Shown here: piece after piece, positions 1 to 64,000 of the stretch
Layout of the letters: each line of letters opens with the position of its first letter
Position numbering within the stretch: the stretch's first letter is position 1
From: Eublepharis macularius
Taxonomy: Eukaryota; Chordata; Lepidosauria; Squamata; Eublepharidae
NCBI RefSeq assembly: GCF_028583425.1
Contig: NC_072805.1
Location: 19,664,001 to 19,728,000 of the forward strand
Direction of reading: 5' to 3'
DNA: 64,000 bases
Made by a program: the position numbers and the translations under genes
The notes under the pieces: model-generated
Told to the model about the DNA's origin: nothing
What the model saw: only the letters and a program-made list of their open reading frames with translations
The model's database searches: none

Positions 1-195
1 GCCGGGTTCAGGTAGCCGGCTCAAGGTTGACTCAGCCTTCCATCCTTCTGAGGTCAGTTTCCTGGGGGTAAAGTGTAGATGACTGGGGAAGGCCCCATAA
101 CCACCCCATAAAAAGTCTGCCAAGAAAACGTCGTGATGTGACGTCCCTCCATGGGTCAGTAATGACTCGATGCTCGCACCTTTATCTTACCTATC
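1..195 (+). mobile_element. SINE-A, 5' end outside the window
   Basis: Body and 3' part of a tRNA-derived SINE. Whole copies at 33222 and 56190 show the head with an A-box-like GGCGCAGAGTGG and a B-box-like GAGTTCGATCC. The copy here starts just after the B box. Confidence 0.75.
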
Positions 196-359
196 TATCC
201 ACTCAGACATATTAGGGCAAGATTCTGCCTTCCATTTTGCTGAATATAGTACTCTCGCAGCTGTCACCGTATACTTGAAAAGTTCTCCATTTTCTTTTGT
301 AATATTACTCGGTAGAATACTTAGCAGCCTGTTTTTCAGATTCAGCTCAGTTTCTTGAA

Positions 360-455
360 GGTCCTAGCTGATGATCATATGACTTGCACTGTGTAATCCG
401 CCTTGAGTCTCAGTGAGAAAGGCGCACTATAAATAATGTAAATAAATAAAAAAAA
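360..455 (+). mobile_element. CR1/L2-type LINE 3' end
   Basis: The text CCGCCTTGAGTCTCAGTGAG, followed by AAGGCG..TATAAATAA and an AT-rich tail, is the usual 3' terminus of CR1/L2-like LINEs in reptiles. The upstream part is too decayed to bound. Confidence 0.5.
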
Positions 456-652
456 TCCGAAGCGGGGCCAGCACTTGTAGGAAGAGGGGAGGAGACAGTG
501 ATGGAGTTCATCCCCACATACTCTGTGAATTCCCATCTTGTGGAAATGGAACCTTATTTGCCAACTCCTTCAGCTCCTGGAGACTTCTGAGGGCACTGGC
601 CAAGCGCCTTCTAATTTGGCACTTCACCAAGGGTCTCTCTCTGATTTCTCAG

Positions 653-879
653 CTCACACATACAAGACGATGGAGCCTGAGACAGAACGCACCATGGAAT
701 TTTACAGTGAGACACGGGTGGACGGCCTTCAGAAACGAGTCGAAACGCCCACAGACATGGAAGAATATTTTGAAGGACGATCAGATTTCCTGTGGTACCG
801 GCACACTGAATTTGGCAAAAGGACAAAGAAAGCGCCCAATACACAGGTTAACACAGAATCCAATGCCCGGCCAATTTTG
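653..879 (+). CDS. DRC7: DRC7 exon (first in window)
   Basis: The acceptor is the AG at 651-652 after a pyrimidine tract, and the donor is GTAAGT at 880. The exon enters in phase 1 and leaves in phase 0, encoding 75 full codons. It carries the DGLQKRVETPTDMEEYF and DFLWYRHTEFGKRTKK segments. The same frame stays open upstream to 538, but that part is intron read-through and is not counted. Confidence 0.9.
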
Positions 880-1621
880 GTAAGTTGGCATCCTGGTTAA
901 GAGGCTGAGGTACAAAGCCAGGAGACCCCCATTCATAGCTTTATCCCTGCCAAGAACTTACTACGTGACCTTCGTCAAGCCTCTTTATCTCTGTTTCAAT
1001 CCTCATACTGCAACAGACAATATTCCAAGGACTGCAGCAAGATAATATATGTAAAGGAGTTTTGAATATTTGACATTATATTAATGCTAATTTATTTTTA
1101 TCTTTAAAAGAGAAAGGTATGTCCAGACCTTCTCATCCTGTTTAATTTCTCATCTGTCTCTCTGTAGCTGATTCGCACGTAACAAGTCCTCGTGGCCACC
1201 AGAAGTGTTTCATCTATGGTTGCCAGCTCCAGGTTGGGAAATTCCTGGAGATTTTTGGGTTGGGGCCAGAAGAGAGCGGGGTTTGGGGAGGGGAGGGGCC
1301 TCAACAGGGTATAATTCCATAGAGTCCACCCTCCAAAGTAGCCATTTTCTCCAGGGGAACTGATCTCTGTTGGCTGGAAATAAGTTGTAATTCTGGGAGA
1401 TCTCCAGCCACCACCTGGAGGCTGGCAACCCTAGTTTCATCAGATGTATTCTTGGAGTTCTGTGCTTGGAACTTAACTAACAGGCGTGCATGGGCCCATT
1501 TCAAATGAGGACAGTGCCACATGATGAGAGGAGGGCTTAATCCTTCCCCACACACTGTTTTCCTAACCTGAAATAGCCCCAGGAAACCATCTTTTATCCT
1601 GTTGGGGAAATTTACGTATAG

Positions 1622-1673
<52 letters not shown>

Positions 1674-4600
1674 TCAATTTATAAACCGCCCACCCTCAGG
1701 GGCTCTGGGCGGTGAACAACAGTTAAAATCAATAAAAACAAGAAAACAATAATTATAAAATCAACATACAATAAGCAATAATAAAATAAATTAACTAAAT
1801 ACATTAAGGTGCAATGGTGGGGAGAACCCTCCCCCACCCCAAAGGTGGGAGGCCGACATGGCACCGCCCCCTTCAACCACCGAACGCCTGGCAGAACAGC
1901 TTTGTCTTACAGGCCTGGTGGAACGATAATATGTCCCGCTGGGCCTGGGTCTCTCCATTGACAGAGCCTTCCACCAGGCTGGGGCCAGGACTGAAAAGGC
2001 CCTGGCCCTGGTTGAAGTGAGGTGGGCTTCCTTAGGGCCGGGGACCACCAGGAAACATTTATCCACTGATCGAAGTGGTCTCCAGGGAACATACAGGGAG
2101 AGGCGGTCCCGAAGATATGCCGGTATCACAGGGAAACACACATGTCGCCTCAGGGCTATTTCATGGCGTGCGAGTGGGGAGCCTTAACCCCCAAATTGGG
2201 CCTACGCCTGCCTGGTAATCCCGTTTCAAGCAGAAAACTCCAGGTGCACATCTGTTCCAAAGTCCTTGTGGTAGCCATGGGGCATTCATATCATGTGAAT
2301 CAGTCTGAGTTAGCATCTGATCTTTGCATATATTTCTGGTATATATGCCCAGCCTCCAAGAGCTCCGGGCCCAAATATAGGACTTATTCTCCTTCTGGCT
2401 GACCTTGGGCGAGTCACACACCTCTCACCTTATCCTACCTCCCAGGATTATTGTGAGGGTAAAACGGAGGAGCGGAGAACAACATAAGCCACTTTGGGTT
2501 CCCGTTAGGGAGAAAAGTGGGGAATAAATAAACATCAACAATGCTAATTTGCATTTAGCATAATTTTCCAGATGTAGCTTCAGCGAAAAGAAGCTATTTG
2601 ACCAAATGAAATGGCGTTACTGTGAAAACGTGGGTAATAAAGACCAATGGCCTGTTTCAGAATTGCAAAAAAGAAGGGGGGGGGGAGTGATTTAGAATGA
2701 AGAAGAAGCAGTGGGGAGACAGTGTTGAATCCTTCCCCCTTTGTGGATTTTCCTCTTTGTGGGGTTCCAGATGCATGTCTACAAGATAAACATATCTCTG
2801 GAATCCCTTGTGGAGGTGGGGAGGAAGTGGCCCAACAGGAAATGGGCCTCTCATGGGGCCTGGAGCCAGTCACAGAATACCTAGAGGTTGCATGCCAAGC
2901 TTCCTCATATGATGAGGGCAGCTATTTCTAAACTGGGTGCTCCCTGCAGACACCAAAGTGCAGCCACCTGAGCTCCTGAGCGGAAGCATTTTGTTTCAGA
3001 AGAGAGGAAGGGAAGCTGGGACTGGCTCTTTCCTTTGAGAGATGCCTTGGGGAAGAAGCAAAAGGAAGCCAGAAACTCCCATTGTGGGGGGGCACTATGG
3101 TGTTCATGGGCGCCGTGTTGGGGATCCCAACTCTAGAGTGTTCTCTTGTCCCCATGCAAAAGGCAGATGTGAACTTTGTACCGGAAGAGCCAAAACACAT
3201 GTGACGTGTGACACGCGTTGGTCACAGGTGCCCGATCCAACTCTCAGAGCCTTGCTACAAGTTACATTTTACACGTGAAGGATAAAGGATCATTTTCGCA
3301 AGTCTTTCTGGGAACTGAAGTCCCTCTCCCCCACCCCTTTTCCTTTTGTTCCTTCCCCTCGCTGCCTGAAGAGACAGAGAAAGCCTGCAGCAACAGCAAC
3401 TTTTGCAAATTGTTCCTCCATTCACAAGCCTGCTCTCAATGATCTTTGCGGCAGGCAGCTGCAACTTTCTCAGCTTTTTCCGGAGCATTGCCCCCCCCCC
3501 CCGCAACAAGACGATTTGCAAAAGCTGATGTTGCCGTACACTCTCTCTGTCTCTTCAGGCAGCGAGGGGAAGGAACAGAAGGAAAAGGGGTGTGGGAGAG
3601 GAACTTCAGTTCCCAGAAAGACTTGCGAAAATGATCCTTTATCCTTCACGTGTAAAACGTCACTTGTAGCAAGGCTCTCAGTCACGTGCTCCCATGGGTC
3701 TTAATCTTTAAAAATCACTCACTTATCACAGCTCCAAAGTCTTCGAGGGGAAGGGAAGGGCTGTGGGCTTCCACGCTATTTTTGCCAGCAAAATTGGCTA
3801 CTGGAGGAGGGAGGCTCTTTGCCCCTTTCTCAGGCTTCACATTCCCTGGGACGGACACATGGAGCCTGAGAAAGAAGCAAACAGCACCCCCCTACACAAA
3901 CACCATTGCCATTTCCACTGATCAAAATAGTACAGAAGCCTGAAGTCTCTCCCTCCCCTTTGGAGCCACAGGGCCACTACGTGATCAAGTGGAGCGCAAG
4001 TGAACTGCGAGGAATACACGTGAGTCTGTTCACTTGCCGTTCAAGTGTCATTCATCACTTGTAGCTTGGCCCGCACAGAGTGACAGAGACGTTTTTAAAG
4101 CTTGGTTCCCATGTGACGATGTGACTGAGAGACAGCTTGGGCACTCGTGACCCAGCTCGTTACACACGTAACATGTATTTTGGCCCTAAGCACAAGAAAA
4201 ACAAGACAGCAGTGTAATCTCCCTTTCTGAAAGGTACACCCTTGTTTTGACTCGGCCAAGCTACAAGTGACGAATGACACTTGAACGGCAAGTGGATCGA
4301 GTGGAGCGCAAGTGGAAGGCAAGCGAACAGGGAGAAATAACTTGCCGTTTAAGTGTCATTCGTCACTTGTAGCTTGGCCCTCTGTCACTCCTTTTGCATT
4401 TTTACCTTTGAACTCTTTTGGCCTAGAATTCTATTCCAGCTTTGTCTAATCTCTCTTTCCCTCCCTTGTCCCACACACTCCGACACATCTCTAGAAAATA
4501 ACAGAGAGGTTCCACAGGAATTCAGAGAAACCAGCAGATGAAGATGTGGCCGAACGCATCTTTTTGATCCTAAAGGAAAAAATCCTCTTGACCTATCACT

Positions 4601-7600
4601 ACAAGAAGAATTACATCACTGCCTCAACAAGGGAGTTCAACAAACGGTCAGATGTGGACACCACTGGTAATAAGATCATCATGACCCGGGATATGTGCAT
4701 CAGCTATCAGGTACCAAGACTGCATTGCCACTCCATGAGAGTTCGTTCGTTCATTCGTTCGTTCAGTCGTTCAGTCGTTTGTTTGTTTGTTTGTTTGTTT
4801 GTTCGTTCGTTCGTTCATTGGCTGACATTCGTCTAAAGGTGCTCAAGGCAGCTTACAATAGAAAGACAAATATATCAAAAAACAACCGTTTTTTAAAAAG
4901 TTAAACCACAGCTATAATCAGAGTTAAAACAGTTAAAGCAGAGTTAAGATCTAGTCCACATTTTAAAAGATGTCCTAAATAAAACCATTGTTGGCTGCCT
5001 ACTGAAAATGGAGAGTGAAGGGGTCAGGCTCACCTCCCTGGGGAGATTGCTCCACAGTCGTAGGACTGCAACCGAAAAGGCCCTCTCCTGTGTACACACC
5101 AATCACGCTCCTTTCGTTGATGGGAGAGCCAGGAAGGCTTCTCCCTGTGATCTTGACTCCTGGGCAGGAACCTATGGGAGAAGATGGTCCATCGGAAAAT
5201 GAGACCAAAGGCCAAGCCAGTATTCGGGGAGGATCTTACAGCATCTTTGCAGGCGATGCTCAGGAAGTTGCTCGGAGCAAGCCATAGATTGAGTCCACGG
5301 TGGGGTCATTTAAATAGAATCCTTGTTTCGTGTAGCAGAAACCAGTGTGGATAGAATGCTGGATCGTGTATGGAGGGATCCATGTTCGAATCCCTGCTCA
5401 GCTATGCACCTTACTGGGTAAACCTGGGCCAGTCCTCATCTTCACAAGGTGGTTTTGAGGATAAAATGGCGTAGGGGAGAACGACGTGTGCCGCTCCAAA
5501 CTCGAGACCCGGAAAAGGCGGGGCAAGCTGCTGCAGCTGCCGAGCCATTAGCCCCCTCCATCAGGAGCTCATGGTCGGCTCCCTTCCCTCAGCTTGGGGC
5601 CCGGAGCAGCTGCCCCCAATGCCCATTGGTTAAGACCTCCTCTGCGGGAGTATCTTTCTTCATTGGTATGTTTTCCTTCAGGCAGGGTTAACTGACAAAG
5701 AGGAGAAGTTGTTTCATCTGTATGAAATGATGCTACGCCTAATGGAAGAGGAGAAACTCTCCAAGCACCAAGTCTGGGAGTCTGAAATGGAGGTAACTGG
5801 AAAGCCTCAGGGGCAGAGGATCCTAGGTGGACACGGCCATCCTGCGCAGAGTTACTAAGCCCGTTGACTCCTCTTGACTTAGAAGGGCGTACCTCTGCTT
5901 GGAATGACACTGTTGAAAGGGGTTCCAGCCACAGCGCTCAGAAGGATCTGTACCCAAAGCCATCGCAAATCAGAACAGAGCTCAGTGCACCAGTAGCCCT
6001 AAGGCAGTTTCCTGGATGCTCCTGGTGACAGTCCAGACTGGATCAAGGAATGGAGGGCTGCAGCCAGAGCCTGCCGGAGCTTGCAAACTATGGCAATGCT
6101 GACCACACCCGAGCAAAGTCTGAAGCCAACTTAAGTGGCTCTTTGTCCTTAGGCGGGAGGAAACATGGACACTGTCACATCTGTACTTCTGTACATCTGT
6201 AACGGAAAAGGAGAGGAGTGGGGACTAGTGGCAACAGCAACAGCAGATGGCTCAGAAATTGGGGAAAGGGTGTGGACGCTGTCCCCAGTTGCTCCTCCTG
6301 TACTGCTTGCTCCTGCCGCCGCTGTAGCGGAGGCGTGTTTTTGCACCTCCGGGTGGAAGCAGCCATTTTTCCCAAATGAAAACAAAGTGGTGTACAACAT
6401 AACGCATAACATTTTGATATGGAAAGAGGTGGGCCAATCCTTGCCTGTTCCATTTTCCCCAATGCAAGTCACACAACGCCAGGGCTTTTTTTTCTGGGAA
6501 AAGAGGTGGTGGAACTCAGTGGTGGAACGGACCGCACAATGATGTCACTTTGGGTCAGCTGGAACAAGGGGGGAGTTTTTTAAAGTTTAAATCGCCCTCG
6601 GTGAAAATGGTCACATGGCTGGTGGTCCCGCCCCCTGATCTCCAGACAGAGGGGAGTTGAGATTGCCCTCCATGCCACTCAGCAATCTCAACTCCCCTCT
6701 GTCTGGAGATCAGGGGGCGGGGCCACCAGCTATGTGACCATTGTCAAGAGGTGCCGGAATGCCGTTCTGCCACGTTCCCGCTGAAAAAAAAACCCTGCAC
6801 AATGCACTGAGCTGCCCTTGACCCCATGGCAGGAAACATCCTGTTCCGTCAGCTCACACCAGAAAGGGGGCGTACTCTCAGTTCAGTTCTTTTCTAACCT
6901 TTGTTCCTCCCAAGGTTCTAGACATTCTGAAGATTCGAGAGGAAGAAGTAGCAGCCAGCAAGTTAACTGTGTCCATTTACGATACGGAGAGGAATGAGAA
7001 GAGCAGAGAACAGAGAGAATTAATGGTAGGTGAATAGGCAGTTGGGCCTGCTTGCAGTTAACAGTCATCTCCTTTACTAGGAACACCTTGAACCATAGTT
7101 CTGAGTAAAGGATCTCTGATGGGGTTGCCAGCACCTGACCAGACTGCGGTACACTGGATTCTTTGGGAGGAGGGGAAAGTCATGATGAACAAGTGTACAA
7201 CTCATATAAGTTAGTAGTGTGGGCATGTTCCGTGCCCTCTCAGACACAGTGTCAAAATCTGGCCGATCCATGACTAAGCCTAGCATTAGTTTGTGTGGTT
7301 CAGCCAGGCCCACAATTCAAACAATGACTTAATTTTTTTCCTAATTGGACTCTAAAACTAGTTACGGCCATGTAGGGGACCAGCCTCCATTCAACATTGC
7401 ACAGGGACTGGTGATGGAAGAGACCTCAGTGGGGTATAAGGCCATGGAGTCCACCCTCCAAGGCGGCAGCCATGTTCTCCAGGGGAGTAGATCTCTGTAG
7501 CCTGATCAGTTCTGAGAAACGTTCAGGCCCCACCTGAAGGTTGGCAACTGTAGACCTTGGATCGATCGATCGATCGATCGATCGATCGATCGATCGATCG

Positions 7601-7608
7601 ATCTATCG

Positions 7609-7671
<63 letters not shown>

Positions 7672-10600
7672 ATCTATCATCTATCATCTATCATCTATCA
7701 TCTATCTATCTAGATGGGTAACTGTGTTAGTCTGTCTGTAGCAGCAGAAAAGAGCAAGAAGTGAGCTGTGACTCACATAAGCTCATACTCTACCACAAAT
7801 TTTGTTAATCTTATAGGTGCTACTGGACTTTTGCTCTTTTCTACTATCTCTCTGTCTCTGTCTCTCTGTCACACACACACACACACACACACACACCAGG
7901 GTTGCTGTGAGGATAAAACAGAGAAGGAGAGAATGATGTACACCACCTGAGCTCCTTGGGGAAAAGGCAAGATAAAAACATTCTAAACCAAGAATCCCCC
8001 TGTACCAGAGCCTCACGTCTTTGGTGTGCCTTCAGAAAGAGCTTGACGCTGCCTCGGGATGCTGGGGCAGGCGCTGCGCTTCTCGCCGCAAGACTGTCCC
8101 ATCTTGATGGTCCAGCAAGTGTAGCCAAGACTGTCCTTTCTCTCCAGGAGCGCCAGCTGCAAGAGGAGCGCCAGCGGCAAGTGGAGCAGGATCTGGACTA
8201 CCTGGCGCCTTTCCTGATCCAGATGGGCGGGATTGAGAAGATGACCAAGTGGCTCGCCCTGCGCCTCAAGGAGGACTGCATGAATGACTTCAAGCACCAC
8301 CTTGTGGACAAGGCCAACCTCATCCAAGCCCGTTTCGAGAAGGTGCCTCTGCCCACCCCTCCTCGTTACCGGATGGGGAGTAGGAGGAGGGCCAAAGCAC
8401 GTGGCCCAGTGCTCCTCGCCTCTCCCTTTGGGGTTTTGGGGTTTGTCCGGCTATCTTTCTTCTGCCCTCCCTCCCTGTTCTATTCTCGGCCTTTCTGTCC
8501 TTCCGCAGGAAACCCAGGAGCTTCAGAGGAAGCAGCAGTGGTACCAACAGAACCAACTCAACATGACCTTGGAGGACGAGGATGCCTACTTAAGCTACTG
8601 CTCTGAAGCCATGTTCCGCATCCGCATCTTAGAGAACCGTCTCAATAGGTATTGTGAACAGATCTCATCCCCGGGTCCCCTTGGGCGAGGAACTCCTGGG
8701 TGCTTCAGTCTAGGATGGCCAGCCCCCCGGCAGGGGTGGGGGATCCCCTGCCTGTGCCTCTCATTTCCTGCCACCTCTTGGAACAGCAGCGGGAGATTTT
8801 TTTTTTTAATGGCTGTTGGGTCAACAGCGTGACGTTACTTCTGGGGAAAACCTGGAAGTGTTATCAGTCATCTCTAGGAATTTTCAGAAACTCTGTGGTT
8901 CTACCATAGAGCTGGCTATTTCTAAAGAGGACTGATGTCACTTCTGGGTTTTTACCAGAAGTGATGTCATGCTGTCACTGACAGACACAACCTCCTCTGA
9001 CGTCTGCTGGCAGCCCTACTTCAACCGCACAGCCCCTGCTTTCTACCTAAACTTATTCAGTGATCATCTTATTTATTTCAGCTTACTAACCATGCCATCC
9101 TAAGGAGAGTCATAGCCTTCTAAGCTCATGGAATTCAGTGGGAAGGGTGTAATTCTGCTTCGGGTCATAGATCCAGAGGAGTTCGCCGTGTTAGTCTGTA
9201 GTTGCAAAATAGTAAAAAGTCCAGTAGGACCTTTAAGACTAACCAACATTATTGAGGCATAAGCTTTTGAGAACCACAGCTGTCTTCATCAGATGCAAGA
9301 TGACAAAGAGAGCTGTGGTTCTTGAAAGCTTATGTCTCAATAAAGTTGGTTAGTCTTAAAGGTCCTACTGGACTTTTTACTATTCTGCTTAGAGCTACAT
9401 TGCAAGTTCCTTAAAACTTTCAGAAGGTTTTAAAGCTTTTTATACAGCCTGTTCAGAACAAATTATGTTAAAACATCATCATTAAAAACCACAGAATTCT
9501 TAAATACAATAAAACAGAAATTCAGAAACATAGCAATATTAAGAATCAACCAGTAACATTTCTAGTCATTTATCAATGTCTTTATCAAGTATCCAGAGAA
9601 AAGGATGGTCCTCGCCTGCTTCAGGAATGAAATCAGTGATGGGGATAAATAAAATATCCCTGGGAGAGCACTCCGTAATGTAGGGGCAACCCCTGAAAAT
9701 GCATTGCCCCAGCAGATGCTGATCTTGCCTCTGAGACGCTAGCCCTGTTCAGGCAAATATGTGCATGCTGTACACATAGAAGGGAGTGGAAACATGCCCC
9801 TCTGTGGACTTGCATGTACAGCTGAATGTCTGTGGTGACTTTCTCTGTGTTTCACTTACTTGCATGTATGATCCCCACGAGGGCTCATTTTGAGAGGGAA
9901 CACACAGGAACGCAGTTCCGCAGTTCCCCAAAGAAGTCACATGTCAGGTGGCCCCACCCACCTGACTCTCAGCCATTTTGGGCCCGTTTGGGCCTGGATT
10001 GGAGCCAAAAAGGCCCAGATTGGGCCTCTGATGGGTGGTAGAACACTCTCTGTCACTCAGCAGTGGCCCGATCATGACCATTTTGGGCCCCTTTTAAGCC
10101 ATTTTCAGCCCCTTTTTGCCATTTTGGGCCCAATTTCGGCCCTGAATGGCCAGGATTGGGTCCAAAACAGCCAGAATAGGTGATGTCAGGGAGTGTGGCA
10201 TATGCAAATCAGTCATACTAATGATACACTTCCAGTGATGGCAAGAGGCATGGCATATGCTAATGAGTTATGCTAATGAGTTCCTCCAGCTCTTTTTCTA
10301 CGAAATGACCCCTAATCCCCACCCAGCTTTTAAGCACCATTCCCAGTTGCAAGTTGTCTGTGCATACTACTTGACGGCAACGGTCTCACTGCAGATGTTC
10401 ATAGGGGTGCAATTTTGCTTCCTTCTACTCGTATTACGACAAGCGCATGACAATTCAGAGGAGAAAAGGAACCAGGAGGGAGACCAGAGACCTCTTTGCC
10501 TCTCCCTTTGCCATCCATTACCCCTTGGTGGGCAATAGAGGGAAAAATGCTGGAAAAGCAGCATTGCGCTGGGTATTTGGCAGAAGTCAGGTCAGGCCAT

Positions 10601-11513
10601 TGGTGTGACGCAGGGGCAGCATGAGCTCATGGCAAGGTGGGACACCTGCCCGGACTCGTGGCTTCTTGTGGGGTCCACTGCTGCTGACTGTGTACTCACA
10701 CGTCTCCTCTGATGCCTGCACTCACACCCTTCCATTGCCTGCCTGTGAGTGCTTTGTCACCTCTGCTCCCATCTGCATATGCACAAAGCATCAGCATTCC
10801 TGGTGGCTGTGGCAGTGGCACTCCTAGCGGCACCTACCACCAAGAACCACTGGGGCAAGGGCGCGCAGCCAGTGCGGGCAGCTGTGACTGCAGGTTGTGG
10901 GAGAGCTTGCGAGCAGGCAAAAGAAGGAAGCACAGGCAGGTGGGGATGCGTGGGTGGGAGAGCAAGAAGGGGAGTTTAGAAGTGGGCATGGGGGGGGCTG
11001 AGCACTCTCTGCTGTGGGGCCCCCCCAAACCTGGAACCAGCCTTGGTGTGATGTCGTCTCCCTGTGCATGCCCCCTCAATGACTGGCAACGCTACCCAAA
11101 AGGGACGCTAAGGTCTGGAATAGGAGGTCTGGGATCCAACCTTACTTCAGCCCAGTTCCTCAGGAAGGCCGCGATCTTCCCCCTCACCTACCCATTTTGT
11201 CTATACTGCCAAGTGATAGTGTTTTTTTACACTTTTAACTGTCGTAGCTTCTCCCAAATCATCTTGGCAAATGTACTTTGGTGAGGTACTAAAAATGTTC
11301 TGTTAGAGATCTCGCCTCACAGAACTCCAAGGGAACAATTCTGAGGGAAGAGGGAGACCGCAGAACTATTTTCAACCCAGAGGGTGGCTGTACGCTTAAT
11401 TTCATCTTCCCTTCCTCCCCAGGCATAAAGAAAGAGCCCCACAGAAATACATAGCACTGGACGAGAAATTGTGCAACGACCCTCGCCTGGCTGAGTTTGT
11501 CAAGTTTTCTTGA
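653..11513 (+). CDS. DRC7: DRC7, C-terminal seven exons (5' part lies outside the window)
   Basis: Dynein regulatory complex subunit 7 (CCDC135) is part of the nexin link between outer doublets of motile cilia and sperm flagella. Seven exons are visible: 653-879, 4495-4710, 5682-5792, 6915-7025, 8148-8342, 8509-8648 and 11423-11513. All have AG/GT borders and the frame continues through every junction (phase 1 entry, then 0,0,0,0,0,2). Together they give about 362 residues, roughly the last 40 percent of a family near 870 residues. Recognisable segments are EFYSETRVDGLQKRVETP near the start, the coiled-coil ERQLQEERQRQVEQDLDYL, then ANLIQARFEK, YLSYCSEAMFRIRILENRLN and the terminal ALDEKLCNDPRLAEF. 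Naming rests on remembered similarity to vertebrate DRC7. Introns are full of MITEs and SINEs. No canonical AATAAA was seen soon after the stop, so the 3' end is unplaced. Confidence 0.9.
1215..1433 (+). mobile_element. H4 hAT-type MITE
   Basis: About 219 bp with terminal inverted repeats of TAGGGTTGCCAGC type. It is flanked by a perfect 8-bp duplication GTTTCATC (1207-1214 and 1434-1441), the hAT signature. Confidence 0.8.
1621..1673. repeat. (TTA)n microsatellite
   Basis: About 17 near-perfect ATT units, directly at the 3' end of the adjacent minus-strand LINE fragment, where such tails often expand. Confidence 0.95.
1674..2140 (-). mobile_element. CR1/L2-type LINE 3' fragment
   Basis: On the minus strand it runs through a GC-rich stretch to CCGCCCAGAGCCCC and an AT-rich end. 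It is the reverse-strand counterpart of the fragment at 23450-23950. ORFs crossing it are not coding. Confidence 0.6.
2388..2535 (+). mobile_element. SINE-D
   Basis: Carries GACCTTGGGCGAGTCAC, TTGTGAGGGTAAAACGGAGG and AAGCCACTTTGGGTTCCC, ending GGGGAATAAATAA. The same body recurs at 5335, 24243, 36290, 44575 and 45880. Confidence 0.65.
3247..3677. mobile_element. P1 palindromic MITE (long member)
   Basis: A 431-bp near-palindrome with arms of about 190 bp and ends GAGCCTTGCTACAAGT, flanked by TCA on both sides (3244-3246, 3678-3680). TNA 3-bp duplications are the PIF/Harbinger signature. Confidence 0.7.
3961..4072. mobile_element. P1 MITE, one-ended
   Basis: Only the right end (CACTTGTAGCTTGGCCC) is intact; the left end is lost. 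Confidence 0.55.
4253..4380. mobile_element. P1 MITE
   Basis: GGCCAAGCTACAAGTGACG and its inverted counterpart bound a short copy with internal direct and inverted CAAGTG blocks. Confidence 0.65.
4495..4710 (+). CDS. DRC7: DRC7 exon
   Basis: A 216-bp exon of 72 codons, phase 0 at both ends. The acceptor is CTAG at 4491-4494 and the donor GTACC at 4711. It encodes ITERFHRN, then AERIFLILKEKILLTYHY and a stretch ending MCISYQ. Only 28 bases downstream a (GTTC/GTTT)n microsatellite begins. Confidence 0.9.
4739..4822. repeat. (GTTC)n/(GTTT)n microsatellite
   Basis: Alternating runs of GTTC and GTTT immediately before a minus-strand LINE 3' end. Confidence 0.9.
4823..5300 (-). mobile_element. 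CR1/L2-type LINE 3' fragment
   Basis: On the minus strand it ends TTGTAAGCTGCCTTGAGCACC with an AT-rich stretch, the usual LINE 3' terminus. Upstream it is GC-rich 3' UTR-like sequence. Confidence 0.5.
5335..5500 (+). mobile_element. SINE-D with tRNA-like head
   Basis: A B-box-like GTTCGAATCCC is followed by the SINE-D body (GGTTTTGAGGATAAAATGG). It ends about 180 bases before a DRC7 exon. Confidence 0.55.
5682..5792 (+). CDS. DRC7: DRC7 exon
   Basis: A 111-bp, 37-codon exon in phase 0. There are two closely spaced AGs. Use of the AG at 5680-5681 keeps the frame (AGLTDKEEKLFHLYEMM), whereas the AG four bases further on would give an immediate stop, so the upstream site is chosen. The donor is GTAACT at 5793. 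The sequence is charged and helical. Confidence 0.9.
6480..6797. mobile_element. H1 hAT MITE
   Basis: TIRs of CAGGGCTTTTTTTC type and a strong internal hairpin. The 8-bp duplication is CACAACGC / CACAATGC (6472-6479, 6798-6805), one mismatch. Confidence 0.8.
6915..7025 (+). CDS. DRC7: DRC7 exon
   Basis: A 111-bp, 37-codon exon in phase 0. The acceptor is CCCAAG at 6909-6914 and the donor GTAGGT at 7026. It encodes VLDILKIREEEVAASKL and continues to a charged stretch ending REQRELM. It is the same length as the exon before it. Confidence 0.9.
7385..7552 (+). mobile_element. H4 MITE, decayed
   Basis: Shares GGAGTCCACCCTCCAAGG and the terminal CACCTGAAGGTTGGCAAC with H4 copies; the left end is lost. 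Confidence 0.5.
7558..7712. repeat. Compound (ATCG)n-(ATCT)n microsatellite
   Basis: About 12 ATCG units pass into more than 20 ATCT units and then ATCATCT variants. It should be length-polymorphic. Confidence 0.95.
7727..7842 (+). mobile_element. R1 unit with a partial inverted copy
   Basis: Starts with the inverted R1 3' end (GTGTTAGTCTGTCTGTAGCA), then a forward R1 unit with a GTGAG..CTCAC stem and TTATAGGTGCTACTGGACTT. The CTGATGA box is missing in this copy. Confidence 0.55.
7869..7975 (+). repeat. (CA)n run and SINE-D fragment
   Basis: A pure CA run (to about 7898) is followed by the SINE-D 3' body (GGTTGCTGTGAGGATAAAAC). Confidence 0.6.
8148..8342 (+). CDS. DRC7: DRC7 exon, coiled coil
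   Basis: A 195-bp, 65-codon exon in phase 0. The acceptor is CTCCAG at 8142-8147 and the donor GTGCCT at 8343. It opens with a glutamine- and glutamate-rich coiled coil (ERQLQEERQRQVEQ), followed by YLAPFLIQMGGIEKM and DKANLIQARFEK, among the better conserved parts of the DRC7 C-terminus. The exon is GC-rich compared with the repeats around it. Confidence 0.93.
8509..8648 (+). CDS. DRC7: DRC7 exon
   Basis: A 140-bp exon separated from the previous one by an intron of only 166 bp. The acceptor is CCGCAG at 8503-8508 and the donor GTATTG at 8649. It enters in phase 0 and leaves in phase 2. It encodes ETQELQRKQQWYQQNQ and YLSYCSEAMFRIRILENRLN, a strongly DRC7-like segment. Confidence 0.93.
8715..9028. 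other. Possible old non-autonomous DNA element
   Basis: Bounded by GGCCAGCCCC and CTGGCAGCCCTA, with GATGTCACTTCTGG inverted blocks inside. It resembles the elements at 52340 and 59213. No duplication was found. Confidence 0.3.
9161..9381. mobile_element. R1 head-to-head inverted dimer
   Basis: Two R1 units face each other around about 9290. The flanks share ATTCTGCTT (9152-9160, 9382-9390). The left unit keeps CTGATGA on the minus strand. Confidence 0.7.
9395..9830 (-). mobile_element. CR1/L2-type LINE 3' fragment
   Basis: Starts with an AT-rich stretch and a reverse GCCTGTTCAGAAC..., and further in carries GATGGTCCTCGCCTGCTTCA-like 3' UTR sequence. It is decayed. Confidence 0.4.
9879..10314. 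mobile_element. H3 hAT-type MITE
   Basis: About 436 bp with ends (G/T)AGGG-TCATTT, flanked by an 8-bp duplication ATCCCCAC (9871-9878, 10315-10322). The interior is rich in TTTTGGGCCC-type repeats. Confidence 0.65.
10323..11400. other. DRC7 last-intron sequence, nothing recognised
   Basis: GC-rich, low-complexity patches but no family or exon that I can support. The open frames here have no splice or homology support. Confidence 0.5.
11423..11513 (+). CDS. DRC7: DRC7 last coding exon
   Basis: The acceptor is CCCCAG at 11417-11422, in phase 2, so the split arginine codon completes with G. It encodes HKERAPQKYIALDEKL and CNDPRLAEFVKFS and then TGA at 11511-11513. The intron before it is about 2.8 kb and holds R1, CR1-like and hAT debris. 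Confidence 0.92.
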
Positions 11514-11992
11514 TTTACTTCACGCTCAGATGTCAGTGGGGGTGGCCGTGGAAACATCCCCGAGCTTTATTGGCAGAAGAACGCAAGTTACAAGGATCCA
11601 CATTAAGTTATTTTTTTGTATTAGAACTCCAGAAAAGAGTATTGGGGACTTGGGGAAACAACAGACATCTCAGGTCAGGTTTGCATGTTCCATGTACAAG
11701 TGCATAACAAAAGCCGTGTGGATGCTTTTTTTGAGGGCAGGGGGGCAGTTTAGAGAAACGAATCCACAGGCTGTGCATGGAAGAAGGGTATACACAGATG
11801 GACATATATCACAGCTTCTCCACTCCAGGAATGCCAACTCTGCTCAGGACAGCACGGCATATGATCCTTTCTCATAAATGGGGCGCATGTTATGCATGAT
11901 TGCAATTAAGTATTCGTATCTGTCTCATGCAGCAGATCTGACCCTAGTAAATGTTCTCTTTATGCATATTTTGTTCCATGTCATTTCTTTCC

Positions 11993-12175
11993 CACCCTGA
12001 CCTGGGTGGCCCAGGCTAGCTTAGTCTTGTCAGCCTTGGTTAGTACTTGGGCCGGAGGCCACCAAGAAAGTCGAGGGTCACTACACAGAGGCAGGCAATG
12101 GCAAACCACCTCTGAACATCTCTTGCCTTGAAAAACCCCATGGGGTCGCCATAAGTTGACAGCAAAAACCACCCC
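11993..12175 (+). mobile_element. SINE-5S
   Basis: Begins CCCTGACCTGGGTGGCCCAG, keeps the TTGGTTAGTACTTGG of 5S rRNA, and ends with the GGGGTCGCCATAAGTTGACA tail shared with LINE-like repeats. Confidence 0.7.
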
Positions 12176-12300
12176 CAAAACCTTCCATATTCACTTCCGC
12201 TGTATTTCTATCATCTTTCAATATTTCATATATAATGGTAGTTATTGCCTTTTCCATGCCCTAAATCCTTGGTGACTGGCAGAGAAGTCATAATTGCTGC

Positions 12301-12426
12301 AATGCTGAAAATCAGAGCCAAGCTACAAGTGACACCTGACACAATGCTGAAAATCAGAGCCAAGCTACAAGTGATGCCTGACACAATGCTGAAAATCAGA
12401 GCCAAGTTACAAGTGACGCCTGATAC
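12301..12426 (+). repeat. Three tandem 42-bp units at a P1 end
   Basis: Units at 12301, 12343 and 12385. Each holds 14 bp of flank (AATGCTGAAAATCA) and 28 bp of the P1 terminal repeat. Confidence 0.9.
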
Positions 12427-12755
12427 AGGTTGGGCACTTGTCAGCTTCCCTCAAGTTTTGATGGGAAATGTAGGCATCCTGGTCTTACAGCTTGGCTCTC
12501 CATTTAATTGAAGCTTATAGAACCTCCCCCCCACACACACACACCCAGTAGAGAGGAAGGGAGGCGCCCGGCAAGTGCCCGACGCCTGCACTCCTCTCCC
12601 GACCGCATGTTCTCCCTCCCATAGACTGCCACTCTGTAAATTTCAATTAAATGGAGAGCCAAGCTGCAAGACCAGGACGTCTACGTTTCCCATCAAAACT
12701 TGAGGGAAGCTGACAAGTGTCCAACCTGTGTCAGGCGTCACTTGTGGCTTGGCTC
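12315..12755. mobile_element. P1 palindromic MITE (long member)
   Basis: About 440 bp, TCA at both sides (12312-12314, 12756-12758). The central part is bounded by CTCTCCATTTAATTG and its complement, so this may be a two-step palindrome like 3247-3677. Confidence 0.7.
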
Positions 12756-12953
12756 TCAGTGCAGCACTTGTGTCAGAGGTGGTTGGTCTCAGGCAGTGAC
12801 CCCCAAAGTGGCACCCATGGGCACCAAGGCATCCACTGATGATCTTCCAGGTGCTGAGTTCCTTCTCCCTCTAAGCACCTCCTCTTCAAAACAAAGAGCC
12901 AATCCTGGCTTTCCTCCATCTCACTAGAGCAGGAGGCTCATCATAAGAGCCCA

Positions 12954-13146
12954 GGGCCATTTCTACTCTACTTACCTTCCCTTGGAACGACCCGAAACAT
13001 CGCGCAAAAAATGCGGAAGATCTCGTTTTCTCACACGAGATTGTGCGATGTCACGCAAATCTCGTGCGAGAAAACGTGATCTTCTGCGTTTTTTGCACGA
13101 TGTCTCGGGTCATTCTGAGGGAAGGTAAGCAGTGTGGAAATGGCCC
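12954..13146. mobile_element. Palindromic MITE, GGGCCATTTC ends
   Basis: TIRs GGGCCATTTC...TTACCTTCC enclose CpG-rich arms (CGAGAAAACG, GCGAT). It is a relative of 19347-19522. Confidence 0.65.
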
Positions 13147-13680
13147 AGATCTGTGGGTCTGAAGGGAGCACCCACTGGAAACAGCTGCCTCCAGCACAGG
13201 TTGATGCTTGGCTTGGAACCTCCCAACATTTTGTGATTGGCTCCCGTTCCTGCAGCAACCATTTTGTGGTTAGCTATGCCTCCAATGGCAGCCAATTTTG
13301 GTGTTCTCAACATTCCAAAAGTGCTATCAACAAGGTTGGGAGTCTCTGGTCGGAAAAATGACAGTATCCTGTGGTGGGAGGCACTGTCTTTTGACAAGGG
13401 AAGGGGGAGATGGGAAACTTATGAGACAGAGTTGCGTAGAGGGGATAACAAAGGCCAAGGAAGAGTTAAGCAAAGGGAGCAGAATAGGATTGACAAATAC
13501 CTGGAGAAAGAATTGCACGTCCCATCATCAGAGGCTGATAATGCAATCCTAAGCAGTCTAAGCTTGTTAAAAACTGGGCTTAGACTGGAGTAACTCTGTT
13601 TAGGATTGCACTGTTAATGGGATGTTACCAGGTAATGTAATTGACCAGTACGCCATAAAAAACTTCAGCTGCCCATTTCC
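13147..13680. other. Intergenic, nothing recognised
   Basis: Holds a 118-codon open frame (13237-13593) without any domain or splice support. No repeat family was identified. Confidence 0.4.
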
Positions 13681-13682
13681 AT

Positions 13683-13915
13683 ACATTGTGTGTTATGTGC
13701 CATCAAGTCACCTCTGACTTACAGCAATCCTATGAATCAAAGATCTCCCAAACATCCTATCATTAACAGACTTGCTCAGATCCTACAAACTGGAGGGCGT
13801 GGCTTCTTTTATTGTCAAGCCATCTCATTTGGGGTCTTCCTCTTTTCCTGCTGCCTTCCACTTCTCCTAGCATTGCTGATTTTTCCAGAGAACCTTGTCT
13901 TCCATGACAATATGG
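13683..13915 (-). mobile_element. LINE-like 3' UTR fragment
   Basis: Contains GCCATCAAGTCACCTCTGAC, the reverse of the SINE-5S tail, followed by CAATCCTATGAATCAAAGA and TTTTCCTGCTGCCTTCCACTT. It is probably the LINE from which SINE-5S took its tail. Confidence 0.45.
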
Positions 13916-14588
13916 ATACTTTTCTGCATGGAAGCTTGCCTCCCGTTCCTACACAAGGTTCTTAACATCCCCCAATAATACCTGCCTGTCCCTCTGAGGA
14001 AAATGACCACAGGCCAGATCAAAGGTAGAAGCACTGTTGTTGGTGGGAAAGGGTGCCCAGAGGTCCAAAACAAAAAGCAGAGGAAACTTTTCAGCATCTC
14101 TGTGTCTGCTGAAGAAGGAGCCAGTGTACCAAGCACAAACATGTTTATTTTTAGTTGTGGACCCAGATCGGCAAGTGTGTCAGAGCATCCACACCTACAA
14201 GTGCCATTTTTATTTGGTGTTTCTTTTTGGGGGGGGGGGTAAAAGTAGCTAATACCACATTCCATACATGTTGACGGATAACAACATTCACCTAGTTTAT
14301 CAAGTCATTTGTTTTACATAATGGCATTGTGCAGTTATCCAAAGTGCTTCATGGGTAATCTCGGTAATTCTTACAGCAGGCCTGCAAAGTAGGCCAGTAT
14401 CATCACCCACATATTGCCGGTGCCCGAAGCTGAATATCCCCTAACAGGGCATCTGGGTCCATCACCTCCCCTCGCCCACCCCAGTGACTGTAGATGTGGG
14501 TTTCTCTGGATAGAATGTGCTTTCCATGCACAGACAGGCTTGTCTGTTTTCCTTGTTGTGGCTGCTGATACAGTGCCGCAGCCACAGA
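13916..14588. other. Intergenic, nothing recognised
   Basis: No family or exon that I can support. An AATAAA-type signal for the minus strand (TTTATT near 14146) lies about 2 kb past the Ig receptor stop; use is unproven. Confidence 0.35.
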
Positions 14589-14589
14589 A

Positions 14590-14795
14590 CACAAGAACAT
14601 ATGAAGCTGCCACACAGTGAATCAAACCACTGGTTCATCAAGGTCAGTATTGTCTACTCAGAATGGCGGTGTCCTTCCAGGATCTCAAGGAGAGGTTTTC
14701 CCATCACCTGCTACATGGTTGGGGATTGACCCTGGGAGTTTCTGCATGCCAAGCAGATGTTCTGCTACTGAACCACGCGCCCCTCTCCTTTCCAC
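14590..14795 (-). mobile_element. SINE-B (tRNA-Ala-like head)
   Basis: On the minus strand the head reads GTGGTTCAGTAGCAGAACAT with a B-box-like GGGTCAATCCCC and continues to CAGCTTCATATGTTCTTGTG. It derives from a tRNA and is not a tRNA gene. Confidence 0.75.
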
Positions 14796-14798
14796 TCA

Positions 14799-14980
14799 GA
14801 GCCAAGCTACAAGTGATGCCTGACACAGGTTGGACCCTTGTCAAGTTTCCTCAAATTCTGATGGGAAATGTAGGTGTCCTTGTCTTGCAGCTGTAATGGA
14901 AAGCCAAGCATTTCCCATCAAAACTTGAGGGAAGCTGACAAGGGTCCAACCTGTGTCAGGCGTCACTTGCAGCTTGGCTC
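14799..14980. mobile_element. P1 MITE
   Basis: Ends GAGCCAAGCTACAAGTGATG and complement, with TCA on both sides (14796-14798, 14981-14983). Confidence 0.8.
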
Positions 14981-14983
14981 TCA

Positions 14984-15124
14984 GGGCCAAGCCAGAAGGG
15001 AAGAATTACACTTGAATGGCAAGTGAACAGACTCACACATATTCTTCCCTGTTCACTTGAGTTCCACTTGCGCTTCACTCGATCACATAGTGATTAGTGT
15101 AATTCGTCACTTCTAGCTTGGCCC
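14984..15124. mobile_element. P1 MITE, abutting the previous copy
   Basis: GGGCCAAGCC...GCTTGGCCC. It starts at the base after the previous copy's TCA duplication, so one copy used the other's target. Confidence 0.7.
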
Positions 15125-16203
15125 ATAGTAAATTGCCCTTCATTTCCCCTGCCCCAGTGGCCATACAGGCATATCTTCACAGCAACAAAGGCCAGGGAAC
15201 TGCTTTTTAAAAACAAAAGCTGAGAATTCAGAAAACCTGAGATTGTTCTAGTGCTGCAACGGTATGGCAGTTGCCGATTATTTTTAAAAAGACCTCTTGT
15301 GTCGGTGCTGGGAAGTTTCGACTGGTGGCAACAGAGGCAGGGGAAAATGGCACTGATGTGAGGTGGAACAAGGAAGATCAAGCCTTTCTTGTCCACACAG
15401 GTAGGTGTCTTTGCTACAACGTTTCTCAAAACATAGCGGCAATGCAGGTTTGGGGAAGACTGTAAGAAAGATGGGAAACCCATGATGTTCACAGAACCAC
15501 TAGCATGAAGTGGTGGGGAAGTGGGAACAAAAACCGCTTCCCGGTTGCCTCCAACCTGAGCAAACGAGCCATGTGTCCATCACCCTGACGTGAGTCCCCC
15601 CTCCACCAAGGTAGAAGAATGAGGGTTTGCCTTCCACACCTCTCTCGTACATTGTCCTGGAGAAGTGCAACAGGTAGGTAGGATTCACATGGATTTAAGG
15701 AGCCTGAGTGGATGCAGAATTGTACCTGTGTGTCCTGATCCAGCCGGGAGATTGTACCTGTGCAGAAGCCTGCCTGAGTATCCCCAGGTGGGGAAGGACC
15801 CTCATGTAACAGGTATGATTATTGCAAGTCCCCTCTCTAATCCCATAACGGCAGGTGTGCATACTTCTAAATACAGCTGATGTCCCAGAGTTAGATTCTG
15901 TCTGACCCTATAGATCTGTGGGAGACGTCCGATTTTCAAAGAGAGGTTTGTATCTTCAGACCCAGCTGTGCCCTTTTCTTGCATGATTTTTTTTGGAAGG
16001 CTGGGATATGGAGGGGAAGTGGCAAAGATACAGGACAGCACCTGAAGAGTCACTCGTCAGTTTAGCTGCTCAGCAGTGTGGCTGAAGGAAGTGGGAGGGA
16101 CGCAGCGACTTTCTTATTTCCAGAAACTAGATTCGAGGTCTTCCGAAAACTCAGGCCTGCAGAGGATTGTGAAAAACCATCCGTCTCCCCGCTCTGTTCC
16201 GCC
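15125..16203. other. Shared 3' flank of two convergent genes
   Basis: Between the P1 pair and the Ig receptor stop. No repeat family recognised; part is probably the receptor's 3' UTR. No AATAAA was seen on the minus strand here. Confidence 0.4.
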
Positions 16204-16364
16204 TCATCTCCTCTGCTTGCCTTTCGGTCGCATCTGGTTGGCGTCTTTGCAGGCTTGCTGTTTCTGAGGGGCTCTCACTTCTGCATACACGACTTCAGCA
16301 TCTGGTTGCACTTCCCTTTTGTGGAAGTGGAGGTCAGCGTATGTCACTTCGCTGCGTTGGCTGG
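16204..16364 (-). CDS. Ig receptor exon 5, cytoplasmic tail with two ITIMs
   Basis: The tail frame starts after CTCTAG at 16370-16365, which has a good pyrimidine tract upstream and is in phase 1, matching the donor of the transmembrane exon. The 52-residue tail reads SQRSEVTYADLHF, then DAEVVYAEVRAP, and ends KGKQRR before TGA. VTYADL and VVYAEV both fit [VIL]xYxx[LV] and are spaced about 20 residues apart, as in paired ITIM tails. The exon is identified by motif and phase, because it lies 6 kb from the transmembrane exon. Confidence 0.75.
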
Positions 16365-19300
16365 CTAGAGGATGCTGGCGAGAAAGGGTCGAGAGAAGGT
16401 TAGCCTTCTCTGACTTTCGTTGGAAAAGCATTTTCTTTTTCCAGAAAGCCAGAGCAATGCGAGCTGTTGAAGTGACCCCCTGCCCCCAAAATAGGAATGT
16501 GGGAATTGGCAGTCCCTCTCCTCTGCTATCTGTAACAAGCTGGATTCCAGTTTTGATTGACAGCTAGCATCGGTGGATAAGAGCCACAACTGACACTGTC
16601 CTGCCAGAGGCTGCTACATACTGTGCCATGCATATGAATATACAAAAATTCAGCTTCACAGCCTGCTGGGGTAGGTGTGACTAGAACAGAATCCTGCACA
16701 AATGGGTAGGCAGTGTTGTCTCTATCCTACTTCCATCAGCTTTTGTATGAAGTTATAGGGGACTTGCATACTTGCAGGTTCATATGATGTACACATCTGG
16801 AAGATTAAACACGAGTCCAATGGCACCTTAAAGATTAACCAATGTAATTCAGTATAAGCTTTCATGAGTAAGAGTGCACTTCATCAGATGTAAGATCAAG
16901 CTGATTGCTCTGGATGAACACTCATCCCTTTTTTGGTCAAGCATATCTGCTCCTCTCCAAGGTCAGCCTTAGGAAAATGAGTTTTGTTGGTTTGCAGAAG
17001 CAGGATATGCACAGCACCGATTGGCTAGTGACTGCTTCATGATCTCATCCTTCTCCCCATATTTGGGGCAGTTTCAGCACTTTTCAAAAATGCATTGTGC
17101 TTCACAGGGCTTTTTTTCTGGGAAAAGAGGTGGTGGAAATCAGTGGGTTGCCCTTGGAGAAAATGGTCACATGGCTGGTGGCCCCGCCCCCTGATCTCCA
17201 GACAGAGGGGAGTTGAGATTGCCCTCCGCGCCGGCGCAGAGAGCAATCTCAACTCCCCTCTGTCTGGAGATCAGGGGGCGGGGCCACCAGCCATGTGACC
17301 ATTTTCAAGAGGTTCCGGAACTCCGTTCCACCATGTTCCCGCTGAAAAAAAGCCCTGGCGCTTTATGAAAACAAACTGCTGAATAAAAATGAATGTATAT
17401 AAAAGGTGTACATGGGCCTTTACAGCATGTTTTTAATGAGCCAGGGGGCTTCCCTGAAGTGTGGGGGAAGAGGCAAGACTGATGACTGAGTTAGCATTGA
17501 AATGTTCTCATGGGAGAAAAACATTTGCATGCACTCTTGGGTGTCCGGCTTAAGCGAAAATACGCATTCTGTAGACGCAACAAAAATTAAGCACAGGCAA
17601 AAGTTGCTCCTGTGTTTTCTCAGCAGTTAAAACAAATCCTTTTCACAGCTGTAAAACATGAAGCTGCCATATACTGAGTCAGACCATCCCTCCATTAAAG
17701 TTAGTATTGTCTACTCTGACGGGCAACAGTATTCCAGGGTTTCAGGTACGAGGTTTTCCCCATTACCTACTATTTGGTCCTTAATTAGAGATGTCAAGAA
17801 TTGAATCTGGGACCTTCTATAGCCAAGCAGATGCTCTATCACTGAGCCATGGCCCTTCCTCCTCTGCCACCTAAACTTTCAAAAGCTAGCTGATCAGAGG
17901 TGCTCTTTCAACTCCCTACCAGGGCTTTTTTTCAGCAGGAATGCGGTGGAACGGAGTTCCTGCACCTCTTGAAAATGGTCACATGGCCAGTGGCCCCGCC
18001 CCCTGATCTCCAGACAGAGGGGAGTTGAGATTGCCCCTCTGTCTGGAGATCCCCTCTGTCTGGAGATCAGGGGGCGGGGCCACCAGCCATGTGACCATTT
18101 TCGCCAAGGGCGATTTTAACTTTAAAAAACTCCCCCCTTGTTCTAGCTGACCCAAAGTGATGTCATTGTGCGGTCCTGAGTTCCACCACCTCTTTTCCCA
18201 GAAAAAAAGCCCTGCTCCCTACAGACCTCATTGCTACAGTTTTTTGTTCGCAGTTCAAGATTTCAGCTGGTGCCTACAGTTCGTAGAACTTTCCTGGAAC
18301 TTTTCAGAGCACAGTGTCTGGGGAAGACACTAGGAATCCAAGCTGGCTTGGTTCAGGGCTTGAGTACATGCTCATTTCTACCCCTCACATTTTTCTTTTG
18401 CAAATGCAGCCCCTAAGGGTTTTTTTTAAATCCAGGACGAGAGCAGCTTGGGAGGAGGGAGAGAGAGAAAGTTTAACTCTTCTTCCCCTGCTGATAGAAC
18501 ACGGGAGCAGATTCTAAAAGTTTCCCTCCCACTCCATGTTGTTTTACTGCTTGGTAAAACAACTTCTCTAATTAAGGACCAAATAGTAGGTAATGGGGAA
18601 GACCTCGTACCTGAAACCCTGGAATACTGGCGAAACCCTTGGCGAAAATGGTCACATGGCTGGTGGCCATGGCTCAGTGATAGAGCATCTGCTTGGCTAT
18701 AGATGGTCCCAGATTCAATTCTTGACTGCTTGCAAAAGAAGTCCTTTAAAATAAACAATATGGGTACAGGGGAATGTGGAGTTGAACCAAGCATAATGAA
18801 ACTACAGTCAAAAGGGAAATGATGGATTTTTAAGAAGATAACTGCATGAATACAGAATGAATAGAACCTTCAGATCTTGGGTTTTGTCAGAGAGTGGATC
18901 CATTCTGCTCTGTCAGAATTAGTCACTTTCAATATCCTGAATTGATCCTACATTCTCTCCTGGGCTTTCATGAGTGTGTGGGGAGAGGGCAGGTATTCCC
19001 ATACTGGAAACCTTAGACTGGTTAAGGTGAGACCCAGCACCTTACCCTCCATCCTCTGGAACAGACAAATTATTGCCCGTCCAAATTCTTTCATTAGTCT
19101 GAAGTGGATATCACATTACAGGAACAGAATTTACCTGCTTATCTTGCAACTTACCAGTCCAGGTTTTTTGGCCGGAGAAGTGTCTGGCTCTGATTCGTTT
19201 ACTAGAATTCCAGCGGGGAGAGAAATAGAATAGTTTAATTAAAAAGTGGTTCTTCTTGAATGAGCGTTAAATTAAAAGGATGGGATAAGCCAGCAAATTG

Positions 19301-22300
19301 GCATCCAGTTTGAACCTCCCACAAACCACCTTGTGCTCCCAAACATGGGCCGTTTCCACACTACTTACCTTCATCCGGAATGCTATAGAACTTCGCGAAA
19401 AACCTTTCGCGCTAGTTTTATGCACATCGCGCAAAACTCGCACAAGAAGACGCTATCTTCCACGGGTTTTTTTGCAACGTTCCACGGTGTTCCGGATGAA
19501 GGTAAGTAGTGTGGAAACGGCCATGGAGTTGGGATTCTCTCCCAGTCAGACTGATCGACTACAGCAGGATTTGATTACAGTGGCACCTTAGAGTCCAACA
19601 ATTTTTTCAGGGTGTAAGCTTTCAAGAGTCAGAGTGGAAATACACGTTACAAAGTACCGGGGTGCAAGATTTTATGTGTGGTCCTCAGTTCACATACAGG
19701 CTGTCTCTTGCTCAGTGCACGTGCATGCTGCTTTCACAGGAGCTCCCTTTGTGTGACTGCATTTGCACATATGTACAAACACCAAGTCAGGAAGACAGAG
19801 CTCCAATTCAATTGTTTTTGCAGCAAGAACTCTCAGGGATGGACACTGTAGAGCAAGTACTTTAGGCTCCTCTAACTTGCCAATTTGCATTTATTTTGTG
19901 TAGTGGTTAAGAGTGCCGGGAGTCGGGACTCTAGTCTGGACAACCGGGTTTGATTCCCCATTCCTCCAGTTGAAGCCAGCTGGGTGACTTTGGGTCAGTC
20001 ATAGTTCTCCAGAGCTCTCTCTGCCCGCCCACCTCACAGGGTGATTGTTGTGGGGATAATAATGACATGCTTTATAAACCATTCTGAATGAATGTTAAGT
20101 TGTCCTGAAAGGCGGTATATAAATTGGTGGTGGTGGTGGTGGTGGTTGTTGTTTAAGGTGTGAGAAAATGTCAAGATCTGCATTTCAATGAATGGATGCA
20201 GGAGGAGAGGGAAACGGAATTTGGCAGTTGTAAAGAGAGCTCCCTTTAGACAGATTAGGTACTGGCGGCCCTTCCTCCATTCTGAATATGCTTTCCAACT
20301 CCAGGCCAGGAAATGCCTGGATATTTGGGAGTGGTACCTGGGGAGGTTGGGGTTTAGGAAACAGACGGAGCTCAGCAGGGATGTGCAACAATAGAGGCAA
20401 CCCCTTCCCCCTTTCTCTACTTGCAATTTCTTTCAAGAGAATAGACCCCTGTAATCTGAAAATCAATTGTAATTCTGGGACAATGCCAGGCACCACCTTG
20501 AGGTTGTCAATCCTCATTCTGAGATTCACTGGAGAAAGGAGAGTATTCTCAACAAACAGAGATCTCCCCAAACCTCCATTACCCAGTTGTGGTGTTCAGT
20601 TGTGCCTTTTTGCAGAAAGTGTTCAAATTTTCTCTTCGTCCCTTATCCCGCTCTTTCACAGAACACCTTCATCCCACAGTCTCAGGTGTTGCTAGAAAAC
20701 ATCCTTCACCAGCCCCCTCTCTGGTGCCAACAGGAACCAGTTTCCAGTGGAATTAGTGACTGGCCAAGCTGAGCCCTAAGAGTTTTCAATGTCAGAGTTG
20801 AGCGGATTTCTGCCAATCCATTCTGACTGTGCTCCATTCTCTGCTCACTGCCTTGGTGCTCTGCTCCAGTCCTGATTAGAGATGGGCACGAACTGCGTTT
20901 CACGAACTACAAACCACGAACTTTCATGAACCTGCCCCCGTTCGTGAACCAGTTCATTTGGTTTGTGAAAACATCACATTCAGGTCAGTAAATATCACTT
21001 CCGGGTCAGCAGAAGGTCACTTCCGGGCCAGCAGAAGGTCTGCAGGAAGTCCATCCTCTGTTGCCTAGGAAACTGATTGATCGGCGCCAGGCTGTCTGCA
21101 GCGATGAACAAAAAAACTAAACCAAATGAACCAGCCTAAAGTTCGTGGTGGTTCATCAGAAATGGGCTCTGATGAACTGCCCGTTTGCGAACCATGGAGC
21201 GGCCTAGTTCATCATGAACTTTGGTTCATATTTTGGTTCGTGCCCATCTCTAGTCCTGATGCATTGAATATTGCAGTCCTTCACAAAACAGAATCCAATA
21301 GCTAGAGAATAGCTGGTCAGACTTAGTTCCTTCGATGTAAACTTTTATGATCGTGTGGTGGAAAACATCAAGATGTCCATAAGTGCACACATCCACCCTT
21401 CAGGGATCTCAGGGAATGTGGCCCACATCTAAATCTCTGGTATAATCAGGGCTTTTTTTCTGGGAAAAGAGGTGGTGGAACTCAGTGGGTTCCCAGCACA
21501 GGGGGCAACTCTTGGCGGGAGGTGGTGCCCCTGGTACCACATGTGTGCGCGCAAAGTACACGCAGGCTCCCAGGGCCAATGACATCACTTTGGGTCAGCT
21601 GGAAGAAGGGGGAGTTTTTTAAAGTTTAAATCGCCCTTGGCAAAAATGTTCATGGTGCGGAGGGCAATCTAAACTCCCCTCTGTCTGGAGATCAGGGGGC
21701 AGGGCCACCAGCCATGTGACCATTTTCAAGAGGTTCTGGAACTCCGTTCCACTGCATTCCAGCTGAAAAAAAGCCCTGGGTATAATGTATTACTGAAGGC
21801 CTGAGAGTGCTTACAGGGTAACGGCGTTGCAACAGGAAAAGCCAATGTGAGATGTTGTGGACCCTAAGAACTAATACTCAGCACAATGAAGAAGGAATGG
21901 AGAGTGGGCTTGTATATAAGACAAAACATCTGGTGGGGCACCATTTCTTTTGGGTGCATGACAATTTGCCCAGTATCTACTACAATTATGTCTTCAAATG
22001 CAGTACTTTCCCCTCACAGGAGTGAAAGGCAGCTGTTCCTATATGGAAGACCATCAAAAGGTGCGCAGTTGGGGCAGAGCTGGTCTCTGATTCCAGTGAC
22101 TCCAGCTGTTGAGAACCAAGTCAGGCAACTTTTGCAAAGCCCTCAGTTCTGGTTCTAGGTCACAACAGAGCATGACGGAACTTTGGGACTGGCTTTTAGA
22201 GATACAGAAGATGCCAGTCTCCCGTCGTAAGAATCCCAAGAGAATCCTGCTGGATCAGAATGCTGTTTCAGATAGTAGCCAGCCAGGTGTTTCCAGAAAG

Positions 22301-23991
22301 AAGGGCTGTCCCAGGAGCAGATACTATACAAGAGGTATACTGCACTGAACATGGAGGCTCCAATTAGCTAGCATGGCTATTAGCCCCTCAGCAAACATTC
22401 TCTGCATTTCTTAACAGGAAGGTGCAACAGGCAAGAGAGTCTTACCTTTGGATCTCCGCTTCCACATAATGATACCTGCCACCACCACCAGCAGCAAGAG
22501 GATGGCAGCACCGCCTCCAGCCCAGCCTCCAACAGCAGCAAGTCTGCTGCCCAGCTGCTTGTCTTGTTCTTCATTCTTGTCAGCTAAATCTGCAGGGGGA
22601 AAATGTTTTCCAGACATAGGAGAAATTGTAACATGCAGTTGAGTCCTTTGAAGCTGATTTTTAGGTGGCTTATAGAATACTCTAGATAGACAAAGGTAGG
22701 CACTTTTCCTATGGCTAAGCAGACCCAGCTCTAAGCGATGCCTGAATGGAAGGCCTTTTGGAAGATGCATGGATGCTGCTCTGCAACCCTTGGTGGGTAA
22801 GGCTGAAATACATGCATAAAACAAAAGCATTCAAAAGGGAAGGTGCCATAGCTCAGTGGTAAACCATCTGCTTGGCATTGCAGAAGGGCTCCATTTCAAC
22901 CCCCAGTTGGAAAAAATAAAGAATCAGGCAGTAGATGATGTGAAGGCCCTCTGCCTGAGACCCTGAACAGCAGCTGCCAGTCTGAGGAGGCAATACTGAC
23001 TTGGAGGGTCTGATTCAGTATAAAGCAGCTTCATTCATACATAAGGGCACAATTCTGTGTGCCCTTCCCTTTCTTCTGTTGATTGTTTGAGGGCACCTGA
23101 AGCTGCCTTCTACCAAGTCAGATGCTTGTTCTCTCAAAATCAATCTTGTCTGATCAACAGCAGCTTTCCAGGGTCTCGGGCCAAAGTCATTTACTGCTAC
23201 CTGATCCTTTTAATTGGGGGTGCTGGAGCCTGGGTCCTTCTGCATGTGAAAGAGATGTTCTCCCACGGAGCCAGAGCCCTTTAAAAGAAGGAACCACCTT
23301 GTTTGTTTGTTTGTTTGTTTGTTTGTTTGTTTGTTTGTTTGTTTGTTTGTTTGTTTGTTTGTTTGTTTGTTCGTCCGTTGGTTCGTTGGTTCGTTGGTTC
23401 GTTGGTTCGTTGGTTCGTTCGTTCGTTCGTTCGTTCGTTCGTTCCCCATATGTTCCCCAGAGGTCACTTCAATCAGCTAAGAAGCAGTTGCTAATGGTCC
23501 CTGACCTCTACCATCTACCAGAGCCAGGGACTTTTCAGTCCTGGCTCCGACCTGGTGGAACTCTCTGTCGGAAGAGACCAGAGCCCAGTGGAATTTATCA
23601 TCTTTCCGCTGGGCCTGCAAGATGGAGATGTTCCGCCAGGCATTTGGTGGGGGCTAGGCTGTCCTCTTGCCGGCCATACCACTGAAGACCGTCCACCACC
23701 CATGCAGGAGCTCACAAAGTGTGACACAAGTCATTATGTAAGAGCTAAGCCCTGCGCCTAAAATGCTGGATTTTAATATTTATACCCGCCATTTGAGAAT
23801 TTTTTATTATATATGGAATAATGTTTTAAATGTTTTATTCGTAATGCTTTTATTGTTTAAACTGTATGTTATAAATTGTATGTTGTTACACTGCCCTGAG
23901 CCTGTCCGACGGGGAGGGCAGTCTAGAAATGCAATAAAATAAATAAATAAATAAATTTGTTTGTTTGTTTGTTTGTTTGTTTGTTTGTTTG

Positions 23992-24090
<99 letters not shown>

Positions 24091-27000
24091 TTTAGCCCTT
24101 CATCCCCACAAACAGGCTCAAGGCAGGGTACAATAAAATACTCAATGAGCATTTAAGATATATTAACATATATAAATAAGATTTAAAATACTAAAAACAT
24201 AAATACATAAATACCTAAAACAGCATATCAGATGACAGCCCCCTCACCAATCACATGCACTCAGTGTAACCTACCTCACAGGGTTGTTGTGAGGATAAAA
24301 TGGAGGAGAGGAGAATGATGTAAGCCACTTTGGGTCCCCATTGGGGAGGAAGGCTGGGTATGAATGAAGGTAAGTAAGTAAGTAGGTTGGTAGGTCAAAG
24401 GTAAAGGTCACTTTACCTTTTACCTATCTTGGGTTACATTACTGACCCATGGGGGAAAGTCACATCATGACGTTTTCTTGGTAGACTTTTTGTTATGGGG
24501 TGGTTTGCCATTGCCTTCCCCAGTCATCTACACTTTACCCCCAGGAAATGGGGTACTCATTTTACCGACCTCAGAAGGATGGAAGGCCGAGTCAACCTTG
24601 AGCCAAACTCAGGTTGTGAGCAGAGCTTGGGCTGCAGTACCGCAACGTACAACTCTGCACCACGGAGCTCCATTAAGTAAGTAAGTAAGTAAGTAAGTAA
24701 GTACCCTCTAAATAAATAAGCAAATAACTTCTGAAAAGTATCTGAGGTTATCTGAGCATCTGTTTTCCCTCAGAAGCTGCTGTCCTATGGACGTCTTTTG
24801 ATCTTTTTCTCTGCTCTGCTCATAATGGCTGGATAAAATGATGACGGCACTTACCTGTTGTTGTGATGACAACTCGAGATGTGTTTCCTGACTGGGTCAG
24901 GTTCCTGGATCTGCTCTCCACTTGGCACGTGTAGTTCCCTGAATCGCTCACAGCAGCCTTCTTTAGTGTGAGAGAAGCAAAGCCTCTTTCCCGATTCACC
25001 TCTATTCTGAGTGAGTCTCTCGAGCTTGTCAGCTCTGTTCCATTTCGGTACCATCTCACATCTGTGGCATTGGGATCATTGACTATCCGGAATCGACACT
25101 CAAGGGTGAGATTTGCCCCTTCTGGTTTGCTGATGTGTTCTGGAGTCTGATTCACCATCAAATCTTTAATCTCTGCCCAGGAAAAAAAAAAGTAATCTGT
25201 ACTTCCATTGAAGTGGAGTTCACTGCTAAATGTAGCTGGAGGTGAAGATGAAGGATCTATACTTTCAGAAGAAGTCCAGATTGCTACCCTAGGATTTTAT
25301 CACTTCAAAATGAGGTTGGATGTGTTTATTTATTTATTTGAGTGCTCTGGCATTTTTTTAAAAAAACACCATTGCCTCTGCACATTAGGGACATGGCTAG
25401 AAGTATCCCACCTAACCTGCCAGCTTTCTGCTAGCTAGGTGTTTTGACACAGGAAATTTTTTCAATGCAATTTTTTTTAAAAAGGTTTCTGCTATTGAAT
25501 TTACAAGGAATCCCTCCCTTTAATGGTGCTAGCTCTACTTAAAAGACACATTTACCAGCATGGTTTTAAATGTAATCAGAGTATTGATTTGAATGATCTG
25601 ACTGCTCTAATCCATGTGACAATAACCTTGAGGCTGGACTGTTGTAATACACTCTGCATGGGGCTGCCCTTGAAGACAATCTGGAAACTCCAGCTGGAAA
25701 CTCCAAAATGCTGTGGCTCATTTCCTATCTAACATTTGTCACAATTCACATATTCAATAAACACACTGACGGCTTATTTATTGATGGGTCCAATTCAAAA
25801 GCATTGTAGACAGCCTTGAGTACCTTGTATGAGAAAGTTTTAGGTTGGTGGTAGCCCTGTTGGTCTGTAATAGAAGAGCAAGATTCGAGTCCAGGAGCAT
25901 CTTAAAGACCCATATCTATTATGAGAAAGGTGGACTAAAAATATCTTAAGAAAGTCAGCAAAAACTCAGGCATCGCTAAAGGTTCTAGAAAACAAACAAA
26001 TTGTGCCTTTTTTTTTTGAAAAACTACAGAAAGGGCCTGGGTTTTAATAGAGGAAGAACAAACAAACCTGGAAGAAGAAACAGAGGAAGTGGCCAAAGGG
26101 CCACTTGGGCCAAATGTTACACCCAGGACTAGGGTTGCCAGCCTCCAGGTAGTGGCTGGAGATCTCTCAGAATTACAACTGGTCTCCAGGCCACAGAGAT
26201 CAGTTCACCTGGAGAAAATGGCTACTTTGGGAGGTGGACTCTATGGAATTATGCCACGCCAAGGTCCTTTCCTCCCCAAATCCCACTTTCTCCAGGTTTC
26301 TCCAGGTTTCACCCCCCAGATCTCCAGGAATTTCCCAACTTGGAGCTGGCAACCCTACCCAAGACCAAATGTTACACAGAATGACTACCAAAACCTGAAG
26401 CTTTGTGGTTGTTTGGAGAAGGCATGCAAAAGTACATTTACTATTCCACCAAGAGAAAAGAAGTTTGGGAAGGAGAGATGGAATGGGAAAATGAGGGGAA
26501 GAGAAGAATTAAGCACCCTTTCTTTTCTCTGCCACTTTTCCTTTCTAAATTGCCTCCTTCCAGAGCTGCTTTGTCTTGGAAGAAGGAGCCAGTGGGGTTT
26601 TATTACACATGCTGTGGGTAGTATGGAACTCCAGTACACAGCTTCTTTTTGAGGGTGCCATTACAGACATCCCGTACAAGTTGCTGGAAACAACTCTGAG
26701 CAGATTTTGAGTTTAATTTGAAGCGATTGAACAAAATGCTTGGAAACAGCAGAAATGGACCAATGGAAATCAGTCCACCAAAGCAACGGACAGTACTTTT
26801 CTTGCATCAGAATAAATATCTCCATTGATTTGTTATTGGAATATCTGTCGTACTTTTGAAAAATTGAAAAGGCGGCGTATTTCCGCTTAAGGTTCATATT
26901 TTGAAAGAATTGCATAGATCATTATTTCAGGATATGAGGATTCGCTGCAAATCGTTGGATAGTTACAAATCTCACAAAGGTCCACAAAACCTGCATCTTT

Positions 27001-30000
27001 GAGACAATTCAAAACTCCCTAAAAATACCTGAATACACATGAAGCTGCCTTATAGTGAATCGTATTATCAGTCCATCAAGGTCAATATTGTCTACTTGGA
27101 AGGCAGCAGCTCTCCAAGGACTCAGGGTCTCACCACATGAGACAAAATACATTCGAATCACACGGGTAATTCGAGTGTATTTTGTAACTCGAGTGTATTT
27201 GAGTGTAATTCGAGTGTAATTCAAGTGTATTTTGTCTTGTGTGGTTTCACGTCACCTTTTGCCAAATCTTTTAACTGGATTGAACCTGGGACCTTTTGTA
27301 GGCCAAAGCTGATGCTCTCCCTACCACTGAGCCAAAACTGCTTCCAAAAAAAGACGTAATTTTTGAGAAAAGATTTTACCATCAACAGTTAGTTGTGTTC
27401 CATTACTGCAAAAATCACCAACTTTGTGAACAGAAACTTTACATGTATAGAATCCAGAATCTGCTACCACAGTCTTGCTCAGACTCAAATTACTAGATCG
27501 TAAGGTTGCATTTGTCATTATTGTCATCAGGTCTTTGTTAGTTAATGCAATCTTGTTTCCATCCTTAAACCACTGAATAGACCAAAATGTAACGTTTCCT
27601 TGGAATGAACATTCCATATGCAGTGTAGAACCTTCCACCACTTTCAGAGCGGCCGGCGTCTGAATTACTGAAAGACGCAGAGCTGTAAAAACACAATCAA
27701 GGACAGCAAATTATTTCTAAATGATCCCTTCACACACACTTGAAACATGCATATAGCCTCTAATTTAGGAATAAAGCTCAGAAAAAGAGAACTAGAACTC
27801 CCGTGTTATGTTGTACGCACACAGTCTCTACCTCTATCACTGGGAATGTTCAAAAAACATTCTCAGTCATGGGAAACAGACTTCCTGTGTACAGTTTGTA
27901 TGCATATGCGCACGGTATCCACACAAGGGGAACATATACAGGGGGAACCAGTGTACTCAGTCAGAGAGAAGGGCCAGTGACCTCACTTTGATCCTCCTTC
28001 TACATGCATTGACCTTGTAATAATCGCTAGTACTGCTGAACAAACTACAAAGAATTCCAACAGGAGGATTGATTAGGAAAGGCAATCAAATGGCCAGTTG
28101 CAAAATATGTTACTATAATACTACCTCTGTGAGTCTCTTGCCTTGAAAACCCCAGCAAGGGTCTCGATAAGTCAGCTGTAACTTGATGGCACTTTCCATC
28201 ATCTATTGATAGCATGCTGGGCTGCTGAGACAGAGCAGGGGACAAAGTCCCAGGGCTGAGATCACTAGGGCCCCTTAAGCCAGGCCAGTTAGGTAATTTA
28301 TTTTTGTATACTGCTTGGATTATCTCTGAATGGCATGTGTGCGGGTGGTGTCCCCAGAGGGAATCTCTGTCTGGGTGGGCACGGCCAGTTTTCAGTGACC
28401 CTGATGATGTAGCCACAGGTGGATTACCAAATACAATTCCAACCTTTGCAACTCAAGCCAAATATCATACAGCACAGGATATGTTAGTGCTGGAGCTCCT
28501 TCCAAGGATAAAATGTTGGTTGGGCAATTTTTTTTAAAGACAACACAGTAGAAGTTTATAAATTATGTGCGGCATAAGGAAAAGGAAAGGTAAACAGAAG
28601 ATCTGTTACTATCCCTGCACAGTTATTCCAAATTACATATGCTTCATGAGTGGAAACAGGAGTAGCAACTAGGTCAACCCCCGGACATTCATGCATACAA
28701 ATATCTGCAACAAGCCCCTTGTGTTCTAGCGTTCACAAATAGGCATCTTCTTGTGATTTGGTCTCTCTGCAGACTGGGGTAGTCTTGGAGAAGCTGCACA
28801 CTGGGGGTGCTCCAACCCCCCCAAATCCTGCCTCCCCTCTCCAGAGGGGGCAGCTGACTTAGTAGGAACAGCGATTCAAACCTGCCCTGCCTGTGGTTCA
28901 GGCAGCCAGCATGTCGGCCATTCACTCCTGTCCCATCCGAGGCTCAGGCAGCCAGGTTTTGGTAGTAGCAGTGGCTCCCACCCATCTTACCCAGGGAGAG
29001 GCTCCCCCCTTGTTTGGACTCTGGTGGCAGGGGGTAGACATGGCAGGAGCGGCTGTGGTTCTGTGGGCACCTCCTGGATTCTTGTCCAGGGTCCCAGAAT
29101 CGCTAAGACCACCCCGGTTGCAGACATTCCATTCTGTTCACATGAACCAGAAATCTACCAACCACATGTACCAGGAGCACATGGGTCTCCATGTTGCAGT
29201 CACCATCTTGTATACAAAACTGAACGCTCACTTGAGCCATCTTGCTTACCCCCAACAGACTAGCCTGAACATTTTTTATCTGAGCTTATAAGTGACACAT
29301 GAAATCTTTTTTATTCATTGCTTTATACATTTTTAAAAGCACATTTTAAAGTACGAACCTGCTCTAGAGAGGATGGAGGACGCGTTCATGCTGCTGTTGC
29401 GGGAGGCTGGTTGATTGACACCGTTCACAGACCTCACCTGCCGCATACTTATAGAAGAATTTTCTCCTAGGGCTATCAATTAATTGAAACAATCTCAGTC
29501 AATCTATATCCATTTTATTTATGAAGCTATAAAGCTTCCATATAATTACATTTGAACAAAACAGTTCTTCTGAAAAGAATATTCTACGTTTGGTTTTACA
29601 CGCAGCAGGCGCCATCTTACAAAAAACAACCCCACATTATGGAGGAAAGGAAGCTTAAAATTTTTTGACTAAATAAATATGATGACCCAATAAACTAAGG
29701 GATACAGAGAGCACTTTTTTATGGGAACGTGGAACAGGGTTGCCAACTCCAGGTTGGGAAATTCCTGGAGATTTGGGGGTGGAGCCTGGAGGAAGCAGGA
29801 TGCTGGGAGGGGCGGGACCTCAGAGGTGTATAATGCCATACAGCCTACCCTTCAAAGCAGCCACTTCCCCCTGGGCAACTGATCTCTGTAGTCTGGAGAT
29901 TAATTGTAATGCCAAGAGATCTCCAGGTCCCACCTAGAGGCTGGCAACCCTGACATGCAAGAACACCCGTCACATTCAGCCAAAGAGTACGGTGAGGCAA

Positions 30001-33000
30001 AAGGGAAAACAGAACATCTGTCCTCATTTCTTAGGACTAGAATGTCTCCTCTGACCTAGAGCAAAGTTCTAAAAGATACGACACAGGGCAGGATTTTTCT
30101 GTCCTCTTCCCCTGCCCTTCTTTCTTAGTTCATTCTGTCTCTTCTCCATTTCTGCTGGAACAATTTTTTAAAGAAATTTGTCTCTTTGGGCTGTAGAAAG
30201 CTTAGCTTTTAACCAGGAGGGCTGGAGGTGATTAGGAACACAAAATGCCACAGGGATAGAGCAGAGTCTCATTTTCCCACTGTCCACATGTCATAGCCTG
30301 TATTACTTATGTTTATTGTCTTAATGAGTTTTTTTAATCCATTGATTAATGTGTCTCTGTAAGCCACTTAACATGCAGCAGATAAACTATTAAAGGTTCG
30401 TACTAATGAGATGAAGATCGCATGTCTTGTTCCATCCACAACTTCATAGCTTCAGTTTACCTTGGAGCCAAGCAGGGAAGGGAAGGCAACGTTTAATCCT
30501 TCAACCTCCCATCAGTTTTACTATTCAAAACAGGACTCCCTACTTTGTTATTAGCACTTTAGGGTGGGAGGGAGGATGTATGTTTTTTAAGGTCACAATT
30601 TCTCCTTTGAATACTTCCATAGCAATGAGCTCCCTTTTGAATAGCAAACTTGAGTGGAGGTTGAAGGGTTAAACGTCACTCCCTTCCTTGCACAGCCCCA
30701 CAGCAAATTGAGGCTGCAGGAGCTTCCAGACTGCATTTTATGGACAGACACCTGCTCTTCGTCTCATATCTGCATGAGCCCTATGTCTGTGTTCCTTACT
30801 GTTTCAGTGTGGCCAGTGGGGACAAAGTAGGGCCCAGATATACAGAAACTGTAGTAGAATTTGTAAAAGAAATTGGAACAGAAACTGTATTCTGGTTTAT
30901 TCTTCATTTCTGCAAAGACTCCAATAGCAAAATATCGCAGAAATATTTGATTTGACCATACGTTGACCCATCTTGGAATACAATTATTCTTTAACATTAA
31001 CATCTACTGAATTCAGAGGTGTCTTACCTGCATTTGAAATGTTTTGGGAAACTTATAGAACCTCATTAAAATGCTTTTCATATAGAGGGCTAGATATAGA
31101 TGTCTAGAAGAATTTCAGAGAAGTGGGTAGACTGATTATATGCAATGTTTTATGTGTGTTTTTAAATTGCATATATTTCTGTGTTTTCAATATTACGTAT
31201 TTATACATTTTGGAAAGAGAAAAGGAAACTTAAGATACAGCAAGCGGACCTGAAAGGAAAAGGAACTGGGAGGGCTCAAGCTAGGATGGATGACTGTGCT
31301 GTTTTGTTAACGAAAGTTATGCTTTCACTTAAAGCAGCTCAACATTTCCAAGAAGTTCTTCATGAGTAACACAACGTAGCCCTGGACCTTGGCAACCATG
31401 TCCTCAAGAAAGGAGCAGCTGAATGTGTTATTCATATATTGTCAAAGGCTTTCACGGCCAGAGAATGATGGTTGTTGTGGATTTCCCGGGCTGTATTGCC
31501 GTGGTCTTGGCATTGTAGTTCGATATATATATCGAACACCTCTACGGGGAGGAAACATTCCAGCAGACCCGGAGATTGGAAACACTTCGGAACAAGAAAG
31601 CACATCTACTCCGTTCTTTAACCTTTCTCCTACGCTGCAGGGACACGAGAAGATATAAATTACCTGCTAACATCTTCTCCATAGTTTGACACTGAGAGAT
31701 CTCTGTCTTTTGGTGCTACACCTCTGAAGATGCCAGTCGCAGCTGCTGGTGAAACGTCAGGAACTACAATGCCAAGACCTTGGCGATGCAGCCCGGAAAA
31801 TACACAACAACCATGTGTTATTCATGCTTCCATGTCATTCACAGGATAGGTGGAGGGTCAGCTCCTTATCCCAAAAGAAGCATATTGGTAAGCGGGTCTG
31901 TATTCTCCTTACCTCCCCTAGCTCCATCACTGCAGCCATTTTTCTCCCAGCCAAGACCCCATCCCAGAAGCAGGGACTGGTTAGGAACAAAAGGGATTCA
32001 AGTAAAAGAGGGCAGCCAAGTAGAGACCACTTCTCTCACCCATAAGCCGCTTTCCTTGCAATGCTTATGTGCTGTCACCTCCGGGCTTTAGATGAGAATG
32101 GCACAGACGTGAATGAACCAAAGGAGTCGGTGCGTCCGTGCTTCTTCTCATAGTGTCTTTTACAGTTGATAGCTAACTATGTGGGCATCTTTTTGAGTTT
32201 TCCTAATCAAAGCTGTAACAGAGCTTCTTTTATTATAGTTCTAACCAGGGCTTTTTTTTCTGGGAAAAGAGGCGGTGGAACTCAGTGGATTGCCAGCACA
32301 GGGGGCAACTCCTGGTAAGAGGTAGTGCCCCTGGTACCACATGCGCAAAGTGCGCACGTCCCCGGGGCCGTGCAATGACGTCACTTTGGGTCAGTTGAAA
32401 CAAGGGAGGAGTTTTTTAAAGTTTAAATCAACCTTGGCGAAAATGATCACATGTCCTGTGGCCCCACCCCCCTGATCTCCAGACAGAGGGGAGTTGAGAT
32501 CGCCCTCCACACCAGCGGCGCGGAGGGGGCGGGGCCACAGGCCATGTGACAATTTTCAAGAGGTGCCAGAACTCCGTTCCACCGCGTTTCAGCTGAAAAA
32601 AAGCCCTGGTTCTAACAATGCAGTCCTAAGGACACTAAGAGCCCCAACGAATAGGCCTAGGATTCTGAGCAGGCTTGTTTAGGATTGCTCGCTAGATAAC
32701 CTCTGAGCATTTTGGCCTTTCTTTGACTCTCTCTTTCAGCTTCCTTTCAACTACTATCATTTGAGAAGTTTCCTGTCTTGATGTTTAAATATAATTGCAT
32801 TGGATTTCCTGAGCAAATTGCCGCTTATCTACATAATGCTGAACTCTGCTGAATCTACATCTGCTGAATTCTAGTATGTTAAATCATCACAGTCCCTGCT
32901 TCTGATCGGTTTGCCAGTGCTTGCATCTCATCCCAGGCTCTGGGCTTCACTCTGCTGTAAGCCCCATGGTCCCCTCCCCCTTAATTGGTTGCAAAATTAA

Positions 33001-36000
33001 ATGTTCCAAGGCATGGCCATTTGTTATATCTAAAATTCTTGCCTCTTTGACCAGAACTTAATTTGCCCCATCTATAGGAGGGTCGTTGAAATCACCCAGT
33101 GTTACAACACTTCCTTCTCTGGTTATAATTCCAGAAAGGTAGCTGGGTTAGTCTGTGAGTGGAAATACACATTGTGAAATAGCTGGTGATACTCAAGTGC
33201 AGGATTTTATGTGTGATTTTATGCGCCCCGTGGCGCAGAATGGTAAGCTGCAGTACTGCTGTCCAAGCTCTGCTCACGACCTGAGTTTGATCCTGGCGGA
33301 AGCCGGGTTCAAGTAGCCAGCTCAAGGTTGACTCAGCCTTCCATACCATAAACATCATGATGCGACATCCCCCCATGGGTCAGTAATGACTCCCTGCTTG
33401 AACAGGGGACCTTTACCTTTTTACCCCCATTCATATGCAGGCTGTTCTTGCTCGGCACATGTGCATGCCGCTTTCATGGGAGCTCCCTTTGTGTGATTGC
33501 ACCTTTGAACTGCAAATTTGCAATTCAAAGTGTGAGAAAGTGTCAAGATCTGCATTTCAATGAACGGAGGTGGGAGGTGGGGGAAACTGGGATACTTTTA
33601 GCAGTTGAGGAGGAACTGAAATGAAACGTGTGAATGTATTCATGTGGAGGAAATTGAAGTGTGACTGTGCGGAGCAAGCGCATGGGAAGTTGGAGGGGGG
33701 GACATATGAAATGAGGTTCACTTGAGCATCCCTAGGTACTTAGTAATGTGCATTTCCACCCTGTAGCAGCAAAATAAAACAGGAATTGGATGGCATCTCA
33801 TCTGACTTCTTTGGTTCATTCAATTCTGCACCATTCTCATCTAAAGCCCGGAATCTTAGAGCCGGGCTACAAGTGACGAATTACACTTGATGTATTGTCG
33901 AAGGCTTTCACGGCCGGAGAACGATGGTTGTTGTGGGTTTTCCGGGCTGTATTGCTGTGGTCTTGGCATTGTAGTTCCTGATGTTTCGCCAGCAGCTGTG
34001 GCTGGCATCTTCAGAGGTGTAGCACCAAAAGAAAGGGATCTCTCAGTGTCACAGCTGAGAGATCTCTGTCTTTTGGTGCTACACCTCTGAAGATGCCAGC
34101 CACAGCTGCTGGCGGAACGTCAGGAACTACAATGCCAAGACCACAGCAATACAGCCCGGAAAACCCACAACAACCATCGAATTACACTTGCCTGGCAAGT
34201 GAACAGACTCAAAGCCAAGCTACAAGTGACGAAATACACTTGCCTGGCAAGTGAACAGACTCGCGAGTATTCCTCCCTGTTCACTTGCCCTCCACTTGAT
34301 CCACGTAGTGATCAAGTGGAGCGCAAGTGGAGGGCAAGTGAACAGAAAGGAATACACATGAGTCTGTTCACTTGCCAGGCAAGTGTCATTCGTCACTTGT
34401 AGCTTGGCCCTGACAAATTATCTTGAAGTGAATGGCAAGTGAACAGGGAGGAATACACATGAATGTGTTCACTCGCCAGGCAAGTGTAATTCATCACTTG
34501 TAGCTTGGCTCTCAGTTTCCGTAGGATTGCACTGTTAGAACTATGATAAAAGAAGCTCTGTTACAGCTTTGATCAGGAAAACTCAAAAAGAATCAGAGTC
34601 AGATCAACTGTAAAAGACAATATGAGAAAAAGCACGGATGCACTGACTCCTTTGGTTCATTCACGTCTGTGCCATTCTCATCTAAAGCTCGGAGGTGACA
34701 GCACATAACAAGAAAAGCTGCTTACGGGTGAAGAAAGTGGTCTCTACTTTGCTGCCCTCTTTTACTTGAATCCCTTTAGTTTCTAACTGGTCCCTGCTTC
34801 TGGGATGGGGCCTTGGCTGGGAGAAAAACGGTTGCAGCGATGGAGCAAGAGGAGGCAAGGTGGGTTCAGATCTGCTTACCAGAACTCTTCTTTTGGGATA
34901 AGGCGCTGCCCCCCCCCCCATACAAATAACAAATGCAGCTGCCCCTTTCTTGAGGACATGGTTGCACAAGTCTGGGACTACACTGTGTTAGTCATGAAGA
35001 ACTTCTTGGAAATTTTGAGCTGCTTTAAGTGAAAGCATAACTTTCGTTAACAAAACAGCACAGTCATCCATCCTAGCTTGAGCCCTCCCAGTTCCTTTTC
35101 CTTTCAGGTCCACTTGTTGTATCTTGAGTTTCTGGTCCTTACTTGCTGTATCTGTGAATTTCCTGCTCCCTTTTCAAAATGTATAAATATGCAACATTGA
35201 AAATGCAGCAACGTGTGCAATTTACAAAACCTACAAAACATGGTATATAATAATCAATATGTCTATTTCTCTGAAATTCTTCTATATCACTCTAACCCAC
35301 AATGCTTTTTATGATGTACAGGGGGAAGGAGGGGAGGCAAAAAGCACAGCATCTAGACCCTCTCTTCTCCATTTCCCACTTCTGGAGGGAGAGGGTCCGA
35401 GAGTCCCTTCCTTCAGCTCAAGGACTTGAGCCTTGTAAACTATCTTTGAGTCAGCCATGACCAACTTTACAGTCACCACCAACAAGCTTCCAGACTCACT
35501 TATCAGATCATTTGGCTCTTCTTCAATGTGACATTTTCGATCCCTCAAATCCTCTATCATGAATAGGAATGGGGCATTTGCACTGTGCCTGCAGAAGTTG
35601 TAAATACCTCTGGCATTCCCATGTTAATCACCATGTCCTCAGGGAGCAGCTTTGTTCCTAAGAGCCAGCAACTGTCTATCCTTAGCAAGCCATGGCTCCA
35701 GATCCATAAATATATTGAAAGGGCTAGTGAGCTATAGGATTTTCTATATTTCAAAGGGTCATCGCCTTTAAACTTGTCATTTGAGCCAAAGGAATCCAGT
35801 CCAGTGGTGCCCTCTTAGTGATGGTGTGCTCGTTCAGTGGAGACATTAACACACCCAGCTCTTTCCCATGTCCCAAAGGCAGCCTTGAATTGGTTTTCCA
35901 ACAAAGTTACCCTTGCAACTTAATGCTGACTTGTAAACAGACTGTTTGGTTAAGTAACAGCTTCTTTTTGTATCATATTAGGATATTTTATGTCTGCTAG

Positions 36001-36886
36001 CTGCCTTGGGTGTTCTTCTTGAACAGAAAGGTGGGATATAAACAAAAATCAATCATGTATTAGCCAGTGCATTCTTTCCAACACCCAGTTCTTGCATGAT
36101 CCCAGCAACACCACTGAAATGCCATTCCTTCTCTGCACCACCAGATAACATGCAAAATCTCAAGCCTGTTACTCCAGTTTCTGTAGGGTGATGCTTCCAA
36201 ATCTGGGATTTCTCCCATGATCTGTAGAGCCATCCCCATACCACCAAAGTAAGGCACATAGCCACTGCAAGAACCAATTTACACCTTGCAGAGAATTTAT
36301 TGCTTTTATACCCTGCCTTTCTCTGCAGTGGGGACCCAAAGCTGCTTACATTGTTTCCCTTTCTTCTGTTTTATCTTCACAACAACCCTGCAAGGTAGAT
36401 TGGGCTGAAGGTGAGTGACTGGCCCAAGGTCTCCCAGCATTCTTCCATGGCAAAGTGTGGATTTGAACCTGGGTCTCCCCGTTCCTAGATCAACCTCTTG
36501 CAAGGTGTTACACTACTGGTCTCTACCAGATTCCTAAAGCTGATAGGAATCACATTTCAGAATGTCCCCCCCCATAAAAATTGCTCCCAACACATGGCAA
36601 ACTAGCAGAGGTAAGTTTAGTGTAGCCTTTGGCTAGTTCATTACTGTCTGGGTGTGTTTTTGAATTTTAAAAAATGTGGTTAAAGCCTTCAGAACTATAG
36701 TTTGGAGTTGTGTAGCCCCTCCAAGTTGTGTGTAATATATAGCAAGGTTGTTAGATCCCATTGATTTTTTAAAAAATGACCCTTAAAAAAAGAGAAAAAC
36801 AACGACTGAAATGGAAACTCACCCGTGTGCAGATAAGAGAGAAACAGCAAAAGCAGAAACATTTTGCCTGGCAGCAGGTTCCTCAT
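16204..36886 (-). CDS. Two-Ig-domain, ITIM-bearing membrane receptor (inhibitory type)
   Basis: Five exons on the minus strand: 36886-36823 (signal peptide), 27682-27380 (Ig 1), 25172-24855 (Ig 2), 22589-22446 (stalk and transmembrane), 16364-16204 (tail and stop). Every junction is phase 1, the usual pattern for Ig-receptor genes, and the joined product is 329 residues. Ig 1 and Ig 2 are V-like, with the two core cysteines, the core tryptophan and DSG-Y-C, and a G strand of NGTQLTV type as in NKp30 and TMIGD2. There are about eleven N-glycosylation sequons. The membrane segment has no charged residue, so no adaptor pairing is expected. The tail has VTYADL and VVYAEV, both fitting the ITIM pattern that recruits SHP-1/SHP-2 phosphatases when phosphorylated. 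An inhibitory leukocyte role is inferred. I do not recognise an orthologue. Extra short tail exons between 22445 and 16365 cannot be excluded. Confidence 0.8.
16808..16897 (-). mobile_element. R1 unit
   Basis: On the minus strand it shows CTGATGA, a stem region, GAAAGC-TTAT-AC and TTAAGGTGCCATTGGACTC. It is a single unit with no inverted partner. Confidence 0.65.
17105..17357. mobile_element. H1 hAT MITE
   Basis: CAGGGCTTTTTTTC ends and a long internal hairpin. The flanks GTGCTTCA / GCGCTTTA match at six of eight bases. Confidence 0.75.
17652..17864 (-). mobile_element. SINE-B, private variant
   Basis: tRNA-like head on the minus strand (CATGGCTCAGTGATAGAGCA) and a body with AATTAAGGACCAAATAGTAG. 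The same private variants recur, reordered, at 18566-18722. Confidence 0.75.
17920..18214. mobile_element. H1 hAT MITE
   Basis: Perfect 8-bp duplication CTCCCTAC (17912-17919, 18215-18222). The interior hairpin is partly triplicated. Confidence 0.85.
18566..18722 (+). repeat. Permuted composite of SINE-B and H1 pieces
   Basis: Order here: SINE-B body (CTCTAATTAAGGACCAAATA...), then an H1 piece (TTGGCGAAAATGGTCACATG), then the SINE-B head (CATGGCTCAGTGATAGAGCA...). The SINE parts are nearly identical to the reverse strand of 17652-17864, but body and head are swapped. Confidence 0.75.
18730..19340. other. Intron, nothing recognised
   Basis: No repeat family or exon that I can support. Confidence 0.4.
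19347..19522. mobile_element. Palindromic MITE, GGGCCGTTTCCACAC ends
   Basis: About 176 bp, near-perfect palindrome with TTACCTTCATCCGGAATG in both arms and CpG-rich centre. Related to 12954-13146. Confidence 0.7.
19570..19646 (-). mobile_element. R1 fragment
   Basis: GTGGCACCTTAGAGTCCAAC..GTAAGCTTTC, the reverse of an R1 3' half; the rest is lost. Confidence 0.5.
19888..20155 (+). mobile_element. SINE-C
   Basis: GTGTAGTGGTTAAGAG with a B-box-like GGGTTTGATTCCCC, then TGGGTGACTTTGGGTCAGTC and a 3' end GGCGGTATATAAATT followed by (GGT)n. Other copies are at 47641 and 55600. Confidence 0.75.
20284..20518 (+). mobile_element. H4 MITE, decayed
   Basis: CCAACTCCAGGCCAGGAAAT start and CACCACCTTGAGGTTGTCAA end, with an interior diverged from other H4 copies. 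Confidence 0.5.
20877..21252. mobile_element. H2 hAT-type MITE
   Basis: TIRs TAGAGATGGGCACGAAC, perfect 8-bp duplication GTCCTGAT (20869-20876, 21253-21260). Interior has repeated CACTTCCGGG and GAACCA blocks. Confidence 0.85.
21447..21778. mobile_element. H1 hAT MITE
   Basis: Perfect 8-bp duplication GGTATAAT (21439-21446, 21779-21786). A longer subtype with GTGCCCCTGGTACCACATG, shared with 32246-32608. Confidence 0.87.
21790..22440. other. Intron next to the transmembrane exon, nothing recognised
   Basis: No repeat family and no extra tail exon found on the minus strand. Confidence 0.35.
22446..22589 (-). CDS. Ig receptor exon 4, stalk and transmembrane helix
   Basis: A 144-bp phase 1-1 exon. 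A short acidic stalk (LADKNEEQDKQ) leads to a glycine- and alanine-rich start and then AILLLLVVVAGIIMW, followed by the stop-transfer KRRSK. The donor CAAAG/GTAAGA at 22446-22444 is near consensus. Reading through it would add only ten residues before a stop, a possible tailless form if the donor is skipped. Confidence 0.87.
22841..23045 (+). mobile_element. SINE-B
   Basis: GGTGCCATAGCTCAGTGGTA head, then GTAGATGATGTGAAGGCCCT and a 3' end CAGTATAAAGCAGCTTCATT. Confidence 0.75.
23085..23285 (-). mobile_element. SINE-B, inverted next to the previous copy
   Basis: On + it starts GCACCTGAAGCTGCCTTCTA and ends in the reverse tRNA-like head. With the copy at 22841 it forms a tail-to-tail inverted pair 40 bp apart. 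Confidence 0.65.
23299..23443. repeat. (GTTT)n then (GGTTCGTT)n/(GTTC)n
   Basis: Perfect GTTT units change into GGTTCGTT and then GTTC units. Open frames through it are artefacts. Confidence 0.95.
23450..23950 (+). mobile_element. CR1/L2-type LINE 3' end
   Basis: 3' UTR-like GC-rich part with GATGGAGATGTTCCGCCAGG, then AT-rich sequence and CTGCCCTGAGCCTGTCCG...GGGAGGGCAGTCTAGAAATG and an AATAAA-rich tail. Confidence 0.65.
23936..24090. repeat. (AAAT)n, (TTTG)n, (TTGA)n compound repeat
   Basis: Three successive tetranucleotide runs, the last with more than 20 TTGA units, lying between two LINE 3' ends in opposite orientation. Confidence 0.95.
24091..24240 (-). mobile_element. LINE 3' end
   Basis: Reverse of a CR1/L2-like terminus (CTTGAGCCTGTTTGTGGGG on the minus strand). 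Confidence 0.5.
24243..24365 (+). mobile_element. SINE-D 3' part
   Basis: CTACCTCACAGGGTTGTTGT and AAGCCACTTTGGGTCCCC. Confidence 0.65.
24393..24676 (-). mobile_element. SINE-A, near full length
   Basis: Reverse of the SINE-A consensus, ending in the tRNA-like head (GAGCTCCGTGGTGCAGAGTT on the minus strand). Followed by (TAAG)n at 24675-24712. It lies less than 200 bp from Ig exon 3. Confidence 0.75.
24855..25172 (-). CDS. Ig receptor exon 3, V-type Ig domain 2
   Basis: A 318-bp phase 1-1 exon with acceptor CTGGGCAG and donor GTAAGT. The core is EGANLTLECRF, VRWYRNGTEL and VSDSGNYTCQVE, again with both cysteines and the tryptophan. Seven sequons (NQT, NLT, NAT, NGT, NYT, NLT, NTS) make it heavily glycosylated. 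The G strand is GNTSRVVIT, echoing the NGT pattern of domain 1, so the two domains may be an old internal duplication. Confidence 0.87.
25520..25800 (+). mobile_element. L2/CR1-type LINE, reverse transcriptase end
   Basis: Frame with ALIHVTITLRLDCCNTLCMG and LPLKTIWKLQL, matching the SRLDYCNALYxGLP block past the LINE polymerase core. Degenerate. Confidence 0.65.
25845..25917 (-). mobile_element. R1 fragment
   Basis: Reverse R1 3' end: GTAGCCCTGTTGGTCTGTAA..AGCATCTTAAAGAC. Confidence 0.5.
26130..26357 (-). mobile_element. H4 hAT-type MITE
   Basis: TAGGGTTGCCAGC ends; 8-bp duplication CCCAGGAC / CCCAAGAC (26122-26129, 26358-26365). Confidence 0.8.
26400..27030. other. Intron, nothing recognised
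   Basis: No repeat family or exon supported. Confidence 0.4.
27033..27345 (-). mobile_element. SINE-B split by a small MITE
   Basis: SINE-B sequence runs from CATGAAGCTGCCTTATAGTG to the reverse tRNA-like head, interrupted at about 27132-27246. It ends only 35 bp from Ig exon 2. Confidence 0.65.
27132..27246. mobile_element. Palindromic MITE inside SINE-B
   Basis: ACCACATGAGACAAAATACA and its complement bound repeats of ATTCGAGTGTA. Its position inside an otherwise continuous SINE shows it came later. Confidence 0.6.
27380..27682 (-). CDS. Ig receptor exon 2, V-type Ig domain 1
   Basis: A 303-bp phase 1-1 exon with acceptor TTTTACAG and donor GTAAAA. Visible Ig marks are VEGSTLHMECSF (first core cysteine), IQWFKDGNK (core tryptophan), and VADSGFYTCKV (second core cysteine), then CSNGTQLTVD as the G strand. 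A third cysteine lies just before NGT. Sequons occur at NVT, NAT, NLS and NGT. The G-strand motif resembles NKp30 (NCR3), B7-H6-binding and CD28-like TMIGD2 domains, which is a family-level likeness only. Confidence 0.85.
27700..29730. other. First-intron sequence, nothing recognised
   Basis: About 2 kb without a family or exon I can support. A 132-codon + frame at 28893 lacks domains and splice sites. Confidence 0.4.
29735..29951 (+). mobile_element. H4 MITE
   Basis: AGGGTTGCCAACTCCAGG to CTGGCAACCCT; no clean duplication. Confidence 0.7.
29955..31060. other. First-intron sequence, nothing recognised
   Basis: AT-rich, no family identified. Confidence 0.4.
31436..31812. mobile_element. R2 head-to-head inverted dimer
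   Basis: Perfect 13-bp duplication ATGTGTTATTCAT (31423-31435, 31813-31825). Both ends carry the TCACGGCC / TACACAACAACC terminus. Confidence 0.8.
32246..32608. mobile_element. H1 hAT MITE
   Basis: Perfect 8-bp duplication GTTCTAAC (32238-32245, 32609-32616), inserted in the left arm. Confidence 0.87.
32650..33220. other. Nothing recognised, with an R1 scrap near 33135-33180
   Basis: GGTAGCTGGGTTAGTCTGTG resembles the reverse end of R1; otherwise unassigned. Confidence 0.35.
33222..33420 (+). mobile_element. SINE-A
   Basis: tRNA-like head GCCCCGTGGCGCAGAATGGT and B box GAGTTTGATCC; internally deleted body. Confidence 0.75.
33785..33858 (-). repeat. Third partial copy of the duplicated unit
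   Basis: TTTGGTTCATTCAATTCTGC and CCATTCTCATCTAAAGCCCG match 34650-34690 in the same direction. Confidence 0.6.
33890..34177. mobile_element. R2 head-to-head inverted dimer
   Basis: Perfect 13-bp duplication CGAATTACACTTG (33877-33889, 34178-34190), both copies being P1 sequence. Arms of about 140 bp. Confidence 0.85.
34211..34410. mobile_element. P1 MITE nested in P1
   Basis: AGCCAAGCTACAAGTGACGA to CACTTGTAGCTTGGCCC, flanked by TCA / TGA. Confidence 0.65.
34535..35315 (-). repeat. Inverted duplication, right arm
   Basis: Counterpart of 31065-32645 without the two late insertions. On the minus strand it reads toward GTTCTAACAGTGCAATCC, where the outer P1 element begins. Confidence 0.75.
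35316..35760 (-). other. Unassigned open frames
   Basis: Two overlapping minus frames (35557-35754 and 35309-35560) include PEDMVINMGMPEVFTTSAG and HIEEEPNDLISESGSLLVV. They look protein-like but in different frames and without introns, so a retropseudogene or old element is likelier than an exon. Confidence 0.3.
35940..36055 (+). mobile_element. LINE 3' end
   Basis: GCTGCCTTGGGTGTTCTTCT, then AAGGTGGGATATAAACAAA. Confidence 0.5.
36290..36530 (-). mobile_element. SINE-D
   Basis: Reverse SINE-D with ACCCTGCCTTTCTCTGCAG, TGACTGGCCCAAGGTCTCCC and a reverse B box GATTTGAACCTGGGTCTCC. About 300 bp from the signal exon. Confidence 0.65.
36823..36886 (-). CDS. Ig receptor exon 1, signal peptide
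   Basis: The ATG at 36886-36884 opens MRNLLPGKMFLLLLFLSYLHT, a short basic start and a leucine-rich core typical of a secretory signal. The exon ends one base into a codon before the donor GTGAGT at 36822, giving the same phase 1 as the Ig exons. The same frame is open further upstream, but this ATG gives the best signal peptide and sits in a PuAC-AAC-ATG context like that of the other signal exon at 48856. Confidence 0.75.
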
Positions 36887-36983
36887 GTTGTCTTGTGTAA
36901 TGTATTCCTTCGCTGTATGAATAACGCCACCGTGCTGAAAACACTCTGCCACAGTGGGCTTCACACCCTCAGAGACAGGGAGT

Positions 36984-37008
36984 CACGTGACCAGAGAACA
37001 TTTAATAA
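36984..37008 (-). promoter_or_regulatory. Candidate core promoter of the Ig receptor
   Basis: An AT-rich TATTAAAT element (37008-37000) lies about 115 bases before the ATG at 36886, and a palindromic E-box CACGTG sits at 36989-36984. Spacing is plausible for a core promoter; function is inferred only. Confidence 0.35.
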
Positions 37009-37059
37009 CCTTATCGTCCCCCACGTCTATCTAATCCCCTCCCATTTCTTTTAGCTTCC

Positions 37060-37092
37060 TCTTTTCTCTCTCTCTCTCTCTTTTTTTTGGCC
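37060..37092. repeat. (TC)n/T-rich tract
   Basis: CTCTCTCTCTCTC followed by eight T. Confidence 0.9.
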
Positions 37093-37534
37093 TGTCAGTA
37101 AGTATCTATTCCCTTTTTCATTTACAGTTAGTTTCCTAGGTTTTACGTTGACAATGACCAGGTTTAGATATTTAATACCCATTAACCATTTTTCAAAAGT
37201 AAGTTCTTCTCGAAGCTCGTGTGTGAACCTGGCAAGGGCAGAATAACCCATCAGCTCAGTTTGGTCCCACAGACCACTAAAGCATCAGAAGAGATGATGG
37301 AATCTGGACTGACTTTCGTAATTCATTCCACCATTACTACCAAAGACACATGGGCACACACGCACACACACTGTCTGAATAAAGCAAGCCAAAGAAGCTA
37401 CAACCTGCACCCAACGCATTTCTAAAAGGCAGGTTTTAAATCTAACAACTTTCCCCGATTGTAGAGTAAGTTAGGGTGGGGTCAGAGCAAATGCGCAAAG
37501 ATTTTTATTTATGTTCCTGTGTCAATGTTTATGT

Positions 37535-37672
37535 TTACTATTAGATTTATATCCCACCCTCCCCACACACAGGTTCAGGGTGGCTCACAACAGGCATGTA
37601 GATACAAAATTTAAAATTATATAAACAGATAAAAACCAATCAAAGGCTACATAAATAAGGTGCCAGTAAACA
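37535..37672 (-). mobile_element. LINE 3' end
   Basis: Minus strand: GTGAGCCACCCTGAACCTGT and GGGTGGGATATAAATC. Confidence 0.55.
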
Positions 37673-37673
37673 T

Positions 37674-37885
37674 ACCAGGCCCTGACCTGGATAGCCCAGG
37701 TGAGCCTGATCTCGTCAGATCTCAGAAGCTAAGCAGGGTCAGCCTTGGTTAGTACTCGGATGGGAGACCTCCAACGAAGAGGCAGGCAATAGCAAACCAC
37801 CTCTGTTAGTCCATTGCCATGAAAATCCCACAAGGGGTCGCCATAAGTCAGCTATGACTTGACAGCACTCTACAGAGAGAGGGGG
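37674..37885 (+). mobile_element. SINE-5S, well preserved
   Basis: Keeps the 5S rRNA block GATCTCGTCAGATCTCAGAA, GCTAAGCAGGGTCAGCC and TTAGTACTCGGATGGGAGAC, then CAAACCACCTCTGTTAGTC and the AGTCAGCTATGACTTGACAG tail. Confidence 0.85.
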
Positions 37886-38030
37886 GGGGATATATATATC
37901 CACCTAGCCACTCATCATCAAAGTGTGAACATAGCCCAGTTTCTAATCCAAGCTCAAAGTCACACTAGGATGACTTGAGTGTAAGAAAGAAATTTCCCTT
38001 CTGTTTCCTCCCTTCCCTAAAGAAGCAGGT

Positions 38031-38235
38031 GAACTCATGAAACTGTCTTGTATCGAATCAGATCATTGGCCTATCAAGGTCAATTTTATTTATGTGGACT
38101 GTCAACACCTTTTCCAGGGTCTCAGGTGGAGGTCTTTCACATTGCCTACTACACAATCTTTTTAAATGGAGATGCTGGGGATTGAACCTGAAATTTTTTC
38201 ATGCAAAGTGGATGCTCCACCACCCTGCCCCAGCG
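38031..38235 (-). mobile_element. SINE-B
   Basis: TCATGAAACTGTCTTGTATC to a reverse tRNA-like head near 38230. Confidence 0.65.
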
Positions 38236-38239
38236 TGCT

Positions 38240-39050
38240 TAGGTTCTACCCCTGGTTTTAGGAAATTCCCCACTATGGCTAAAATAAGACTACGGACAAA
38301 ACAATGCCATTCCTCTACACGTGTGGAAAGAGACCTGTGAATACAGACAGAGGGAAATCTGTTGCAAAATTCATTCAGGGGATGAACACTAGACATTGTC
38401 CTGGAGATTTCGCATTCACGAGCAGTCATCATAATAATCGTAAGTGTGCTGCTATAACACCCACACTAGTGCCCACATTAAGCACCTTATGCAACCAGAA
38501 AGATGCTGTGCAATGTATTCTACTCAAAGAGCAGAAAGGAAGAGGTCAAAGAGGTAAAGAAAGTTGATAAACCATAGCTAGCCATTTGTGCAGGTTCGAG
38601 GCAGAGATCCAACTCCCAAAACAGGGTCCAGCCATTGAGGAAACCCAAACATTAAATGCAAATAAAAAGCAAATAAAAACATTAAATGCAAATAAAAAGC
38701 AAATAAAAAGCAGCACATCACGTACGCCAGACTGGGGAACTCCTTTAAAAGCACACAGTAATGAGACTAGCAAAAACACTTTGAAACTGGAATATGGGGA
38801 TAGAGTCTGGCACTGGTTATAGGGCAAGTAGCTTGAGTCCAAAACAGAAGCTTCAATTCCAGGACTTGAAAAGAAAAGAGGCGAGCAGGTTTGCTAAGAG
38901 ATAAGCCACCAGATTGGCCAAAGGCCAGGAGGATAGAGACCATGAGATTATTTTCCATTTGGGATTGGAGGTGAAGCATCTAATGGGGTGTTTGCCGGCA
39001 ATCTTAGTTTGAAACTGGGGTTTTCAGTAGGAACAAACCAGTCCAAACTG
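38240..39050. other. Nothing recognised apart from a short tandem repeat
   Basis: A duplicated block ACATTAAATGCAAATAAAAA lies at 38650-38711. No exon supported. Confidence 0.4.
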
Positions 39051-39055
39051 AGTCA

Positions 39056-39167
39056 GAGCCAAGCTACAAGTGATGAATGACACTTCCCTGGCAAGGGAAC
39101 AGACTCACGTGTATTCCTCCCTGTTCACTTGCCAGGCAAGTGTCATTTGTCACTTGTAGCTTGGCTC
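39056..39167. mobile_element. P1 MITE (short)
   Basis: 112 bp, TCA on both sides (39053-39055, 39168-39170). Confidence 0.85.
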
Positions 39168-39209
39168 TCAGTCTAAATGAAATAGGGTTAACTCTCACAT
39201 TACAGTCAA

Positions 39210-40091
39210 CATGGGTCAAATCCACATTCACCCATTACCCGCATGTTTATCGGATATCTTCCGTTTGCCTCCAATCTGCAATTTTTCCCTCTTCGTTCAC
39301 ATTCCTGCTTCCAATCCGTCTTTCTCGCGCGTCCCTCTGGTCACACGGCCGCTCGAAAACCGCTTTTTTGGGTGGGACCTTTTTTCCCCGCCCATTTTTT
39401 TTATTTTTTTGAGCGCACTTTTCCGTTATTTCGATCTTGCCTTATAAAGAAACATCATTGAAGATAATGATGCCTCTCTTTCCCCCACTGACAGCACTGA
39501 TGGCTCTCTCTCATTTCTTTTTTGGAAATTTGGAAGCATGTGGGAAGCTTTCATGGGCATTTCCTATGCAGGACAGTTCAGTGCCTGAATTTTACTGAAG
39601 TTTCACTTCCTTGGAGTGTCATTATTTCGATATTTCGTAATTTCGATATTTCAGTAATATAAAATTAAAAAAATAAAAAACAGTTAAAAAGGAAGTTTCG
39701 TGAGTCCATTCTGAGGATGGATTCACCCCAAAATGATTTTTCAAACTACCAGATTTGATTCAGAAACAGCATAATCAATAAATCCAATGCTATGAAGTCA
39801 AAAACAGTCTTTTGCAGACTACGGAGCACTTGCAAGTTGAATCAGCCAATAGGAACTCTCGGAACGGCCGGAGAGACAGGAAGGGGGGTGGTTTTTAAAA
39901 AAACCGCGTAAATTGCACATTGGCCCGTTCACGGCCACCGTGAAACTCCTGTTGAAAACCTGTGACCACATATTCGGGAGAAATGCGAATGAAATGCGTC
40001 TGTTTAATGAGGTAATGTGACTGGCACTCGGGATTGCGTGGGGAATGCGGGGAACATGCGACTTAGAATGAATAATGTGGATTTGCCCATG
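39210..40091. mobile_element. Non-autonomous DNA transposon, about 0.88 kb
   Basis: Ends CATGGGTCAAATCCACATT and its near complement AATGTGGATTTGCCCATG. Inner arms also pair (CCGCTTTTTT.. with ..AAAAAACCGC). No transposase frame. Superfamily not assigned. Confidence 0.6.
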
Positions 40092-40720
40092 GATGACATG
40101 TGTTATCTCCACTCACTGGCCACCACACACACATCTTTTTACAGTGCAATAAATTCCATGTGTTGTATATATACTGTTGTAGATGTCAGTATATATGTGT
40201 ACAGCATAGTATGTCATATTTTTAAAAGGTAGAACTCCAGGAGGTTTTGTAAAATACATTAGTATCACGGTTGAGAATCATAAGCCAAATTTTGCATAAT
40301 GGAAAGTACATTGCAAGAGATCGGGCTGAAGGATATTTATGCATCTCCCTGCATCTATGTGGTATCTAGATAATCATGTAAGATCTGATATGTGAAAGAG
40401 AGGTGGCGTGGGAACGAAACATGCAACATCCTGAATAAGGAGCTGCGGACCGACTGTGTTGTGTAAATATGTGGATCGGACCTCAGAACCACTTAGTAGT
40501 AGGATATGCTGAATGAACTTCTCTAGGCAGAGAATTCCATAAAGAAGGTGCTATCAAAAGTCCGGTTCTCTGTGATTTATTTGGCAGGCTCTTTTCTCCA
40601 GGTCAAGGGTAGTCAGAGGGGAAGCTGCTCGTCTCCCCTCCTGAAATATAGAGCAGCAACTGAAAGAACACTGTAGATGGGGTCACAGGCTTGCTGCCCC
40701 TTGAGTTTACTTGTACTCTG
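40092..40720. other. Nothing firmly recognised
   Basis: 40480-40690 has LINE 3' UTR-like text (CTCTAGGCAGAGAATTCCAT, GTCAAGGGTAGTCAGAGG), weakly supported. Confidence 0.3.
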
Positions 40721-40721
40721 A

Positions 40722-40955
40722 GAGCCAAACTACAAGTGACGCCTGACACAGGTTGGACACTTGTCAGCTTCCCTCAAGTTTTGATGGGAAATGTAGGCAT
40801 CCTGGTCTTGCAGCTTGGCTCTCCGACTGCTGTCCAATGGACTTTTCAACTGTCACTTGTCCAACATTCCGCCAAGCTGCCTACATTTCCCATCAAAACT
40901 TGAGGGAAGCTGACCAGTGTCCAACCTGTGTCAGGCGTCACTTGTAGTTTGGCCT
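40722..40955. mobile_element. P1 MITE (long-arm subtype)
   Basis: GAGCCAAACTACAAGTGACG end and complement with TTTTGATGGGAAATGTAGGC in both arms. Confidence 0.75.
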
Positions 40956-41087
40956 TCAGTGGTGGTAATCAAACCAGATGCAGAATATCATGGGGTGATG
41001 TGGGGTGTGGGTGAAGACATTTAGGGTTTCAAACTTTGTTCATCCCAAAGAGGATTTGATGTGGGTGCACCTGCCAGGAGAGAGAGA

Positions 41088-41205
41088 GGGCCAAGCTACA
41101 CATGACGAATGACACTTGAACGGCAAGTGGATTGAGTGGAGGGCAAGTGAACAGGGAGAAATACACTTGCCGTTCAAGTGTCATTCGTCATGTGTAGCTT
41201 GGCCC
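41088..41205. mobile_element. P1 MITE (short)
   Basis: GGGCCAAGCTACACATGACG and complement, AGA on both sides. Near-identical to 56307 and 58924. Confidence 0.75.
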
Positions 41206-41209
41206 AGAG

Positions 41210-41745
41210 AAATGGTTTGATGTATAATAGAATGAAATCAGAATTATTATTCTTCCTCAAACATGAAGCAAGAAATGAGGAAGGAAGGAGAGAAGGGAGG
41301 AAGGTACTGTTTTCATAATTTTCATATCGCTCATACTGTCTCCTGAGAGACTAAAACAGAAGATGTATTACCCCCGGTGGGGGACGTGTCTTTCTTTTTC
41401 TTAGCCCTCTTCTGGGAGTTGACAAGGCTGAAAATTCACTCGGCAAGCTTCTTGCGGCTTCGTGTTTTACCCACTGCAATTCATGAGCTGAAGGGGCCCA
41501 TCTCAGGAAAGCAAATACAAGAGGAATCTACTTCCTACCTAGCATAGGCTGCTGCAAAGGTCCCTAGTGTCTGGCCTTAGGAAAAAAATGCCCTCCTCAT
41601 TTTGCCTTTGGAGAGATTTTAAGAATCTCTCTTGAAATGTTGCCAGTGTAACCCCTATGAGGTAATTGGTTTAGCCCAGTGGGGTGGAGTCAGTAGCTAG
41701 AGGCAGGCTGCTGAGGAGGCTGGTTGCTGGGGAGCTTAATAATAA
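41210..41745. other. Nothing recognised
   Basis: No repeat family or exon supported. Confidence 0.4.
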
Positions 41746-41749
41746 TTTA

Positions 41750-41870
41750 CAGGGCTTTTTTTCAGGAGGAACGCAGTGGAACAGAGTTCCGGAACCTCTT
41801 GAAAACAGTCACATGGCTGGTGGCCCCGCCCCCTGATCTCCAGACAGAGGGGAGTTTAGATTGCCCTCTT
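41750..41870. mobile_element. H1 MITE, left half
   Basis: CAGGGCTTTTTTTC end and half of the hairpin only. Confidence 0.7.
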
Positions 41871-42081
41871 TTCAGTCCTGAAGAATCCCAAGGTGGTTTC
41901 TGTTGGATGATAATATACAATAACTCCACCTCCTCTGGTATTGCAATGCACCCTCTCCAAACCCCAGCTCTCATGAAGCCATTTCAGTTGCTCCAGTCCC
42001 TTTCCATCAAACCTCATTCCCTTGACTCTTGATAATAACTTGGCAACCTCTTTCTGGCTACACACAGATATGTGACTGAAC

Positions 42082-42300
42082 TAGGGTTGCCAGCTCCAAG
42101 TTGGGAAATTCCTGGAGAACTTGAGGGTGAAACCTGGAGAAACCTGGGGTTTGGGGAGGGAAAGGACTTTGGCATAGTATAATTCCATAGAGTCCACCCC
42201 CCAAAGTAGCCGTTTCTCCAGGTGAACTGATCTCTGTGGCCTGGAGACCAGTTGCAATTCCAGGAGATCTCCAGCCGCTACCTGGAGGCTGGCAACCCTA
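42082..42300 (+). mobile_element. H4 hAT-type MITE
   Basis: 8-bp duplication GACTGAAC / GACTGGAC (42074-42081, 42301-42308). Confidence 0.8.
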
Positions 42301-42433
42301 GACTGGACAAATACGAATTGTGGCTAATTTTATAGCAAGAACCACCAGTTCCTATACACCAAGTATATAGGCAGACATTGCTGGACGGTGCAAACCCTAG
42401 AAATGCCCACGGATAGAGCAATGCTACTCTGAC

Positions 42434-42640
42434 AGGGTTGCCAGCCTCCAGGAGGGGCCTGGAGATCTCCAGGAATTACAACTGATCTCCAGACAAAAGA
42501 GATGAGTTCCCCTGGAGAAAATGGCTGCTTTGGAGGGTGAACTCTATGGCATTAAAACCCACTGAGGTCTCTCCCTTCCCCAAACCCTGACCTCCCCAGG
42601 TTCTATCCTAGGAATTTCCCAACCTAGAGTTGGCAGCCCT
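42434..42640 (-). mobile_element. H4 MITE
   Basis: AGGGTTGCCAGCCTCCAG to GAGTTGGCAGCCCT, opposite orientation to the copy 130 bp away. Confidence 0.7.
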
Positions 42641-42644
42641 GTTA

Positions 42645-43200
42645 GCCTGCATCCCCTTCAGAGTTAAGCCATCTCTACTGCCAGCTAACCTGGCTCTGCT
42701 GCCAGGTTCAAAGGACACCCCAGAACCACATCCAATGGTAGCTTTCAGTTTTCCCTGGCCCCTAGGCTGCATGTATGCTAAACTGTACCGGAGGGAAGTG
42801 GAATATTTGCTTAGGCCCTTGAGGGGCCAGATTATCGAGGAATGATTCAAGCAAGCCAGCACAGGGATGCCGCTGGTTCTGGGCTGAAGGCAGACTATTG
42901 CTGCCCTCCCCTGCTTCAGTCCATTTTCATTGGGACACTTTTCTCCAAGCACCAGGCATGCTTATCTATTTTAAAGCTTCTTTGTCATTTTCCAACCTTG
43001 CTCTGATCTTGCGGAAAAGGCTGTGAACCCTGAACGCTCTTCCACAGGGAGACTCACCGCTGAAATTCTGTGTGTTTGTCTGCACCTTTCTTATTTTTGA
43101 GGCTGCTGGCTTGTTTCCAAGATGCTGATAATGACTTTTAAAGCTGTTCACTGCCTAGGACTCACACATCGGAAGGGCTAGCTCTTCCTGTATGTCCCTA
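42645..43200. other. Nothing firmly recognised
   Basis: An open minus frame at 42608-42952 overlaps the H4 copy and lacks domains. Confidence 0.35.
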
Positions 43201-43204
43201 AGTG

Positions 43205-43375
43205 CCAGCTGGGGCCTTCTGGCTGCTCAGAAGCTAAGCAGGGTCAGCCTTGGTTAGTAATTGGATGGGAGACCTCCAGTGAAGACTGGGCTTGGCAATG
43301 GCAACTACCTCTGTCAGTCTCTTGCCATGAAAACCTCACCATAAGCCACCAGAAGTCAACTATGACTTGAGGGCA
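43205..43375 (+). mobile_element. SINE-5S
   Basis: GCTCAGAAGCTAAGCAGGGT, TAATTGGATGGGAGACCTCC and the AGTCAACTATGACTTGAGGG tail. Confidence 0.7.
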
Positions 43376-43499
43376 GGATTTCCCCCCCCCTTTTTTTTTT
43401 TGCTTAAGGTGGCATGTTTCTGCTAGATCACGTTCCTTTTCTACCGTGGCTCCCATCTTGTGGAACAGTCTCATTGGGACAGAGCAGTCTGGGAGTGCC

Positions 43500-43685
43500 A
43501 CCATTTGAAGTTTTTAGGAGTTGCTAATTCCATTTTGTTTGCAAGGGCTTTTAATGGGGTTTAAGCTGTAAGGAGCATGTAAATGGGGTTTTACTGTATT
43601 TTGTATTTTTTTTTAAATTTCTGGAATTGTTAGCCATCTTGAGCAGCTAGGGAAAGGCGGGGTGTACATTTTTAGACAAAAATAA
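43500..43685 (+). mobile_element. LINE 3' end
   Basis: GCCATCTTGAGCAGCTAGGG, then AAAGGCGGGGTGTACATTTT. Confidence 0.5.
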
Positions 43686-43759
43686 CTTCGGAATGATCAG
43701 AATAATTAAGAATTTGACTCTTCACAAGAGACCACATCAGGAAAAATCACTCAATTAAT

Positions 43760-44060
43760 CACATTTATTTTATTTATTGTATATTGATTGTTTAAGCTTA
43801 TATTCCAGCTTTCTCAGTTAAACAAGAATTCATAGCAGGTTACAACCGTTTTAAAATTCAGTTTAAAAAACCTCAAATGTAAACAAATGTAAATCACCTC
43901 CAAAAACACATTAGCAGCAAGAATTAGGCCTGACGGAAGAAATTGTTCTGATTTTATGAAGAACTGGTTACACTTTGAAAGGCCGTGATGCGGTACTGGC
44001 AGTGCGGGAAATGGGGAGGATGTAAAGCAGTTTTGCACCTGAATTATTCCCAACAGAGGA
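43760..44060 (-). mobile_element. LINE 3' end
   Basis: Reverse terminus: GTAACCTGCTATGAATTCTT and an AT-rich tail on the minus strand. Confidence 0.4.
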
Positions 44061-44069
44061 ATTCTGAGA

Positions 44070-44560
44070 ACTCAGTAGTCACAGGAAAGCTAGATACTTC
44101 TTAGCAGTTTGCAAAACTACAATTTTCAGATAGCTTTTTTTGCGAGACCATGGCAATTAAAACATTTCTAGAGCCATCTCAATTGGGCATGCAAAACGTA
44201 GCCGTGAAAAAGATACCATGCAAAGGTCTTCCTCCGTGCCAGGGATTACATCTCTGGTTCTTATCAATCATTCTTTATTTCTTTCTGGCCAAGATTGAAA
44301 TTGTCTTTTTCACCCACAATACTCTAGGGTTAGTGCAGATGTTTTTCCCGTTCTTCATTACAAACCTGCAGAGAGGATGCAGAAAAACTTGATTTAGAAA
44401 GAGTACCCATGTATGCGACCTGTCTAAACGCAGTCCTTTCCCATTCCCTCTGTTCTCACTTTTGAAGCCTAACTATTGTGCAAATTACATGTGGCCGTAG
44501 CAGACCTATTTCTTCAGCTTCTGGTTACATATACATGACCATAAATAAGGTAAGTAAACA
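44070..44560. other. Nothing recognised
   Basis: No family or exon supported. Confidence 0.35.
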
Positions 44561-44574
44561 AAAAAATAGTAATT

Positions 44575-44770
44575 TATTTTGCTTATTTAGATATTTATTT
44601 TGATCCCCAATGGGGACTCAAAATGGCTTACAACAACATCATTCTCCCTCCTCCATTTATCCTAACAACAGCCCCGAGAGGTAGGTTAGGCTGAGAGGGT
44701 GTGACTGGCCCAAGGTCACTCAGTGAGCTTCCTGGCAAAACGGAGACATAAATTGGGTCTCTTGGGTCTC
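44575..44770 (-). mobile_element. SINE-D
   Basis: TTTTGATCCCCAATGGGGAC, TGACTGGCCCAAGGTCACTC. Confidence 0.65.
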
Positions 44771-44779
44771 AGGACCAAA

Positions 44780-45870
44780 CTAGATCCGATGGCGTTCTTG
44801 TGGCCACCATGAAGAAGTCACCATCATTTTAAAGCCATTCTTTATTATTCTCTTCTATAGGGGTAGTTTTATTAGCTACCTTGGCAGAGTATACCAAGGC
44901 AGAGTACATATTTTGTAAATAAATAAAAATAAATTTTAAAAACAAATTGGAGGTGCTAATCCCTTGTTTAGAAATGTTCTGTGCTTGAAATCCATGTTCA
45001 GGTATTATGGATTTCTATAAAACTGTATTGTCCTGTAAAAACCAATAAACGTTATTGGAAATTATTTTTAAGATTGAAAAAAAAAACATCTACAATTCAG
45101 CTTTGCTCTGAATTCACGTGGTTTTTCCCAAGGAATTTTTTGTTGTTGCAATATTTAGAAGTGCAGCATTTAAAAGGCTGTTTGAAACATATATGCACAC
45201 ATTTTAGCTAATACTGAATCCCTGTTTGGTCACAAATCAGTGGGGGACCTATCCCACTCCCCCCCCCCCAGAGACAAAGAGATGTTCATTCCCAATACAG
45301 GCAAAGACAAAGGGATGTGAAATTGACAGAGCCTTTGGAGAGGCAAAGATTAAATTAACAAACCCTCTGAGGAGCAATCTCTGCCAGCTCTGTCTTTTTA
45401 AACTATGCGTCCTGGCTAACATTGTGTCTCCCTTCCCTTGAGCGTCCTCGAGATGTCTTGTGTAGAGAGACTCATAATTTGAGATGTGGAACGAAAGTTG
45501 TTACAAGGACTTCTAATGGCAATGTGGGGAAAATTCATGTGCATTATCCTAACTGTTCTCTGGGAAATTTCATAAAATGCATTTAACTGATTAAGAACAG
45601 TTTTCCATTTCCCCAACTCAGGCTATGTAGATGTGCCTTTGGATGGATGGCAGAGAAATACATTGGAGCAGGGAGCAATATTCTGTACTTACACCACAGC
45701 CTCTAAGCTACAGTCACTGGGAGTTCTGTAGTAACTCCTTATCAGTTTCACAGGCAGAGGTCCGCCTCTCTTATAATCATAGCAGCATTCTTTTGGACGG
45801 CTGGGATAAAGTGCTAGGAGAGAATGAGGAGAATGCATTAGTGTTTATTTTCACTGCAACATACTGACAG
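44780..45870. other. Nothing recognised
   Basis: About 1.1 kb, AT-rich, no supported family or exon. Confidence 0.4.
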
Positions 45871-45879
45871 ACCACATGC

Positions 45880-46350
45880 ATGGCATAGTGGATAGAGTAT
45901 CAGTGTGGGATGCCCCAGTTAAAATCCCCACTCTGCTGTGGAAGCTCGCTGGGTGACCTTGGGTCAGTTACTCTCTCAGCCAAACCTGCTTCACAGGGTC
46001 GTTTTGAGCAGGGCTTTTTTTCAGCAGGAACACGGTGGAAAGGAGTTCCGGAACCTCTTGAAAATGGTCACATGGCTGGTGGCCCTGCCCCCTGATCTGC
46101 AGACAGAGGGGAGCTTAGATGGCCCTCCGTGCCGGCACGGAGGGCCATCTAAACTCCCCTCTGTCTGGAGATCAGGGGGCGGGGCCACCAGCCGTGTGAT
46201 GATTTTCTCCGAGGGCAACCCACTGAGTTCCACCACCTCTTTTCCCAGAAAAATAGCCCTGGTTTTGAGGATATAATGAAGGAAGGGAGAGCAATGTTCT
46301 AAGCTGCTTTCGGTCCCCCAGTGAGCGAAAAAGAGAGAGATAAATAAGTG
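45880..46350 (+). mobile_element. SINE-D split by H1
   Basis: 5' part 45880-46008 and 3' part from 46270 (GGATATAATGAAGGAAGG...GTCCCCCAGTGAG) are continuous once H1 and one duplication copy are set aside. Confidence 0.7.
46009..46261. mobile_element. H1 hAT MITE
   Basis: Perfect 8-bp duplication GTTTTGAG (46001-46008, 46262-46269) inside SINE-D. Confidence 0.87.
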
Positions 46351-46579
46351 CAATGTATGCATATCTTAAGCTTGTCTGCTCAGAAGTAAAACCCACAGAG
46401 ACCAAAGGGTCTTTGGAGTAAGCAAGTGAACAAAGGATGGCAGCTTTAATCCTCTTGTGGAGGGTGCTGAATTTCAGCTCTTTATGCTCATGTGAGCATA
46501 CAGCCAGCTTTAAAAGCAGCTCCTTGGTTTCTACCTGGGTTCCTTTTGTACATTGTAAACCACATACTCAACCTCCTTG

Positions 46580-46945
46580 GGAATTGCAAGATTCGAGTCC
46601 AGTAGCACGTTAAAGACCAACAAGATACAAGCTTTTGAAAATCAAGGCTACCTTCGTCAGATACTAATTTTCTGCATTTCCTACACCTCTGCATTTCTTC
46701 CTCTGCCCTAATCAAGTACATTTTGCATTTTACCTTTGCATTCTGACCCCTTTCTTTGCAACACCCTTCCCACCTTCTGGCTGGGGTATAAAGGCTCAGG
46801 GATTCCCATCCCTACTCATACCTGAAGAAGAGAGCGTTGACTCCTGAAAGTTTACACCTCGGGAAATCTCATTGGTCTTTAAGGTGCTACTGGATTCGAA
46901 TCTTGCTCTTCCACTGCAGACCAACATGGCTACCCACCTGAAACT
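46580..46945. mobile_element. R1 inverted pair with a TATA-bearing centre
   Basis: A minus unit (46585-46670, CTGACGA) faces a plus unit (46808-46945, CCTGAAGAAG...CTGAAAG and TCTTTAAGGTGCTACTGGAT). Between them is GGGGTATAAAGGCTCAGG, a promoter-like stretch 5' of the plus unit. Confidence 0.65.
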
Positions 46946-46949
46946 ATCA

Positions 46950-47635
46950 CTTGACTGTAAGGCCATTCAAATACTTTTGTTCTCTGTGTTTACAGTTGGT
47001 TACCCATTTTGTATCCTGTCTGCGTGCTGCACCTTGAACAGCAGCTATAAGCAGAGACCTTAGCAAGCGATTGCATTTGAAAAGAGATGCTGTGAAAAGA
47101 CTCTCAGCCCCTCAAACTGCTGTTAAAGGCACTGGAGCAGGAATAACAGCCCCCCCCACTCAATCCTATCCATAGTCTATTTGGTCCCCATCCTGCATTC
47201 TAATGTGCTGTATGACCTTTCCCAGCCAAGCTATGGAAGATTCTTTAACTGGAGGTGCAAGACTGGAAGCTGGGACCTTGGATGTGCAAGGAAAGTGCTC
47301 CAAATTAGGCAGTGTCATCCTAAACAGAGCTAATCCTTCTAAAAACTATTAAAGTCAGTGGGCTCAAAAGGGTGTAACTCTGCTTAAGAGTGCACAGGCT
47401 GCTTCAGTCAAGCAACGGACTGTCTTCCTATGCTATTCTGACTAGCTGTAGCTCTCCAGTTCCTCAGGCAGGGAGGTCTTCTTCCAGCTCCCCTAGCTGA
47501 GATTCTTTAACTGGCATTTGAACCTTCTGTGTACAAAACATGCCCTCTGCTATGGAGCTGTGGGTCCTCACAACCAATAGGAAGCTGCATTGTAGCATTA
47601 GACCACTGGCCATGGAGCCAAGTATTGCTTCCCAG
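46950..47635. other. Nothing recognised
   Basis: No family or exon supported. Confidence 0.35.
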
Positions 47636-47640
47636 GATTG

Positions 47641-47895
47641 GTGGTGGAGCCAGTTTGGTGTATTGCTCAAAAGCGGCAGGACTCTAACCTGGAGAGCTGG
47701 GTTTGATTCCCCATTCCTCCGCTTGAAGCCAGCTGGGTGACCTTGGGTCAATCACAGCTCTCTCAGAGCTCTCACAGCCCCACCCACCTCGCACGGTGAT
47801 TGTCATGAAGATAATAACAACACACTTTGTAAACCGCTGTCAGTGGGCGTTAAGTTGTCCTGAAGGGGGGTGTATAAATTGAATGTTGTTGTTGT
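47641..47895 (+). mobile_element. SINE-C
   Basis: GGTGTATTGCTCAAAAGCGG head with GGGTTTGATTCCCC, and a GTGTATAAATTGAATGTTG 3' end. Confidence 0.7.
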
Positions 47896-47899
47896 TACT

Positions 47900-48355
47900 A
47901 TTATTCTCTAATATCTACCAATAGAAGGGACAGTCTCCAAAATACAGACCCAAAAAGAACAAACAGTTCAAAGAGACTATATATATTAAGGCGTGCTAAC
48001 ATCTCAATATTCACATTTCACCAATAACCAACAATCAAAATTGTACACAAAGTCCATTCAATATATAGTCATAATTATTAGTCCACCAAAAACCTTCTAT
48101 AGTCAGTCAATCCAATGCCCTTTCCTTTTCTTCTTGTAGGCAAAGAACCATTGTAGCCGCTTAAGATGCTAATAAGCAGTCCATGGTTTTCCTGACGACT
48201 GAGCTGCTCCCAATGGAAGCTCCTGGAGGGGGGTTGGCAACGGGTGCGCCGGCATTGGTTGTACCCCGTTTCGCTGCTCCTTGCTTCTTCACCAGCCTTT
48301 TTGCATATGCAAAATAGCTGAGCGCTTGTCAAGATCAATGCATTGAAGTCAATTT
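47900..48355 (-). mobile_element. Relic of a Penelope-like 3' region
   Basis: On the minus strand: CTGGTGAAGAAGC...GCAGCGAAACGGGGT, and the + text AATAAGCAGTCCA shared with the Penelope-like element at 60680. Similar AT-rich flanks. Inferred relationship. Confidence 0.45.
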
Positions 48356-48409
48356 CTTACTTTACTTTTGAGATTATTATTATTCTCTATTTTTTGTCTT
48401 ATTCTCTAA

Positions 48410-48611
48410 GAGCCAAGCTACAAGTGACGCCTGACACAGGTTGGACACTTGTCAGCTTCCCTCAAGTTTTGATGGGAAATGTAGGCATCCTAGTCTTGCA
48501 GCTGTAATGGAGAGCCAAGCTGTAAAACCAGGACGCCTACATTTCCCATCTAAACTTGAGGTAGGCTGACAAGTGTCCAACCTGTGTAAGGCGTCACTTG
48601 TAGCTTGGCTC
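48410..48611. mobile_element. P1 MITE
   Basis: TAA on both sides (48407-48409, 48612-48614), the classical PIF/Harbinger target form. It lies 180 bp downstream of the second signal exon. Confidence 0.85.
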
Positions 48612-48789
48612 TAAGACAAAGACAAAGTTCATGCTGACCCTGTTACCAATTTAACTGGAGTCACCAGTGATTGGAACTGAGAACTTCTGCAAACCAAGCC
48701 GATACTCTCTCCATACAGGATGCCGTTGTGGCTGAACAAAGATTATACAGTGCATTAAAAAGAAGCAAGAGAAAGTGGAGCTCACTGAC

Positions 48790-48856
48790 CTGCTATACAT
48801 TGACAAAAAACACCCAGAATCAGGAGGGTCAGGACTGAAATCTTCACAGGAGTCAT
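48790..48856 (-). CDS. Second signal-peptide exon (alternative first exon or paralogue)
   Basis: The ATG at 48856-48854 opens MTPVKISVLTLLILGVFCQC-IA, a clear signal peptide, and the exon ends in phase 1 at a GTCAGT donor (48789). Phase, length (67 against 64 bp) and the bases before the ATG resemble the signal exon at 36886, so the two look like duplicates. No Ig exon was seen between 37 and 48.7 kb on this strand. It could therefore splice to the same Ig exons over 21 kb, or be the head of a paralogue whose body was lost. Confidence 0.6.
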
Positions 48857-48948
48857 GTTGTTTTCTGCAAGGTGCCTTCTCTCCTGCTGTCTTTCCTTCC
48901 TCCCTTGATAAGCTGGAGAATGTGGCTTTGGGGAATGAAGACGAGTGG

Positions 48949-48956
48949 TATATATG
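48949..48956 (-). promoter_or_regulatory. TATA box for the signal exon at 48856
   Basis: CATATATA on the minus strand, about 95 bases before the ATG. A start site 25-30 bases downstream would leave a 5' leader of about 65 bases. The position supports a genuine first exon. Confidence 0.5.
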
Positions 48957-49232
48957 CTCCATGTCCCCCCACACATGTACACACAACAGGAAATTTCAGG
49001 GAATGTTCCATTTCTACCCACCCCCGACAATTTCCAGAGAAAATTCACAAAATGTCAATTCGATGACAGAAATGGATCTCACTTCTCCTTTCTTGGGAGG
49101 GGAAAAAAATGATAACTTCAGAGTAGTATCAGTCTTAGCAGAAGTAAAACCAGGATTCGGTCTTAGAAAGATCAGGGACCCAAAATATAGGACGTTGCTA
49201 TATCTTGAAAAGAGCAACTGGGTACTGTTAAA

Positions 49233-50185
49233 TCAAAAAGAGTCCAGTAGCACCTTTAAGACTAACCAATTTTATTGTAGCATAAGCTTTCGAGAATCAA
49301 GTTCTCTTCGTCAGATGCATGATACAAACTGGTCAAATACAGAAGAGGAGGGTGGAGAGGGGAGAGAAGGGGACATATATCAGAAGGGGACAGGATACAA
49401 TTAGCGGGGAGGCAACCAAAACATTTCTTTGCTAGTAAACGTAGATATCTCCTTTTGGTGTGGAGTCAGTTTGCCGTGTTAGTTTGCAGCAGTAAAAGCA
49501 TCCAATTCCTATGTAGTATAAGCCTTCGATAACCACAGCTCTCCCTGCCAGATGCATCTGACAAAGGGAACTGTGGTCCCCGAAAGCCCACACCAGGCGC
49601 CACTGGGCTCCCCCAGACCACGCCGCTGTAAAGGAAATCTGTTACCTGTGATAACGTGATAACCATTCATAGTCTCTATTCAGTCCCAGCTTGACAGAGT
49701 CAAATTTGCATATGAATTCCAATTCACATTATCACAGGTAACAGATTTCCTTTACAGCGGCGTGGTCTGGGGGAGCCCAGTGGCGCCTGGTGTGGGCTTT
49801 CGGGGACCACAGTTCTCTTTGTCAGATGCATCCGGCAGGGAGAGCTGTGGTTATCGAAGGCTTATACTACATAGGAATTGGATGCTTTTACTGCTGCAAA
49901 CTAACACGGCAAACTGACTCTACACCAAAAGGAGATATTTACGTTTACTAGCAAAGGAATGTTTTGGTTGCCTCCCCGCTAATTGCATCCTGTCCCCTTC
50001 TGATATATGTCCCCTTCTCTCTCCCCTATCTCCCCTCCTCTTCTGTATTTGACCAGTTTGGATCATGCATCTGACGAAGAGAACTTGATTCTCGAAAGCT
50101 TATGCTACAATAAAATTGGTTAGTCTTAAAGGTGCTACTGGACTCTTTTTGATTTTGCTACTACAGACTAACATGGCTAACTCCT
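49233..50185. mobile_element. R1 head-to-head inverted dimer, 953 bp
   Basis: Perfect 15-bp duplication CTGGGTACTGTTAAA (49218-49232, 50186-50200). Arms of about 420 bp are nearly identical (for example AGCGGGGAGGCAACCAAAAC and complement) round a centre near 49690. Outer units show CTGACGA-A-GAGAA...TTCTC-GAAAGC. The left end is shorter than the right by the terminal GATTTTGCTACTACAGACTA block. Confidence 0.85.
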
Positions 50186-50501
50186 CTGGGTACTGTTAAA
50201 GGAAGCAAAGAAAGAGCTTGATGAAGATGGATAAAAGATTTGAAGAACATTCCCAAATGATGTTTCACCTGTTGTGATAATTGCGGCTACCATGACAAAG
50301 AGACAGTTATTCTCACCTGTAATTTGCAAATGGAAATAAAGGTATGCTTAACATCCCTGATTTCATAACATGAACTATTATCTAAACTTCCCTCCTTCCA
50401 TTGCTACACATTATTGAATTTTCTGATCTGCTGTCTGCATTCATTTATGCGGCAGTGGACTTTTCCCGCAGTGATTCAGAAGCTAAGACAGTTGTTGTTC
50501 T

Positions 50502-50864
50502 ATATATTGTTGAAGGCTTTCACGGCCGGAGAACGATGGTTGTTGTGGATTTTCTGGGCTGTATTGCTGTGGTCTTGGCATTGTAGTTCCTGACGGTTCA
50601 CCAGCAGCTGTGACTGGCATCTTCAGAGGTGTAGCACCGAAAGACATTCCATACCCTGGGAAACTCTTAAAGGATGACTCAGCCCAACCCCACCTTCCTG
50701 AGTAGATACAAATTACCTGCCAACATCTTTTCCACACTGTGACACTGAGAGATCTCTGTCTTTCGGTGCTACACCTCTGAAGATGCCAATCACAGCTGCT
50801 GGCGAAACATCAGGAACTATATTGCCAAGACCACGGTGATACAGCCCGGAAAATCCACAACAAC
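50502..50864. mobile_element. R2 inverted dimer
   Basis: Perfect 13-bp duplication CAGTTGTTGTTCT (50489-50501, 50865-50877). Right arm longer, with GACTCAGCCCAACCCCACC between the arms. Confidence 0.85.
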
Positions 50865-50910
50865 CAGTTGTTGTTCTGTCACTTAAAGATATTCTGGTCA
50901 TGTTGGAAAA

Positions 50911-51093
50911 TGTCGTCAAGTCCCAGCCAACTTATGGTGATCCCCTGGGGTTTTCAAGGCAAGAGATAGTTAAAGGTAGTTTGCCATTCTTCCTTGGTGA
51001 TCTCCCATCCATGTACGAATCAGGGCTGACCCTGATTAGCTTCCAATATCTGATGAGATCAGGCTAGCCTGGGACATCCACGTCAGTGTAATA
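50911..51093 (-). mobile_element. SINE-5S
   Basis: Reverse: GTCGTCAAGTCCCAGCCAAC, CTCCCATCCATGTACGAATC, TGATGAGATCAGGCTAGCC. Confidence 0.7.
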
Positions 51094-51384
51094 CTAGAGA
51101 ATCATAATTGTAGTCCAATATCTTGTCACTAGTTCAAAATACTCAACAGCTACAGGGTGTGGAATAACAGATTCCACATACAGCATGGTGCTTTAGTGTT
51201 CATGCGTACCCAACAGACAAAATGCATCCACCATCCACAAAGGAGGTTAAAATCCTAGAGACCCTGGGGAGGAAGCTAAACCAGGTAGCACCTTAGCTAA
51301 CAAATATTTTGACTCCTTACCCAAAGAGGAGTAAAATTAGGGACAAAATTTCAACACTGAATTACCAGAAAATGGGTCTATCAT

Positions 51385-51725
51385 TGGTATTTGTTTGTTT
51401 GTTTGTTTATATTCAATTTTTATTCCGCCCTCCTCACATTTCCAGCAGGCTAAGGGCAGATTACAAAATACATAAAGGTTAAAATATATAAAACAGTAAT
51501 TATAGTTAACACTTCTAAAAACATCCAATTTACACAGTTAAAATACAATTATAAATATCAACATAGCGGCACAGAATTCCACTGATCAAATTTAAAACAA
51601 CTTCAGAGCACCTCTGCATTAAAGAGTTTTTAAAATGGGGGTATTGGTGGTGGGGAGGGCCCAATCCCTCATCAACTGACTAGGGGGTCTCCGCCTAGCA
51701 CTGCCCATATCATGTGCCATGAATT
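51385..51725 (-). mobile_element. CR1/L2-type LINE 3' fragment
   Basis: (GTTT)n then TATTCCGCCCTCCTCACAT, reverse of a LINE terminus. Confidence 0.55.
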
Positions 51726-51731
51726 TAGTAT

Positions 51732-51965
51732 AGGCTTTCCAATTTCAAGGTGGGGACTACAGCCCTCCTGGAATTACAATCAATCTGCAGACTAGAGATC
51801 AGCTCCTCTGGAGGAATAGGCAGCTTTGGAGGGAGGATTCTGTGGTATTCCATAAAGTTTAAGAGAAACAGAAGTCCTAGAATGATGTTATATTCTTGCT
51901 GAGCTCCTTCTCTCCCCAAAGTCCACCACAGATATGCAGGAATTCCCCAAACCAGAATTCATAAC
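51732..51965 (-). mobile_element. H4 MITE, decayed
   Basis: Middle block GGAATTACAATCAATCTGCA and end GGAATTCCCCAAACC match H4. Confidence 0.5.
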
Positions 51966-51969
51966 CTTA

Positions 51970-52335
51970 GTCTTGTGGGAAGTGACAACGAGTGGAAGAC
52001 ACCGGGGACTCTGCTAGGGGAATCCAGTGTAAGCCAATACTGGGGAATCCATAAATCTGTGCACAGTGGATTCTGTCCGGAATGGGTGTGAATATACTTG
52101 GAATGAGTAACCAAAAGGTCAAGACAAACAATAAAAATAAGGATTTCTTGCTTTTTAATCTGCGATGTATGAATGTTTATTGATCAGGTTTTATGATACT
52201 GTTTATTGATAAGCTAGGATGTTTCAACGGGAAGATTTTTACATTGTGAAAAGACACAATTTTGATAAATAGTGTTGTTCGTGGAGAGTTTTGCCTGATC
52301 AGTATAATGGATCATTCAAAAATGGAATTGTATGC
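51970..52335. other. Nothing recognised
   Basis: AT-rich, no supported family. Confidence 0.35.
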
Positions 52336-52339
52336 TATT

Positions 52340-53110
52340 TAAGGTTTCCAGATCCCCTTACCCTCCTGGGCATGGGGGCAACCTGACACCTCTGAAGTTC
52401 TTCTTGCCCTTGTGAAGTGCAGAAGCATGCCCGCCACTGGGCACAATAACGTCGCTTAAGGAAGTGACGTCACAAAGGGCTGGAGTGGCCAGTTGCATGC
52501 TGGTCTGGGAGGTTTTTTTGCCTCCCAGGCCCATTTCCTGGGCATTCCCCTCCCATAAGCCAGGTGAGTGGCAGTCGGGGGGGGGGCAGAGGCTGAAAGT
52601 GGGGGATCTGGTATGTCTATCTTTCTTGTATGCAATTTGATTGATGAATGTATTGACCCACTGGTGAAGGTACTTTTTGATCATATGCATTTGGTCCTGT
52701 TGTACTATGAATTTATAATTCACAATTTCTTCTGGCCAAGAGAGTTTATATTATATTTGATGACATTTTATTAAAATTGTATATTCCCTAAGTAGTCTTT
52801 TTTATTCTTTGTCTCAACCTTTTGGTCCCTCAATCTGTTGTTTGAGTTTTCATCCCTTGCTTTTGGTTTCACTTGATTTGTGGGGAAGTAAGTATTTAGG
52901 CTGTTGCAGGTGCAAGAAGGGTGGGGTGGAGCTTAGACTGGGGGAGCATAAATTCTCCTTTTCCTTTTCCTCCTTATTTTCTTCCAGATCTTCTATATTT
53001 ATTTTCGCTCACTGAGAAGTGGGTGGGCACTTCCATACCTGTGCAATGATGTCACTTCACGGAAGTGATGTCATCACGTCGGCATGGGGGCACCAGAGAA
53101 GGCCAAAACA
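52340..53110. other. Old DNA-transposon-like pieces
   Basis: GTTTCCAGATCCCCTTACCC and GGAAGTGACGTCAC-type blocks recur here and at 53040-53090 and resemble 59213-59821. Ends are not clear. Confidence 0.35.
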
Positions 53111-53242
53111 ATAAGTGCTGGGTCCCTTGCCCTCCCATTGCCATCCTGTCACCACGACCACAATTTCTCCCTCCCTCCATCATCATCCCTGAAGCCAAAG
53201 TCGGTGTGAGGTAGCAGTTGATGGCAAAAAGAAGAAGAATGT

Positions 53243-53441
53243 GCTGTTGAGTCACAACAAATGATTCATGGTGACCCTAAACACAGGGCATTCCAAGCAG
53301 AACACAAACAAGTGGTTTGTCATTGTTTTCCTTAACATAGCAATCCTTTTCTTCCTAGGTGGTCTCCCATCCAAGTACTGACCATGGCCAACCCTGCTTA
53401 GTTCCCACATCCTAACAAGCTTGAGCTAAATTGGGCTATTC
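53243..53441 (-). mobile_element. SINE-5S, old
   Basis: Reverse: GTTGAGTCACAACAAATGAT, GGTGGTCTCCCATCCAAGTA, with 5S-like GAGCTAAATTGGGC end. Confidence 0.6.
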
Positions 53442-53539
53442 AGCAAGAGGGTTGAAGAACATGGAAGGAAGGAATGTAAAAGGAGACAAAGGAAAAGAGG
53501 GAATGTGGAAAGGGCATGAAGGTTGACAAAGAAAAAAAG

Positions 53540-53736
53540 ATCCAGAGGCGTTAGCAGTGTTAGTCTGTAGTAGCAAAATGGCAAAGAGTCCAGTAGCACC
53601 TTTAAGACTAACCAACTTTACAGTAGCATAAGCTTTCGAGAACCACAGCTGTCTTCATCAGATTTGTTTGTGGTTCTCGAAAGCTTCTGCTACAGTAAAG
53701 TTGGTTAGTCTTAAAGGTGCTACTGGACTCTTTGCA
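53540..53736. mobile_element. R1 head-to-head inverted dimer, compact
   Basis: Perfect 12-bp duplication AAAGAAAAAAAG (53528-53539, 53737-53748). The minus unit has intact CTGATGA and GAAAGC-TTAT-GCTA. Confidence 0.8.
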
Positions 53737-53869
53737 AAAGAAAAAAAGGGAAGAGAGAGAACCTTGAGATAGTTATACTCCAGAAGTAGCATGTGTATCT
53801 ATGGACAAAAGGGGGAGGAGATATTGAACCAAACCTAGGTTGAGATTATTTCACACAACTAATATGTAA

Positions 53870-54102
53870 GGGCCAAGCTACAAGGGACGAATGACACAGG
53901 TTGGACACTTGTAGCTTCCCTCAAGTTGTGATAGGAAATGTAGGCATCCTGGTCTTGCAGCTTGGCTCTCCGACTGCTGTCCAATGGACTTTTCAACTGT
54001 CACTTGTCCAACATTCCGCCAAGCTGCCTACATTTCCCATCAAAACTTGACGGAAGCTGACAAGTGTCCGACCTGTGTCATTCATCACTTGTAGTTTGGC
54101 CC
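53870..54102. mobile_element. P1 MITE (long-arm subtype)
   Basis: GGGCCAAGCTACAAGGGACG to CACTTGTAGTTTGGCCC; closely like 40722 and 58205. Confidence 0.75.
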
Positions 54103-54419
54103 AGTGTGGTAGCCCTGTACACACAACCCCACAGATTAGCTGAACGCAGGTACGAATAGTCTGGCATTTGGGAAAGCTGCTTGGTGAATATTGCCAATAA
54201 TGGGGAGGGAGTGAATGTGTTGACATGAGCCAGCAATCATGGGCGGGGGGGGGGGTGGACAGCATGCTTGTGTCAGTTTTTTCTGCATGTTCAGTCAACA
54301 AATGGAGGGCTGTGTGCATAGGGCTAGTATCTTTATAATACAGAGGAGAACAAGTCTTGGCAAAATTAGGATGTTCACTTCTTCCTACTATCGAGTTCCA
54401 GAATGATTAGTCAGAATTT

Positions 54420-54423
<4 letters not shown>

Positions 54424-54500
<77 letters not shown>
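54424..54500. repeat. (GA)n microsatellite
   Basis: About 38 uninterrupted GA units. Confidence 0.97.
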
Positions 54501-54502
<2 letters not shown>

Positions 54503-54504
<2 letters not shown>

Positions 54505-55140
54505 GAAACTTGGGAACTATAATTTGATAAAATACACACAACACCACAAGGTACACATTTGGGGTTAAATTGGGTTTATGACAACCACCATCTCATTAAT
54601 AATAGTTGATCTATTTATTTGCAGGGCACACCGCATTTCACATTGAGAAAATTATACACCTCTCCCTCTAAATTAACTACAAAACAAAATTCAATAAAAA
54701 TAAACGGGGAAAATGAGATGGCATTATAAGAGCAGAGGCAAACAAAAGAAAGTATGTGCCGGATCTAGCCAGCTTTTGCACTCGGTCTCTCCCAATCGCC
54801 TCCCCCTTGACTACAATGCCCAAGGTTTCAGTCCATGCAGGTTTCATGATCCCCAGCTTCCTTTTCTATCAGCAGAAAAGCTGGTTGGATCCATCTCCAT
54901 AATTAAATCCCACTCTAACAAAAGGCAGCAGCAAAGTTTAACGAGAAGAACAGGGGCTTTCCAACAGAAAAGATCACCCAAATATATTTTGTCCTTAGTT
55001 CCAGTTACCTAAATAAAAAGGGTTTTGCTGGGTGCCTGAACATAAGGGATATGCCCTGTATGGCAGAAAATGTGCTTGCAACTCTTTGAGAAGGAAAACT
55101 CAGGTTCATGCAAGTTTTAGACATGTTCTCAGCATTTATG
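54503..55140. other. Nothing recognised
   Basis: A 99-codon + frame at 54713 has no domain or splice support. Confidence 0.4.
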
Positions 55141-55157
55141 TTCTCTAAAAACCAGGT

Positions 55158-55203
55158 GCCTGGGCGCCTTATGCCTGGGCGCCTTATGCCTGGGCGCCTT
55201 ATT
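55158..55203. repeat. 15-bp minisatellite, three units
   Basis: GCCTGGGCGCCTTAT repeated three times. Confidence 0.95.
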
Positions 55204-55599
55204 CAGACCGAGGCTGTGGTGCAAGTGGGAGGGGTTGAGCTCCCCCCCCCCCCCCCCAGCCTTTTCTGATCTGAAACAGCCCCTGGGGAACCACACTTTG
55301 CCCCTTTGTGGAAACCTACAGGAACTGAGAGCTTGAAGAAAAGGGAACAGAGAATTGTAACCTGGGCAATTTGATGGATAATAAGGGATGTTAGTGGTTG
55401 AAAGGGGGGGGAGGTGAGTGTCTAAGCAGCTATTCATAAGCAATGCAGAAAAAAATGAGGTATAAACTTCCTTGAAGACTTTATAGTGGAAAGGTCAAAG
55501 GGGAAGGATTGGTGCCAAACATAGCCTAAGGTTAGACAGCTGCCAGGGCCCAGAGCTTCTGCCAGGCCCCACTGCCATCGATCCCTTGCCCAAGCACTT

Positions 55600-55850
55600 A
55601 ACAACAACAACATTTGATTTATATACCACCCTTCAGGACAACTTAACATGCACTCAGAGCAGTTTACAAAGTGTGTTATTTTTATCCTAATGACAATCGC
55701 CCTGTGAGGTGGGTGGGGCTGAGAGAGCTCTGAGAGAGCTGTGACTAACCCAAGGCCACCCAGCCGGCTTCAAGCGGAGGAGTGGGGGATCAAACCCGGC
55801 TCTCCAGATTAGAGTCTTGCTGCTCTTAACTACCACACCAAACTGGCTGT
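55600..55850 (-). mobile_element. SINE-C
   Basis: ATACCACCCTTCAGGACAAC to GGATCAAACCCGGCTCTCC and the reverse tRNA-like head. Confidence 0.75.
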
Positions 55851-56189
55851 CTTCCCCTACTGCCCTCCCAGCTGCCCTTTCCTCATCCGCTTGCTTGCAA
55901 TCATTCTACCAACCATAGCCCCAGCCATACGCACTGCCCCAGCAGCCTTCGGGAAAAGGCATGTGAGTGGTGCTGCTGGCCACTGCGACCGTGGGTAAGG
56001 AGAAGGCTCGAGAGAGGGTGGAGGGAGAATGTGCGGGTGCATGGGCAGGCAAGCGGGCAGGCAAGTGTGAGAGAGGGGGCTGGGAGCAGCGGAGGAGGGG
56101 AAGGGGGCCCTGGGCACTCTCTGCCCAGGCTCCCCTCCAAAAACTGAAACCAACCTGAGAAGGTTATGGTCAATTGTTTTTTTAAATAG

Positions 56190-56620
56190 GCAGAAAGTAT
56201 TTGGTGCAGAGTGGTAAGCTGCAGTACTGCAGTCCAAGCTCCGCTCACATCCTGAGTTCGATCCTGGCGGAAGCCGGGTTCAGGTAGCCGTCTCAAGGTT
56301 GACTCAGGGCCAAGCTACACATGACGAATGACACTTGAACGGCAAGTGGATTGAGCGGAGGGCAAGTGAACAGGGAGAAATACACTTGCCATTCAAGTGT
56401 CATTCGTCATGTGTAGCTTGGCCCATAGCCTTCTATCCTTCCATGGTTGGTAAAACGAGTACCCAGTTTCCTGGGGGTAAAGTGTATGTGACTGGGGAAG
56501 GCAATGGCAAACCACCCCATAAAAAGTCTGCCAAGAAAACGTCATGATGTGGCGTCCCCCCATGGGTCAGTAATGACTCGGTGCTTGCACAGGGGACTAC
56601 CTTTACCTTTACACTAATAA
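56190..56620 (+). mobile_element. SINE-A split by P1
   Basis: Head with GAGTTCGATCC; body broken after TTGACTCA at 56306 and resumed at GCCTTCTATCCTTCC after the P1 copy. Confidence 0.8.
56307..56424. mobile_element. P1 MITE (short) in SINE-A
   Basis: GGGCCAAGCTACACATGACG and complement; the split SINE fixes its borders to within about 3 bp. Confidence 0.8.
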
Positions 56621-56741
56621 ATGCATTGGGCTGCATCAAAACATGAAGCAGTTTAAGGATTTCCACGAGTGAACTTAAAAACTGAAAGAGAACAGACGCT
56701 CAGGCAAAACATTTTAACGTTTAAGTGTCAATAGGGACATC

Positions 56742-57201
56742 CCAGTCTATAAGCTTAGGGTAGCATTTATGTCATTACGCTTCCAGTCTATGCCAATTGA
56801 GATGCTACAACCCATCAATCAGTGGATATGTATCTGTGGAACCTCAATTGAGGACTTACCACACTATGTTTTAAATTGTCCTTTATACCAGGAACCAAGG
56901 GGAAAATTTCTCATGAATATTTTATCTGGTCTCCACCTTCTGTCTGACTTTGATAAATTACATTTTGTTCTTTCAGATACAGACCCTTTTATTTCGAATA
57001 GGATGGCCCTCTATGCCCTGGCTGCTAGGAAAATAAGGGCAAATGTGGTAACCAGGAGAGCAAACGCCTGACATAGATTAGAAACCGTTCAGTTTTTATG
57101 TAACTATATCTGTATTCTTGTATTTTTTTTGTTCTGTTTTTAATGAATTATTTTAATTGTGAAGGCCTATGGCCACATACAATAAATTTGCATTCCATTC
57201 T
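56742..57201 (+). mobile_element. 5'-truncated non-LTR retrotransposon end
   Basis: Perfect 12-bp duplication AATAGGGACATC (56730-56741, 57202-57213). Encodes about 100 residues of a LINE C-terminus with a CxC...HxxxxC zinc knuckle (CICGTSIEDLPHYVLNCPLY) and ends TATGGCCACATACAATAAA with a CATTCCATTCT tail. The knuckle suggests an I/Vingi/R1-like clade rather than CR1/L2; clade uncertain. The frame is open, so it is young. Confidence 0.75.
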
Positions 57202-57524
57202 AATAGGGACATCTTCCTAAAACAAGAAGGAAGACGATAGAATGATGATACAGGCACAGTTCAGATGTGACACAAACCCATGGTTCCTTTACAAGGACAG
57301 TTAGTTTGTGAAACCAGGACGGAGCTTGCAGATGTTCACTGGTTTGCGTTGACTAGTGCTGTCTCCATTTCCTTCTTTCTGGCTAGACATCTCTGTGGCC
57401 AGGGAATGAGTAAGGGTGATAGAGAACAAAAACAGCTTTAAGCCAGGACGTCTGCATTTATACATTATGCAAAGGGAATCCTTAAATGTAAGCAAGGCCA
57501 TTCTTTGTATATAAGAGGGAAAAC

Positions 57525-57960
57525 TGAATTCATTCATTCATTTACAACCATTTATATGCTGCTTCTTCAGAGAGCTGCTTAAGCAGATTGCAGAATAAAA
57601 TAAGTTAGAAGAATAAAATCAAATGATTTTTAAAAATCCAATAAAAATTCATAAAATAAAAAGCACATTTTTAAAAAGTGCATTAAAAAAACATTACATA
57701 CAGCATCTAGTAGCCTAAAATGTCCTCACCATAACCCTAAGGATAGAAGTCGATTGTAAAAACCATTTAAAAGACTAAACTCATTTAAAAGCCTGTATAA
57801 ACGTTTTGGCCAGGAACCTGAAAGAGGGTAGGGTAGAGATTATCTGACGTATCAGCTATTAGGGATCTATTGGTGTGGGGTAGATCCTAACCCTACCCTA
57901 CTACTCCACAGAGCAAAGTGGGAAGAGTCGTATAAGCTGGAGAAAGTCTCCTACAGTGGA
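57525..57960 (-). mobile_element. CR1/L2-type LINE 3' fragment
   Basis: (ATTC)n then reverse CTTAAGCAGCTCTCTGAAGA terminus and AT-rich stretch. Confidence 0.5.
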
Positions 57961-58204
57961 TAAATGGAACGTCATAAAGAAGAGAGACAGTGAAGACGCA
58001 GTCACTGAAGGCATTTTATGGCATGGACTGATTCTTAGTGAATGACAGCCAGTTGCAGATTGGCTATTTAGTTTTCTGGGAAATTTCCTGGAGGTTTACT
58101 GCCATGGTGGGCCACTAGGAAACCAAGAGCAAGCTGAGCACTCCAGAGCAGTATAAGATTTCTTCTAGCTAAATGCAGCACCTGAATAGTGAATGTGAGC
58201 CTGA

Positions 58205-58421
58205 GGGCCAAGCTACAAGTGATGAATGACACAGGTTGGACACTTGTCAGCTTCCCTTAAGTTGTGATGGGAAATGTAGCTTGGCTCTCTGACTGCTGTC
58301 CAATGGACTTTTCAACTGTCACTTGTCCAGCATTCCACCAAGCTGCCTACATTTCCCATCAAAACTTGAGGGAAGCTGACAAGTGTCCAACCTGTGTCAT
58401 TCGTCACTTGTAGTTTGGCCC
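58205..58421. mobile_element. P1 MITE (long-arm subtype)
   Basis: Flanked by TGA (58202-58204) and TCA (58422-58424). Confidence 0.75.
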
Positions 58422-58594
58422 TCAGACCCATCAATGGAACGGGGACATTTTATAGCATGGATCGACTACTTGTGAATGATAACTGACACCAGATTCCCAT
58501 AGTGAGACATGATGCGTGATTGAGTTTCTTTGGGTGCAAAGCTAAGACCACTTTCCCAAGAGAAAGTAAGCCTCTACAGAATAAAAAGGATTTA

Positions 58595-58751
58595 TGCTTG
58601 TTGTGGGTTTTCCGGGCTGTATTGCCGTGGTCTTGGCATTGTAGTTCCTGACGTTTCGCCAGCAGCTGTGGCTGGCATCTTCAGAGGTGTAGCACCAAAA
58701 GACAGAGATCTCTCAGTGTCGTTCTCCGGCCATGAAAGCCTTCGACAATAC
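58595..58751. mobile_element. R2 unit with an inverted end
   Basis: 12-bp duplication AAAAAGGATTTA (58583-58594, 58752-58763). The missing left end (GGAGAAC block) sits inverted at the right end. Confidence 0.8.
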
Positions 58752-58923
58752 AAAAAGGATTTACTTCTGAGTAGATCTGCTTGGAGCATCTTTTTTATGA
58801 ATCGTTTCTGTTAACAGTTTTAGTCCATAATATAAGGAACTATTCTTCAAAAACATCCATTAGCACAAGGCTGCCTCTTATGTAAGTGAGGACTGTGTCC
58901 AATCAGAAAATAGAGAACTCTGA

Positions 58924-59041
58924 GGGCCAAGCTACACATGACGAATGACACTTGAACGGCAAGTGTATTTCTCCCTGTTCACTTGCCCTCCACTCAATCC
59001 ACTTGCCGTTCAAGTGTCATTCGTCATGTGTAGCTTGGCCC
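58924..59041. mobile_element. P1 MITE (short)
   Basis: Perfect TGA duplication (58921-58923, 59042-59044). Confidence 0.87.
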
Positions 59042-59212
59042 TGAGATGGAATTCATCCCAGTGAACAGCAGAGGGTGATGAAGACTTTCGAGGAGGAGGA
59101 AATGTTTTGGTAGCCACACCAACAGTTCACGAGATTGACATACAAATGGGTCAAATGTATGCTCCTTACATTGGGAACTAAGGATAGATTGGATATTCTG
59201 TTGTTCTACCGG

Positions 59213-59821
59213 TAGAGTTGCCAGGTCCCCTTGCCCTCCCCACAGGAGCGGGGAGGACCTGGTACTTACCTTAAGCAGATCTTCACCCGTGTGCTTACTC
59301 TCCCAACAGCAATGCAATGACATTGCTTCCGATAGAGATGTCATCGCACAGGCCCCGGGAGTGCTCCCCACTTCACACCAGGCTGATTCTTAAAAGCACT
59401 GACCTGTTTGGGATTCAAATCAGCCCATTTGGGGCCCAAATCAGTGGGGGATCCCCTGCGCCCACCTTCCCCCTCCCACCACCACTCACCTGGTCAGCTG
59501 ACGGAAAGGCTGGGGAATGGACCTCCTAGGGCTCATTCTTGGTGTGGTGCAATGACATCATTCCCAGGAATGACATCATCATTCAGGCCCCAGGAGTGCT
59601 CCTGCACCTCACACCAGGCCGTTTTGGGCTTTAAACAGGCTAATTCTTTAAGAACTGGCCCAGTGTGAAGCACAGGAGTGTGCCCAGGGCCTGTGTGATG
59701 ACGTCACTCCCGGAAGTGACATCATTGCCTCACCACAGGAAGCTCGCATACAAATATCTCCTCAAGGTAATTGCTGGGTCCTCCCACCCCACCAGAAGGA
59801 TAAGGGGACCTAGCAACTCTA
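59213..59821. mobile_element. Non-autonomous DNA element
   Basis: TAGAGTTGCCAGGTCCCCTT and its near complement AAGGGGACCTAGCAACTCTA bound 609 bp with GATGACGTCACTCCCGG-type internal repeats. hAT-like ends; no clean duplication. Confidence 0.6.
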
Positions 59822-59837
59822 TCATCTGCCCACTACT

Positions 59838-60262
59838 TAAAAACCATCCTTAGACAAAAATGATGTCACCAAATATTGCCTAGTCTCTAATCTGCCCTTT
59901 CTGGACAAAGTGGCTGAGAGAGCAATAGCTGACCAGCTTCAGGCCTTCGGTGCTGTTCAGACCCTTTTCAGTCTGGTTTTAGGCCAGGCTCTGTGATGGA
60001 GACAACTCTGGTGATTCTAGTTGATTACTCTAATTGATGATCCCTGCCTAAAGGCCATGCTTCTTTGTTGCTCCTCCTGGATCTGTCTGCAGCCTATGAT
60101 ACAGTAGACCATGCCATCCTGCTGAGGCATTTGGATGCAGAAGAAGGCATCAGGGGATATGCCTTGAACTGGTTTAAACTGTTCCTCGTGCAATGGATTC
60201 AATGCGTTGCTATTGGAGACCAGCTATCTTCAGTGTGGGAATTATCTTGCGGGGGTTCCACG
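59838..60262 (+). mobile_element. L2/CR1-type LINE, reverse transcriptase fragment
   Basis: Frame with LLLLDLSAAYDTVDHAILL (catalytic aspartate of RT motif A) and ALNWFKLFL. The upstream part has LPFLDKVAERAIADQLQAF. Degenerate; cut by an H4 copy. Confidence 0.8.
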
Positions 60263-60473
60263 TAGGGTTGCCAGCTCCAAGTTGGGAAATTCCTGGAGAT
60301 CTTGGGGGTGAAACCTGGAGAAAATAGGGTTTGGGGAAGAAAGGACCTTGGCATGGCATAATTCCGTAGAGTCCACCCCCCCCCCCAGTAGCCATTTTCT
60401 CCAGGGGAACTGATCTCTGTGGCCTGGAGACCAGTTGTAATTCTGGGAGATCTCCAGCCACTACCTGGAGGCT
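60263..60473 (+). mobile_element. H4 MITE, right end cut
   Basis: Starts TAGGGTTGCCAGCTCCAA inside the L2 fragment and stops at CTACCTGGAGGCTA where the Penelope-like element's 3' side begins. Confidence 0.7.
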
Positions 60474-61185
60474 ACCTTAGTAATACACCACTGGGGAAAC
60501 ACAGTTAGATTATGTATAACATGTGCTATTTAATTTTATATATAAAGTGCTAAGTGCAAAAGTGCAGAAAATTCAACAATAAATTCAACAATAAATGAAT
60601 AAATAATCACATATAATAAATGCTATTTACAAAATCCGTCAGTCTGATATAACAACATTCAATAAGCTATAATAAGCAGTCCATTATACACAAAACGGAG
60701 TGCTAGGAGGCACGTTAGGAAATAAATATAATGTTGAGTGGTCCACAGTCCAAAGTTGGAACACGGGTGCCAAAGGGCATATTGCCGACGGGCTTGAGCA
60801 TGCGATTTCCAATTCCCGTTTCGTAATGTTACTTCTTCTCAGGCAATATTATAGTGGACTAGAATAAAATTATATACAGCTATAATAATAATTTAAACAT
60901 TATTTGCATTAATAGCACATTAAGTTATATTCAATATAAAATTTACTCACACACGGATCCTCAACGCTCCTACTCCCATAACATCCGAATGGACAACTGG
61001 TTTACAGACTGTAATTTGCTAAATCAAATCCCCCATAAATAGCGTTACAAAATCACGTTCACCAATATCTTCCCATGATTTAAAGGAGAACCCCCTCTAA
61101 TCTCATAAGAATGCCAAAAAACACACTGCTGCTCAAGTAAGTTCTAACGGCAGGGATACAGCCTCAATGCGTGTTTCAAATTGCT

Positions 61186-63459
61186 CTATCCAATAAAGCA
61201 AGAGAGATCCAATTCGTTATTAAGCCCTTGAGGAGCCAAGGAATTTAATTTAAAGATCCATTGAGCCTCCAACTGTAATAGTTTTTTAGAGCAGTCTGAT
61301 ATACAAGGGTCTGAAACAACTTCTAATACCGAGATTTTAAAATCTTTAAAATCCTTATGCTTCAACCAGTAATGAGATACTAGAGGAGCCTCCTCCACTC
61401 TGTTCCTGACCCTGGAGATATGTTCCTGAATTCTTATTTTTAATGGGCGTGTGGTGCTTCCCACATAGTACATCCGGCAACTACATCTAATCACATATAC
61501 CACGTTCGTGGTCTTACAAGTGGTGAAATTTTTCTGATAAGATCTCCGTCCTTCCAACAAGCTGTTTAACTTTACCATCATGCAACAAACGTTGCATTCT
61601 CCACATGGGAAGTGCCCCTGAGGCATAGTCCGCGTTTGATTAATGACTTTGAACTCCGAGCGCATCAATATATCTTTAAGTGATCGCGTGCGGCGGTAAC
61701 CGATCTCTGGGGGCTCTTCGCAGCCCGGTATTTCGGCTACTAGATGCCAATGCTTCCTTATCAATTTACAAATTGGGGTTGATAAATTGGTGTATTCCAT
61801 AGCCCATTTTAAAGAACCGACTAGGGAGCGGTTCTTGGGTCTTAAAAGATCTGCTCTAGGCGTGGACATTGCCCTAGAGCACGCCGATTCAATAGCTGGC
61901 CACGGGTAGCCCCTATTCACAAACGCCGCACCAAGCTCTGTGCCGCATACACTAAAGTCTCTATAGTTGGTAGAGTTCCTTTTTAGTCTGAGGAACTGCC
62001 CCATGGGAATATTTCTCTTTAAATGTGTAGGGTGGAAGGATGTATAGTGTAGGTATGAGCATCTGTCTGTGACTTTTTTAAAAGGTCGCACGCCTAAGAG
62101 ACCTTGGCTACGTCTGTAAATAACCACATTCAGATAGTTAATGCTAACCCCACTTCCTTGCCAGGTAAACTTTATGTCTGCATTCAATGAATTCATCCAA
62201 TGGCCAAATGGCTCTGCTATATCTGATGATTTTAGGATCATGATGACATCATCAATGTAGCGTTTGAATAGCACTATCTGATCCAAATATGGATTGTTGT
62301 CATCGTGAAAGATCCATTGGTTTTCAATCTCTGACATAAAAAGGTTGGCGATACTGGGGGCGGCAGCGCACCCCATCACCACCCCTTTGATTTGATAAAA
62401 AGAACAGTCAGCGAACTTAAAGTAATTGCGCTCCAGGACAATATCCAAAATGTTAAGGAGGAAAGGTGTAGAGGGAGATTGGGACTCCCTAGACAAAAGT
62501 GCCTTCTCTACTACTGCCCACGCGCCCTCGTGGGGAATAGAAGTGTATAACGAACTCACGTCTAAAGTCATCAAATAAGATGTTTGTGGAATCTCCAGGG
62601 ACTCTATCAGGGATATCAGAGACATCGTATCCTTGAGGTAGCTTTTTGTTTTAACCACCAGCGGTTGCAAGAAGGAATCTAAGAATACTGATAACGGCTC
62701 CAAAACAGAGTTTGAGCCGGAGATGATCGGGCGGCCGGGGGGTGGAAGTCCCCCCTTATGTATTTTTGGGAGGGTATAGAAGGCAGGAGTCCTAGGCTGG
62801 TCATTAATTAGTGCATCATGTGTCTTCTTGTCTATTTCGTTGGTCATTAGCCCTTCGTCCAGGACGATTTTTATCACTCGTTTTATCTGGGCTAAAGGAT
62901 TGAGTGGAATAGATCTATAGTCTGTCTCCACACCTAATTGTCTTTCCACCTCTTGCACATAATGATGCACATCTTGTATAACTATACCACCTCCCTTATC
63001 TGCTGCTTTTATAATGATGTTTGGATCGTTTCTTAAAGCGGAAAGGGCCACCCATTCCTCTTTGTTAAGATTGTATCTTTTAAAATGTCGTTCTCCTTCT
63101 AATTTTCTGATGTCCCTCAGTACCACTTTCTCAAAAGCCTCGATCATGGGATCTGTGATCGAGGGACAAAATGAGGACTTGAATCTAAGCCCACAAGGAA
63201 CGGGGGCGGGAGGGCTGTTGCCAAAAAGTTTTTTAAGTTTATTAAGGCGAACAAGTTTGTAGACATCTAATCTGGTATTAAATGCATCATACTTGGGGGT
63301 GGGCACAAAGCCCAGCCCCTTATTAAGTACCGATCTCTCTAGGGCGCTTAGCTCTCTTGAGGACAAATTAAAAACTAAGTCCTCTGTTTTGGAGGCCGTT
63401 TGAGGCGTCCTGGAGCCTTGCCTAAAAAATGGCCACGGGGCTGGAAAGGGACATTTCAA
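61186..63459 (-). CDS. Penelope-like reverse transcriptase with GIY-YIG endonuclease
   Basis: Copies element RNA into DNA at a nick made by its own endonuclease. Starting at codon 63459 there are 757 residues. N-terminal Penelope block GLGFVPTPKYDAFNTRLDVY; RT motif A TLDVSSLYTSIPHEG; motif B GVVMGCAAAPSIANLFMSEI; motif C RYIDDVIMIL with the YIDD aspartates; then INYLNVVIYR. Near the end a cysteine cluster CGECNVCC and the GIY-YIG nuclease (VVYVIRCSC, YYVGSTTRPLKIRIQEH). All catalytic motifs are visible. The frame opens at TTG with a stop shortly upstream, and the first in-frame ATG is about 100 residues in, past the conserved N-terminal block. Entry from the overlapping first frame or non-AUG initiation is therefore inferred. 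Confidence 0.88.
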   Translation of the reverse strand: MKCPFPAPWPFFRQGSRTPQTASKTEDLVFNLSSRELSALERSVLNKGLGFVPTPKYDAFNTRLDVYKLVRLNKLKKLFGNSPPAPVPCGLRFKSSFCPSITDPMIEAFEKVVLRDIRKLEGERHFKRYNLNKEEWVALSALRNDPNIIIKAADKGGGIVIQDVHHYVQEVERQLGVETDYRSIPLNPLAQIKRVIKIVLDEGLMTNEIDKKTHDALINDQPRTPAFYTLPKIHKGGLPPPGRPIISGSNSVLEPLSVFLDSFLQPLVVKTKSYLKDTMSLISLIESLEIPQTSYLMTLDVSSLYTSIPHEGAWAVVEKALLSRESQSPSTPFLLNILDIVLERNYFKFADCSFYQIKGVVMGCAAAPSIANLFMSEIENQWIFHDDNNPYLDQIVLFKRYIDDVIMILKSSDIAEPFGHWMNSLNADIKFTWQGSGVSINYLNVVIYRRSQGLLGVRPFKKVTDRCSYLHYTSFHPTHLKRNIPMGQFLRLKRNSTNYRDFSVCGTELGAAFVNRGYPWPAIESACSRAMSTPRADLLRPKNRSLVGSLKWAMEYTNLSTPICKLIRKHWHLVAEIPGCEEPPEIGYRRTRSLKDILMRSEFKVINQTRTMPQGHFPCGECNVCCMMVKLNSLLEGRRSYQKNFTTCKTTNVVYVIRCSCRMYYVGSTTRPLKIRIQEHISRVRNRVEEAPLVSHYWLKHKDFKDFKISVLEVVSDPCISDCSKKLLQLEAQWIFKLNSLAPQGLNNELDLSCFIG

Positions 63460-63908
63460 TTCCGCAAAGACCTAGTGCTAGAGCCCTCATCTCCAGAGGT
63501 GTCTGTTTCGGATGGTTCCGTAGTTTCGAACTCAGAACCTGACTGTAAATTTCTAGCCCAGGAGACCTTTTTGCGGGGTTTAATATTATCTCCATCCTTC
63601 CACTGATATATCCTACCTGATGTATAGTCCCTCCTGTCCCTGTTGAACTTTTTCAATTTCAGCTCCTTAAGTTTTGCCTCACTCTCCCTTATACTGCGAT
63701 CTAATTCAGACTTCTTAGCCTCAAACTCCTCAAGGGTTAATTTAGCCTTAAGTAGATCCTTGGCTTTAGCAATTTCCAAAGACAATTTTTCAACTTCTGC
63801 ATTAGAGGTCTTAATCAGAAGAAGCATTAAGTCAAATGAGCATTTATTCAATATAGCCGCCCACCGTGTTTTAAAGTCTTCGTCATCCCTGAACATACCA
63901 GGTGGCAT
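63456..63908 (-). CDS. Penelope-like element ORF1, coiled-coil protein
   Basis: About 150 residues from the ATG at 63908. A helical, charged middle (KLSLEIAKAKDLLKAK, LDRSIRESEAKLKELKLKK) looks like a coiled coil, followed by a basic stretch and an acidic serine/threonine-rich end (ETTEPSETDTSGDEGSS). It may bind the element RNA; function is inferred. Its stop overlaps the start region of the second frame, which lies one base back. Confidence 0.7.
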   Translation of the reverse strand: MPPGMFRDDEDFKTRWAAILNKCSFDLMLLLIKTSNAEVEKLSLEIAKAKDLLKAKLTLEEFEAKKSELDRSIRESEAKLKELKLKKFNRDRRDYTSGRIYQWKDGDNIKPRKKVSWARNLQSGSEFETTEPSETDTSGDEGSSTRSLRN

Positions 63909-64000
63909 ACCACCCCCGATGATATTCAACCTCTATGTAAAGCCTTTAGGAGAACTCATTCACAGCTATGGAATTGGAGGCCATCAATATGAAGATGACA

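Follow-up and report, generated by a model that had tools for sequence, protein, structure and literature searches.

Results

A palindromic insertion within one target-site duplication

The window, by which we mean the whole 64-kb stretch of Eublepharis macularius DNA that was analysed, contains a 953-bp palindrome (49233–50185, hereafter 49k) that exactly fills the span between two copies of CTGGGTACTGTTAAA, one on its left (49218–49232) and one on its right (50186–50200). The two copies form an exact direct repeat (15/15 identical), both adjoin the insert, and they are the only two across the 64-kb window. We compared this repeat with two flank-pair nulls, one of 300 random flank pairs in the window with a 99th percentile score of 7, and one of 400 pairs with wider slack, a 99th percentile score of 8 and one outlier at 19. 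On the scale of both nulls the 49k site scores 15, which bears out the original prediction of a palindrome bracketed by a 15-bp target-site duplication (TSD). The true duplication may be 11–15 bp long because the first CTGG can come from the element's own 3′ end. With one TSD around both arms, the claim that the whole palindrome represents one integration event is also supported.

The inverted match runs between 49230–49659 and 49724–50155, leaving a 64-nt loop between the arms, and it comprises a 304-nt stretch of 97% identity overlapped by an outer one of 151 nt at 93%. When arm is aligned with arm, there are 11 substitutions and one 2-nt gap in ~430 bases. The arms had been described as almost identical and facing each other; they are indeed inverted and ~97% alike, but their ends are unequal. 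On the inner side, the left arm (49233–49725, minus strand) contains an ORF end (49660–49725) that is missing from the right arm (49724–50185, plus strand). On the outer side, the right arm has a 30-nt 3′ tail (50156–50185, plus strand), recognized by the alignment, the unit HMM and the direct tail score, which the left arm lacks. The unit HMM puts the 3′ end of the right arm at position 127 and that of the left arm at position 93, and the left arm, tail-less by the direct tail score, has its proximal RT start directed outward and its ORF end directed inward.

Long palindromes are prone to artefacts, so an assembly or fold-back artefact, or else two successive insertions, has to be weighed here. 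Either is very improbable, since both arms lie within a single TSD, they are set apart by 11 base differences, one 2-nt gap and unlike ends, and 20 of the 29 comparable pairs described below have exact end repeats of 9–15 bp.

Each arm also contains an older inverted pLTR piece found by self-comparison (49522–49587 in the left arm and 49796–49861 in the right), with a diverged direct pLTR after it whose end is tail-like, and the source element would therefore already have had this fossil pair. Many further inverted repeats of ~50–170 nt in the window (3243–3681, 12398–12756, 17150–18111, 48402–48619 and others) are perhaps of foldback or MITE type; a small inverted repeat of similar appearance to these interrupts the PLE arm at L034, elsewhere in the genome. 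Probable host exons encode a DRC7 C-terminal domain (7917–8606, plus strand) and immunoglobulin domains (24820–25296 and 27321–27710, minus strand).

Identity of the element

Its sequence places the element called R1 among the Penelope-like elements (PLEs). Read on the minus strand, the left arm gives in its inner part ELEFICKFDSVKLGLNRDYEWLSRYHR followed by a stop (49642–49725, in left arm and loop). A search with this peptide matched a single protein, P0121 (493 aa, 85% identity, E 2.3e-7), whose C-terminus has nearly the same residues and whose domains are RVT_1 and GIY-YIG. The ORF remnant at 49k comprises only 27 residues and the stop, and this copy has no intact ORF. In the same genome, the sister copy L016a (L016 1853–4901) has two 1174-nt arms at 98%, and in each arm an ORF with GIY-YIG above cut-off ends in nearly the same peptide. 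We assign R1 to the PLEs because of the P0121 match (RVT_1, GIY-YIG) together with the GIY-YIG ORFs in the L016a arms, which between them supply the RT and GIY-YIG of a PLE. The pLTR copies with a short TSD, inverted or tandem in PLEs, are present here in inverted form, and so is the optional 30–40 bp 3′ tail set by two RT start sites, here 30 nt and on the right arm only, with start sites mapped in vitro for PAc only. The label R1 is also that of an rDNA LINE; the element at 49k is not that LINE, as the ORF end and the GIY-YIG sister copy place the protein with GIY-YIG PLEs. The rDNA LINE R1, which we take to be a different element, shares only its label with the PLE at 49k.

Both arms hold a hammerhead-like core, CTGANGA..GAAA, as a candidate ribozyme motif (pattern matches at 49288–49314, minus strand, and 50071–50097, plus strand). 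This pattern has 11 matches in the window versus 3.0 expected, and 9 of the 11 are within PLE units. An Rfam scan of the window gave no match at the gathering score and no hammerhead, and its weak miRNA-precursor matches we ascribe to the palindrome. PLE pattern scans of a viral contig collection and a genome contig collection gave 0 matches each. Another PLE lies at 61186–63932 (minus strand) as two adjoining ORFs with RT (RVT_1), whose best relatives are in Anolis, Eublepharis and amphibians; a YYVGSTTRPL stretch in these ORFs resembles GIY-YIG by eye, and Pfam gave no GIY-YIG match.

In bdelloid rotifer PLEs, inverted pLTRs come with TSDs of 8–10 bp, one of the pLTRs can have a 31-bp tail, and head-to-head is the most frequent arrangement (PMC3846280), and a curation guide mentions inverted pLTRs and 3′ extensions (PMC8969392). 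The Penelope/Poseidon PLEs of anole and bdelloid resemble 49k in having an ORF with RT and GIY-YIG, head-to-head pLTR copies, a short TSD and an optional 30–40 bp tail, and a hammerhead is described for the anole PAc element (PMC11167929). Inverted head-to-head PLE copies with TSDs and an optional tail are already described, and 49k is ordinary in kind. What goes beyond this is the comparison among 29 pairs of two PLE families.

Sister pairs within the window

The window contains nine head-to-head pairs from two PLE families, R1 and Poseidon, each with one tailed arm (weakly in 7k). Pairs were recognized by a unit in minus orientation with one in plus orientation next after it, and the head-to-head order is therefore partly built into the sample. 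The unit model (HMM) found four R1 pairs beyond 49k, and the printed PAc RNA, used as query, led to four Poseidon pairs, with the tail score applied to the arms of both families.

Among the R1 pairs, 53k (53540–53736) has its tail on the left arm and a 12-bp TSD. The tail of 9k (9171–9388) is also on the left arm, and close to its ends lies an exact direct repeat of 9 bp, at a distance of 10 nt on the left side; the unit model alone runs into the tail in the right arm of 9k, and the direct tail score does not. An old R1-type pair, 46k (46580–46940), has its tail on the right arm and no TSD was found at its ends. In the R1-type pair 7k (7716–7845), the right arm is tail-less and the left arm is only a tail, a weak match (E 0.072, below the inclusion threshold; tail score p 0.004), and a microsatellite at the ends obscures the TSD. 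The Poseidon pair 50k (50502–50864), the neighbour of 49k, has its tail on the left arm and the TSD CAGTTGTTGTTCT (50489–50501 and 50865–50877), while 31k (31433–31816) and 34k (33889–34180) each have the tail on the left arm and a 13-bp TSD. The fourth Poseidon pair, 58k (58595–58753), is by appearance a twin-primed copy with a tail-less left arm, a right arm consisting of the tail only and a 12-bp TSD. Exact direct repeats of 9–15 bp occur at the ends of 7 of the 9 window pairs (15 at 49k, 13 at 31k, 34k and 50k, 12 at 53k and 58k, and 9 at 9k). For three window singles (16k, 19k and 25k), the unit model found no partner in the window.

The 31k insertion is flanked by one copy of an inverted segmental duplication of ~250 bp (31303–31945 and 34822–35054). 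The other copy, at 34822–35054, is without the insert and forms a paralogous empty site with one target copy, next to a small deletion. At 31531–31646, within 31k, an ORF-start piece from beyond the tail is joined directly to a pLTR, like a partial tandem.

One tailed arm in nearly every resolved pair

The genome sample came from the animal's own genome (2.24 Gb), in which 40 of 3177 candidates were scored. We resolved 29 pairs, 9 in the window and 20 elsewhere in the genome; the latter comprise 13 from the scored candidates (L009, L010, L013, L016a, L021, L022a, L027, L029, L030, L031, L032, L033 and L034) and 7 bystander pairs (L012, three in L016, L018 and two in L022). All arms in the 29 pairs were scored alike for the tail, and this score replaces the automatic unit-model classes. 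The tally leaves out the pairs L015 and L020, in each of which an arm is interrupted, the long arms of L011, L014, L017, L018, L019, L023, L024, L025 and L028 (partner or ends not found), and weaker single units in L013, L016, L017, L022, L026 and L027, including plus-then-minus neighbours in L027. A further 12 of the 40 long-arm places from the genome sample also stand outside the tally.

Exactly one arm is tailed in 27 of the 29 pairs, strongly in 25 and by a short or weak tail piece in 7k and L013 (18 nt in L013). One pair has no tail on either arm (L018 4642–4785), and one is ambiguous (L016 8690–8845), with a right tail and a weak left match, both arms being called tailed by the unit model. 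If arms were independent with a tail chance of 0.5, at least 27 of the 28 unambiguous pairs would be one-tailed with P ~1e-7; the 40 long arms from the genome sample, window excluded, divide into 18 with and 22 without a tail. In the excerpted open-licence literature searched, we found neither this one-tail rule nor twin priming stated for PLEs.

At their ends, 20/29 pairs have exact direct repeats 9 bp or longer (9–15 bp), those of L016b (11) and L034 (12) having been read by eye from the sequence. Elsewhere the TSD is 11/12 in L032, short in L016 8690–8845, L022b and L027, weak in 7k and L018, and absent in 46k; none was seen in the L012 pair, and one L022 pair, at the edge of its stretch, falls outside the TSD assessment. 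Monomers with a TSD were resolved at L012 (12 bp, 17-nt filler) and L026 (15 bp), both tail-less. The resolved insertions are thus 29 pairs and 2 monomers, and since the three window singles and many places lie outside this count, we give no ratio. Taken together, the sister copies suggest that inverted double insertion is a regular habit of the family. At L016 8904–9373, a Poseidon pair with a 13-bp TSD is nested in an R1 pair, within its right arm; the TSD of this R1 pair is 11 bp.

Arm lengths and start sites

The tail-less arm reaches further 5′ in 12 pairs (49k, L010, L013, L022a, L029, L030, L033, 7k, 31k, 50k, 58k and L012), with seven R1 pairs among the 18 compared counted as such once the L016b cross-hit is discounted. 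A rule that the tail-less arm is always longer fails in 53k, 9k, 34k (by eye), L009, L021, L027, L031, L032 and L034. Arm length does not follow the tail, because the tailed arm is longer in 8 of the 18 R1 pairs compared and slightly so in 34k. Relative to described PLEs, what differs here is that nearly every resolved pair is one-tailed and that the tail-less arm is often longer, neither of which we found stated in the excerpted text of PMC11167929 and PMC3846280; the latter, the bdelloid study, says there only that one of the inverted pLTRs may optionally have a tail.

Purified PAc (Poseidon) protein of the anole cuts and extends both target strands in vitro and starts at two adjacent internal sites, one at 111–118 and a second next to it, the stretch between the two being the tail (PMC11167929). 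The Poseidon arm ends in the window (n = 8) lie at PAc ORF 81–83 (four) and 114–119 (four), which is at or beside the in vitro RT start of the anole enzyme. L021 is an exception, its tail-less arm starting 35 nt further upstream than the usual proximal site. The arms of 58k span model positions 2–105 (tail-less) and 106–139 (tailed), so that the two abut at the proximal start, and the copies 58k and L013 have the look of a single RNA used by two primers.

These two copies resemble classic L1 twin priming, or "dual priming", which yields inverted pieces with an internal deletion and, like the model for PLEs considered below, has both cut strands priming on element RNA with a TSD around the inverted pieces (PMC2837659). 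Two non-overlapping inverted pieces in one TSD are found at 58k and L013, whereas at 49k the overlap is almost full. Unlike L1 pieces, the PLE pieces usually overlap and give a palindrome, and internal start sites take the place of poly(A) annealing.

Inner junctions differ among the R1 pairs 9k, 46k, 49k and 53k and the long-armed pairs elsewhere, and clear TSDs differ too. The only common junction, at the palindrome CAGATGCATCTG, is that of the short hairpins L016b and L022b. These comparisons speak against the preformed-dimer route, one of two named in the original prediction, in which an inverted dimer locus is transcribed and the palindromic RNA is inserted by one-sided priming. One TSD and a single-end tail would be expected from such a dimer also, the older nested inverted piece could have been copied along in the arms, and L016b and L022b do have their junction in common. 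Nevertheless, the differing inner junctions and lengths of the long-armed pairs, and a far end that repeatedly stops near the proximal start rather than as random 5′ truncation would have it, make a preformed dimer quite improbable. Taken as a sign of a common template, arm similarity gives a mixed picture: Poseidon arm pairs rank 2 of 6 pairings, the arms of a pair being no more alike than arms from different loci; R1 arm pairs rank 1 of 24, though the 46k arms are not nearest neighbours.

Discussion

The 49k copy is probably one 5′-truncated PLE insertion made by two-sided target-primed reverse transcription. The copy shows a single TSD around the whole, PLE identity, arms facing head to head, a tail at just one of its two 3′ ends, and unequal inner ends, and we consider two-sided priming the best explanation. 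The PLE endonuclease would cut both target strands ~11–15 nt apart, and each cut 3′ end would prime cDNA synthesis inside the element RNA, in place. The right 3′ end would use the distal start, including the tail, and the left 3′ end the proximal start, excluding it. The two cDNAs, templated by one RNA molecule or by two, would then run toward the RNA 5′ end, stop at different places and join their 3′ ends through 2–3 nt of homology (TC/TCA at 49724–49726). Target-primed retrotransposition and a twin-priming-type origin, both foreseen in the original prediction, are thus supported, but its assertion that the palindrome was not made in place is probably wrong, as the unequal arm ends point to two cDNAs started from two target strands.

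Self-priming, in which a cDNA folds at its 3′ end and copies itself into the second arm, is the published PLE proposal, put forward by the authors of the bdelloid study as a hypothesis from palindromes at inverted junctions (PMC3846280). At 49k, base pairing would be possible between the loop end TTCAC and a GTGA of the left arm, the short pairs L016b and L022b meet at the palindrome noted above, and self-priming may still account for the nearly perfect hairpins 9k, 34k, 53k, L016b and L022b. At 49k, however, each arm holds private sequence (the ORF end on the left, the tail on the right), so that neither copies the other. The same pattern recurs in 11 further pairs, in 7k and L013 with a short tail piece only, and because each arm has sequence that the other is without, a snap-back origin of either arm from the other is excluded in these 12 pairs. 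Self-priming should, in addition, extend the second arm into copied flanking DNA. For 49k we therefore regard self-priming as unlikely and favour two-sided priming.

From the 27 of 29 one-tailed pairs, we infer a division of the two start sites between the strands, one for each. More tentatively, and with somewhat less than even confidence, we suggest that two-sided insertion is the norm for PLEs: an enzyme acting as a dimer would assign both start sites of the same RNA, one to either cut strand, and the cDNA 3′ ends would anneal with the aid of the pLTR-start palindrome, finishing without ordinary second-strand synthesis. Set against two-sided priming with divided start sites are L018 4642–4785 without a tail, L016 8690–8845 with possibly two tails, the shifted start in L021, the existence of monomers (L012, L026), and the minus-then-plus selection of pairs.

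How PLEs complete insertion is an unsolved question. If insertion is normally two-sided, one would expect it to produce inverted copies, and the one-tail rule would be its mark. The one-tail rule, which argues against self-priming as a general route, extends over two families, and together with Poseidon arm ends at or beside the start sites, it would make genomic copies a readout of the mechanism.
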